Source: an uncultured bacterium
GTDB lineage: Bacteria; Bacillota_I; Bacilli_A; Acholeplasmatales; Anaeroplasmataceae
NCBI GenBank assembly: GCA_949293265.1
Contig: CASFCK010000012.1
Coordinates: forward strand, 1-44,061
Reading direction: 5' to 3'
DNA length: 44,061 bases
Below, one piece after another: positions 1 through 44,061 of this stretch; positions within the stretch are counted from its first letter, which is position 1; the number at the start of each line of letters is the position of its first letter. A program made the position numbers and the translations under genes. The notes under the pieces are model-generated. The model searched no databases. It was not told the DNA's origin and saw nothing but the letters and a program-made list of their open reading frames with translations.

Positions 1-111
1 TTGAGCAAGTCCTATTTGACTTCCTAAAGCATCTAGGTCTGGTCTAGTGTGTCTAAAAATAACTATTTTTTCATATTTTTTTATTAAATTCCATATATCT
101 GCATATATCAT
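1..111 (-). CDS. nrnA: DHH-family phosphoesterase, NrnA-like (partial, N-terminus only)
   Basis: Only the first 37 codons are inside the window; the gene runs off the left edge. Reading the minus strand from ATG at 111 gives a start MIYADIWNLIKKYEKIVIF, then RHTRPDLDALGSQIGLAQ. The H-x-R-P-D-x-D-A-x-G-S pattern is the first metal-binding motif of DHH phosphoesterases of the NrnA type, which degrade nanoRNA (oligoribonucleotides) and, in many members, 3'-phosphoadenosine 5'-phosphate. A GAGGTGA ribosome binding site lies nine bases before the ATG. The family is clear from the motif; NrnA rather than another DHH/DHHA1 protein is inferred, because the C-terminal domain is not visible. Confidence 0.75.
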   Translation of the reverse strand, partial: MIYADIWNLIKKYEKIVIFRHTRPDLDALGSQIGLAQ

Positions 112-132
112 AACAGTTAATCACCTCGTATT

Positions 133-161
133 ATTGTATCACAGCGATATAAAATTTTAAA
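133..161 (-). promoter_or_regulatory. Promoter of the nrnA-like gene
   Basis: On the minus strand, TTTAAA (156-161) and TACAAT (133-138) are separated by 17 bases. A TGA just before TACAAT makes an extended -10 element. It lies about 20 bases upstream of the start codon at 111. Confidence 0.5.
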
Positions 162-193
162 GGAAAACACAAATAATGTTAATACATATAATC

Positions 194-290
194 TTTGTCC
201 AAAATAAGATCACATCGTGAAAAAGTCGAATTAAACTTGACAAAAACCGCGATTTCGACTAAAATAAGGTTGCATCGTAAAAAAGTCGAA
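194..290. repeat. 30-bp-phased AGTCGAA/TTCGACT array in the upstream region of the AAA ATPase gene
   Basis: The 30-base segments 201-230 and 261-290 are direct repeats matching at 26 of 30 positions. Each ends in AGTCGAA (224-230 and 284-290). The inverse, TTCGACT, lies at 254-260, exactly midway, so three units alternate in orientation with 30-base spacing, about three helical turns. A poor fourth unit, TTTGTCC, sits at 194-200. The central unit overlaps the -10 element of the promoter at 237-265. This looks like an operator read on one face of the helix; the binding protein is unknown. Confidence 0.7.
237..265 (+). promoter_or_regulatory. Sigma-A-type promoter of the AAA ATPase gene
   Basis: A consensus TTGACA (237-242) and TAAAAT (260-265) are 17 bases apart. 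The final T of the central TTCGACT unit is the first base of the -10, so a protein bound to the repeat array would occlude RNA polymerase. A GGTGAG ribosome binding site is at 295-300, just before ATG 304. Confidence 0.75.
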
Positions 291-303
291 AGTTGGTGAG
301 AAT

Positions 304-1524
304 ATGCAATATATAAAAAGAGATATGGAAAAACTTATTATAAACACAAGTAAAGAATATAGTGCTATTTTATTATATGGGCCAAGACAAATTGGGAAAA
401 GCACAGTTTTAGAAAATCTTTTTAAAAATAGAACAATTATAAGCTTAGATGATTTAAATCTTAGAAATTTAGCTGTAAATGATCCTAAAATGTTTTTAGA
501 AATATATAAGCCTCCCCTATTAATAGATGAGATACAATATGCGCCAAATTTATTTTCTTATCTTAAAATGGCTATTGATAGAAACGCTACGCCTGGTAGT
601 TATTTATTAACAGGATCACAAGCTTTTAAATTGATGAAATTAGCTGGTGAAAGTCTAGCAGGAAGGGTAGCATTGCTTCATTTTTCTCCTTTTTCTCAAC
701 ACGAAATATATAGTGACACTATGCTTTTACCATTTAATTTAAATATTAATGATTTATTATTAAGAACGGCCACTTATAAAGAGGCTGATATTCACGAAAT
801 ATATCGCCGTATTTATTATGGTAGTATGCCAAATATAATAAATAACAAATATTCTAATCTAAATTTATTTTATTCTTCTTATCTAGAAACATATATTAAT
901 AGAGATATTAATGAAGAAAATAAAATAAATAACAGTTTGAAGTTTTTAAACTTTTTAACTGCTTTAGCTGCCCGCATAGGTCAAGTTTTAAATCTTCATA
1001 ATGTTGCTGGTGAATGTGATATAAGTGATGACACTGCTAAAAGATGGTTAGAATTAATATTAAAATCTGATGTTGTTTATTTACTTCATCCTTATTCTAA
1101 TAACGTTCTAAAAAGAACTATAAAAAGTCCTAAACTTTATTTTTTTGATACTGGTCTTGTGGCTTATTTAACAAAATATCATACTCCTGAAACATTAGAA
1201 GCTGGAGCTTTAAATGGGGCTATTTTTGAAAATTATGTTATCAATGAAATCAGAAAAACATATTTCAATTTAGGATATGAACCACCTATATATTATTATC
1301 ATGATAAAGATGGTAATGAAATAGATTTATTAATTGAAGAAAACGGTTATATTTATCCAATTGAAATTAAAAAAACTAATACGCCAAATACAAGTATGAT
1401 TAAAGCTTTCAATATATTAAGAAAAAGCTTAATACCTACAGGCAATGGAGCTGTTATTTGTTCTTATAATAATGTGTCTATGCTAGATAGCAATACGCTT
1501 ATTATTCCCGCATGGGCAATTTAA
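304..1524 (+). CDS. AAA family ATPase with C-terminal DUF4143 domain
   Basis: This 406-residue protein has an N-terminal P-loop ATPase domain: Walker A GPRQIGKST at residues 26-34, Walker B LLIDEIQ near 72-78, and a sensor-like LLTGSQ. A C-terminal DUF4143 region carries a PD-(D/E)xK-like pattern (NEIDLL, then IEIKK). The family is widespread and often mobile-like in gut Firmicutes and Bacteroidetes; its biochemical role is not settled. It is one of only two complete plus-strand genes in the window. It stands alone between a promoter covered by an operator-like repeat array and a strong terminator, so it is probably an independently controlled accessory gene. The domain assignment is secure; function is unknown. 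Confidence 0.85.
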   Translation: MQYIKRDMEKLIINTSKEYSAILLYGPRQIGKSTVLENLFKNRTIISLDDLNLRNLAVNDPKMFLEIYKPPLLIDEIQYAPNLFSYLKMAIDRNATPGSYLLTGSQAFKLMKLAGESLAGRVALLHFSPFSQHEIYSDTMLLPFNLNINDLLLRTATYKEADIHEIYRRIYYGSMPNIINNKYSNLNLFYSSYLETYINRDINEENKINNSLKFLNFLTALAARIGQVLNLHNVAGECDISDDTAKRWLELILKSDVVYLLHPYSNNVLKRTIKSPKLYFFDTGLVAYLTKYHTPETLEAGALNGAIFENYVINEIRKTYFNLGYEPPIYYYHDKDGNEIDLLIEENGYIYPIEIKKTNTPNTSMIKAFNILRKSLIPTGNGAVICSYNNVSMLDSNTLIIPAWAI

Positions 1525-1565
1525 AAAACCCTGGTGTTTAAATTATCTTTAAATGCCAGGGTTTT
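1525..1565. terminator. Convergent bidirectional terminator
   Basis: AAAACCCTGG (1525-1534) pairs with CCAGGGTTTT (1556-1565). Inner TTTAAA segments extend the stem. A-tracts and T-tracts flank both sides, so it can stop the plus-strand ATPase gene and the minus-strand cluster that ends at 1579. Confidence 0.85.
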
Positions 1566-1578
1566 CTTATTTAAAATT

Positions 1579-3024
1579 TTAATAATTGGGCCATGTTCTT
1601 CTTACAACTGGTTTAGAGTTAGGTGTGTTTGCAGTATAAAAATCTATTTTACCTTTTCCGCTTGAAATATATAAATCATTTAATACATATACTGTTTCAT
1701 TAAACCATTCTGAATCCTTTAACTTAGTCGTGTTATTTGAGGCACTTACTGCTGTATCTATACCATTACTTGAAACTATAATATTACCATTTAAAGGTTT
1801 CATTTTTAATTCTTTTTCATCAAAATAACTTGTAACATATACTTGATCAGTATACTTTGCTACTCTATTTATAAATTCTTGGGTAGGAAATATATTTTGA
1901 TAATTAGCTGTATATTCAGTAGAACCTGCACAACAACAAACAGTAACAATATCTGGTGTAATTAATTTTAATAAACAATCATTTGATGATGTCTTTGAAC
2001 CGTGGTGTCCAGCCTTAAATAAATCAACATGCGGTAATGTTTTTTCGGGAGTTGAACCATCATAATACAAAGCCATGTGTTCTTCTCCTTCTTCTTCTAA
2101 ATCACCTGTTAACATATAATGATGATCGTTATAATTAAGCATTGTACATACCGAATAATTATTTTCATCAGTACCTTTAGTATTATTAAAATAATAATAA
2201 TTATATAAAATATCCATAGTAATATTAGATTCTTCATCTAATATAAAACTATCTTTAGCACCATTAGTATTATTAAAGCAATCATCAGCAAACATAACTT
2301 TAGTACCGTTATCACCAAGATAATCTACAGCCGTTAAAAAATCTTTATATATACTAGACGTTTTACTTGTTCTATCATTCATTATTAAATTATCTATTTC
2401 ATAATTATATAATATCCCTGTATAACTGTTTCCACTTTTATTACCAACAAAACCTGCAATATGATCTTGGTCCCCATGGGTAGCGATTACATATTCTAGT
2501 TTATTATCTGTTACATAATTATCTAAATAACTTATAATATCATCAGCACTATCTTTACGAGATCCTGCATCTATTAAGATATCTGTATCACCAGCTTTAA
2601 TATAAATCGAATCACCTGTATATTCATTACCAAGCATTAAAAAATGGATTTGAAAATCATCATATGTAGTTCCTACAATGGCTTGATTACTGTTTGGCTT
2701 TTTATCTTCTTTATTTATATAATTTATTACTTTATCAGCAAAACCTATATTTATGACTTTATAATAATCTAAGGCAAAAACTAAACCAAATAATAATATA
2801 ATAAATATTATAAAAACAAGAATTCCTTTCCAATGTTTCTTTAACCTTTTATTATTAATATTTACTTTAGTTGAGCCGATATTTAGTCCTATCTTGTACT
2901 CATACTTTCTCTTTTCACAATAATTAATTGCTTCTATCTTACTAGAAAATATTTTACTAGCTTTTTTATTTCCTTCTTTTCTTATTTCAAAAGAACCATC
3001 TTCTCTTTCACTAATTATATACAT
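1579..3024 (-). CDS. Membrane-anchored ComEC-type metallo-beta-lactamase-fold hydrolase with N-terminal DUF2188-like domain
   Basis: The 481-residue protein has three parts. Residues 1-45 resemble the small DUF2188 domain (start MYIISEREDGSF, then KKASKIF). Residues 67-86 form one transmembrane helix, preceded by KRLKKHWK, so by the positive-inside rule the C-terminus should be outside. A metallo-beta-lactamase domain starts near residue 125, with H183-x-D185-x-D187-H188, LTGD, and a GHHGS motif typical of the ComEC/Rec2 C-terminal domain. In ComEC that domain is thought to act on DNA during uptake. Here it is free of the ComEC channel. It follows the binding-protein-like lipoprotein gene by 17 bases, with ribosome binding site GGTGAT, so the two form an operon. 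A nuclease role is inferred. Confidence 0.75.
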   Translation of the reverse strand: MYIISEREDGSFEIRKEGNKKASKIFSSKIEAINYCEKRKYEYKIGLNIGSTKVNINNKRLKKHWKGILVFIIFIILLFGLVFALDYYKVINIGFADKVINYINKEDKKPNSNQAIVGTTYDDFQIHFLMLGNEYTGDSIYIKAGDTDILIDAGSRKDSADDIISYLDNYVTDNKLEYVIATHGDQDHIAGFVGNKSGNSYTGILYNYEIDNLIMNDRTSKTSSIYKDFLTAVDYLGDNGTKVMFADDCFNNTNGAKDSFILDEESNITMDILYNYYYFNNTKGTDENNYSVCTMLNYNDHHYMLTGDLEEEGEEHMALYYDGSTPEKTLPHVDLFKAGHHGSKTSSNDCLLKLITPDIVTVCCCAGSTEYTANYQNIFPTQEFINRVAKYTDQVYVTSYFDEKELKMKPLNGNIIVSSNGIDTAVSASNNTTKLKDSEWFNETVYVLNDLYISSGKGKIDFYTANTPNSKPVVRRTWPNY

Positions 3025-3041
3025 AATTTAAATCACCATTT

Positions 3042-4550
3042 TCATTTAAAGTATAAAGATACAACTTGTTCTATTTTATTGTTTATCATAATATCTTTAG
3101 CTACATTATTTAAATTTAAATAAAATTCAATTATTTCATCTTCTAAAGGTAAACAAGCTATATAATTATAATTATTTTTAATCATTTCTTGCATAGAGCT
3201 AAATCTTTCATTTATTGTCATATCATAAATATTTGTATTATAAGCATCATAATTAATCGGTATTAATCCGTTAACAAATGTAGCTTGTACATTTTTATCT
3301 AATAAAGATAAAATAATTTGCCAAATGATATTATTTTTAGCTCTATTATCATCATTAAACATCATCATACTATTACAATTTGCGTATAAACGAACATTAG
3401 AATTTTCTTCCTTAAATGGTGGGATTACCATACATTCTAAATTAAAATTGTCATAAAGCGCACCAGTTAAACTGTTATTAGCAAACAAAGTAGATATATC
3501 TTTTGGTTCGTTTTCATTATAAGGAGCTAAATATGCCATATAAGTAAAGTTAGTTAATTGAACATAATTAGTAGATTCGTTATCATATTCACTTTTGATT
3601 TTCTTTAATATTTCTATTATTTTATTCTTGTCATAACCATTATCACTAATAGCATTAGTTTGTAATAACCTTAATATAACGGAATTGCTAAATGAATCAG
3701 AAGCGTATAAATTTGGTTTTGTCCCAAATTTTGAAGTTATAATATTATTGAATTCCATATAATCGTCCCATGACCAATTTTTGATATCATTTGTTTTAAC
3801 AGTAGAGATATAATTGTTTTCTACTAAATAATTAATAAAATGCATATTAACTCTAACTATATCTGAAGACATAGAATAAGGTATCATAATTTGTTTATTA
3901 TTATAATTACCTTGTTTAAATGCAACTTTATTTAAATTTAATTTTTTAAAATCTTCATCTATAAAATCAGCTAAATCTACTATATCTGTTCGATATTTAT
4001 ATTTATTTAAACTAGTAGAATCTCCAAATATTAAATTGGGTTTTTTACCATTAGCTTCTAATTTTGTTATTTTTGAATCTAAAGATGAATAATAATTAAT
4101 CATTTCAAAATTATATTTAGGATAAATATATTTTAATGTTTCTACAATACTTGTTAGTTGTAGTTCTAAATTAGAATTGTTATATAAAATAACAATATCA
4201 TTAGTCAGATTTCCTTTTTTTGTGACTGTTACTTTAATATCTCTTGAGTAGTTTTTATTTTTTAGCGTTACTTTAACCTTAATGTTAGTTTTAGTATCAT
4301 TATTTGACTTTGTTATTTGAGCTAAATAATAGTCTTCTTTTTCGATGAGTTTAATTATATTATTATCTGTTTCATAAGATAATTTATATTTCTCGCCCCC
4401 ATAATTTAAATATAGTGGTAAATGAAAGTCAGTAAATACCTCTTTATTATCTACTTCTATATTTAAATCAGCTAATGGATTAACGTTGTTTTGACATCCT
4501 AGTAATAATAATATTGGTATTAGTAATAATAACCAAATTTTATTTTTCAT
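3042..4550 (-). CDS. Lipoprotein with N-terminal Ig-like domain and extracellular solute-binding protein-like region
   Basis: Residues 1-18 are a lipoprotein signal with lipobox LLGC and acylated Cys19. Residues 26-112 form a beta-rich module that matches, in spacing and key residues (DF, Y, ItR/ITK, K-rich strand, final TVTK), modules in two other lipoproteins of this cluster. It resembles the atrophied bacterial Ig family. The remaining ~390 residues resemble family 1 extracellular solute-binding proteins by overall pattern (LIFGDSTSL, IPYSMSSDIVRVN, FVNGLIPINYDAYN). The similarity is weaker than for the binding protein at 10556. The start has ribosome binding site AAGGTG. It could be a second ligand-binding subunit for the nearby importer, or a structural surface protein. 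Confidence 0.65.
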   Translation of the reverse strand: MKNKIWLLLLIPILLLLGCQNNVNPLADLNIEVDNKEVFTDFHLPLYLNYGGEKYKLSYETDNNIIKLIEKEDYYLAQITKSNNDTKTNIKVKVTLKNKNYSRDIKVTVTKKGNLTNDIVILYNNSNLELQLTSIVETLKYIYPKYNFEMINYYSSLDSKITKLEANGKKPNLIFGDSTSLNKYKYRTDIVDLADFIDEDFKKLNLNKVAFKQGNYNNKQIMIPYSMSSDIVRVNMHFINYLVENNYISTVKTNDIKNWSWDDYMEFNNIITSKFGTKPNLYASDSFSNSVILRLLQTNAISDNGYDKNKIIEILKKIKSEYDNESTNYVQLTNFTYMAYLAPYNENEPKDISTLFANNSLTGALYDNFNLECMVIPPFKEENSNVRLYANCNSMMMFNDDNRAKNNIIWQIILSLLDKNVQATFVNGLIPINYDAYNTNIYDMTINERFSSMQEMIKNNYNYIACLPLEDEIIEFYLNLNNVAKDIMINNKIEQVVSLYFK

Positions 4551-4584
4551 CTTTTCACCTTCATAATTTAAATAAATTATATTT

Positions 4585-4615
4585 AGACAAAAGTGTCCTT
4601 TATATTAAGGACACT
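4585..4615 (-). terminator. Terminator after the endonuclease I lipoprotein gene
   Basis: A perfect nine-base-pair stem, AGTGTCCTT (4592-4600) with AAGGACACT (4607-4615), has a six-base loop and is followed on the minus strand by TTTTGTCT. It separates the gene ending at 4625 from the lipoprotein gene starting at 4550. Confidence 0.8.
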
Positions 4616-4624
4616 AATAAAACT

Positions 4625-6442
4625 TTAATATGTTAATGTAAAGTTTTTAATAATCATTCTTGGCTGACTACCATGAACAACTATTCCAAAATACCCAGAT
4701 TTAGCTTCTGTTAATTCATAAAATGCTGTTTGACCTTCTACTAGATATTCTGATAAATCATCTAATATTTCATAATTTATTCCATCTTTTGAATAGATTA
4801 TACATCCACCATTAAAGCCAGAATTAATAGTGCCAACATCAAAACTAATTCCTTTTAGGTCTTTAACATTGAATTCTAATACAGCATATTTAGACCAATT
4901 ACCAACATTATATTTAGAATTAGGCTTACTATAATTATTTGTGTTAAATCCTAATAAGAATTCATCATCTTTAGTGCTATAGTTAGTTGTGTAGAATGTT
5001 ACACCTTGATCTTCTATTTCAGCTACTTGGCCATAACTTGTTCCCGTTGAAGGGAATTTTTTTAGATCATATGTTATTTCTTTAATTCCTAATAATTCTT
5101 TATATTCTTTAATTTTTTCTTCTAAAATACTATAATTAGTAACCTTAGTTTTATCAGCTTCAGATAAGGTATTATATCTGTTTTGTAAACCATCTAAAAT
5201 TTCCTTATCTTCTAGGGTTATAGTTTTATCTTTAATTGAATTAATATCATTAATTAAATCTGAAATAGTAGTATCTTCAACAACTTCATCATTTTTGACT
5301 TTTTCTAAAACTGTTTCTTCCGTTATACCTAGTTCTTCACTTTCGTCTTGATATAAATAATAAACAAATTCCGGATGATCTATATATGGATTTCTATTTC
5401 CTTGATATGTATATACAACTTCATTTCTTTTGATTTCTGTTTCAGATACCGGATCTTCATAATGCCATTTAATTAAAGTATCTAACATACCTAAAGTAGG
5501 TTCGTTATTATAGTTGCCAGTATTATCTAAAGTTAAGGTTAATTCAGAATCATGATATCTAGTAACCATATAGAATAAGATTCTTGCCACATCACCTTTA
5601 ACTTCATCACGCGGTTCAAAAACTTCACTATTCCATTTATTACCATAAATATCAGTATTAGCAGGGTTTACTATTTCATCAAAATAACTATTATTTCTTG
5701 AACTATTAATAACTTTTTCTGTAGCTCTTAAATGATGAGCATCAGCATAAGCTGTATATTTCTCATCATTAAAACCATGTGATTTTGCCCAAACATGTTC
5801 ACGATTCCAAACTTTACCACCGTCTGTAATGCCTGAACCATCTCTAGCCTCTTTAGATAATAATATACCTGTATAAAAACATTCAATATTATCGGAATCA
5901 TAAGCATCTGATTCTTGTAATACAGTCCATACTTCTTTATAAGTTAATTCATTAGTATGAGTAGATTTAACAATATCATTTAAGGTAGTAAAGAAAGAGT
6001 CATAAGTAGAAAAACTGCCCGTCATATCGGCATAATAACCGGTATATGTTACATCGCTTGGTAAGACTCCTGGTTCTATATTTTCTTCTTTAGCTATAGT
6101 TATGCTAAAGTTTTTGCTTGCAGTTTCGTCATTATATTTTACACTTGCGTTAAATTTTACTTTTACATCACTTGTACTTCGTGTGATTTTAGCATTATAA
6201 TAAGAACCATTTAAACTAAATGTTAAAGCTTTTTCATTTTCGCTTTCCCAGGTTAAATCATATGTTTTATTTTTATAAGTTATTGTTGCTGGTACAGTAA
6301 AATCACTAGTTACTGTTTCGTTATTTACATCAACAGTTAATGTATCGATTATTTCGTTTGCAGTGATTTTTTCTTCAGGTAATAAATTACACGATGTTAA
6401 TGTCAACAACAAAAAACACGTTAATAGCGCTATTTTTTTCAT
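4625..6442 (-). CDS. Secreted endonuclease I family lipoprotein with Ig-like domain
   Basis: The 605-residue lipoprotein has lipobox LTSC (Cys18), the shared Ig-like module at residues 29-117, and an endonuclease I (EndA/NucM, beta-beta-alpha-metal) domain at about 130-350. Hallmarks are NREHVWAKSHG (213-223) and DAHHLRATEKVINSSRNNS (234-252), which supply the catalytic His and Asn of this non-specific DNA/RNA nuclease family. A helical linker (about 370-450) leads to a C-terminal beta-sandwich-like region of unknown type. It should be anchored outside the membrane and cut extracellular nucleic acid. The start has ribosome binding site GAGGAGGT. The gene has its own strong promoter (6477-6505) and a terminator on each side, so it is a single-gene unit inside the nuclease/importer cluster. 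Confidence 0.88.
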   Translation of the reverse strand: MKKIALLTCFLLLTLTSCNLLPEEKITANEIIDTLTVDVNNETVTSDFTVPATITYKNKTYDLTWESENEKALTFSLNGSYYNAKITRSTSDVKVKFNASVKYNDETASKNFSITIAKEENIEPGVLPSDVTYTGYYADMTGSFSTYDSFFTTLNDIVKSTHTNELTYKEVWTVLQESDAYDSDNIECFYTGILLSKEARDGSGITDGGKVWNREHVWAKSHGFNDEKYTAYADAHHLRATEKVINSSRNNSYFDEIVNPANTDIYGNKWNSEVFEPRDEVKGDVARILFYMVTRYHDSELTLTLDNTGNYNNEPTLGMLDTLIKWHYEDPVSETEIKRNEVVYTYQGNRNPYIDHPEFVYYLYQDESEELGITEETVLEKVKNDEVVEDTTISDLINDINSIKDKTITLEDKEILDGLQNRYNTLSEADKTKVTNYSILEEKIKEYKELLGIKEITYDLKKFPSTGTSYGQVAEIEDQGVTFYTTNYSTKDDEFLLGFNTNNYSKPNSKYNVGNWSKYAVLEFNVKDLKGISFDVGTINSGFNGGCIIYSKDGINYEILDDLSEYLVEGQTAFYELTEAKSGYFGIVVHGSQPRMIIKNFTLTY

Positions 6443-6476
6443 ATTAACCTCCTCAAAGTTTTTTCTTTCTATTTAG

Positions 6477-6505
6477 ATTATAATATATATATTTAAAAAA
6501 TGCAA
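6477..6505 (-). promoter_or_regulatory. Promoter of the endonuclease I lipoprotein gene
   Basis: Minus-strand TTGCAT (6500-6505), a 17-base spacer and TATAAT (6477-6482) lie about 35 bases before ATG 6442. This is close to the sigma-A consensus. Confidence 0.7.
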
Positions 6506-6552
6506 ACAGAACTGTTTTTAATTATAAAAATATTAATAATTTTAATAAACAC

Positions 6553-6581
6553 AAAAAGAGTGATTAGAAAACTAACCACTC
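6553..6581 (-). terminator. Terminator after the thermonuclease lipoprotein gene
   Basis: GAGTGGTTAG pairs with CTAATCACTC on the minus-strand RNA: ten pairs including one G-U wobble, arms at 6572-6581 and 6558-6567. A tetraloop separates the arms and five U follow. The G-U pair forms only on this strand, which fits a minus-strand terminator. Confidence 0.8.
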
Positions 6582-6588
6582 ATTATAA

Positions 6589-7812
6589 TTAAGCATATAT
6601 ACTCTTATTAGCTTCATAATCCCAATAAGGATCTGTTTCACCATATTTACCTAATTTATTTCTTTGAGCATATAATCTAGCATTTAAGAAATAACCATAA
6701 TATGGAATATCTTTGTAGTACATATCAGTTCCTTCAAAGCCATCAACAGAATAACCTTTTAAAATAATGATATAATTAACCATTATTTCATCAGCATAAA
6801 CGTAACATAAAACTCGATCATAACCTTCTGTTAATGCTCCGCCATCATTACTTTGACAATGAATAACATCAGCTGAACTTTGTAATTCCTTAGTATATTC
6901 TTTAGCTACCCAGCCAAATTCTTGAATATTACCAGTATAGCTTTCAGGTGTATCAATATCTAAATATCTAGCACTAGCTTCAAATCCTAGTGAAGTATTA
7001 CCTGTGTCTCTACCATATACTTCATCTTGATTTAATTCTTTCCAATCAAATCTAGTTGTGTCGCCATCAACATGACTTACAATGTCAACTTCAGTGAATC
7101 CACCTCCACCAACGTTAGGAGAAGCAACAAATTCATTATTATAATATGGACTATTTTCATTGTATTTAGGACCTTCTAATAATTCTCTAGCATTTACTGA
7201 ATTAGTAAAGCCATCTAAATAATTAGTATTATCTTGAGAATAGAAAATCCATTCATATGGGTCGTATGTTGTAGATGGTGAAGCTTTTACTAATTCACCT
7301 AGATATGTAGATACACTTAAGCCAGTTAAAACATCGTCATCTACAACTTCATAATATTCTGTTTTTCTTACTAATGTAGTAGCACGCATATTTGTATTTT
7401 CTGCATTAGGGTCAAATGTACCTAAAACATCAATTTTAGCTTCATTTTTAACTAATGCTATATGTTCACGACCACCAAATACTAATTCTCCTGATCTTAA
7501 ATCAGCATATTTTAATACTTCTTCTTCACTTTCACTATTAGCAACAACGAATACCTCGCCAGCTTTAATAGTATGATCTCCTAAACTAATAACTACTTCA
7601 GGTGTATTCACTTCTCTACGATCATATATTTCAATTGAATAATCTTTTGTAGAAACATCATGATCAGTAAAGTTGTATAAAGATATTGCATTATTATCTT
7701 TACTACCTTCTAAGTAAACATTAATTAATAATTCAGGAGTTGTATCTTTACTACAGCTTGCTAGTAAGATGATAGCAAGTAATGTAGTAATAAAGAAACT
7801 TATTTTTTTCAT
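6589..7812 (-). CDS. Lipoprotein with lamin-tail-like domain and staphylococcal-nuclease-type thermonuclease domain
   Basis: The 407-residue protein has lipobox LASC (Cys20). Residues 28-132 resemble a lamin tail domain (NAISLYNFTD, IKAGEVFVVANS, HIALVKN, IDVLG), a module often attached to secreted nucleases. A thermonuclease domain spans about 240-400: VDGDT (248-252), RYLDIDTPES (282-291) and YDRVLCYVYADE (331-342). Positions equivalent to the active-site Arg35, Asp40, Glu43 and Arg87 of S. aureus nuclease appear as R282, D287, E290 and R333, so it should be active and metal-dependent. It is expected on the outer membrane face, cutting DNA or RNA. The ribosome binding site GAGGAG is about 12 bases from ATG, rather far. 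A terminator lies just upstream and no clear promoter was seen, so expression may rely on readthrough. Confidence 0.85.
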   Translation of the reverse strand: MKKISFFITTLLAIILLASCSKDTTPELLINVYLEGSKDNNAISLYNFTDHDVSTKDYSIEIYDRREVNTPEVVISLGDHTIKAGEVFVVANSESEEEVLKYADLRSGELVFGGREHIALVKNEAKIDVLGTFDPNAENTNMRATTLVRKTEYYEVVDDDVLTGLSVSTYLGELVKASPSTTYDPYEWIFYSQDNTNYLDGFTNSVNARELLEGPKYNENSPYYNNEFVASPNVGGGGFTEVDIVSHVDGDTTRFDWKELNQDEVYGRDTGNTSLGFEASARYLDIDTPESYTGNIQEFGWVAKEYTKELQSSADVIHCQSNDGGALTEGYDRVLCYVYADEIMVNYIIILKGYSVDGFEGTDMYYKDIPYYGYFLNARLYAQRNKLGKYGETDPYWDYEANKSIYA

Positions 7813-7837
7813 TTAATTAATCATCTCCTCATTAGAG

Positions 7838-7870
7838 AAAAAACAGGTGGGGTATAAGAGCCTCCACCCA
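7838..7870 (-). terminator. Terminator after the OB-fold lipoprotein gene
   Basis: On the minus strand GGTGG-A-GG pairs with CC-CCACC around an eight-base loop, followed by TGTTTTTT. It lies between the apparent full end of the OB-fold lipoprotein reading frame (7905) and the thermonuclease gene start (7812). Confidence 0.7.
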
Positions 7871-7904
7871 TTTTTTTCATAATTTTAGCAAATATTATTG
7901 AAAA

Positions 7905-8084
7905 TTATTCAGCGTAATGAATTTGAACACTAGAAATTCTAGCTTGTGCACCTGCTGTACCAACACTTTGAATTGTAAATGATTCAACTGCTGTAGAATA
8001 TTCAACTGTAAATGTTACATCTTCTGCGTTTGTAGCAGATTGAACAGCTTCTAATCCTGATACTTTTAATTGTGCAACATCTCG
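7905..8084 (-). pseudogene. Out-of-frame C-terminal segment of the OB-fold lipoprotein
   Basis: Directly after the frame used by the gene at 8066-10396, the minus strand stays open in the -1 frame. It reads DVAQLKVSGLEAVQSATN, then EDVTFTVEYSTAVESFTI, and ends ARISSVQIHYAE before TAA at 7905. The residue style and beta-strand alternation match a normal C-terminal domain end, and codon use matches the upstream gene. One extra base near the AAAA run at 8086-8089 would join it to the main frame. It has no start codon or ribosome binding site of its own. It is therefore the detached tail of that gene, through mutation, assembly error or, less likely, programmed slippage. Confidence 0.75.
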
Positions 8085-10396
8085 CTTTTATTTGATTTGA
8101 ATGTAATAACTAATTTAGCAATTTTCTTGCCATCTAATGTTTTAACAGTTAATGTATTTCCATTACCATCAGAACTACCATACATTCTAATTGTACCATC
8201 TGGATTAGATGCAGTTGCATTACTAGCACTATTTTTAACGTTAGTTACACTAAATTTCTTAGCATCTAGATTAACTAATTCTGCATAGTTTTCAGTTTCA
8301 CTATTCATATTAGTATTGGTTGAAGCTGTACCATACATTTCTGCATCATAATCAACTACAAGATCACCAGTTTTATCAATATCAGTTGCTTTAATTGGAG
8401 AAATTTGTAATCCATTATAGCAATTCATATAACCACAAATTGTATAAATGCCATTATTTACTAAAGTATCATATTTATAGAAATTATTGTCAGAGTAGAT
8501 TGCCATTTTTTGTCTATCAACAACTAATTTACCACCTTGATATACAGCACCAGTAACTTGAACATACATACCTTGCATTAATTCTAATTCATCATTTTCA
8601 CGGTTCTTAATTAAATTTGTAATGTCAGTTGGAGTAACAGCTTGAGCTTCTGCACCAGTTGTAACTGCTGTAGCTAAATCTTCAGCTTCAACAATAACTT
8701 CTAATTTGCCATTATAAAGATCCTTTGTACCTTTTACAGTAACTGTATGATTCATAGCAAATTTTTCTTCCCAAGCAGCTTTATCTACATCATAAGCCAT
8801 TACATAATATCCGCCTTCAGCTGATTGAACTAAAGCCATACCACGACCTAATTCATCATCTTTGTTTTGTGAGAAGCCTACTGCATAAACAGTACCAGAA
8901 ACTTCTAATTCTTCTTCTGGTTTAGCAACGTAGTATTTTTCCCAAGTATTAAATTCTTCTTTTGCCCATGTTGTAAAGTAAACATATTCGCCACGAGCAG
9001 GAGCGTAATCATTTGGCTTTTCAAGATTTGTACCTAATTCTTCATCATCAACTATAACTTCTGCTCTAACTTCCATTTCAGTTAAATCCGCTGGCCATGT
9101 AACTTCATCAGCCATAGTTAAAATGTTACCATCTTTAACTTGTAAAACCTTTTGACTAGCTTTACCATTAACAATCCAGTTAACAACTACTCTTTCATCA
9201 GAAACAGTAGGTAATTGTAAACCTTCAGCTGGAAGTGGTTCAGCTTTTGAAATATAAGTAGGTAGTAATTCTGCCATTGCAGCTTCTAATTCAGAAACTG
9301 CAGCAGCTACTACTGACTCTACTGTTTCAGGTCTTTCTAGATCTGAAGCTAATTCAGTTAAATATAATCTAGCACCAGGAGCATCTTTGTCACCTGAACG
9401 ATAGTTAACTACGAAGTTAGCAGAAATTTTTTCTCCTTCTTTTAATGAAGACCATAATTTATAGATTTCATGTTGATCATTAAAGCTTGAATATTTAATT
9501 TGCATTTTAACAGTTTGACCTTCTGCATAACCTAATGTAATAGTCATATCTGAACTATCACCAGTAGGACCTTGAACTTCCATAACTGTAATATCTTCAA
9601 CTCTTACTAAGTCACCAACATGAAGATCAATATATTCTTGCATTGTTTCATATTCAGGAGCTACCCATTTACCAGCTTTTACTTCTTCAGTAATATTGAT
9701 AGGTTCAACTGTTTGTGTTTCACCTGTTAATTCAATAACACCTGTATTTTGTGCAACTTGTAATGAACCATTATAACTATCTTTTTCACCATTTATTTTA
9801 ACAACAGCGCCACGTACATATGAATCATATTGTTCTTTTGTACATTTTACTCTATATGCATAAATAGCACCTTTACCATCTAATGCTCTAATATTTAAAG
9901 ATGTATTGCCATAGCTTTCACTATATTCTTGTTTACCAACAATTACACCTTCAAATGCTACTGGATCACCACTTTCAGCATTAAAGAAGTTTTCAAATGT
10001 TGGTTCAGCTTCTTTTAATACTGTAAATTCGAATTTTTTAGTAGCTGAATCACCGTCTTTAGATACAGTAGCTGTTAAATTTACTTTAACATCTTCTTTA
10101 TCAGATGCAGGGCGAGTAATTTCAATTTTATATTTTTTATTTGTTGCGTTTGCTGAAACTTTAGCTACACTTGTTTGATCAACTGCCCAAGTAACATTAA
10201 ATTCAACATTTTCATATAATAATACAGCTGTAACTTCAAAATCAGCAATAATTTCTTTCTTATTTTGAGTAATTTGAAGTGTCTTTGCTGCATCAGCTGC
10301 TGTAGGACCTTTAGGTTCGTCATCCTTACATGCAACTACAACTACTACTGCTAATAAAGCTAGTAGCCCTAAAAATAATTTTTTAATCGCTTTCAT
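8066..10396 (-). CDS. Large lipoprotein with Ig-like module and tandem OB-fold nucleic-acid-binding-type domains (frameshifted near 3' end)
   Basis: I start at ATG 10396 (MKAIKKLF) because AAGGAG sits five bases before it; an ATG ten codons earlier lacks a ribosome binding site. Lipobox VVAC is followed by the shared Ig-like module (start ADAAKTLQIT, end FEFTVLKEAE). Two OB-fold-like repeats follow: the first around FEGVIVGKQEYSES and VVKINGEKDSYNGSLQV, the second around VSGTVYAVGFSQN and TVTVKGTKDLYNGKLEV. Such folds accompany extracellular nucleases, but no catalytic motif is visible here. It probably binds nucleic acid or another polymer at the surface. The frame ends with a short alien tail (EMLHN), while the natural C-terminus continues in another frame to 7905. 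It lies directly downstream of the importer's binding protein. Confidence 0.8.
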   Translation of the reverse strand: MKAIKKLFLGLLALLAVVVVVACKDDEPKGPTAADAAKTLQITQNKKEIIADFEVTAVLLYENVEFNVTWAVDQTSVAKVSANATNKKYKIEITRPASDKEDVKVNLTATVSKDGDSATKKFEFTVLKEAEPTFENFFNAESGDPVAFEGVIVGKQEYSESYGNTSLNIRALDGKGAIYAYRVKCTKEQYDSYVRGAVVKINGEKDSYNGSLQVAQNTGVIELTGETQTVEPINITEEVKAGKWVAPEYETMQEYIDLHVGDLVRVEDITVMEVQGPTGDSSDMTITLGYAEGQTVKMQIKYSSFNDQHEIYKLWSSLKEGEKISANFVVNYRSGDKDAPGARLYLTELASDLERPETVESVVAAAVSELEAAMAELLPTYISKAEPLPAEGLQLPTVSDERVVVNWIVNGKASQKVLQVKDGNILTMADEVTWPADLTEMEVRAEVIVDDEELGTNLEKPNDYAPARGEYVYFTTWAKEEFNTWEKYYVAKPEEELEVSGTVYAVGFSQNKDDELGRGMALVQSAEGGYYVMAYDVDKAAWEEKFAMNHTVTVKGTKDLYNGKLEVIVEAEDLATAVTTGAEAQAVTPTDITNLIKNRENDELELMQGMYVQVTGAVYQGGKLVVDRQKMAIYSDNNFYKYDTLVNNGIYTICGYMNCYNGLQISPIKATDIDKTGDLVVDYDAEMYGTASTNTNMNSETENYAELVNLDAKKFSVTNVKNSASNATASNPDGTIRMYGSSDGNGNTLTVKTLDGKKIAKLVITFKSNKSEMLHN

Positions 10397-10517
10397 AAAA
10401 TCTCCTTGTAAATTATTTGAAAACATTTTGTCTATTTCTAGACCTTAATCCAACTCTCATTAATATTTTAATATTTAACTATTTCATTTTTAAACTATAA
10501 CTTAAAATAAAGGGTTT

Positions 10518-10546
10518 AGTTATACCGCCTTTAAGACGGTATAACT
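10518..10546 (-). terminator. Stem-loop between importer binding protein and OB-fold lipoprotein genes
   Basis: A perfect ten-base-pair stem, AGTTATACCG (10518-10527) with CGGTATAACT (10537-10546), has a nine-base loop. On the minus strand it follows the stop at 10556, but the U-tract after it is interrupted (AAACCCTTTATTTT). It may be a leaky terminator or an mRNA-stabilising hairpin that sets the binding protein above downstream genes. Confidence 0.6.
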
Positions 10547-10555
10547 ATTATTTTT

Positions 10556-11947
10556 TTAACTTGCTTGATATTCGCATTCTTCAATGCCTAGTTCTAATCT
10601 ATCAGCAATATAAGCAGCTATATCATTACCTTGATATTCTAAAACATCGGCTACGATAGAACCAACTTCTTGACGAGCTACTGAAGAACCTACAAAGGCA
10701 GGTGAAGTGTAATAGAAATCTTGTTGATCAACAGCTAGTTTTGCAGCTTTTGCGGAAACGCCTTTTTCTGAGTTGGCTGTTGAATTATCTAAATATGCTT
10801 GATATTCATCTGTATTAACGGCTTCATTTGTTACAGGAATATAGCCTTGTAATTGAGCAAATTCATTTTGATATCCACTGCATAATAAGAATTGAGCAAA
10901 TAACCATGTAGCTAATACTTCTTGTGGATCATCTTTCTTGAAGAAACAGAAAGAAGGACCTTGAGAAATAACTTTCTTATTATTTAAATCAGCTTGAGGA
11001 TACATTGCTACACCAGTTTCAAATTCTTCTGAATAACAATAAGTTGAACCACCAGTAGAACCAATTGTCATATAAACTCTATTTGCAGCTGTAGTATCAG
11101 TAAATTTATCATTAGTATAAGAATCATTATTAGTTGCTTTAGTAATAAAGTAACCATCTCTATAATATTCTTGTAATTTAGATAATTGTTGTTTTGCACC
11201 ATCGTTATTGAATAGGAATCTATCACCAGTAGCTGATGTATAATCGAAACCATATTGTTCAGATAAAGTGATAAATAAATTATCTTCACTATCAATACCA
11301 AGAGGTGTTGAATTAGGATCTATTTCTTTAATTTTTGCACATAAAGCCCACATTTCATCCCAAGTTTCAGGAACTTCTAGATTATGTTCTTCGAAGAAAT
11401 CTACATTATAGAATAATGCTTCTGTAGATTTTAAGAATGGTAATGTGTATGTACGGTTATCGCCAAACGCCTTACCTTCATTTAAGAAAGCTGCGATTAC
11501 ATCTTCTTTAGCAACGCCGTCAAACTTTAATTCTGAGCCACCTAAACCATATTTTTCATCATCAATTAATGAATCGATTGAAATTGTAATTTGTGATTCA
11601 TTATAGATTGCTACGTGATCTGGGTAGCAATATGCCATATTAGGGAAACCTCTAGTACCTAAGTTAGTAATAACTTGGTCTCTAACTTCATCATATCCAC
11701 CAATTTGTTGAGCATCAATTGTAATATTTGGATATAATTCTTTAAAATCGGCAATAGCTTCGTTCAATACTGTTTGTCCTTTTTCTTTACCCATTGTATG
11801 CCAGAAAGTAACTGTTATTTGTTGTTCTTCATTAAAACTTTCTGGAACATCGAAACTAGGATCATAAGTTGAACCACCTGTACCATTACATGCTGCTAGA
11901 GAGAATGCAGCAAGAGCACCTAATGCGGCACCAAAAAATTTTTTCAT
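10556..11947 (-). CDS. ABC transporter extracellular solute-binding lipoprotein (family 1)
   Basis: The start at ATG 11947 is chosen because GGAGGT (11958-11963) lies ten bases upstream; the ATG at 11965 overlaps that site. The resulting ~463-residue protein begins MKKFFGAALGALAAFSLAAC with an acylatable Cys. It continues with family 1 binding-protein features: ITVTFWHTMGKEKG, IQIGGYDEVRDQV-like early lobe, LPFLKSTEALFYNVDFF and PETWDEMWALCAKI. Bacterial proteins of this class bind oligosaccharides, glycerol-3-phosphate or related solutes and deliver them to CUT1 importers. It is the fourth gene of the importer operon (ATPase, permease, permease, binding protein). Substrate cannot be read from sequence; the surrounding nuclease lipoproteins suggest a nucleoside or nucleotide-derived substrate, which is inference. 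Confidence 0.88.
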   Translation of the reverse strand: MKKFFGAALGALAAFSLAACNGTGGSTYDPSFDVPESFNEEQQITVTFWHTMGKEKGQTVLNEAIADFKELYPNITIDAQQIGGYDEVRDQVITNLGTRGFPNMAYCYPDHVAIYNESQITISIDSLIDDEKYGLGGSELKFDGVAKEDVIAAFLNEGKAFGDNRTYTLPFLKSTEALFYNVDFFEEHNLEVPETWDEMWALCAKIKEIDPNSTPLGIDSEDNLFITLSEQYGFDYTSATGDRFLFNNDGAKQQLSKLQEYYRDGYFITKATNNDSYTNDKFTDTTAANRVYMTIGSTGGSTYCYSEEFETGVAMYPQADLNNKKVISQGPSFCFFKKDDPQEVLATWLFAQFLLCSGYQNEFAQLQGYIPVTNEAVNTDEYQAYLDNSTANSEKGVSAKAAKLAVDQQDFYYTSPAFVGSSVARQEVGSIVADVLEYQGNDIAAYIADRLELGIEECEYQAS

Positions 11948-11969
11948 TTTTCTTTTTACCTCCATAATT

Positions 11970-12860
11970 TTATCCCTTAATACCGGCTTTAGACACGCCT
12001 CTCATAATATATTTTCTAAAGAAAATAAATACTAAGATAAGCGGAATAGAGACGATAGTAACGGCAGCCATTTGTAGTGGGTAGTTAACTCTACCACCTG
12101 CTTCTGTACCTGTGAATGCTTCACGTAAACCATTTGTGATAAGTTTAAATTCATCGCTTGTAGTAACAAGTCTTGGCCATACGTAAGCGTTCCATGCACC
12201 CATCATTTTTAAAATTGTTATTGAAACAATTGATGGGGCTGATAATGGTACTAAAACTTTTAAAAGATATTTCATATCGCTTGTGCCATCAACTTTAGCA
12301 GCCAAATATAATTCATTTGGAACTTGTTTAAAGTTTTGACGCAATAGATAAATATAGAATACACTGACTAAGAATGGAACTACTTGTACGATGATTGTGT
12401 CTTGCCAACCAAGTCTTGAAATAGTTTCATAGTTAGATACAGTAAACATTTCACCAGGAATCATCATTGTTGCTAATAAGATTGTGAATATTAAGTCACG
12501 ACCTTTAAAATTCATTTTAGCAAAGGCAAATGCGGCTAAAACAGTTATAACAAGTGATAATAATGTTGAAACAATACCAACAATAACTGTATTAATCATA
12601 TATCTAGAGAAATCAGCCGCTGCCATTGAGTTTGGATAATTTTCCCAATGGATTGTTGTTGGGAAGAATGTTGGATTAACTAAATAGTATTCATCCATAT
12701 CTTTTAATGATGATATAATCATCCAATAAAATGGGAATATTATTATAAATGCAATAAAGAATAAGAATAAATAAGTTATAACTAGTCTTACAACTTTAGT
12801 AACATTTTGTTTTCTTTTTACAGCATTAATATTCATTACATTATCATGAGTTGCTTGCAT
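11970..12860 (-). CDS. CUT1-type ABC importer permease (MalG/UgpE-like)
   Basis: This 296-residue, six-helix membrane protein has a binding-protein-dependent transport permease domain. The EAA loop that docks the ATPase reads NELYLAAKVDGTSDM, followed by VPLSAPS. The first helix is near VRLVITYLFLFFIAFIII. A start with AGGAGGTAA seven bases upstream supports ATG 12860. It lies ten bases after the other permease gene and 22 bases before the binding-protein start, so all are co-transcribed. Its N-terminus MQATHDN repeats a peptide found at the start of the partner permease (LQATHDK), which is unusual for these otherwise diverged subunits. Confidence 0.9.
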   Translation of the reverse strand: MQATHDNVMNINAVKRKQNVTKVVRLVITYLFLFFIAFIIIFPFYWMIISSLKDMDEYYLVNPTFFPTTIHWENYPNSMAAADFSRYMINTVIVGIVSTLLSLVITVLAAFAFAKMNFKGRDLIFTILLATMMIPGEMFTVSNYETISRLGWQDTIIVQVVPFLVSVFYIYLLRQNFKQVPNELYLAAKVDGTSDMKYLLKVLVPLSAPSIVSITILKMMGAWNAYVWPRLVTTSDEFKLITNGLREAFTGTEAGGRVNYPLQMAAVTIVSIPLILVFIFFRKYIMRGVSKAGIKG

Positions 12861-12870
12861 AAGTTACCTC

Positions 12871-13899
12871 CTAATAATGAACTTTCTTCTTATTTACATA
12901 TAAGTTAATAGCTGTAAATACCATAATTATAGCAAATAAGATCATTGCTCCGGCTGCTGCACGACCAGTTTGATAACTACCAGTTAAACTTGTATAGATA
13001 TAACCAACCATCGTGTTCATACCATATCTTCTTAAATTGTCACCAAAGATACCTACAGCACTCGTGTATTCTTTAAATGCTCCAATAAGACTTGTAGTAA
13101 ATACATAAGCAATCATTGGTGATAATAGAGGAACTGTAATTTTTGTAAACACTCTAAATCTTGGTGTAGATTCAATTTTAGCAGCATCATAATATTGTTT
13201 GTTTACGCTTTGTAAGGCACCAAGTAAAATCATAATCTTAAATGGTAAAGCATTCCAAATTATATATGTACATAAAACAAACATTTTATTTAATTTAGGT
13301 GCACCTGCACTAATCCAATCTATTGGGTCAACTCCAAATAAACCAAGGAAAGAGTTAAATACACCAACAGTTGAAACTATACCATCACCCGTTCTAACAA
13401 AACTAAACATTACGTTAAATACCATACCAATGGCAATACCATTTGTTACATATGGTAAGAAATAAATAGTTTGTAGTGCACTACGTAGTGGTTTAATACT
13501 ATTTAATGCTACTGCTATTATAAGTGACAATATTGTAGAAATTGGAACTGTTACAACAACTATAATGAATGTATTAAGTAATATTTCTTTAAAACCTGAA
13601 TAAGTAACAACATCAATATAGTTTTCAACCCCAAATGTAAAACTAACACCTGTACTTGCAGTTGTAGATTTATAACCATTTAAGAATGAAATGTAGATTG
13701 TTCTAAAGAAAGGATAAAATGTAAATATTGCTAATAAAATAATAGCTGGTAATAAATAAACATATCCTTTTTGATCGCCTAAAACCTTTAATAACTTTTG
13801 GCCAAAAGTTTTTGGTTTTCTGCTGCCGCCTCTTTCTGAAGGAATTAATGACGGTTCTTGATATCTTTTATCATGAGTGGCTTGTAATGTTTCTTGCAT
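12871..13899 (-). CDS. CUT1-type ABC importer permease (MalF/UgpA-like)
   Basis: The 342-residue permease has about six transmembrane helices; the first is GYVYLLPAIILLAIFTFYPF, typical of UgpA/LacF-type subunits. An EAA loop reads KQYYDAAKIESTPRF, followed by VPLLSPM. It overlaps the ATPase gene by one base (TAATG), implying translational coupling. It pairs with the permease at 11970 to form the membrane channel of the importer. The N-terminal ~30 residues are hydrophilic and contain LQATHDK, shared with the partner. The family is certain; substrate is not determined. Confidence 0.9.
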   Translation of the reverse strand: MQETLQATHDKRYQEPSLIPSERGGSRKPKTFGQKLLKVLGDQKGYVYLLPAIILLAIFTFYPFFRTIYISFLNGYKSTTASTGVSFTFGVENYIDVVTYSGFKEILLNTFIIVVVTVPISTILSLIIAVALNSIKPLRSALQTIYFLPYVTNGIAIGMVFNVMFSFVRTGDGIVSTVGVFNSFLGLFGVDPIDWISAGAPKLNKMFVLCTYIIWNALPFKIMILLGALQSVNKQYYDAAKIESTPRFRVFTKITVPLLSPMIAYVFTTSLIGAFKEYTSAVGIFGDNLRRYGMNTMVGYIYTSLTGSYQTGRAAAGAMILFAIIMVFTAINLYVNKKKVHY

Positions 13900-14966
13900 T
13901 ATCTAAGCCTCTCTTCCGTTTCTGCACTAAATAATAAGACTTTTTGTGGTCTTAAATTAAATTTAATTTCTCCTTCAGTTGGCATTGCAGTTAAAGAATC
14001 AACAATTGATCTAATTGTTGGTTTTTGACTTAAATTATGTTTAGAAACAATTGAAATGTCACGTCCCATAACTTCTAAGTGATCGATATGGCAAGTTAAA
14101 ACACCTTCTGGATCTACTATAAACCCTTCCGGACGAATACCAACAAATATTTCTTGGTCTTCATGGTTAGTATCCATTATTCTTTCTTCACCAATATATA
14201 CACCACCATTTTTAATAAATCCTTTAAAAATGTTAATAGGAGGTGTACCTAAGAAATTAGCTACGAATAGATTAACAGGATCGTCATAAACATCTTGTGG
14301 TTTACCTACTTGTTGCATAACCCCAAGTTTCATAACGACAATATAATCAGAGATTGACATTGCTTCTTCTTGGTCGTGAGTAACGAAGATTGTTGTTACA
14401 CCTGTTTCTCTTTGAATACGTTTAATTTCTTCACGAGTTTGTAAACGAAGTCTAGCATCTAGGTTAGATAGTGGTTCATCTAGTAATAAAACTGCTGGAT
14501 TTTTAACTAGGGCACGTGCTATAGCTACACGTTGTTGTTGACCACCTGATAATTCACTAGGCTTACGATCCATTAAGTTTTCGATTTGAACAATTTTAGC
14601 TGTTTCAAATGCTTTAATTGTAGCTTCTTTCTTGTTCATACGATGATTTAAAAGCGGGAACATAATGTTTTGCGCAACAGTCATATGTGGGAATAAAGCA
14701 TAATTTTGGAAAACCATTCCAATTTCTCTTTTTTCTGCTGCAAGATCAGTAACATCAGCGTCACCAAAGAAAATACGTCCTGCTGTTGGTTCTTGTAAAC
14801 CTGAAATCATATAAAGCGTTGTTGATTTACCACAACCAGAAGGTCCAAGTAAACCGATTAGTTTGCCATCTGGGATTTCAATATTTAAATCATCTACGGC
14901 TCTAACCTCACTTTTTTGCTTCTTGTTTGTGAAAATTTTAGTTAAGTGTTCTAATACAACTTTCAT
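13899..14966 (-). CDS. ABC importer ATP-binding protein (UgpC/MsmK-like)
   Basis: The 355-residue protein has Walker A GPSGCGKST, Q-loop VFQNYALFPHMT, signature LSGGQQQR, Walker B VLLLDEPLSNLD and H-loop FVTHDQEEA. These are followed by a C-terminal TOBE-type regulatory domain (about 240-355, NIFKGFIKNGG, VGIRPEGF). The arrangement is that of UgpC/MalK/MsmK ATPases, which energise CUT1 sugar importers and can serve several importers. It is the first gene of the operon, with ribosome binding site GGAGGAA. An imperfect palindrome that overlaps a weak promoter lies about 30 bases upstream. As a possibly shared energising subunit, it might power more than the adjacent permeases. Confidence 0.93.
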   Translation of the reverse strand: MKVVLEHLTKIFTNKKQKSEVRAVDDLNIEIPDGKLIGLLGPSGCGKSTTLYMISGLQEPTAGRIFFGDADVTDLAAEKREIGMVFQNYALFPHMTVAQNIMFPLLNHRMNKKEATIKAFETAKIVQIENLMDRKPSELSGGQQQRVAIARALVKNPAVLLLDEPLSNLDARLRLQTREEIKRIQRETGVTTIFVTHDQEEAMSISDYIVVMKLGVMQQVGKPQDVYDDPVNLFVANFLGTPPINIFKGFIKNGGVYIGEERIMDTNHEDQEIFVGIRPEGFIVDPEGVLTCHIDHLEVMGRDISIVSKHNLSQKPTIRSIVDSLTAMPTEGEIKFNLRPQKVLLFSAETEERLR

Positions 14967-14992
14967 AATTCCTCCAAATGAGTAAATTTTGT

Positions 14993-15029
14993 CCTTTATG
15001 ATTTTATCATAAGGAATAAAAAGATTAAA
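14993..15029 (-). promoter_or_regulatory. Promoter with overlapping palindrome before the importer operon
   Basis: On the minus strand TTTAAT (15024-15029), 17 bases and TAAAAT (15001-15006) form a weak promoter. An imperfect inverted repeat, CCTTATGAT and ATCATAAAGG around AAA (14993-15014), covers the -10 and start region. It is a candidate operator for substrate-dependent control of the importer. Confidence 0.5.
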
Positions 15030-15061
15030 GATTTTTGTGAATTTTTACTTTCTCTTTACAA

Positions 15062-16441
15062 TTAAAATTCTAAGTTTTTAGGTGTTCTTGGGAACGGTAT
15101 AACATCACGAATATTTTCAACACCCGTAATATACATAAGTAAACGTTCAAATCCCATGCCAAATCCACTATGAATACAGCCTCCATAGCGACGAGTGTTT
15201 AAATACCAATCCATTGATTCTGGTTTAATGCCAAACTCAGCCATTCTATTTAGCAATAAATCCATTCTTTCTTCTCTTTGTGACCCTCCACAAAGTTCAC
15301 CTGAACCTGGAACTAATAAATCGACTGCAGCCACAGTCTTTCTATCATCATTAAGACGCATGTAGAAAGCCTTAATTTCTTCTGGCCAATCTCTAACAAA
15401 AACCGGACACTTAAAATAAGTTTCTGTTAAATATTTTTCATGCTCACGACCTAAGTCTTTACCATATTCTGGTTCTTCTTCAAAATCAACTTTAGCTTCC
15501 TTTAATAAAGTGATTGCGTCATGATGTGATATTCTTACAAAATCTTTATTTAAAACCGCTTGAAGACGTTCGATTAAACCTTTTTCAACAAATTTGTCAA
15601 AGAAAGCCATCTCTTCTTTAGCGTGTTCTAAAACGTAATTAATGATATATTTAACCATTTCTTCCATGATATCCATGTCATCATTGATATCAGCAAAAGC
15701 CATTTCTGGTTCAATCATCCAAAATTCACTAGCATGTCTTAAAGTGTTAGAATTTTCTGCTCTAAACGCCGGACCAAATGTATATACATTACTGAATGCT
15801 AAGGCATAAGCTTCAGCTTCTAATTGACCTGTTACAGTTAAATTAGCTGGTTTGCCAAAGAAATCTTTTGTATAATCAACCTCTTTGTTACCTATTTTAG
15901 TTAAATCAAGAGTTGTAACTTGAAACATTTGCCCTGCCCCTTCACCATCATTTGCTGTAATAATTGGGGTATGAACATAAACAAATCTTTTTTCTTGAAA
16001 AAAGTGGTGTATTGCCATAGCACAAATACTTCTAACTCTAAAAACAGCACTAAATAAATTTGTTCTTGGTCTTAAATCAGCATGTTCTCTTAAAAATTCT
16101 CTAGTATGACGTTTTGGTTGAATAGGATATGACTCATCACAACCTCCAAGTAAAACAAAACTTGTAGCTTTAACTTCAAATGGTTGTGCATTATTAGGAG
16201 TTAAAACAACAATACCTTTTATTTCTATAGACATACCTGCCCTAACTTTTCTAGCCTCATCTACACCTTTAGTTTGTTCATCATAAACGACTTGAATAGA
16301 ATTAAAAAAAGTACCATCGTTTAACATAATAAAGCCAAAAGCTTTTTGATCTCTATTGCTTCTAACCCAACCTTTTAGTGTAACTTCTTTACCTTCATAT
16401 TTAGCTGGTTCTTCATAAATTTGATAACTTAAATCTCTCAT
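15062..16441 (-). CDS. asnS: Asparaginyl-tRNA synthetase
   Basis: This 459-residue protein has the usual length and order of class II AsnRS. An N-terminal OB-fold anticodon-binding domain ([19 protein letters not shown], residues ~19-105) is followed by the class II catalytic core with motif 2 around [20 protein letters not shown] and motif 3 [15 protein letters not shown] near the C-terminus. FRAENSNT with MIEPEMAF distinguishes AsnRS from AspRS. It charges tRNA-Asn in the cytosol. Translation starts at ATG 16441 after AGAGGAG. The leader is a T-box riboswitch whose specifier codon is AAC (Asn), which independently confirms the amino acid. Confidence 0.96.
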
Positions 16442-16460
16442 TTTTTCTCCTCTTTCTAAA

Positions 16461-16668
16461 TTTATATCTAAAGGACGAATATAATCCGCGGTACCACCTT
16501 AATTCTAGATATAAACCTAGCACTCAAATCTGTTAACGCCAGCTACGGGTAGTTCTAATTAATTCTTCTACCACTTAAAGATGTTGTCCAATAACAAGAT
16601 TTATTTGTTTTCACCAACCACAAATTCTCTAAAAAATCTTTTGTTATTTTTCTTCTTTGCATAACTTT
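16461..16668 (-). promoter_or_regulatory. T-box riboswitch leader of asnS (specifier AAC)
   Basis: The conserved T-box AAGGTGGTACCGCGG reads on the minus strand at 16500-16486, followed by CGTCCTTT (16477-16470), the paired element. Stem I carries the AGAGA element and GTGGTTGGTG, and the specifier loop gives GGACAACATC with AAC at 16585-16583. Uncharged tRNA-Asn should stabilise the antiterminator-type fold. TTTATATCTA and TAGATATAAA flank the T-box as a perfect inverted repeat that extends this fold. No run of U follows before the ribosome binding site. CCTTT can instead pair with AAAGAGG at the start signal, so control may be translational rather than by termination. Confidence 0.9.
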
Positions 16669-16682
16669 AGTATCTCAATATA

Positions 16683-16711
16683 ATGATACACCAAAATTGT
16701 TGTTTTGTCTA
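16683..16711 (-). promoter_or_regulatory. Promoter of the asnS T-box transcript
   Basis: Minus-strand TAGACA (16706-16711), 17 bases, TATCAT (16683-16688), about ten bases before Stem I. The remainder of the 16442-16856 gap holds the T-box leader, this promoter, the terminator of the next gene, and an AT-rich stretch (16712-16821) in which I see nothing further. Confidence 0.55.
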
Positions 16712-16821
16712 TCAAAATTATTATATATTTTTAAAGAAATAAATCAACAAAAATGGTTGTTATAAAAGCTTATTTTGTTGTTTTTATAATACTTTTTAAT
16801 GATTTATAAGTGTTAATTAAT

Positions 16822-16851
16822 AAAAAAAATAGGCTATATTTCTATAGCCTA
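16822..16851 (-). terminator. Terminator after the small membrane protein gene
   Basis: TAGGCTATA (16830-16838) pairs perfectly with TATAGCCTA (16843-16851) around a GAAA-type loop on the minus strand, followed by eight U. It is a textbook intrinsic terminator six bases after the stop at 16857. Confidence 0.9.
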
Positions 16852-16856
16852 AACTT

Positions 16857-17381
16857 TTATTTAGTTACTAATGCTTTGCCAAGACTAACTATTCCAGCAA
16901 GTCCAAAACAAGCAGTGCCTAAATATGCACCTACACCAGCCACAAATGGTGTTATGTCTAATTTTTCAACAGCGTCAACCATATATTGTAATGTTTCAGA
17001 ATAAATTATGAAATTAGGAACAAATATTAACATAACTGCTCCACCAATTAAACATACTGATCCAATTAAATTTAATAATTTAGAACTTAAAATGTTTAAA
17101 AGAATTCCAATTACCCCTAATAACAACGGTATTAAAGCTACAAAACTGAATTGTAGTACTACAATATCATTTGAAGTTAAACCAAAAACAATATCCATAC
17201 CGCTAAATCCTGATTCAATTTCTAATTCTTCTAAGAATTCTTTAATTGATCTCATTACAATTCCTTCATCCGATAATGTTGCTGCATCTACGAATAAAAA
17301 TAAGGCAATACCTAATACCGCTAATAAAATAATGGCTAATAATAATATTTGTGGCAGATTACTTTTTCTTTTCTTTGCCAT
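16857..17381 (-). CDS. Small four-helix membrane protein of unknown function
   Basis: I do not recognise this 174-residue protein. It has a basic N-terminus (MAKKRKSN), then a first transmembrane segment (LPQILLLAIILLAVLGIALF), an outside loop of about 40 residues, and three further hydrophobic segments around residues 70-95, 98-122 and 145-168, with small-residue packing (GVGAYLGTACFGLAG). No catalytic motif is visible. It is a single-gene transcription unit with a near-consensus promoter (17404-17432), ribosome binding site AAAGGAGG and a perfect terminator, so it is a real expressed gene. The neighbours do not suggest a role. Confidence 0.75.
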   Translation of the reverse strand: MAKKRKSNLPQILLLAIILLAVLGIALFLFVDAATLSDEGIVMRSIKEFLEELEIESGFSGMDIVFGLTSNDIVVLQFSFVALIPLLLGVIGILLNILSSKLLNLIGSVCLIGGAVMLIFVPNFIIYSETLQYMVDAVEKLDITPFVAGVGAYLGTACFGLAGIVSLGKALVTK

Positions 17382-17403
17382 ATCAATGTCCTCCTTTAGT
17401 AAT

Positions 17404-17432
17404 ATTATACTTTTATATTGCGTTTAAATCAA
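17404..17432 (-). promoter_or_regulatory. Promoter of the four-helix membrane protein gene
   Basis: Minus-strand TTGATT (17427-17432), a 17-base spacer and a perfect TATAAT (17404-17409), about 20 bases before the ATG at 17381. Confidence 0.75.
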
Positions 17433-17470
17433 CATTGATATGTTAAAATTATTCATTTAGAATGTTTTAA

Positions 17471-17497
17471 TAAATAAAAGCGTAATTAAAGCTTTTT
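17471..17497 (-). terminator. Weak terminator after the ABC exporter operon
   Basis: On the minus strand AAAAGC (17491-17496 side) pairs with GCTTTT (17476-17481 side) around a nine-base loop, followed by ATTTATT. The stem is short and AU-rich, so termination is tentative. Confidence 0.4.
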
Positions 17498-19282
17498 TTA
17501 ATCATTCTTTTCCATATGCTTATATTGAATTTCATAAAGAGAATAATAAAGTCCTTTTTTCTTTAATAATTCCTGATGATTACCTTCTTCAACGATTTGT
17601 CCCTTCTTTAAAACGATTATCTTATCAGCATGTTGAATAGTTGATAACCGGTGGGCAACAATAAGCATAGTTCCAACATTCATCATCTTTTCTAAGCTCT
17701 CTTGAATTAATATTTCTGTTTCAGTATCAATATTAGCAGTAGCTTCATCAAGAATCATAATATTAGGTTTATGAATAACAGTTCTAGCAAAAGATATCAA
17801 TTGTCTTTGTCCAGCTGAAAAATTAGCCCCTCTTTCTAAAACTTTATGGTCATATGCGTCTGGTAATAATTCAATAAAATGATTAGCGTTAACATATTTA
17901 ACAGCTTCAATAACATCTTGCCGACTAAATTTAGGGTCTCTTAAAGTAATGTTTGATTCAATTGAACCAGAAAACATGAATACATCTTGTAACATTTGGC
18001 CAATATGACGTCTTAAACTTTCGATTTTAATATCCATTATATCGATATCATCAATATAAATGTGTCCTTTTTGAATATCATAATTTCTAACAATTAAAGC
18101 CAAAATTGTTGTTTTACCTGCCCCGGTAGCCCCAACAAAAGCGGCTGTTTGTTTTGGCATGATTGTAAATGAAACATCCTTTAAGATCCAATTGTCAGCA
18201 TTATAAGCAAACCAAACATGATCGAAAACAATTTTTCCTTCGAAATGATCTATTTCAATTGCTTCGTCTTTATCTAGTACTACTCTTTCTGTATCTAAAA
18301 TTGTTAATATTTTTTCAGTAGAGGCAAATGCTTGCTGTAATTGATTAAACAATTCTGCTAGTTGCTGAATTGGATTGAAGAATGAATTTATATAGCCATA
18401 ATATGATACAAAATATTCTGGTTTTAATTTATTGACAGCTATTAAATTAACACCAAAATAGATAATTATCATTTGACATATTACATATAATACATATATA
18501 GTTGGTTGAAAAATACCAAAAACTAAAATTTCTTTAATTGAAGCTTTCTTTAATGCTTCATTTCTTTCTTTAAATTCATTATATTTCTTTTCTTCTTGAT
18601 TGAAGATTTGAGTTACCTTCATTCCAGAAATATTTTCTGACAAAAACGAGTTAACAGCAGAAACATTTTGTCTAACATCACGATAAGCTTTACGTGAATT
18701 TTTACGGAAAATGATCGTAACAAAAACTAAAATTGGAACAATACAAAGTAAAATTAGGGTTATTTGCCATGATATAGTAAACATAATTATTAAGACGATT
18801 ACTATAGTTAATATATAACGCAAAAAGTTGACTAAAACATTACTGAAAAAATCATTTAAGGTAACTGTATCTGATGTTACTCTTGTTACTAATCTACCTA
18901 CTGGTTGTTCATTAATTTGAGCTATTGATAGTGATTCAATGTGGCAAAAAATATCATTTCTAATTCTAAATAATATTTTTTGACCAATGTTTTGTAATAA
19001 CATCGAGTTAAAATAATTAATAAAACAAGCAACAATAGCTAAAACAGCATAACCACCAATTAATAAGAAACAATATAATAGTATTTTAGCATTTGTTAAA
19101 GTTTCACTTCTTAAGAATGCTACAATTTGACCTTGTAGTAAAGGCGGAATTAAATCAATAACAACTAAAATAAAAGTCAATATAATTCCAACTATAAAGT
19201 TTTTAAGATGTGGTTTAGCAAATAAAACTAATCTTTTAATAATTTCTTTATCTTTATAATTTCTTGTTATATCTTTAGTCAT
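17498..19282 (-). CDS. ABC exporter half-transporter, canonical-site subunit (YheH/BmrD-like)
   Basis: The 594-residue protein fuses an N-terminal six-helix ABC transmembrane domain (about residues 20-320) to a nucleotide-binding domain with Walker A GATGAGKTT, Walker B IMILDEATANID with the catalytic Glu intact, and H-loop AHRLST. Its signature is FSAGQ rather than LSGGQ. In heterodimeric exporters such as BmrC/BmrD, one subunit keeps the catalytic Glu but has a variant signature, as seen here, while the partner shows the reverse. It overlaps the partner gene by eight bases. The substrate may be drugs, lipids or peptides and cannot be told; location next to uppP and cls hints at an envelope role. 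Confidence 0.9.
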   Translation of the reverse strand: MTKDITRNYKDKEIIKRLVLFAKPHLKNFIVGIILTFILVVIDLIPPLLQGQIVAFLRSETLTNAKILLYCFLLIGGYAVLAIVACFINYFNSMLLQNIGQKILFRIRNDIFCHIESLSIAQINEQPVGRLVTRVTSDTVTLNDFFSNVLVNFLRYILTIVIVLIIMFTISWQITLILLCIVPILVFVTIIFRKNSRKAYRDVRQNVSAVNSFLSENISGMKVTQIFNQEEKKYNEFKERNEALKKASIKEILVFGIFQPTIYVLYVICQMIIIYFGVNLIAVNKLKPEYFVSYYGYINSFFNPIQQLAELFNQLQQAFASTEKILTILDTERVVLDKDEAIEIDHFEGKIVFDHVWFAYNADNWILKDVSFTIMPKQTAAFVGATGAGKTTILALIVRNYDIQKGHIYIDDIDIMDIKIESLRRHIGQMLQDVFMFSGSIESNITLRDPKFSRQDVIEAVKYVNANHFIELLPDAYDHKVLERGANFSAGQRQLISFARTVIHKPNIMILDEATANIDTETEILIQESLEKMMNVGTMLIVAHRLSTIQHADKIIVLKKGQIVEEGNHQELLKKKGLYYSLYEIQYKHMEKND

Positions 19283-21032
19283 TACTATTCACCTCCGCTT
19301 CTAAGGCTTGTAGTTTAACCATTTCTTGATATAGTTTATTATCTTTTAATAGTGATTCATTATTACCAATACCTACTATTTTACCTTCATCTAATAAAAT
19401 AATTAAATCTAAATCTTTAACTGTTGAAATACGATGAGATACCATTATAGTAGTTTTACCTTTTCTAAGTGACTTTAAGTTACTTAATATTTTTTCTTCA
19501 GTTTTTGTGTCAACAGCTGAAACGCTATCATCAAAAATCATAATAGGTGGATTTTTAAGTAATGCTCTTGCAATACTTACTCTTTGTTTTTGACCACCTG
19601 ATAATGTAACTCCTCTTTCCCCTAAAATAGTTTGATAACCGTGTTGAAACTCAACAATGTTATCATGAACATCCGATAAAGTTGCAGATTTAATAATTTC
19701 TTTATCATCTACATCACCATCAAAGGCGAAAGCTATATTATTTCTTACTGTATCAGAAAACAAGAAATTATCTTGTGGTACATAACCTATACTTTCTCTT
19801 ACTTTTTTATAAGGCAATTTCATAATGTCTTTATTATCTAATAGTATTGAATTATTAGGAACATTATAAAGTCTTAATAATAGATCAACTAAAGTTGATT
19901 TACCTGATCCGGTTTTACCAAGTATACCAACCATTTGTCCTTTATTTATAGTAAAGGTAATATCTTTTAAGATATCTTCATCGGCATCGTTATATTTAAA
20001 TGATAAATGGTTGAATTCGATTTTACCTTCTATTTGGCTATCAACTATTTCATTATCAACTATTTCTGGTGCCTCATCTAATAATTCAGATACTCTAATT
20101 AAACTAGCTTTTGCTTGTGATCTTAAATTGATCAATTGACCTATAGCCATCATTGGCCAAGTTAAAGAATTAAAATAAGAAACAAATGCTGTTAAATCAC
20201 CAATTGAAAAATCTAATGTTGTTCCTTTAATTAGATAAACCCCACCAGCAAACAAGAAGGATATAATTAAATTTAATATTAATGTAATCGCAACATTTAA
20301 AATCATATAATAGCGTAAAAACGCCATATTTTTGTCATAATTATCTTTGTTGATTTGTGTAAAAGCACTCTTTTCCTCTTCTTCTTTAACAAAGGCTTTT
20401 ATAACACTTATGCCGGTAAAATTTTCTTGCGTAAAATCAGACAAATCCTCATATGCTTTTTGTCTAATCGCAAATTTATTTTCCATTTTTTGGCCTAAAA
20501 ATAAAGAAGCTACACCAATTCCAACTGCTGGAATTAAGGTTATTAATGTCAAAGCCCAGTTTAAAATAAACATCTTAACTAAGGCTATAGCACCTAGGAA
20601 AATAAAGTCAATAAGCATGATTGTACCTTGACCAAAGAAAGCTCTAATAGTTTGTAAATCATTAGTATATAAAGCCATTAAAGCTCCGGTTTTATGTTTT
20701 TTATAATAACTATAACTAAGCTTTTCGCTATGAGAAAACATCATATCTCGCAGATCAGCTTCAATTCTTACACCAACCCCAAATATACAATAACGCCAGG
20801 TGAATCGACCTGTAAACATTATAATAGCTATAGCTCCAATCCAAGTAATAGCCGTATTTAAAATGGATTTGTCATTAAAAATTGAACCATTATCGACTGA
20901 ATCAATGATATTACCAAATATTTCTGGTATTAATAATTGAAAATAATCTACAACTATTAAAGCTATAACACCAAAGAAGAAAAACCAAAAATATTTAGTA
21001 TAGAACTTATTAACGTATTTACCAAATAACAT
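19275..21032 (-). CDS. ABC exporter half-transporter, degenerate-site subunit (YheI/BmrC-like)
   Basis: I start at ATG 21032 (MLFGKYVNKFY) because AGAGGC lies six bases upstream and overlaps the uppP stop; earlier in-frame starts lie inside uppP without a site. The ~585-residue protein has six transmembrane helices and a nucleotide-binding domain with Walker A GKTGSGKST, signature LSGGQKQR and Walker B IMIFDDSVSAVD. Here the catalytic Glu is replaced by Asp, the mark of the degenerate site in heterodimeric exporters. It therefore pairs with the 17498 product, whose signature is the variant one. The order cls-uppP-exporter on one transcript suggests a link with the membrane or envelope. Confidence 0.9.
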   Translation of the reverse strand: MLFGKYVNKFYTKYFWFFFFGVIALIVVDYFQLLIPEIFGNIIDSVDNGSIFNDKSILNTAITWIGAIAIIMFTGRFTWRYCIFGVGVRIEADLRDMMFSHSEKLSYSYYKKHKTGALMALYTNDLQTIRAFFGQGTIMLIDFIFLGAIALVKMFILNWALTLITLIPAVGIGVASLFLGQKMENKFAIRQKAYEDLSDFTQENFTGISVIKAFVKEEEEKSAFTQINKDNYDKNMAFLRYYMILNVAITLILNLIISFLFAGGVYLIKGTTLDFSIGDLTAFVSYFNSLTWPMMAIGQLINLRSQAKASLIRVSELLDEAPEIVDNEIVDSQIEGKIEFNHLSFKYNDADEDILKDITFTINKGQMVGILGKTGSGKSTLVDLLLRLYNVPNNSILLDNKDIMKLPYKKVRESIGYVPQDNFLFSDTVRNNIAFAFDGDVDDKEIIKSATLSDVHDNIVEFQHGYQTILGERGVTLSGGQKQRVSIARALLKNPPIMIFDDSVSAVDTKTEEKILSNLKSLRKGKTTIMVSHRISTVKDLDLIILLDEGKIVGIGNNESLLKDNKLYQEMVKLQALEAEVNSND

Positions 21033-21042
21033 AATAAAGCCT

Positions 21043-21885
21043 CTAAACAGAAATAACTTGACTAGCAAATAAAATTATTAAAATAATACCTAATATTATT
21101 CTATATATACCAAATACTTTAAAGTCGTGTTTCTTAATATATTTCATTAAGAATTTAATAACTAACATACTTACTATAAAAGCTACTACAACCCCAACTA
21201 ATAAAAATATAATTTGATCTGTTGTGATTGTGTTATCCATAAAGAATTTTACAGCTTTTAATAAACTAGCTCCTAACATAACTGGAATTGATAAGAAAAA
21301 ACTAAATTCAGCTGATACTGTTCTATTACAACCAATTAACATCGCACCTAATATAGTAACTCCGCTTCTTGAAGTGCCTGGTATTAATGCTAATAATTGA
21401 ACACATCCAATTATTAGAGCTGTTGATAAGCTCATTTCCGTTATGTCATTTATCTTAAATTCTCTTTTTTTGTTAAATATTTCAATAACAATAAATAAAA
21501 CACCATAAATAATTAAAGTAATACTAACTGTAATTGAATTATATAAATGTTCATCTAACCAATCATCAAAAATTAAACCTATTACTGCTGCAGGTAAACA
21601 AGCGATTAAAACTTTAAGCCAAATCATCCAGGTGTTTTTCTTAACTTCTTTTGGCTTACTAGAACCAAAAGGCCAAAGTTTAGAAAAGAAACAAATTATA
21701 ACCGCAATAATAGCACCAAGCTGAATTACAACTAAAAATAAGTCCCAAAAAGCCGAGCCAAATGTTTCTTTTACATCTAATAAAGATTCTAAAATTATCA
21801 TGTGCCCTGTTGAACTTACCGGTAACCATTCGGTTATACCTTCAACAATCCCAAATAATATACTTTTTAAAACATCAATAAACAT
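21043..21885 (-). CDS. uppP: Undecaprenyl-diphosphatase (UppP/BacA)
   Basis: The 280-residue polytopic protein has the family motifs GIVEGITEWLPVSSTGHMII near the N-terminus, containing the catalytic Glu-rich segment, and PGTSRSGVTI around residues 165-175. It dephosphorylates undecaprenyl diphosphate at the membrane, recycling the lipid carrier used for cell wall and surface polymers, and confers bacitracin tolerance. Ribosome binding site GAGGAAAAG supports the start. The gene is 11 bases after cls and followed directly by the exporter genes, so it lies within an envelope operon. Its presence implies some undecaprenyl-linked polymer synthesis, though it also survives in some wall-less Mollicutes. 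Confidence 0.95.
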   Translation of the reverse strand: MFIDVLKSILFGIVEGITEWLPVSSTGHMIILESLLDVKETFGSAFWDLFLVVIQLGAIIAVIICFFSKLWPFGSSKPKEVKKNTWMIWLKVLIACLPAAVIGLIFDDWLDEHLYNSITVSITLIIYGVLFIVIEIFNKKREFKINDITEMSLSTALIIGCVQLLALIPGTSRSGVTILGAMLIGCNRTVSAEFSFFLSIPVMLGASLLKAVKFFMDNTITTDQIIFLLVGVVVAFIVSMLVIKFLMKYIKKHDFKVFGIYRIILGIILIILFASQVISV

Positions 21886-21896
21886 AACTTTTCCTC

Positions 21897-23426
21897 CTAT
21901 AACATTGGGGCAAATAAACGTAATAAGAAAGCTAAAAATTTAGAAAAAGGATTTCTATTGTTCCAATCTTCTAATGAGTAATTTTCACTTTCTTCAATCG
22001 CATTTATAAAATCCGCCTTCATTTTTAATATTTCTTTGTCTTTTAATAAAACTGTACCACATTCATAATGCAAGAACAAACTTCTATAATCCATATTTAT
22101 CGTTCCACAATATGCATATTTATCATCTACTATAATTTCTTTAGCATGATTAAATCCTGGTGTATATTCATAAATTTTAACACCACTATGTAATAATTTT
22201 TTATAATGTGCTCTTGTAAACATAAAAACTGTTTTTTTATCTGGTATACCTGGTACTAAGATTTTAACGTCAACCCCGCTTTTAGCTTGTAGGCAAATAG
22301 CATTTAACATTTCATCATCAATTATTAAATAGGGCGTAGAAATATATAAATATTTATCAGCTTGATTAATTAAACTTTTAAATACATCATAACCAGTATG
22401 ACTACTAGTATTAGGACCATCTGAAAAAGGAATTACATAACTATTATTGTTAATGTTATTTAGACTGATATACTTTTCGGGAATTAATCTTTCTTTAGTA
22501 GATGTATACCACATATCTATAAACATGGCTATAAAACTATTAGTAGCTTCACCTTCAAGTAATAAGGCGTTATCACGCCAAAATCCAAATCTTTCTTTAG
22601 CGTGAATGTATTCATCAGCTAAATTGTCACCACCACAATAAGAATATATACCATCAATAATACAAATCTTACGGTGATCACGATAATTAAAGGCTGGGTT
22701 AATGTTTAAACCAAGTGGTTCATAAACTGCTATTTTTAAATTAGGAATGTTAACAAACCTGTTTATAGTTTTGGCTGATAAGGCTCTTTTTGAACCTATG
22801 TCATCATAGATAATCTTTATTTCGATTCCTTTGTTTCCTAATTCTTCTAAAACATCTAATAATTCTTCTAGTAATATACCATCTGATAAAATAAAATATT
22901 CTAAAAATATATATTTTTTAGCTTGTCTCATTTTACTAATCATATCTTGATGTTTTTTTAATGCATCATTAAAAAAGACAACATCTGTGTTTTTATACAT
23001 TATATAAAATGAATCTTCATAAATTAGTTTAGATATTTTTTTAGTGAATACATCATCATCTTCATAATTAGCGTATTTAATTATTCCTCTTTCTTTAATT
23101 ACTTTTTCTAATTTCTTTCTTTTTCTTCTTGGTAATCTTTTAGCAGTGTAATTAGATATGTATAAAAAAATAAAAAAATACGGCATAATACCAATTAAAA
23201 TAATCCAAGTTAATTTATAACTAACTGAAGAATCCCCATTGATAATAAATGTAGCAGCAATCACAAATAAAATAACACCTATGATATATAGAGCATGACT
23301 TCCTGAAAAGCTTCCTACAATTGTGATGTAATAAATAAATATTTGAATACTTAAAACAATTACAGCTAAAATAAAATAGATTATTTTTTTCCAAATTGGA
23401 GTAGTTATTCTTTCGTTTTGTAGCAT
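21897..23426 (-). CDS. cls: Cardiolipin synthase (phospholipase D family)
   Basis: The 509-residue protein begins with hydrophobic helices of the PLDc_N type (about residues 12-90), then two phospholipase D active sites. The first is HRKICIID with GGDNL following. The second is HAKEIIVDDKYAYCGTINMD. It condenses two phosphatidylglycerol molecules, or uses a CDP-diacylglycerol-independent route, to make cardiolipin at the membrane. Ribosome binding site GGAGG precedes ATG 23426 by six bases. The T-tract of the upstream lipoprotein gene's terminator runs straight into this site, so no promoter fits in between. Transcription probably comes from readthrough or from inside the upstream gene. Confidence 0.93.
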   Translation of the reverse strand: MLQNERITTPIWKKIIYFILAVIVLSIQIFIYYITIVGSFSGSHALYIIGVILFVIAATFIINGDSSVSYKLTWIILIGIMPYFFIFLYISNYTAKRLPRRKRKKLEKVIKERGIIKYANYEDDDVFTKKISKLIYEDSFYIMYKNTDVVFFNDALKKHQDMISKMRQAKKYIFLEYFILSDGILLEELLDVLEELGNKGIEIKIIYDDIGSKRALSAKTINRFVNIPNLKIAVYEPLGLNINPAFNYRDHRKICIIDGIYSYCGGDNLADEYIHAKERFGFWRDNALLLEGEATNSFIAMFIDMWYTSTKERLIPEKYISLNNINNNSYVIPFSDGPNTSSHTGYDVFKSLINQADKYLYISTPYLIIDDEMLNAICLQAKSGVDVKILVPGIPDKKTVFMFTRAHYKKLLHSGVKIYEYTPGFNHAKEIIVDDKYAYCGTINMDYRSLFLHYECGTVLLKDKEILKMKADFINAIEESENYSLEDWNNRNPFSKFLAFLLRLFAPML

Positions 23427-23435
23427 ATGGCCTCC

Positions 23436-23464
23436 AAAAAAAATAAAAGGGCTAGCGCCCTTTT
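23436..23464 (-). terminator. Terminator between lipoprotein gene and cls
   Basis: AAAAGGGC and GCCCTTTT form an eight-base-pair stem (23445-23464) with a four-base loop, followed by ATTTTTTTT on the minus strand. It overlaps the stop codon of the lipoprotein gene and abuts the cls ribosome binding site, so it would act as an attenuator for cls. Confidence 0.8.
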
Positions 23465-24174
23465 TATTCAGCTAAATCCTTAATTAGAGAAGCACTAGTA
23501 TTTAATTTAATAAATGTATATTCGTTTAATGAGCCAGTACTTACTAAATCTAAATTGCCTGCGTTGTCTTTAGCATATGTAATTTCAAAATATGTAGGTA
23601 TTAATGCATATGTATGTAATATAGCTGTTGCTGTACCATCTTCTTTAGTTACATATTCCATTATTTCAACAGGCATATATAAGACACCTAAACATCTTAT
23701 TTCATCTTCATGATAAGTGACAGCTTCTATAACATCTTTTTTGACTGTTGTTGTAGTAGTTTCAGCTAGTTTAGCTCTAACGTTAGTATATTCAGCAACT
23801 ATTGAAGTGTTAATTTCTTTTAATTGATTTAAAATAGTAGTGAAATCAACATTAGCACAAGATAAGGCTGTAAAGTTTAATGATTTAAATTTATCATTAA
23901 TATTATCTTTATTATAAACACTTTCTTCAATATTAGTTAATGTATAGTAGCTTGACTTCTCTATATCAGTAGGAATAAAAACTTCATATCCCGCTGCATT
24001 ATTTTCTCTAGCTTTAACAGGTGTTTCTTGAAAATCAATTTTACTTAAATATTCACTATAAATTTTTGTTCCTAAAATTGAGTCATCTAAAACATAGTTT
24101 GGTTTGTCATCTTGACATGAAGCTAAACTAAATAGAACAAATATAGTTAATATAGAAGCTAATATTTTTTTCAT
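23464..24174 (-). CDS. Lipoprotein of unknown function
   Basis: The 236-residue product has a clear lipoprotein signal (MKKILASILTIFVLFSLASC, Cys20) followed by a mature domain that I do not recognise. The mature part is mixed alpha/beta with DILGTKIYSEYL-like start, a Thr-rich segment (AETTTTTVKKD, about residues 135-145), and a C-terminal strand-rich half. No catalytic motif is evident. It has ribosome binding site GAAAGGA and an extended -10-type promoter upstream, and ends in a strong terminator. It precedes the cls-uppP-exporter genes, but that does not define its job. Confidence 0.75.
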   Translation of the reverse strand: MKKILASILTIFVLFSLASCQDDKPNYVLDDSILGTKIYSEYLSKIDFQETPVKARENNAAGYEVFIPTDIEKSSYYTLTNIEESVYNKDNINDKFKSLNFTALSCANVDFTTILNQLKEINTSIVAEYTNVRAKLAETTTTTVKKDVIEAVTYHEDEIRCLGVLYMPVEIMEYVTKEDGTATAILHTYALIPTYFEITYAKDNAGNLDLVSTGSLNEYTFIKLNTSASLIKDLAE

Positions 24175-24203
24175 ATTAGATCATTCCTTTCAAAATCTTA
24201 TTA

Positions 24204-24212
24204 ATTGTAGCA
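24204..24212 (-). promoter_or_regulatory. Extended -10 promoter of the unknown lipoprotein gene
   Basis: Minus-strand TGCTACAAT lies about 30 bases before ATG 24174; no good -35 is visible, as is usual for extended -10 promoters. Confidence 0.4.
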
Positions 24213-24237
24213 TATTTTCTATTATAATAAAAGAAAA

Positions 24238-25167
24238 TTATTCTTTTTTATCATTTTTATTAGCTCGCGGATGGGCTAAAATATATTCTTTTCTTAAATT
24301 TTCATAAGTGACATGGGTATATATTTGTGTAGTAGATAAATTGACATGTCCTAAAAGTTCTTGAACAGAACGTAAATCAGCACCATTATTTAATAAACTA
24401 GTCGCAAAACTATGTCTTAACATATGGGGTGAAATATGAAATGTTTCTTCACAATTTTTAATAACTTTATTTAATATTACTCTAACTCCTCTAGGAGTAA
24501 GAGTAGTTCCTTTATTGTTAATAAATAAGCTTCTATTAGTTTCATCATCACTTTTAGCTAATAGATTAACTCGTTCATAATTAATATAGTGTCTTAAATC
24601 TTTTGCTAAATCTTCAAATATTAAAACTATTCTTTCTTTATTACCTTTACCTAAAACTTTTATTTCTAAGTTTATTAAATCTATATCACTGGTTTTAAGA
24701 GCACAAAGTTCAGATACTCTTAAACCTGTTGAATATAATAATTCAATTAAAATATAGTCTCTAAAACCTAGTGGATTTTCTTTCTTACAGGCATTTAACA
24801 TTAATAATATTTCTTTTTCTCTAATAATTTGAGGCAATCTCTTTGGTTTTTTTAAACTAGAAATGTTAATAAAATAATTATTTCTAACTATTTCTTCACT
24901 AACTAAATAATCATAAAACCCTCTTAATGAAGCCATTTTACGATTAACTGTGTTTACCGATTCACCCTTATTATTTAAATTTGATATAAAGGCTTTACAA
25001 ACCCTATCATTCCTAATGGTTAATATGTCTTTTGCAAATTTTTCTTCTTTAACAAATAAAGAAAATTCTTCTATATCATTGCGGTAGGCTAATATAGTGT
25101 TATTAGAATAATTTAAAACACTATTTAAATATTCTAAATATTTGTTAATTGCCTCTTCTTCTTTCAT
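24238..25167 (-). CDS. xerC: Tyrosine recombinase XerC
   Basis: The 309-residue protein has an N-terminal SAM-like core-binding domain (YLEYLNSVLNYSNNTILAYR) and a catalytic domain with the conserved residues Arg in STGLRVSELCAL, Lys in LGKGNKERIV, HMLRHSFAT (His, Arg), GHVNLSTTQIYTH (His) and the nucleophilic Tyr in IYTHV. It resolves chromosome dimers at dif. Length and lack of accessory domains fit XerC/XerD rather than a phage integrase. The order trmFO-xerC matches Bacillus trmFO-codV, so XerC is preferred to XerD. The start overlaps the trmFO end by 23 bases, with a weak upstream GAGG, so translation is probably coupled. Confidence 0.9.
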   Translation of the reverse strand: MKEEEAINKYLEYLNSVLNYSNNTILAYRNDIEEFSLFVKEEKFAKDILTIRNDRVCKAFISNLNNKGESVNTVNRKMASLRGFYDYLVSEEIVRNNYFINISSLKKPKRLPQIIREKEILLMLNACKKENPLGFRDYILIELLYSTGLRVSELCALKTSDIDLINLEIKVLGKGNKERIVLIFEDLAKDLRHYINYERVNLLAKSDDETNRSLFINNKGTTLTPRGVRVILNKVIKNCEETFHISPHMLRHSFATSLLNNGADLRSVQELLGHVNLSTTQIYTHVTYENLRKEYILAHPRANKNDKKE

Positions 25168-26449
25168 ATTCTTCTTTAACCTCTTTGATTTTAGCTAAAG
25201 CTCTTGTGCCATAAGCTTTTTTTCTGTCTTTTTTATTAACTTCTAATAAAGGTGGAACTATTCCAAAATTAGCGTTCATCGGCAAAAAGTTTTCTTGCCA
25301 AGCTGAAATATAATGTAATAAAGAACCTATAATCGTCTCAGTTGGAAAAGTAATTAATTCCTTCCCTCTTATTAATAAATTCATATTTATAGCCGCTACA
25401 ATTCCACTTGCAAAACTTTCAACATAACCTTCTACACCACTTAATTGACCAGCGAAAAATACATTAGGGTGTTTTTTAGTTTGTAAGGTTGGGTTTAATA
25501 TTTTAGGAGCGTTTATATACGTATTTTTATGCATTCTTCCATATTTAGCAAAACGAACATTTTCTAGTCCTGGAATTAAACTAAAAACCCGTTTTTGTTC
25601 ACCAAATTTTAAATGGGTTTGAAAACCAACTATATTAAACATCTCTTTTTTTACATCATCTTGCCTTAATTGTACAACCGCATAAGGGCTTAAACCTGAT
25701 GGGGTTTTAAGACCTACTGGTTTCATTGGCCCAAATAATAAAGTTTTAGCCCCTCTTTTTGCCATGATTTCAATTGGCATACAAGCTTCAAAAACTTTAA
25801 CTTCAAAATCTGGTGTAGGTACTTCTTCAGCATTTATAAGTTCATTATAAAATAATTCAAATTCTTCTTTAGTAAATGGACAATTTAAATAATCGGCTTC
25901 CCCTTTATCATAGCGGGATTTAAAATATACCTTATCATAGTTGATGCTATCAGCATAAATAATAGGCGCTTGCGCATCATAAAAATAAAAGTCATCTAAC
26001 CCAAATAATTCTTTAATATTATTAGCTAAAGCATCACTTGTTAAAGGGCCTGTAGCGATAATGGTATATTCATCAGGATTAATTTTTACAACTTCTTCAT
26101 TAATGATTTTAATATTAGGGAAGCTTTTAATTATCTTAGTAACCATTTCACTATATTTTTCGCGATCAACGGCTAAAGAAGCTCCTGCCGGAACTTTAGT
26201 TTCTTTAGCTACTTTCATAATTAAAGAATCTAATTCTTCCATTTCGGCTTTTAAAATTCCACAAGCATTTTCTAAAGAACTTGATTTTAAACTATTTGAA
26301 CAAACAAGTTCTGCTAATTTATCTGTTTGATGAGCTGGGGTCATTTTTTTAGGTCGCATTTCATAAAGTATAACCTCATAACCTAATTTAGCTAAATGAT
26401 AAGCAGCCTCACAGCCTGCTAAACCACCACCAATAATTTTAATTTGCAT
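25145..26449 (-). CDS. trmFO: Methylenetetrahydrofolate-tRNA-(uracil-5-)-methyltransferase TrmFO
   Basis: The 434-residue FAD protein has the N-terminal dinucleotide-binding motif IGGGLAGCEAAYHLAKLGY, then VILYEMRPKKMTPAH and LVCSNSLKS, characteristic of TrmFO (Gid). Near the C-terminus NVFFAGQLSGVEGYVESFASG is also typical. It makes 5-methyluridine at position 54 of tRNA using methylenetetrahydrofolate and FADH2, in Gram-positive-type bacteria in place of SAM-dependent TrmA. It overlaps ung by 11 bases and xerC by 23, forming a tight operon. Confidence 0.96.
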   Translation of the reverse strand: MQIKIIGGGLAGCEAAYHLAKLGYEVILYEMRPKKMTPAHQTDKLAELVCSNSLKSSSLENACGILKAEMEELDSLIMKVAKETKVPAGASLAVDREKYSEMVTKIIKSFPNIKIINEEVVKINPDEYTIIATGPLTSDALANNIKELFGLDDFYFYDAQAPIIYADSINYDKVYFKSRYDKGEADYLNCPFTKEEFELFYNELINAEEVPTPDFEVKVFEACMPIEIMAKRGAKTLLFGPMKPVGLKTPSGLSPYAVVQLRQDDVKKEMFNIVGFQTHLKFGEQKRVFSLIPGLENVRFAKYGRMHKNTYINAPKILNPTLQTKKHPNVFFAGQLSGVEGYVESFASGIVAAINMNLLIRGKELITFPTETIIGSLLHYISAWQENFLPMNANFGIVPPLLEVNKKDRKKAYGTRALAKIKEVKEEYERRRGN

Positions 26450-27119
26450 TATTTATCAACCTTTCATAATCACTTTTTAACCATAAGATTGGCGTTTCTT
26501 TGTTTTCTATTAAAAAATTGTTAGTTTTACTAAAAGGTTTAGAACCAAAAAAGCCTCGTGATGCTGATAAAGGCGATGGATGAACTCCTTTTAAAACTAA
26601 ATGTTTGGGATTGTTTAAATACATTCCCTTTTTTATAGCAAAATTACCCCATAAGATAAAAACTATTGGCCTATCAATATCATTAATCATTTTAATAATA
26701 TTATCTGTTAAAATTGACCAACCAAAATTGACATGGCTATTAGCTTTACCTTCTTCAACTGTTAAAGTACTATTTAATAATAAAACACCTTGTTCAGCTA
26801 GGTATGACAGGTCGCCGTCTTGCTTAACTTCTTTATCTAAATCACTAGCCATTTCTTTATAAATATTAATGAGACTAGGTGGTAATTTTTGACAATCTAC
26901 ACTAAAAGAAAGCCCGTTAGCTTGGCCTTTTTCGTGATATGGGTCTTGTCCTATAATAACAACTTTTACTTTATCTAATGGAGTTAAAGATAAGGCCCTA
27001 TATATATAATTGTAAGGCGGAAAACAAGTTGTTTTTTTATATGCTTCAACAACTTTTTCCTTTAATTCAATATAATAAGGTTTATTCTTCTCTTTCTCTA
27101 TAAATGTCTTCCAATTCAT
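26439..27119 (-). CDS. ung: Uracil-DNA glycosylase
   Basis: The start is taken at ATG 27119 (MNWKTFIEKE); the in-frame TTG four codons earlier forms part of the GGAGG ribosome binding site. The ~226-residue protein has the family 1 motifs GQDPYHEKGQANGLSFSV (catalytic Asp in the water-activating loop), the uracil-binding segment FILWGNFA (Asn), and the DNA-intercalating loop HPSPLSASRGF with the catalytic His. It removes uracil from DNA to start base excision repair. Its beginning overlaps the 3' end of the upstream membrane-protein gene by 38 bases and its end overlaps trmFO. Confidence 0.96.
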   Translation of the reverse strand: MNWKTFIEKEKNKPYYIELKEKVVEAYKKTTCFPPYNYIYRALSLTPLDKVKVVIIGQDPYHEKGQANGLSFSVDCQKLPPSLINIYKEMASDLDKEVKQDGDLSYLAEQGVLLLNSTLTVEEGKANSHVNFGWSILTDNIIKMINDIDRPIVFILWGNFAIKKGMYLNNPKHLVLKGVHPSPLSASRGFFGSKPFSKTNNFLIENKETPILWLKSDYERLINNAN

Positions 27120-27999
27120 AGTTTCCTCCAATTATAACACTATTCTTTTCTTTAATCGTTCTAATTATCATACTAATACCAATAAATAATGTTAGCGTAG
27201 TAACAACAAGTCCTGTGCTAACTAACATCGTTCTTTCAAATATAATATTATGATTGTCATTAAAAGCTGTAAACATTGCTGCTTCTAAGGCCAATAATGA
27301 AACTAAGGCTTCTGCTAAGTTAATATTTCTTAAAGAAATAATTACTATATCATTTGTTTTATGAGCTTTTCTTGAATTATATATTCCCATTATAACTTTA
27401 TAAAATGTTACTACCGCCATGGTTATAACATGGATTTGCGGAAAGTTAAAATTGTTATTATTTATTAATTCTCTTACTGCTAAGTATAAATATAGAGGTA
27501 AAAGACAAAGTAAAATACCACAAGTTTTAGCTACTTTTATCGTTTTTAAATAATTATTAGGATGTCTATATAGATTATATAAAGTTATTTCTCTTGCGAA
27601 AAATAAAAGTGAATAATAAATAGTTAATGATAAAAACCAAAAATTAAAATTAAAAATAGTAAATCCTAAATAATATGCTAATAAACAAAGATTAAAAGAA
27701 AGGGAAATTAAACTAAACATCGCTGTCCTAAAATCATATTCTTTTACCATTTTTCTTGCAAATTTGTTTCTACTTAAATAATTAACTACTTCTTGTTTAA
27801 TGATCTTATATCTAGTTATTAAGATATAAAGACTAAAAACTAATAAAAAGGCGGCTAAAGCATTTGTAAAATATTTTCCTATAGTGTGAACTATAATTAA
27901 ATTTGTAAGCATTAATATGTCAATTATAATTACAAAAATAGTTGTTAAAAACAATAAAAAGCTCATTAAGACAATTGTTTTTTGACTAATTTTCTTCAT
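27082..27999 (-). CDS. Eight-helix membrane protein of unknown function
   Basis: I do not recognise this 305-residue protein. About eight hydrophobic segments are visible (residues ~8-30, 42-62, 92-112, 116-137, 155-175, 190-210, 226-245 and 255-280), with a short acidic-basic tail ending EDIYREREE. No charged active-site motif stands out. It is the first gene of the ung-trmFO-xerC transcript, overlaps ung by 38 bases, and has ribosome binding site AAAGGGGTG and a near-consensus promoter. Overlap with ung shows co-expression rather than shared function. Confidence 0.8.
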   Translation of the reverse strand: MKKISQKTIVLMSFLLFLTTIFVIIIDILMLTNLIIVHTIGKYFTNALAAFLLVFSLYILITRYKIIKQEVVNYLSRNKFARKMVKEYDFRTAMFSLISLSFNLCLLAYYLGFTIFNFNFWFLSLTIYYSLLFFAREITLYNLYRHPNNYLKTIKVAKTCGILLCLLPLYLYLAVRELINNNNFNFPQIHVITMAVVTFYKVIMGIYNSRKAHKTNDIVIISLRNINLAEALVSLLALEAAMFTAFNDNHNIIFERTMLVSTGLVVTTLTLFIGISMIIRTIKEKNSVIIGGNYELEDIYREREE

Positions 28000-28025
28000 T
28001 TAGTTCACACCCCTTTCATATGAAA

Positions 28026-28054
28026 ATTATACCTTATTTTTGTTGTTATGTATA
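28026..28054 (-). promoter_or_regulatory. Promoter of the membrane protein-ung-trmFO-xerC operon
   Basis: Minus-strand TATACA (28049-28054), 17-base spacer and perfect TATAAT (28026-28031), about 27 bases before ATG 27999. Confidence 0.65.
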
Positions 28055-28078
28055 TAAAATGTTATCAGTAATATATGT

Positions 28079-28102
28079 AAAAGGCAGCCGAAGCTGCCTT
28101 TT
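28079..28102 (-). terminator. Terminator after the split pyruvate formate-lyase genes
   Basis: AAAAGGCAGC and GCTGCCTTTT form a perfect ten-base-pair stem capped by a UUCG tetraloop on the minus strand, directly after the stop of the glycyl-radical subunit gene. The tetraloop makes it very stable, and it ends the pfl transcript. Confidence 0.92.
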
Positions 28103-28333
28103 TTACATTGATTCATGAATTGTTCTTCTTATAACGTCATCTTGTTGTTCTTTTGTTAATTTAATAAAATTAACTGCATATCCTGATACTCTTATTGTTA
28201 ATTGAGGATATTTTTCTGGATGTTTTTGAGCATCTAATAATGTTTCACGATTAAAAACATTAACATTTAAATGGTAACCACCATCAGCTACATAAGTATC
28301 TAACATTTGTACTAAATTATCTACTCTTGACAT
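28103..28333 (-). CDS. Stand-alone glycyl-radical domain of pyruvate formate-lyase
   Basis: The 76-residue protein consists only of the PFL C-terminal glycyl-radical domain: [15 protein letters not shown], then [10 protein letters not shown] with Gly51 as the radical site, then [10 protein letters not shown]. It aligns end to end with the last ~80 residues of E. coli PflB, and the preceding gene stops just where this begins. Its ATG has a perfect AGGAGG seven bases upstream, made partly from the TAG stop of the larger subunit gene. It is shorter than GrcA/YfiD (about 127 residues). GrcA supplements an intact PFL; here the domain must be supplied in trans for activity. A separate activating enzyme is needed and is not in the window. 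Confidence 0.88.
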
Positions 28334-28344
28334 ATTTAATCCTC

Positions 28345-30375
28345 CTATTCATCATCTTTACCAAGAGATTGTGGTGTAATAGAGAAAGTATTAGAAATAC
28401 CATCTCTTGAATATTCATATGGTAGTTTAGCCACTGATTCTAAGGAAGCTAAGGCACCATGTGCATCACGACCATGCATTGGGTTTGCCCCTGGAGCTAG
28501 TGGCTCACCGGCTTTTCTACCATCTGGGGTATTACCTGTTTTTTTACCATAAACTACATTTGATGTAATTGTTAAAATTGACATTGTTGGTTCTGAGTTG
28601 CGATATGTATAATGCTTTTTGATTTTATTCATAAATGTTTTTACTAACCAAACAGCTATTTCATCTACGCGATCATCATTATTACCATATTTAGGATAAT
28701 CACCTTCAGTTTTAAAATCTGTGATAATACCATATTCATTACGAATAGGATATACTTTAGCATATTTTATTGCTGAAAGGGAATCAACAGCACATGATAA
28801 ACCAGCTATACCAGTAGCGAAAAATCTATGAACTTTAGTGTCATGTAATGCCATTTCTAAGGCTTCATATGAATATTTATCATGCATATAATGAATTAAA
28901 TTTAATGTGTTAACATAAAGTCCCGCTAACCATTCCATCATTTGTTCATATTTTTCCAAAACTTCGTCATAATTAAGAGCATCATCACTTGTAATAGATT
29001 CATATTTTGGTGAAACTTGAAGTGGTTTTTTTGTTACTTTGTCTAACATTAATTCATCACGTCCACCATTTAAAGCATATAATAAGCATTTTGCTAAATT
29101 AGCTCTAGCACCAAAGAATTGCATATCTTTACCTACGCGCATTGAAGATACACAACATGCTATACAATAATCATCACCCATTAAAGGGCGCATTAAATCA
29201 TCTGATTCATATTGAATGGCAGATGTTTTAATAGACATTTTGGCACAGTATTTTTTGAAGTTAGTAGGTAAGTTTTTTGACCATAAAACTGTTAAGTTTG
29301 GTTCTGGTGATGGACCTAAATTGTCTAGTGTATGTAAAACTCTAAAAGAGTTTTTTGTAACTAAACTTCTACCATCAACACCCATACCACCAATTGATTC
29401 AGTAACCCAAGTTGGATCACCCGAGAAAAGTTCATTATATTCTCTAATTCTCATAAATTTAACTATTCTTAGTTTCATAATAAAGTGATCCATTAATTCT
29501 TGAGCTTCTTGTTCAGTTATAACGTTATTTTGTAAATCTCTTTCAATATAAATATCTAAGAAAGTAGTATTACGACCAATTGACATTGCTGCCCCATTTT
29601 GATCTTTAACAGCTGCTAAATAGCCAAAATATAGTGCTTGAATTGCTTCTTTTGCTGAAGTAGCTGGTAGTGAAATATCACAACCATAGCTTTTAGCCAT
29701 TTCTTTTAATTGTTTTAAAGCTTTAATTTGTTCTGATATTTCTTCCCTGTCTCTAATTCTATCTGGTGTCATCTCACCATCAATTAAAGATTTATCTAAT
29801 TCTTTATGTTTAATTAAATAATCAACCCCATATAAGGCAATTCTACGATAATCCCCAACGATTCTACCACGACCATAAGTATCTGGTAAACCTGTTAATA
29901 TATGGGCTGATCTAGCTCTTCTCATTTCAGGTGTATAAGCGTCATAAACACCGTCATTGTGCGTTTTTCTATATTTTGTAAATATTTCTTTTATTCGGTC
30001 AGTAACTTGATAACCATACATTTCACAAGCCTCAACAGCCATTCTAATTCCCCCAAATGGTTGAAGAGATCTCTTAAATGGTTCATCAGTTTGTAAACCA
30101 ACTATTTTTTCTAAATCTTTATCTATATAACCAGGTTTGTGACTAGTTATTGTTGATACTATATCAGTATCAGCATTTAATACACCACCTGCTTCTCTTT
30201 CTTTTTTTGATAATTCCATTACCTTGTCCCACAATACTTTAGTAGCTTCTGTAGGACCTGCTAAAAATGATTCATCACCTAGATAAGGTGTATAATTACG
30301 TTGAATGAAATCGCGAACATCAACTTCATCATTGCTCCATTTACCTAGATTAAATCCAACCCATCCTTTATACAT
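28345..30375 (-). CDS. pflB: Pyruvate formate-lyase large subunit lacking the glycyl-radical domain
   Basis: The 676-residue protein matches the body of formate acetyltransferase, which converts pyruvate and CoA to acetyl-CoA and formate anaerobically. The catalytic Cys-Cys pair is present in CIACCVSS (C407, C408), with [21 protein letters not shown]-type sequence following, and [15 protein letters not shown] at the end. Single-chain enzymes of ~750 residues continue past GKDDE into the Gly-radical domain; here a TAG stop follows and that domain is the next gene, 11 bases on. Ribosome binding site GGAAGGAGAA supports the start. Promoter TTGCAA-17-TAGTAT with a palindrome lies upstream. The body alone cannot hold the radical, so it must work with the 76-residue partner. 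Confidence 0.93.
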
Positions 30376-30408
30376 AAAAGTTCTCCTTCCTTTTAAAATT
30401 ATGTTTAA

Positions 30409-30443
30409 ATACTAACAAACTTTTCCTTTTATTGCAAGCAATA
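30409..30443 (-). promoter_or_regulatory. pflB promoter with palindrome over the -35
   Basis: Minus-strand TTGCAA (30432-30437), 17 bases and TAGTAT (30409-30414). The inverted repeat TATTGC-2-GCAATA (30430-30443) covers the -35 element, as expected for a repressor site; it does not match Rex or CcpA consensus as I know them. Confidence 0.6.
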
Positions 30444-30448
30444 TACAC

Positions 30449-31243
30449 TTATAACCATTCATAATTTTTATTTTTATAATATTCTTCTTTAATGTTTTCT
30501 TCTTCTACTAATAATTGTTTTTGATGTTTAAACATTTCTTCTAAAACTTTATAGATTCTTCTACTATGACAAACAATTGTCTCTGCAGCTAAAAGTTTTG
30601 TTTTGTCTTCTACTTTTAAGTCTAAAAAGATAGGATCTAATTTTTGATAACATTCTGATACATGAGGGTGTAATGAACAATAATGTTTATGCACATTAGT
30701 CTTGATCATAGTCCCGTCTTTTTTAATTATATTAAATGTTGTATATTCCTTAGCTATTCGGTTTGAAACATTAAATGATTCTTCTACACTATGAATATAG
30801 GTATTTTTAACATGATTAACACCTATTAATATTATTTTAGCATCGATGTCATATAATCTTCCATATACCCCTTTAGGACTACAAGGCGTATCGATTGTTT
30901 CTTCACCTGCTAGATATTTCAAAGCCATTTTTCCAATTCCTGCCATACTATGAGTAGGGTGAAGGGAACGGATTACTCCTTCTCTTTTTAAAAACAAGGT
31001 TGGTAAAATGCCTACATTAGGCTTTGAATTAATAACATCAAAGGTATCACCATTATTTTTTATATATCCCCATGTATGAGTAGGAAAAAGTAATAAGCCT
31101 TCTTTAAAATAGTCAATTAAAGTGTCTAAAACGTCATCAGCATCAACATTCCCCATTTGTTTTAAGGAAGAATGAATTAACACCTTATCTGTAGGTAATA
31201 GCTTTGCCTTAATTAAATCGTTTCTTAAATCTTCTAAAATCAT
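30449..31243 (-). CDS. AAC(3)-type N-acetyltransferase family protein
   Basis: The 264-residue protein has the hallmarks of the aminoglycoside 3-N-acetyltransferase fold: HSSLKQMG near residue 25, FPTHTWGY, RSLHPTHSMAGIG, CSPKGVYGRL and IILIGVNHVKNTYIHSVEE. Some members modify aminoglycosides; many chromosomal members, such as B. subtilis YokD, have no proven antibiotic role and may acetylate other amines. It overlaps the upstream DUF6054-like gene by four bases (ATGA), inside a housekeeping run with purA and mfd, which argues for a resident rather than a recently acquired gene. Base composition looks like its neighbours. Resistance cannot be claimed from sequence. Confidence 0.85.
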   Translation of the reverse strand: MILEDLRNDLIKAKLLPTDKVLIHSSLKQMGNVDADDVLDTLIDYFKEGLLLFPTHTWGYIKNNGDTFDVINSKPNVGILPTLFLKREGVIRSLHPTHSMAGIGKMALKYLAGEETIDTPCSPKGVYGRLYDIDAKIILIGVNHVKNTYIHSVEESFNVSNRIAKEYTTFNIIKKDGTMIKTNVHKHYCSLHPHVSECYQKLDPIFLDLKVEDKTKLLAAETIVCHSRRIYKVLEEMFKHQKQLLVEEENIKEEYYKNKNYEWL

Positions 31244-31572
31244 AATATACTATCTAACTTCTTTATTGCTTTGTTTAAAAATGAGCTCTCACTAAAAGTG
31301 TTAATCTTAAGTAAAGCCCCTTGACTTCCGCCACTAGCTTTCATAAAGATTTTAGTGGTGTACGCATCTCCTATTAACATTACCGATAATGAAACACGGT
31401 TTGAACCAAACATACTAAATCTTTCAAAAATCATTAATTCAACAATTTTATTATCAACAACTTCTTTAACACTATCTTCTAATGAACTTGAAAGATTCAT
31501 GTTTGCAAAAGCTTCTTGTATTTTATGACTAACTTCATTTATATCTTTATTTACTTCTCTTTTATAAAACAT
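31240..31572 (-). CDS. Small protein resembling DUF6054
   Basis: Start at ATG 31572 (MFYKREVNKD) is preferred because AAAGGTGG lies just upstream; an in-frame GTG three codons earlier is part of that site. The ~110-residue protein has EERF-like strand MIFERFSMFGSNRVSLSVML and a Gly-rich GGSQGALL, recalling small DUF6054 proteins by pattern. Function is unknown. It ends in TGA overlapping the ATG of the acetyltransferase gene. The assignment rests on memory of the family pattern and should be treated as tentative. Confidence 0.6.
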   Translation of the reverse strand: MFYKREVNKDINEVSHKIQEAFANMNLSSSLEDSVKEVVDNKIVELMIFERFSMFGSNRVSLSVMLIGDAYTTKIFMKASGGSQGALLKINTFSESSFLNKAIKKLDSIL

Positions 31573-31585
31573 ATTATCCACCTTT

Positions 31586-31609
31586 AAAAACAGGACCTAT
31601 TTAAGGTCC
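31586..31609 (-). terminator. Short hairpin overlapping the DUF523 stop codon
   Basis: On the minus strand GGACC pairs with GGTCC around TTAAATA, followed by TGTTTTT. The stem is only five pairs and overlaps the TAG stop, so it is probably a partial terminator or attenuator before the DUF6054-like gene. Confidence 0.5.
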
Positions 31610-32037
31610 ACTAATAATAAATCTATTTCATTTTCGTTATAACATTTAATACCATTTTTTTCTAATAACTGACAAGTAATACCTTTGCCAGTTAATAATG
31701 TGCCATTAAAGTTACCATCATATATTTTATTTACTCCACATGAAGGACTTTTTTCTTTTAAAATAGCATATTTAATATTTTCTTTTAAAGCTATTTGCAA
31801 TGCTAGATTGGCTCCTTTATTAAATTCATAAGTTACATCTACACCAGCTTCATTTATAACAAATTCACCATTTATTTCGCTTGGTAAACGCGGTGTAGTT
31901 AATCCGCCAAAGACTTCTGGGCAAATGGGAATGATCTCAAATGAATTTGCTAATTCAGCTACCAATGAATTAAAATTATTTTTACCATTATATTTACAGT
32001 TTTCCCCTAATAAACAAGCACTAACTAAAATTTTCAT
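31597..32037 (-). CDS. DUF523 family protein
   Basis: The 146-residue protein has the conserved signature of DUF523: VSACLLGENCKYNGKNN at the N-terminus, PICPEVFGGLTTPR near residue 40, and a Cys-containing LKEKSPSCGVNKIYDG. The paired Cys motifs suggest metal or cluster binding. Family members are small cytosolic proteins with no established enzyme activity that I can name. Its ATG overlaps the purA TGA stop by four bases, so it is co-translated with adenylosuccinate synthase. Confidence 0.88.
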   Translation of the reverse strand: MKILVSACLLGENCKYNGKNNFNSLVAELANSFEIIPICPEVFGGLTTPRLPSEINGEFVINEAGVDVTYEFNKGANLALQIALKENIKYAILKEKSPSCGVNKIYDGNFNGTLLTGKGITCQLLEKNGIKCYNENEIDLLLVDLK

Positions 32038-33317
32038 TTTTTAAAAACATCTTTTCTAATAATTGTTTCTGTTCTTTCTGGTCCAACTGAAATAAGATCT
32101 ACAGGTATATTTGTATATTTTTCAATAGTTTCAATATATTCTTTAGCTTCAATTGGTAGATCTTCATAGTTTCTAACCTTATTTATATTTTCATGCCATG
32201 GTTTTAAAGTTATGTAATTTGGAATACATCTAGCATATTCTTTTAATGTTGCTGGAATTGTTTTAATTTCTTTACCATCTAAATTATAAGAAATACATAT
32301 TTTTAATTTCTCAACATTTGTTAAAACATCAAATAACATTAAAGCTAAAGAATCAATACCTGAAATTCTTTTAGCATAATTAACTACTACTAAATCTAAG
32401 TAACCAACTCTTCTTGGTCGTTTTGTCACAGTGCCATATTCGTGGCCTCTTTCTCTAATTAAATCACCAAGTTCGTTATGTAACTCTGTAGGGAATGGAC
32501 CTTCACCTACTCTGGTTGTATAAGCTTTACATATTCCTACACAATGATCAATATATTTTGGCGCTATACCAGCATTTACAGGTACTGATGCCGCTGTTGG
32601 ACTTGATGATGTTACATAAGGATAACTACCATGATCTAAACATAACATGCTTCCTTGAGCGCCTTCAAATAAAATGTTTTTGTCTTTTTCTATTTCTTCT
32701 GTTAATAATAATGATGTATCACAAACATAGGGCTTTAATATTTTCCCATATTCTTTATATTCATTATAAATTGTTGTAAAGTCTAGTTCTTCTAAGCCTA
32801 ACATTTTAAGTTCTTTATTTTTTAAAGGTAGAGTTGAACTTAAAATTTCTTTTAAACTTTCTTCTTCAATTAAATCTCCCATTCTAATGCCTATTCTATT
32901 AACTTTATCAGCATAACAAGGGCCAATTCCTTTTTTTGTTGTGCCTATCTTATGACTTCCTTTAAGGCTTTCATAAGCGCCATCTAATAAAATATGATAT
33001 GGCATAATGACATGGGCTCTATTTGATATAAACAATTGAAATTTTGTAATTCCTCTTTCTTTTAAACCAGCTAATTCTTTTAAGGTTTCTTTAGGGTTTA
33101 TAACCATACCATTAGCTAAAACATTTTTAATATGTGGATTAAAAATACCTGAAGGAATTGTTTGAAGGGCAAACTTCTCTTTGCCGATCATTATCGTATG
33201 TCCAGCATTATTTCCGCCTTGACTTCGAACTACAACATCGGCATTTTGACCTAAAAAGTCGGTAACCTTACCTTTTCCTTCGTCTCCCCATTGACTTCCA
33301 ACAACTACTAATCTCAT
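32034..33317 (-). CDS. purA: Adenylosuccinate synthase
   Basis: The 427-residue enzyme starts with VVVGSQWGDEGKGKVTDFLG, the GTP-binding loop with catalytic Asp, then SQGGNNAGHTI. It has GTTKKGIGPCYADKV, GAQGSMLCLDHGSYPYVTSS and a C-terminal VGPERTETI segment. It catalyses IMP + Asp + GTP to adenylosuccinate, the committed step to AMP. Length is normal. It starts two bases after the flavoprotein gene, with AGGTGAAT upstream, and ends in TGA, which shows that UGA terminates translation in this organism. Confidence 0.97.
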   Translation of the reverse strand: MRLVVVGSQWGDEGKGKVTDFLGQNADVVVRSQGGNNAGHTIMIGKEKFALQTIPSGIFNPHIKNVLANGMVINPKETLKELAGLKERGITKFQLFISNRAHVIMPYHILLDGAYESLKGSHKIGTTKKGIGPCYADKVNRIGIRMGDLIEEESLKEILSSTLPLKNKELKMLGLEELDFTTIYNEYKEYGKILKPYVCDTSLLLTEEIEKDKNILFEGAQGSMLCLDHGSYPYVTSSSPTAASVPVNAGIAPKYIDHCVGICKAYTTRVGEGPFPTELHNELGDLIRERGHEYGTVTKRPRRVGYLDLVVVNYAKRISGIDSLALMLFDVLTNVEKLKICISYNLDGKEIKTIPATLKEYARCIPNYITLKPWHENINKVRNYEDLPIEAKEYIETIEKYTNIPVDLISVGPERTETIIRKDVFKK

Positions 33318-33319
33318 TT

Positions 33320-34729
33320 TTATTCACCTATACGCTTGATTATATTTCTAGCGACCCAAACTCCATTAGCTCCAGCTTGAGCTAAGCCACGAGTTAAACC
33401 AGCTCCATCGCCACCAACATAAAATCCACTAACCTTAGTTTCAAAATATTCGTTTACTACTGGTCTAGCAGAATAAAATTTAGCTTCTACCCCATAAAAT
33501 AAAGTATGTTCATTAGCTATACCTGGTGTTACATGATCTAATGCTTCAATCATTTCAATGATTGATTTCATTGTATTATATGGTAATACTAATCCTAAAT
33601 CACCAGGAACTGCTTCTTTTAATGTTGGTTTAACAAAACCTTCTTCTAATCTCTTTTCCGTAGTTCTTCTACCTTTTTTAATGTCACCATAGCGTTGAAC
33701 TATAACTGAACCACAAGATAATTGATTAGCTAAACGTGAAACCTCATGCGCGTATTCATTTGGTTTATTAAACGGTTCAGAAAACTTATGGGAAACAAGT
33801 AAAGCAAAATTAGTATTACTACTACCAAGTTTAGGATCACGATAAGCATGACCATTAGCTAAAATAGTTCCACTGTGATTTTCTACTACTACATAACCAC
33901 TTGGGTTCGAACAGAATGTTCTAACTTCTGTTCCTACCGATGTACGGTATACAAATTTTCCTTCATATAAATTCTTATTTATTTCTTCCATGATGACATC
34001 ATTTGTTTCAACACGAACCCCAACATCAACTTGATTATGAGTAAGTTTAATACCATGTTCTTCACAAATATTTTGTAACCATGTAGCCCCATCACGTCCA
34101 GCTGCCATGAATACATATTTACTATCTATTTTTTCTTCACCGATCATTATGCCTTTTACTTTATCATCTTCGATAATTACATCGGTAACTTCAGACTTAA
34201 AGCGCATTTCAATCTTATCTAGTAAATAATCATAAATTGCTTTCATGATTTGTAAATTAACTTCAGTTCCTAAATGTCTAACTTCAGCTCTTAATAATTT
34301 TAATCCTACGGCATAACCACGTTTTTCAATTTCTCTAACTTTATCTGTTAAAGGATTTGTAAGTGGCGTATTAGCACCATATTTTAAATTGATAGAATCA
34401 ACATATTTAATTAAATCTAGAACTGTTTCAGCTGGTAAATAATCTGTCATCCAGCCACCAAATTCACTAGTGATATTAAATTTACCATCACTATAAGCTC
34501 CAGCACCACCAAAACCATTAGTCATAGAACAAGCTGGATAACAACCTGATTGTCCTTTTTTATTAATTGGACATTTTGCCAATTTATGTTCTAAAACCGG
34601 ACAATGACGATGATAAATATCTACACCTTTATCAACTAACAATACTTTTAAATCTGGCCTTTTTGTTATTAACTCATATGAACAATAAATACCGGCTGGC
34701 CCTGCCCCAACAATTATAACATCATACAT
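33320..34729 (-). CDS. FAD-dependent oxidoreductase, COG2509 type
   Basis: Start at ATG 34729 (MYDVIIVGAGPAG) is chosen because AGGTGA precedes it; the in-frame GTG three codons upstream is part of that site. The ~469-residue flavoprotein has a Rossmann GAGPAGIYCSYEL FAD motif, a Cys-rich insertion (residues ~45-75, CPVLEH, KCPINKKGQSGC), and a C-terminal FAD motif VGGDGAGLTRGLAQAG. This layout is typical of COG2509 dehydrogenases, common in Firmicutes. The substrate is unknown, and the Cys-rich segment could hold a cluster. A possible promoter lies at 34747-34752 between mfd and this gene. Confidence 0.85.
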   Translation of the reverse strand: MYDVIIVGAGPAGIYCSYELITKRPDLKVLLVDKGVDIYHRHCPVLEHKLAKCPINKKGQSGCYPACSMTNGFGGAGAYSDGKFNITSEFGGWMTDYLPAETVLDLIKYVDSINLKYGANTPLTNPLTDKVREIEKRGYAVGLKLLRAEVRHLGTEVNLQIMKAIYDYLLDKIEMRFKSEVTDVIIEDDKVKGIMIGEEKIDSKYVFMAAGRDGATWLQNICEEHGIKLTHNQVDVGVRVETNDVIMEEINKNLYEGKFVYRTSVGTEVRTFCSNPSGYVVVENHSGTILANGHAYRDPKLGSSNTNFALLVSHKFSEPFNKPNEYAHEVSRLANQLSCGSVIVQRYGDIKKGRRTTEKRLEEGFVKPTLKEAVPGDLGLVLPYNTMKSIIEMIEALDHVTPGIANEHTLFYGVEAKFYSARPVVNEYFETKVSGFYVGGDGAGLTRGLAQAGANGVWVARNIIKRIGE

Positions 34730-34746
34730 TAAAATCACCTGTCTTA

Positions 34747-34775
34747 ATTATACTTTATATAACTTTACTTTTCTA
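34747..34775 (-). promoter_or_regulatory. Possible promoter of the flavoprotein-purA genes
   Basis: A perfect minus-strand TATAAT (34747-34752) lies 18 bases before ATG 34729; the -35 candidate TAGAAA is poor, so it is tentative. Confidence 0.4.
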
Positions 34776-37700
34776 TATTATTTTTAATATCTTCTAAATA
34801 ATTTATTATATCTTTCATACCACTTAAAATACTATCTTCTTTTCTAGTTTGTAAGATAATGTGAGGATGAATATATTTTAAAATTAGATTTTTATGATTA
34901 TTTAAAATCTTAAACCATAAATCACCTTTAATTTCTTTACTTCTTTTTTCATCCATTTCTAAACTTATAACTTTAAATTCATTAATAAAAACATCATTAA
35001 AGCCAAAATGATTTGCCATATTTTTAAATACCTTTTCATACATATAATTCAAAGTATCTTCATCTATCGGTCCAAAACGATCAATTAATTCACTACTTAA
35101 ATTATCTAAGTCTTCTAATGATTGTAATCCTTCAATTCGTTTATGCATTGCAATACGCATATCTTCATTACCGATATAATCTTCACTTATCGTCAATGAA
35201 ACTAAAGGCTTTTTCGTGATTGGGTTTGGTTTAATAGCATTAGGTTTGATGTTGTTAATCTCTTCATTTAATATTTTCATATACATTTCAATACCTACAG
35301 ATTCAACAAAACCAGATTGTTCAGCACCTAATAAATCACCAGAACCTCTAATCGCTAGATCGCGCATCGCAATTTTAAATCCTGATCCTAACTCATTAAA
35401 TTCTTTAATTGCTTCTAATCTCTTTTCTGCTTCTTTCGTTAATATTTTTTGTGGCTCATACATTAAATATGCATAGGCAATCTTATTAGATCTACCAACC
35501 CTACCTCTAATTTGATAAAGTTGAGCTAAACCAAGTCTATCCGCATCATTTATAATTAATGTATTAGTTTCTGGTATATCAATCCCGGTTTCAATGATTG
35601 TAGTGCATACTAAAACATCATATTTTTTATTAATAAAATCATAAACCCTTTTTTCTAATTCGTTGCTTTTTAATCTACCATGAGCAAAACAAACTCGAGC
35701 ATTAGGACACATTTTAGCAACTTTAATTGCTACATCTTCAATTGTTTCAACTTTATTATATAAATAAAAAACCTGACCATGACGTGCAATTTCTCTTTCG
35801 ATCGCATCTCTTATAACCGCATCATTTTGTTCAACAACATAAGTTTGAATCGGATACCTGTTTTTGGGTGGCGTTTCGATCATTGATAAATCTTTAATAC
35901 CTAACATTGACATTTGTAGGGTTCTTGGTATTGGTGTTGCTGATAAGGTAATACAATCTACATTAACCTTCATTTCTTTAATTCTTTCTTTATGAACAAC
36001 CCCAAATCTTTGTTCTTCATCAACTATTAATAAACCTAAATCTTTAAATACTATATCCTTATTCAATAATTTATGCGTTCCAACAACAACTTCAACTTGA
36101 CCATTTTTTAAACCTTCAAAAACTTCTTTTTGTTTTTTCTGACTAACAAAACGATTAAGTAATTCTACCCTTATTCCAAACTTAGCCATTCGATTTAAAA
36201 AAGTATGATAATGTTGATCTGATAAAATGGTAGTTGGACATAACAACGCTACTTGCTTATTCGCTAAAACAGCTTTAAAGGCCGCTCTTAAAGCTACCTC
36301 TGTTTTACCATAGCCAACATCCCCACAAACTAGTCTATCCATCGGAATATTTCTTTCCATATCATGCTTAACATCTATAACCGCATGTTTTTGATCTTCT
36401 GTTAATTCATATGGAAAATCTGCTTCAAATTCGCTTTGTAATTCATCATCTTTAGGGAAAGCAAAACCATTTGTTTTTTCTCTTTTTGAATATAAGGCAA
36501 TCAATCTATCAGATATATCACGAACTTTTTTTCTAACTTTTTCCTTTGTCCTAGCCCAACTAGTTCCTCCAATTTCATTCATTTCAATACCAGGAACATC
36601 AAAGGAAGCATATTTCATAATACTAGAAATATTCTCAACTGGAACATATAAACTAGAAGCGTTCGCATATTCACAATAAATATAATCTCTCTTAACCCCA
36701 TTATTAATTAATGTTTTAATCCCTAAATATTTTCCAATACCATAATCGTAATGAACGATATAATCACCAGTTTTCAATTCATCATATCTATTAACTTTAA
36801 TTGAATTTTTATAAATTGACTTATATCTTGGTGCTTTTTTTACAATTTGATTATCGTTCATTAAATGTTCTTCATTAATAATAAAAATATCATTATTTTT
36901 TAAACATAAACTAGGTAAATCATTATTAATAAAGAAAATATTAGAACTATCCCTAGGATTAGAAATATTACCTTCGTTATAAAAAACATTATGTTCAAAT
37001 AAACTTTTCTTAACTTTATCTGTCGTTTTAATGTTTTTTATAGCTAACAATATCTTTCTATAAGCACTATACTTAGCTAAATCTTTATTGATTGCTTCTT
37101 CATTACCTTTATAATATAAAACATCTTGATGTTCTAAATAAATATCAACATCGGCTATAGTCCTTGTCCCCTCAATTAAAATGTTTGGTACATATTTATT
37201 AAGCGGAATATAAGGCTCTAATTTAGAAATGAAATGTCCACCTAATCGCCCTTCATATTCATTTAAATCTAATAACATATTTTTATAAACATCTTCAATT
37301 TTAACAGGGTCAATATAATAGATTTTTTTATCTTTCTTATAATCTAATATCCCGGCATCTTCATTATAAAAAAAGGCTGCATAACGCATTAATTTAACTG
37401 TGTTATCTCTTAAATTTAGATCCGATATATCTTTGTCTATAATTCCTTTTTCTATTTCTGATAATATGTTGTTTTCTTTAAAATATGCTATATTTTTTAA
37501 AGCTCTATCTAAAGCTTCATCATCATAAGTCATCTCAATGATCGGTTTAATTTCAATCTCTTCAATTTCTTTAAATGATCTTTGACTATCAGGATTAAAA
37601 TATTTTATTGAATCTATTTCATCAGCAAAAAAATCAATTCTTATTGGATTTTCTTCACCAAATAAATATATATCAACAATTGAACCACGTTTTGAAAAAT

Positions 37701-38199
37701 CACCTGTTTTAAGAGCTGTATAATTATATTTATAGCCTAATATAACTAATTTTTTTAATAATTCTTCTCTTTTTATTTCTTGACCTTTTTTTAATTTAAA
37801 AATACATTTTGCAAATACCTCTTTAGGAAATTCCCTTTTTATGATTCCATTAGTATTTGTAATAACAATATATTTATTGTCACTTAATAAAGAGATTAAA
37901 GTTTGTAATCTTTCATATAAAAAATCACCTTGACTAGATAACATTTCTGAAGTTATTAATTCATCAGCCGGAAAGAATAAAACTTTTTCAAATGGCAAAT
38001 ATTTAATTAAATCATCATAGTAGGTTTGAGCTTCTGATAAAGTTGGAAGAACAACAAAAATAGTTTTATCATTTTTGATAAAATCTAGCATAATAATAAA
38101 CTCATTAATTTTTGTGTTTGTTTTAGCTATTCTTAAATCATTACTATTAATAATTTCCTTAAAAGGACTTAAATTAGCATAATATAATAATTCATCCAT
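34765..38199 (-). CDS. mfd: Transcription-repair coupling factor Mfd
   Basis: Start at ATG 38199 (MDELLYYANLS) is chosen because TAGGAGA precedes it by a few bases; an earlier start would lie in the terminator hairpin. The ~1144-residue protein has the normal Mfd layout. UvrB-homology modules come first, then the RNA polymerase-interaction domain (RYDELKTGDYIVHYDYGIGKY). The RecG-like translocase follows, with Walker A GDVGYGKTE, DEEQ box VDEEQRFG, TIIETGIDIPETNT and QIRGRVGRS. The C-terminal regulatory domain comes last. It removes stalled polymerase at lesions and recruits UvrA. The order prs-pth-mfd is as in Bacillus. Confidence 0.97.
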   Translation of the reverse strand: MDELLYYANLSPFKEIINSNDLRIAKTNTKINEFIIMLDFIKNDKTIFVVLPTLSEAQTYYDDLIKYLPFEKVLFFPADELITSEMLSSQGDFLYERLQTLISLLSDNKYIVITNTNGIIKREFPKEVFAKCIFKLKKGQEIKREELLKKLVILGYKYNYTALKTGDFSKRGSIVDIYLFGEENPIRIDFFADEIDSIKYFNPDSQRSFKEIEEIEIKPIIEMTYDDEALDRALKNIAYFKENNILSEIEKGIIDKDISDLNLRDNTVKLMRYAAFFYNEDAGILDYKKDKKIYYIDPVKIEDVYKNMLLDLNEYEGRLGGHFISKLEPYIPLNKYVPNILIEGTRTIADVDIYLEHQDVLYYKGNEEAINKDLAKYSAYRKILLAIKNIKTTDKVKKSLFEHNVFYNEGNISNPRDSSNIFFINNDLPSLCLKNNDIFIINEEHLMNDNQIVKKAPRYKSIYKNSIKVNRYDELKTGDYIVHYDYGIGKYLGIKTLINNGVKRDYIYCEYANASSLYVPVENISSIMKYASFDVPGIEMNEIGGTSWARTKEKVRKKVRDISDRLIALYSKREKTNGFAFPKDDELQSEFEADFPYELTEDQKHAVIDVKHDMERNIPMDRLVCGDVGYGKTEVALRAAFKAVLANKQVALLCPTTILSDQHYHTFLNRMAKFGIRVELLNRFVSQKKQKEVFEGLKNGQVEVVVGTHKLLNKDIVFKDLGLLIVDEEQRFGVVHKERIKEMKVNVDCITLSATPIPRTLQMSMLGIKDLSMIETPPKNRYPIQTYVVEQNDAVIRDAIEREIARHGQVFYLYNKVETIEDVAIKVAKMCPNARVCFAHGRLKSNELEKRVYDFINKKYDVLVCTTIIETGIDIPETNTLIINDADRLGLAQLYQIRGRVGRSNKIAYAYLMYEPQKILTKEAEKRLEAIKEFNELGSGFKIAMRDLAIRGSGDLLGAEQSGFVESVGIEMYMKILNEEINNIKPNAIKPNPITKKPLVSLTISEDYIGNEDMRIAMHKRIEGLQSLEDLDNLSSELIDRFGPIDEDTLNYMYEKVFKNMANHFGFNDVFINEFKVISLEMDEKRSKEIKGDLWFKILNNHKNLILKYIHPHIILQTRKEDSILSGMKDIINYLEDIKNNIEK

Positions 38200-38217
38200 A
38201 ATTTCTCCTAACGCACT

Positions 38218-38243
38218 AAAAAGTGAGTATAAACTCACTTTTT
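38218..38243 (-). terminator. Hairpin between pth and mfd
   Basis: AAAAAGTGAGT and ACTCACTTTTT pair perfectly over eleven bases around a four-base loop. The 3' arm itself ends in a U5 run, and the pth TGA stop lies inside the hairpin. It is a probable terminator limiting readthrough into mfd. Confidence 0.75.
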
Positions 38244-38801
38244 ACTATATTTTGAAGCTATTTTATAAAAAGGTTCATCTTCTATAAACTCTTCTAAAAT
38301 AGCACAAACATCTACAATTGCCTCATCAACAATAACTTTGTCTTCTGTTTTAAAATGTCCTAAAACATAATCAGCGGTGTTAATTAAAGGATCTCTACCA
38401 ATTCCAATTTTAACTCTTTTAAATTCTTCTGTTCCTAAATGGAGAATAATATTTTTTAAACCATTATGCCCACCACTTGAACCATTTTGTCTAAGCCTTA
38501 CTCTGCCGACATGACTATCTAGGTCATCACAGATAATTAAAATATCTAAAATAGAAATCTTATAAAAATTCTTTACTGCTAAAACAGCTTCACCTGACAA
38601 ATTCATATAAGTTGTCGGTTTGATAATAATAATTTTTTCTGAATTATAATTAAATGTAGTTATAAGACATTTAAGTTTTTTATCTTCTTTAAAAACTAAA
38701 TTATGTTTTCTAGCAAAGTAATCTACACACATAAAGCCTAGATTATGTCTTGTGTTTTCATAAACATTACCAACATTACCTAAACCTACTATTAATTTCA
38801 T
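38235..38801 (-). CDS. pth: Peptidyl-tRNA hydrolase
   Basis: The 188-residue protein has the conserved start LIVGLGNVGNVYENTRHNLGFM (catalytic His in the TRHNLGF segment), KPTTYMNLSGEAV, and DDLDSHVGRVRLRQ, then GSSGGHNGLK. It releases tRNA from prematurely dropped peptidyl-tRNA. It begins directly after the prs stop codon (TAA then ATG with no gap), so translation is coupled. It ends in TGA. Confidence 0.97.
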   Translation of the reverse strand: MKLIVGLGNVGNVYENTRHNLGFMCVDYFARKHNLVFKEDKKLKCLITTFNYNSEKIIIIKPTTYMNLSGEAVLAVKNFYKISILDILIICDDLDSHVGRVRLRQNGSSGGHNGLKNIILHLGTEEFKRVKIGIGRDPLINTADYVLGHFKTEDKVIVDEAIVDVCAILEEFIEDEPFYKIASKYSKK

Positions 38802-39791
38802 TTATAACAACTCTCTTTTTGATTTATCATATGAATAGATAAATAAACCTGATAATGGTTCATCAGATAATATTCTTAAAATACCATGACCTAATAATGA
38901 TCCTACTGATAGAACCTTAATCTTTGGTATTTGTTTTTCTTTTGATAATAGAATAGTATTAGTAACTACTAATTCTTTCAAACTTGAATTTTGAATTCTT
39001 TCAACAGCAGGATTAGATAAAACCCCATGTGTACAAGCTGCAAAAACTTCCTTAGCTCCTACTTTCATTAAAGCATCCGCAGCCGCTGTAAGAGTACCAG
39101 CTGTATCTACCATATCATCAACTATAATACAAGTTTTACCTTGTACATCACCTAATATATTCATAACCTCTGCTTTATTAGGTTCTGGTCTTCTTTTATC
39201 GATAATTGCAATTGGACATTCTAACACTTTAGCAAATTCTCTTGCTCTTACAACTCCACCATGATCAGGTGAAACAATAATAGTATCTTTACCTTGAAGA
39301 TGATTATCTATAAAATAATTAACTAAAATAGGTAAACCTAAAAAATTATCAATAGGTATATTAAAGAAACCTTGAATTTGGGCAGCATGTAAATCCATAG
39401 CAATAACTCTTGTAGCACCTGCAGTTTGTAATAAATCAGCTACTAATTTAGCACTAATAGGTTGACGTGATCTAGCTTTACGGTCTTGACGTGAATAACC
39501 ATAATAAGGAATAATTAAGTTTATTGTTTTAGCTGAAGCTCTTTTTAACGCATCGCACATTATTAACAATTCCATTAAATGTTCATTTACAGGAGCGCTA
39601 GTTGGTTGAACAACAAACACTTCATGACCGCGGACAGTTTCGTTAATGTTTACATTAATTTCACCATCAGCAAAATGAACAACTTCACATTTGGCAAGTT
39701 CAATTCCAATAGATTTAGCAATTTCTTCTGCTAAAGGTTCGTTTGCAGTTAAACTAAACAATTTTACTTTTTTACCTAATAATTCAGACAT
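38802..39791 (-). CDS. prs: Ribose-phosphate pyrophosphokinase
   Basis: Start at ATG 39791 ([12 protein letters not shown]) is supported by AGGAGG seven bases upstream; an earlier in-frame ATG lies in the promoter region. The ~329-residue enzyme has [16 protein letters not shown], the ATP-binding [28 protein letters not shown], and the PRPP-binding [16 protein letters not shown]. It makes PRPP from ribose 5-phosphate and ATP for purine, pyrimidine, His and NAD synthesis. An extended -10 promoter (39817-39825) suggests its own start of transcription after the ksgA-ispE gene. A PRPP supply would also serve salvage of nucleobases if the nuclease/importer island works as proposed. Confidence 0.97.
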
Positions 39792-39816
39792 TTTAATCCT
39801 CCTAAAACCAAAAAGT

Positions 39817-39825
39817 ATTATAACA
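39817..39825 (-). promoter_or_regulatory. Extended -10 promoter of prs
   Basis: Minus-strand TGTTATAAT (TG-n-TATAAT) lies about 25 bases before ATG 39791; no convincing -35 is seen. Confidence 0.5.
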
Positions 39826-39877
39826 AATTTTAATTTAAAAGACATCTTATTTTTTATAAAAATAAACTAGTAAGCGC

Positions 39878-41467
39878 TTAACATATGATCCTTGTTTTAA
39901 TAATTAAACAATCTTTAAACTCTTTTTTTAATAATTCATACTTATTCATATCAAAAATATAGCGGGTTGGTCCACTACCACTTTGATACGATGTTATATT
40001 TAATTCTTTTAATTTATTATAAAATTCTAAATAGGTAGAGTTAATTAAAGCTGGTTTTTCTAAATCATTAAAAATAAACTCTTCAAAACTTTCATTATTT
40101 ATCAATCTATCAACAAGATTAAAAGTATAATCTATTCTGTCTTCATATTTATATCTATCATAAATTTCTTTAGTACTTAACCCTAAATTAGGTTTAATTA
40201 AAATAACATCTACAAAATTAAACTTAGCAATAAAACTAAGTTCTTCTCCTCTATTTGAACAAACAGCAGGCAAATTAAATAAACAAAAATTATTATCTGA
40301 ACCTAATTCTTTAGCTAAAAAGCTTAACTCTTCTAAGCTTTTATTTAAATTAAACAATTTATTTAACCCTCTAAGAGTAGCACTAGAATTACTGCTTCCT
40401 CCAGCTAAACCGGCGGCTAGTGGTATTTCTTTTTTTAAATAAACAGTAACTCCTTCCTTGATATTATATTTTTCTTTGAAGAGTTTTATTGTTTTTAAAA
40501 TAATATTATCTTTAATTTCTAGATTTGTTATTACTCTATCTTCCTGACTTTTAGTAAATACTAAAGTGTCTTTTAATTCAATAGGTACCATCAATGAATT
40601 AATTTTATGATAACCTTTGTTTTCTTTAAAAACTCTTAGTGTTAAATTTATTTTTCCATTGGCATATTCATAAACATTAGTTTGTTTAAAAAATTCATCA
40701 CTTAAGTTGATTATATCGTTTATAGTTAATTCTTCAGCTCTAATATTTGGCTTAAGAGAAAGATTTTTATATACTTTATTTATAGTTTCTAAATCATAAA
40801 TATCTTTCAAATTATTTAATAATGTTTTTCTTTTTTGCCGAAATATTTGTTTGTTTAAATTATAAAAATATTCTTCAGATAATGGAACAAATTCTTTTTC
40901 TTTATTTTCTAAACTTATAATAGCACTAGTAACTTTAGGAATAGGATTAAAAGCTGTATTTTTTACTATAAAACATTTTTTAGTTTTAAATAAATAATTT
41001 AAATAGACCGTTAAAGAATTATATTCTTTATTATTTTCTAATAAAGTATACCTATCAGCTACTTCATTTTGAACCATGAAGATATATTTTGTAGCCTCAA
41101 GTTTACTAGCAATAAGTTTTAATAAAATAGCTGTAGTTATATAATATGGTAAATTACCAACAACATATAAATGTTTATAATTATATTTCTTTAAATTCTC
41201 TTTTATATTAGCTTCTAAAATATCTTGATTAATTATTTCTAAATTATCACAATTTAAATTTTTGTTTAAAATTTCTACACAGTCTTTATCTATTTCATAA
41301 GCTAAGACTTTGTTTGCTTCCTTAACTAAGTACTTAGTTAAAGCCCCTTGACCAGGACCAATTTCTATAACTAAAGAATCTGGCAAAATATTTATTTCCT
41401 TAACTATTTTTAAAATAATGTTTTCATCAATCAAAAAGTTTTGTCCAAATTGTTTTTTAGCCTTCAT
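39878..41467 (-). CDS. Fusion of rRNA dimethyladenosine transferase (KsgA/RsmA) with IspE kinase
   Basis: The 529-residue protein joins two enzymes that are normally separate. Residues 1-~262 are KsgA: QFGQNFLID, SAM-binding VIEIGPGQGALT, catalytic NLPYYITT (105-112) and a C-terminal helical domain; it dimethylates two adenosines near the 3' end of 16S rRNA. Residues ~265-529 are IspE (4-diphosphocytidyl-2-C-methylerythritol kinase, MEP pathway): NGKINLTLRVF, GYHKINSLM, GHMP loop PLAAGLAGGSSNSSAT, GSDNNFCLF holding the catalytic Asp, and SGSGPT. The linker around residue 264 has no in-frame ATG or ribosome binding site. The IspE loop reads SSN rather than the usual SSD. The start overlaps rnmV by 11 bases. 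Confidence 0.9.
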   Translation of the reverse strand: MKAKKQFGQNFLIDENIILKIVKEINILPDSLVIEIGPGQGALTKYLVKEANKVLAYEIDKDCVEILNKNLNCDNLEIINQDILEANIKENLKKYNYKHLYVVGNLPYYITTAILLKLIASKLEATKYIFMVQNEVADRYTLLENNKEYNSLTVYLNYLFKTKKCFIVKNTAFNPIPKVTSAIISLENKEKEFVPLSEEYFYNLNKQIFRQKRKTLLNNLKDIYDLETINKVYKNLSLKPNIRAEELTINDIINLSDEFFKQTNVYEYANGKINLTLRVFKENKGYHKINSLMVPIELKDTLVFTKSQEDRVITNLEIKDNIILKTIKLFKEKYNIKEGVTVYLKKEIPLAAGLAGGSSNSSATLRGLNKLFNLNKSLEELSFLAKELGSDNNFCLFNLPAVCSNRGEELSFIAKFNFVDVILIKPNLGLSTKEIYDRYKYEDRIDYTFNLVDRLINNESFEEFIFNDLEKPALINSTYLEFYNKLKELNITSYQSGSGPTRYIFDMNKYELLKKEFKDCLIIKTRIIC

Positions 41468-41990
41468 ATTTATTTAAGATCTCCTTAACTTTGTCTATTG
41501 AAATATTAAAGGAATTTAATCTGTTGATTAGGGTTTTAGTGTTAGGGTTTCCTATGTTGAGTTTGTCAGCTAAATATTTTCTCCTTTCTTTAGCCTGCAA
41601 ACCACTAGATAAATCTAATTCTATTAATTTACTTAAGTTCCAATAATTAAAATTATTTGTACTTAAATGTAAATCCGCTAAAGCTTCTTTTATATCTTTA
41701 ATGTTTGCGTGTTCAACTCCAACTTTTTTATTGTTTTTACTAATACATTTTCTTTTATTAATAAATACATGGATTGAATTAGGACAAACTTCTTTTATTT
41801 TATTTCTAATTCTTTCACCTGGATAATCAGGATCAGTAAATATAATCACTCTATTATCTTTACCATATTCTTTTAATAAGTTTAATGTTTCTTTACTTAT
41901 TTGACTACCATTAGTAGTAATAATTAAACCTTTAAATATTTCTTTTAATTTATTATAATCATGAATTCCTTCAACTACTAAAATATCCAT
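41457..41990 (-). CDS. rnmV: Ribonuclease M5
   Basis: Start at ATG 41990 (MDILVVEGIHD) is supported by GAAGGT upstream and lies directly after the stop of the HD-protein gene. The ~177-residue protein begins with a Toprim domain: VVEGIHDYNKL (catalytic Glu) and FTDPDYPGERIR (DxD with following Gly-Glu), then HANIKDIKEAL in the C-terminal part. RNase M5 matures 5S rRNA by cutting both sides of the precursor. Adjacency with ksgA is as in Bacillus, and both act on rRNA maturation. Confidence 0.93.
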   Translation of the reverse strand: MDILVVEGIHDYNKLKEIFKGLIITTNGSQISKETLNLLKEYGKDNRVIIFTDPDYPGERIRNKIKEVCPNSIHVFINKRKCISKNNKKVGVEHANIKDIKEALADLHLSTNNFNYWNLSKLIELDLSSGLQAKERRKYLADKLNIGNPNTKTLINRLNSFNISIDKVKEILNKYEG

Positions 41991-41991
41991 A

Positions 41992-43182
41992 TTAACCTTC
42001 AAAATAATATATTCTTTTAACTTCTTTATAACTTGATTTTGCCAATGCATTTATTACTTTAGAATAATCTTCTAAGGCTATTTCTTTCGCATTAGGTAAT
42101 AAAATCTTAATACTATTATCACCTTTACTAGTTAAATAAGCCACTGCTGATACACTAGATTCATAATAATAATATTTCTTATTTATATATTTATCTAAAT
42201 CTTCTAAATTAGTATCTTCTTCAATTTCTCGATATTTAAATAAATGTCTATTTTCTAAAGCATTAGCAAATTTATTTAAAATTAAATCATCACATTTAAG
42301 TAATTGCTTAATAAATCCATTTACGTAAGAATCATCAATTTCAATATAACTTTCTATATTATTAGAGTTTTTAATAACATTTAAAAAATCTTCTAAATTA
42401 GCGTTTATTTTAATGTTTTTATCACTTAAATCTTTAATTCGTGAATAAATAGTTTCTAGCAATAATTCATATGCTCTAGCAACAGGATGATAATAAACTT
42501 GAAAATACATATGATATCTACTCATCAAATAAGATTCAACTGAATGTAGACCTGAAGCTCTAACATAAACTTGATTTTTGGTTATTATTAAACTGCGTAA
42601 TAATCTAAATCTATCAATTGTTCCATAAGTAGCGCCTGTAAAATAGGCATCTCTTGATAAATAATCTAATCTATCAACATCTAATTGACTTGATATTAAT
42701 TGTTCAACAACTTTATACTTTGATTTCTTTCTTATTATGTTAGCTACATCTAGAGGATCTATATTATATTCTTTTAGTATATTATGAATACCTCCATTAG
42801 GGTATGTAATAATTCTAGCAGACATTTCTTCATGTGCTACGTCTAATATGTGTTCAAAAGCATGGGAATAAGGGCCATGTCCTACATCATGTAATAAAGC
42901 TGAAACTAATAATAAAACCTGTTCATATTCGCTTAAATTTTCTTTAGCTCCTTCAACTTCATCTATAACTAATTTTGCCATTTGATAAGTTCCTAAAGCA
43001 TGACAAAAGCGGGAATGTTCAGCTGTTTGAAATACCATACATACCCCACTTAGTTGTCTAATACGACGTAATCTTTGTACTTCTTTACTATCAATTAATT
43101 TGGCTATTACTTCTAATTCTACTTCTATATATCCATATAAAGGGTCTCTAAATACTTTTGTTCTTTTTAATTTATTAAACAC
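41992..43182 (-). CDS. HD-domain phosphohydrolase, YwfO-like
   Basis: The 396-residue protein starts with GTG at 43182; GGAG lies eight bases upstream. It opens with FRDPLYGYIEVE, RRIRQLSG and HSRFCHALGTYQMAK, then the HD pair LLHDVGHGPYSHAFEH and later DVDRLDYLSRDAYFTG. This is the pattern of YwfO-type HD proteins, related to dGTP triphosphohydrolases; B. subtilis YwfO-like members hydrolyse deoxynucleoside triphosphates. It is first in the operon with rnmV and ksgA-ispE, with a near-consensus promoter. A nucleotide-pool role would fit, but the exact substrate is not shown. Confidence 0.88.
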   Translation of the reverse strand: MFNKLKRTKVFRDPLYGYIEVELEVIAKLIDSKEVQRLRRIRQLSGVCMVFQTAEHSRFCHALGTYQMAKLVIDEVEGAKENLSEYEQVLLLVSALLHDVGHGPYSHAFEHILDVAHEEMSARIITYPNGGIHNILKEYNIDPLDVANIIRKKSKYKVVEQLISSQLDVDRLDYLSRDAYFTGATYGTIDRFRLLRSLIITKNQVYVRASGLHSVESYLMSRYHMYFQVYYHPVARAYELLLETIYSRIKDLSDKNIKINANLEDFLNVIKNSNNIESYIEIDDSYVNGFIKQLLKCDDLILNKFANALENRHLFKYREIEEDTNLEDLDKYINKKYYYYESSVSAVAYLTSKGDNSIKILLPNAKEIALEDYSKVINALAKSSYKEVKRIYYFEG

Positions 43183-43203
43183 CTTATCATCTCCATTTCA
43201 TTT

Positions 43204-43232
43204 ATTATATAATAAGTAAACAAATATGTAAA
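43204..43232 (-). promoter_or_regulatory. Promoter of the HD protein-rnmV-ksgA/ispE operon
   Basis: Minus-strand TTTACA (43227-43232), 17 bases and perfect TATAAT (43204-43209), about 20 bases before GTG 43182. It is divergent from the pduL promoter. Confidence 0.7.
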
Positions 43233-43276
43233 TTGTAACTGCCCTTGTTAAATATATGATATTAAATAAAAAAATA

Positions 43277-43305
43277 TTTATCTAATTTAACAAAAGTGCT
43301 ATAAT
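43277..43305 (+). promoter_or_regulatory. Extended -10 promoter of pduL
   Basis: TTTATC (43277-43282), 17 bases and TATAAT (43300-43305) with TGC directly before it (extended -10). The ribosome binding site AAAGGAAGG follows before ATG 43334. Confidence 0.7.
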
Positions 43306-43333
43306 ATTAACAGTTAAAGGAAGGAAAAGAAAA

Positions 43334-43906
43334 ATGAAACAAATATTAATTGAAACAAGTGCTAGACACGTACATGTAACACCAGAAACTTTAAAAGTTC
43401 TATTTGGTCCTGAAGCTAAATTAGAAGTTAAAAAAATGTTATCTCAACCTGGACAATTTGCTTCTAATCAAAAAGTTAAAGTTGTTGGACCTAAAGGTGA
43501 ATTAAATTGTTCTATTTTAGGACCTGAAAGAAATCATAATCAAGTTGAATTATCTTTTACTGATTGTCGTACAATTGGTGTACAAGCTCCTGTTAGAGAA
43601 TCTGGAGATATTAAGGATAGTGGTGCTTGTAAATTAGTTGGTCCTTGTGGTGAAGTTGAACTTACAGAAGGCGTAATCGTAGCTAAAAGACATGTTCATA
43701 TGACACCTGAAGATGCTGCTGAATTTGGCGTTAATAATGGTGATGTTGTTGCTGTAAAGGTTATTAATGAAACTGGTCGTCGCTTAGTTTTTGAAGATAC
43801 AGTTGTTAGAGTTTCTAAAAGCTATGCTTTAGCAATGCATATTGATACTGATGAATCAAATGCTGGCTGCTTAAGTGGCGTAATTTATGGTGAATTAGTA
43901 AAATAA
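43334..43906 (+). CDS. pduL: Phosphate acyltransferase PduL
   Basis: The 190-residue protein has two metal-binding His motifs of the PduL family: ETSARHVHVTPE near the N-terminus and VIVAKRHVHMTPEDAAEFGV in the middle. PQARE-like VRESGDIKDSGACKLVGP also fits. PduL transfers acyl groups between CoA and phosphate and replaces Pta in many anaerobes. There are no microcompartment genes nearby and no encapsulation peptide extension at the N-terminus, so it is likely a cytosolic phosphotransacetylase making acetyl-phosphate from the acetyl-CoA that PFL produces. It is a single-gene unit with its own promoter and terminator. Confidence 0.93.
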   Translation: MKQILIETSARHVHVTPETLKVLFGPEAKLEVKKMLSQPGQFASNQKVKVVGPKGELNCSILGPERNHNQVELSFTDCRTIGVQAPVRESGDIKDSGACKLVGPCGEVELTEGVIVAKRHVHMTPEDAAEFGVNNGDVVAVKVINETGRRLVFEDTVVRVSKSYALAMHIDTDESNAGCLSGVIYGELVK

Positions 43907-43916
43907 TCTATTAAAA

Positions 43917-43965
43917 AGAGTATTAGATATTACATTGAATGTATAATCTAATACTCTTATTTTTA
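43917..43965 (+). terminator. Terminator after pduL
   Basis: AGAGTATTAGAT (43917-43928) pairs perfectly with ATCTAATACTCT (43946-43957), with a loop of 17 bases that may itself fold (ACATT...AATGT), followed by TATTTTTAT. Confidence 0.85.
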
Positions 43966-43973
43966 TAGTATAT

Positions 43974-44045
43974 TAAATTCTTAGTATTATATACCCCCAA
44001 CTATAAATTCTTAGTATTACTTAAAGCTATAAACAAAAAGTATTA
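43974..44045. repeat. Short direct repeats at the right edge
   Basis: The 16-base sequence TAAATTCTTAGTATTA occurs identically at 43974-43989 and 44004-44019, 30 bases apart. A degenerate copy (TAAA-5-AAGTATTA type, 11 of 16 matching) is at 44030-44045. It could be an operator array for a gene beyond the edge. Confidence 0.6.
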
Positions 44046-44061
44046 AAACTTTAAATTTTAA

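Follow-up and report, generated by a model that had tools for sequence, protein, structure and literature searches.

A single-frame KsgA-IspE fusion in a genus of the Anaeroplasmataceae, best read as two working enzymes joined by compaction of a coupled gene pair

In the stretch of DNA analysed here (the window, 44,061 nucleotides from an uncultured bacterium of the Anaeroplasmataceae), one gene very probably encodes a true fusion of ksgA and ispE, in which a linker of about two residues joins the end of a complete 16S rRNA A1518/A1519 dimethyltransferase to a complete 4-diphosphocytidyl-2-C-methyl-D-erythritol kinase. The best reading of the comparisons is that two working enzymes are carried on one chain, which would have arisen as genome compaction acted on a gene pair that was coupled beforehand. 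A preliminary description had reported a single 529-codon frame with KsgA followed by IspE, leaving the strand unstated; this frame is present exactly at 39878-41467, lies on the minus strand, and passes both NCBIfam cut-offs. The gene, its parts and its neighbours are the following.

39878..41467, minus strand: fused ksgA-ispE gene, 529 aa, ATG at 41467, stop at 39878-39880 (open reading frame and translation, equivalog models, congeners)
40682..41467, minus strand: KsgA (RsmA) half, residues 1-262 (TIGR00755; motifs; last KsgA helix at 249-262 in the model)
40676..40681, minus strand: junction, residues 263-264 (T-N) (secondary structure of the model and codon scan)
40675..40677, minus strand: out-of-frame ATG (from AAT followed by G), putative fossil ispE start (junctions of unfused L009 and L010 against fused L005 and L006)
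39881..40675, minus strand: IspE (CDP-ME kinase) half, residues 265-529 (TIGR00154; alignment to 1oj4 and 2v2q; conservation)
41457..42050, minus strand: rnmV (ribonuclease M5), upstream of the fused gene (TIGR00334, 134.5 bits, over the cut-off)
38802..39845, minus strand: prs (ribose-phosphate pyrophosphokinase, from reading of the sequence), next downstream (open reading frame)

Against the NCBIfam equivalog models, KsgA scores 247.6 bits over residues 1-258 (TIGR00755, cut-off 171) and IspE 153.5 bits over residues 268-503 (TIGR00154, cut-off 138.7), and Pfam places RrnaAD (4.6e-57) and GHMP_kinases_N (1.4e-14) in the same protein. The first half carries the KsgA motifs GPGQG (37-41), EID (58-60), D82 and NLPY (105-108), and the SAM-binding GxGxG-type and catalytic NLPY motifs are invariant or nearly so among the fused proteins; the second carries GLAGGSSN (353-360) and SGSG (496-499). 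A search of the genome with the fused protein as query gave no further match at E<=0.001, and this gene is the sole high-scoring ksgA and ispE in it. By their window coordinates, the upstream rnmV and the fused gene share 11 bases at the start of the latter, and prs is the neighbour in loci L002 and L006 as well.

Elsewhere in the window, the minus-strand genes at 1579-10426 encode metallo-beta-lactamase, Endonuclease I, SNase with lamin-tail, and OB-fold/aBig_2 domains, a run resembling a secreted-nuclease cluster, and after it, at 10556-14966, comes a sugar-type ABC transporter. The frames 3042-4550, 16857-17381, 23464-24174 and 27082-27999 (minus strand) have no Pfam match at E<=0.001.

Across the junction the protein reads NLSDEFFKQTN and then VYEYANGKINL, and it was here that neither a start codon nor a ribosome binding site had been seen. 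The codon scan and a search for Shine-Dalgarno (SD) sequences bear this out: ATG, GTG and TTG are absent in frame from codons 243 to 275, no SD-like motif is found, and in the six fused congeners neither an in-frame ATG, GTG or TTG nor an SD sequence occurs in the roughly 30 codons before the catalytic lysine of IspE. An AlphaFold model of the fused protein has a mean pLDDT of 95 and a pTM of 0.89, and Foldseek matches it to KsgA and IspE structures. The closest solved structures are B. subtilis KsgA for the first half and A. aeolicus IspE for the second. As the C-terminal helix of KsgA ends at residue 262 of the model and the first IspE strand starts at 265, the predicted linker is that short. 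It is very unlikely that the gene yields two proteins, whether through a non-canonical internal start, a frameshift at the T6A3 run close to the junction, or proteolysis. In-frame ATA and ATC codons do lie upstream of the IspE half and the window does contain the T6A3 run, but there is no SD-like motif, conservation of the run does not extend to the more distant congeners, and the ordered junction, with a pLDDT near 98, would make a poor protease target. I rejected programmed frameshifting or slippage at T6A3 on that lack of conservation.

The genus sample comprised eight species, the window included, and the gene is fused in six of them (the window, G002, G003, G004, G007 and G006). Full-length fusions at 60-66% identity and without stops are found in G002, G003, G004 and G007, while that of G006, at 98% identity, is cut by a contig end. 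The other two species have separate genes; in G005 the ksgA stop overlaps the ispE start (AATGATTAA), and in G001 the stop and the start lie one base apart (TAAAATG). In a tree built from the KsgA and IspE halves joined, with the full-length fused congeners included, the five full-length fused members of the genus form one clade with a support of 100, to which unfused G005 and then G001 are sisters. Taken together, the fused congeners and the position of their clade among unfused sisters show that the fusion is derived and inherited and not an artefact; judged from the tree, it is a derived state of one clade within the genus.

A search for the same fusion in related genomes had been proposed as a check, and it finds the fusion in five other congeneric species. 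The preliminary description had also held that relatives with a stop and a start at this point, together with an indel in the reads, would speak for an error. Such relatives do exist (G001 and G005), but the indel is excluded as an artefact because the fused form is common to six species. That a base was miscalled or lost from an overlapping ksgA/ispE pair in sequencing or assembly is hardly credible: the two frames of the unfused congeners are indeed offset by a single-base shift, but the same open junction recurs, at identities of 60-98%, in five further species from separate assemblies and within one clade, and none of the fused species has kept an in-frame ispE start.

When the junctions are compared, unfused A-ATG-ATT-AAA-GAA aligns with fused AAT-GTT-TAT-GAA, which suggests a one-base deletion just after the ATG of ispE, a reading drawn from few diverged junctions at which other small indels could have done the same. 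The putative fossil AATG, now in the wrong frame, is seen in L001, L005 and L006, and the old ATG is mutated in the other fused species. Between ksgA and ispE, the g6 and g3 relatives have an insert of some 800 bases; the one insert checked, in G022, is a yabG gene. In the window's genus yabG does not occur at this position, and its loss or absence would have brought the two genes together. YabG is a sporulation protease in Bacillus. At locus L011, from a related genus with small genomes, the YabG peptidase gene between ksgA and ispE occupies 693-1484, and other g6 and g3 loci have inserts of similar length.

I propose that, with the intervening yabG absent or lost, ksgA and ispE came to overlap at their stop and start, and that the loss of one base after the ispE ATG would then have let ksgA be read straight into ispE, turning what was probably translational coupling into obligate co-translation. 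Both active sites would work, largely independently, and their products would be made at 1:1. The small indel would have joined an already coupled, overlapping pair in compact genomes, and it may have been kept as neither enzyme was harmed; what most likely drove the fusion is compaction of the genome and not selection for a joint function. E. coli IspE has been reported to be monomeric and the B. subtilis enzyme seems to be so too, for which reason tethering may be easily tolerated.

Several lines of evidence bear on whether both halves work. K272 and D391 of the fused protein align with K10 and D141 of E. coli IspE (1oj4), and K272, H287 and D391, as well as the core residues of the KsgA SAM and NLPY motifs, are invariant in eight fused proteins; the likely catalytic Asp had earlier been noted as kept, and the alignment agrees. 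Because the 98% relative ends at a contig end, selection within the window's own lineage could be gauged only for KsgA and 68 codons of IspE. The KsgA half differs from this relative by a pS of 0.103 and a pN of 0.010, while the 68 IspE codons are identical in the two and hence uninformative. In the independent pair of fusions in g17, dN/dS is 0.087 for KsgA and 0.098 for IspE. Dxr, IspH and IspF of the MEP pathway score over their cut-offs in the genome, so that IspE should be needed, and the fused gene is the only one found. Family scores, conservation, selection, the MEP enzymes and the model together support two domains that are both probably functional.

The preliminary description had listed SSN for SSD and GSDNN for GADVP as changed residues in IspE, and neither holds up as such. 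SSN is ordinary, occurring also in the IspE of E. coli (1oj4) and A. aeolicus (2v2q), and GSD occurs in that of M. tuberculosis. GSDN is common to the fused congeners and to unfused G005, whose IspE reads GSDNAF, and is for that reason a lineage trait unrelated to the fusion; GSDNN appears to be mostly a trait of the genus. As the residues are ordinary in well-studied IspE, I rejected the altered motifs as a sign of changed function. Decay or a change of function of the IspE half is highly improbable: beyond those residues, it could be argued from a TIGR00154 score only about 15 bits over the cut-off, but the catalytic Lys, His and Asp are invariant and the genome has no second ispE, though Dxr, IspH and IspF are present.

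The architecture is not confined to the window's genus. In the order (160 genomes) it occurs in two species of g17, a genus of another family, at 41% identity, and in two g5 genomes, G142 and G152; in the class sample (395 genomes) one further fusion was found, in G291. In the phylum sample (392 genomes, two queries) there was no fusion outside the window's genus, although more diverged ones could be missed at the E-value limits. The tree requires five state changes, which are forced by well-supported branches. The cases of G142, G152 and G291, one draft genome each, are less certain than those of the window's clade and g17. The G291 fusion, at L057:1289-2923, is more diverged and known from one draft genome; in its congener G379 KsgA has the usual length, and at the threshold used the fusion was not detected in the other 27 genomes of the family.

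Two sets of candidates were rejected. Frames of 831-869 aa across KsgA-IspE in g6, which could be taken for triple fusions with YabG, prove to be separate genes when the loci are read from stop to stop, and in-frame adjacent pairs in the class (f11, f16 and f19; G144, G147 and G153) can be aligned across the junction but contain stop codons. In the latter three genomes (L039, L040 and L041) ksgA and ispE share a frame, with one stop directly or nearly before the ispE ATG, so that a single stop-codon change would fuse them.

The preliminary description had further seen in the fusion a tie between 16S rRNA dimethylation and the synthesis of isoprenoid precursors. This finds no functional support, the two genes being ancestral operon neighbours joined by an apparently one-base event in an overlapping pair. 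A selected fusion that couples ribosome maturation to isoprenoid supply, for example by tethering IspE to 30S precursors or by regulation between the domains, is unlikely. In its favour, fusion took place up to five times within the class, the pTM of the model suggests a fixed arrangement of the domains, and the M. tuberculosis paper may be counted on its side (PMC6009663). No fusion of rnmV with ksgA, which often have an 11-base overlap, occurs in 66 genomes, a control that is weak because the loci were picked around ksgA-ispE. However, the substrates have nothing in common, the genes are separate in most relatives and only 11 fused genomes were found, where two genes overlap, a change of one base can fuse them cheaply and without selection, and three of the five cases come from one draft genome each. 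Slightly less likely still is the wider claim that the fusion is recurrent and selected in the class, and would physically, perhaps allosterically, couple the last 16S rRNA methylation checkpoint to the supply of isoprenoid precursor for the undecaprenyl carrier. Compaction of a coupled pair remains the preferred explanation.

Compared with stand-alone KsgA/RsmA (B. subtilis 6ifs, E. coli 1qyr), the first half has the same fold and motifs (38% identity to 6ifs over about 260 residues), but the fused protein bears a second enzyme at its C-terminus. Likewise, the second half shares the GHMP kinase fold and the catalytic Lys and Asp with stand-alone IspE (2v2q, 1oj4), whereas it lacks a start codon of its own and begins two residues past the C-terminal helix of KsgA. 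The two genes adjoin in operons of other phyla as well; in the rpfB-ksgA-ispE operon of M. tuberculosis, ksgA lies directly upstream of ispE as in the fusion and is co-transcribed with it, but the genes are distinct and yield two proteins (PMC6009663). A precedent for a MEP-pathway enzyme fused to another enzyme is IspDF of C. jejuni and others (PMC5821942), which joins two enzymes of one pathway, whereas the partner here is a ribosome maturation enzyme. In a related family, G040 encodes a KsgA that also carries a C-terminal enzyme domain and adjoins ispE, but its partner is NUDIX and ispE is separate. That protein is one 439-aa frame (L022:1438-2754), followed by an overlapping ispE, and the KsgA frame of G036 is also 439 aa long. 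In the literature searched, with many subscription papers beyond reach, I found no description of a KsgA-IspE, RsmA-IspE or related fusion.

Gene fusions are routinely taken as evidence that two proteins work together. With unfused sisters and fused descendants in one genus, and with what appears to be the fossil start still visible, the merger of two unrelated enzymes may here be traced base by base. Annotation pipelines in which each gene receives a single function may take it as a warning, and nature has here set up a test of whether joining two enzymes that share no chemistry brings any benefit.
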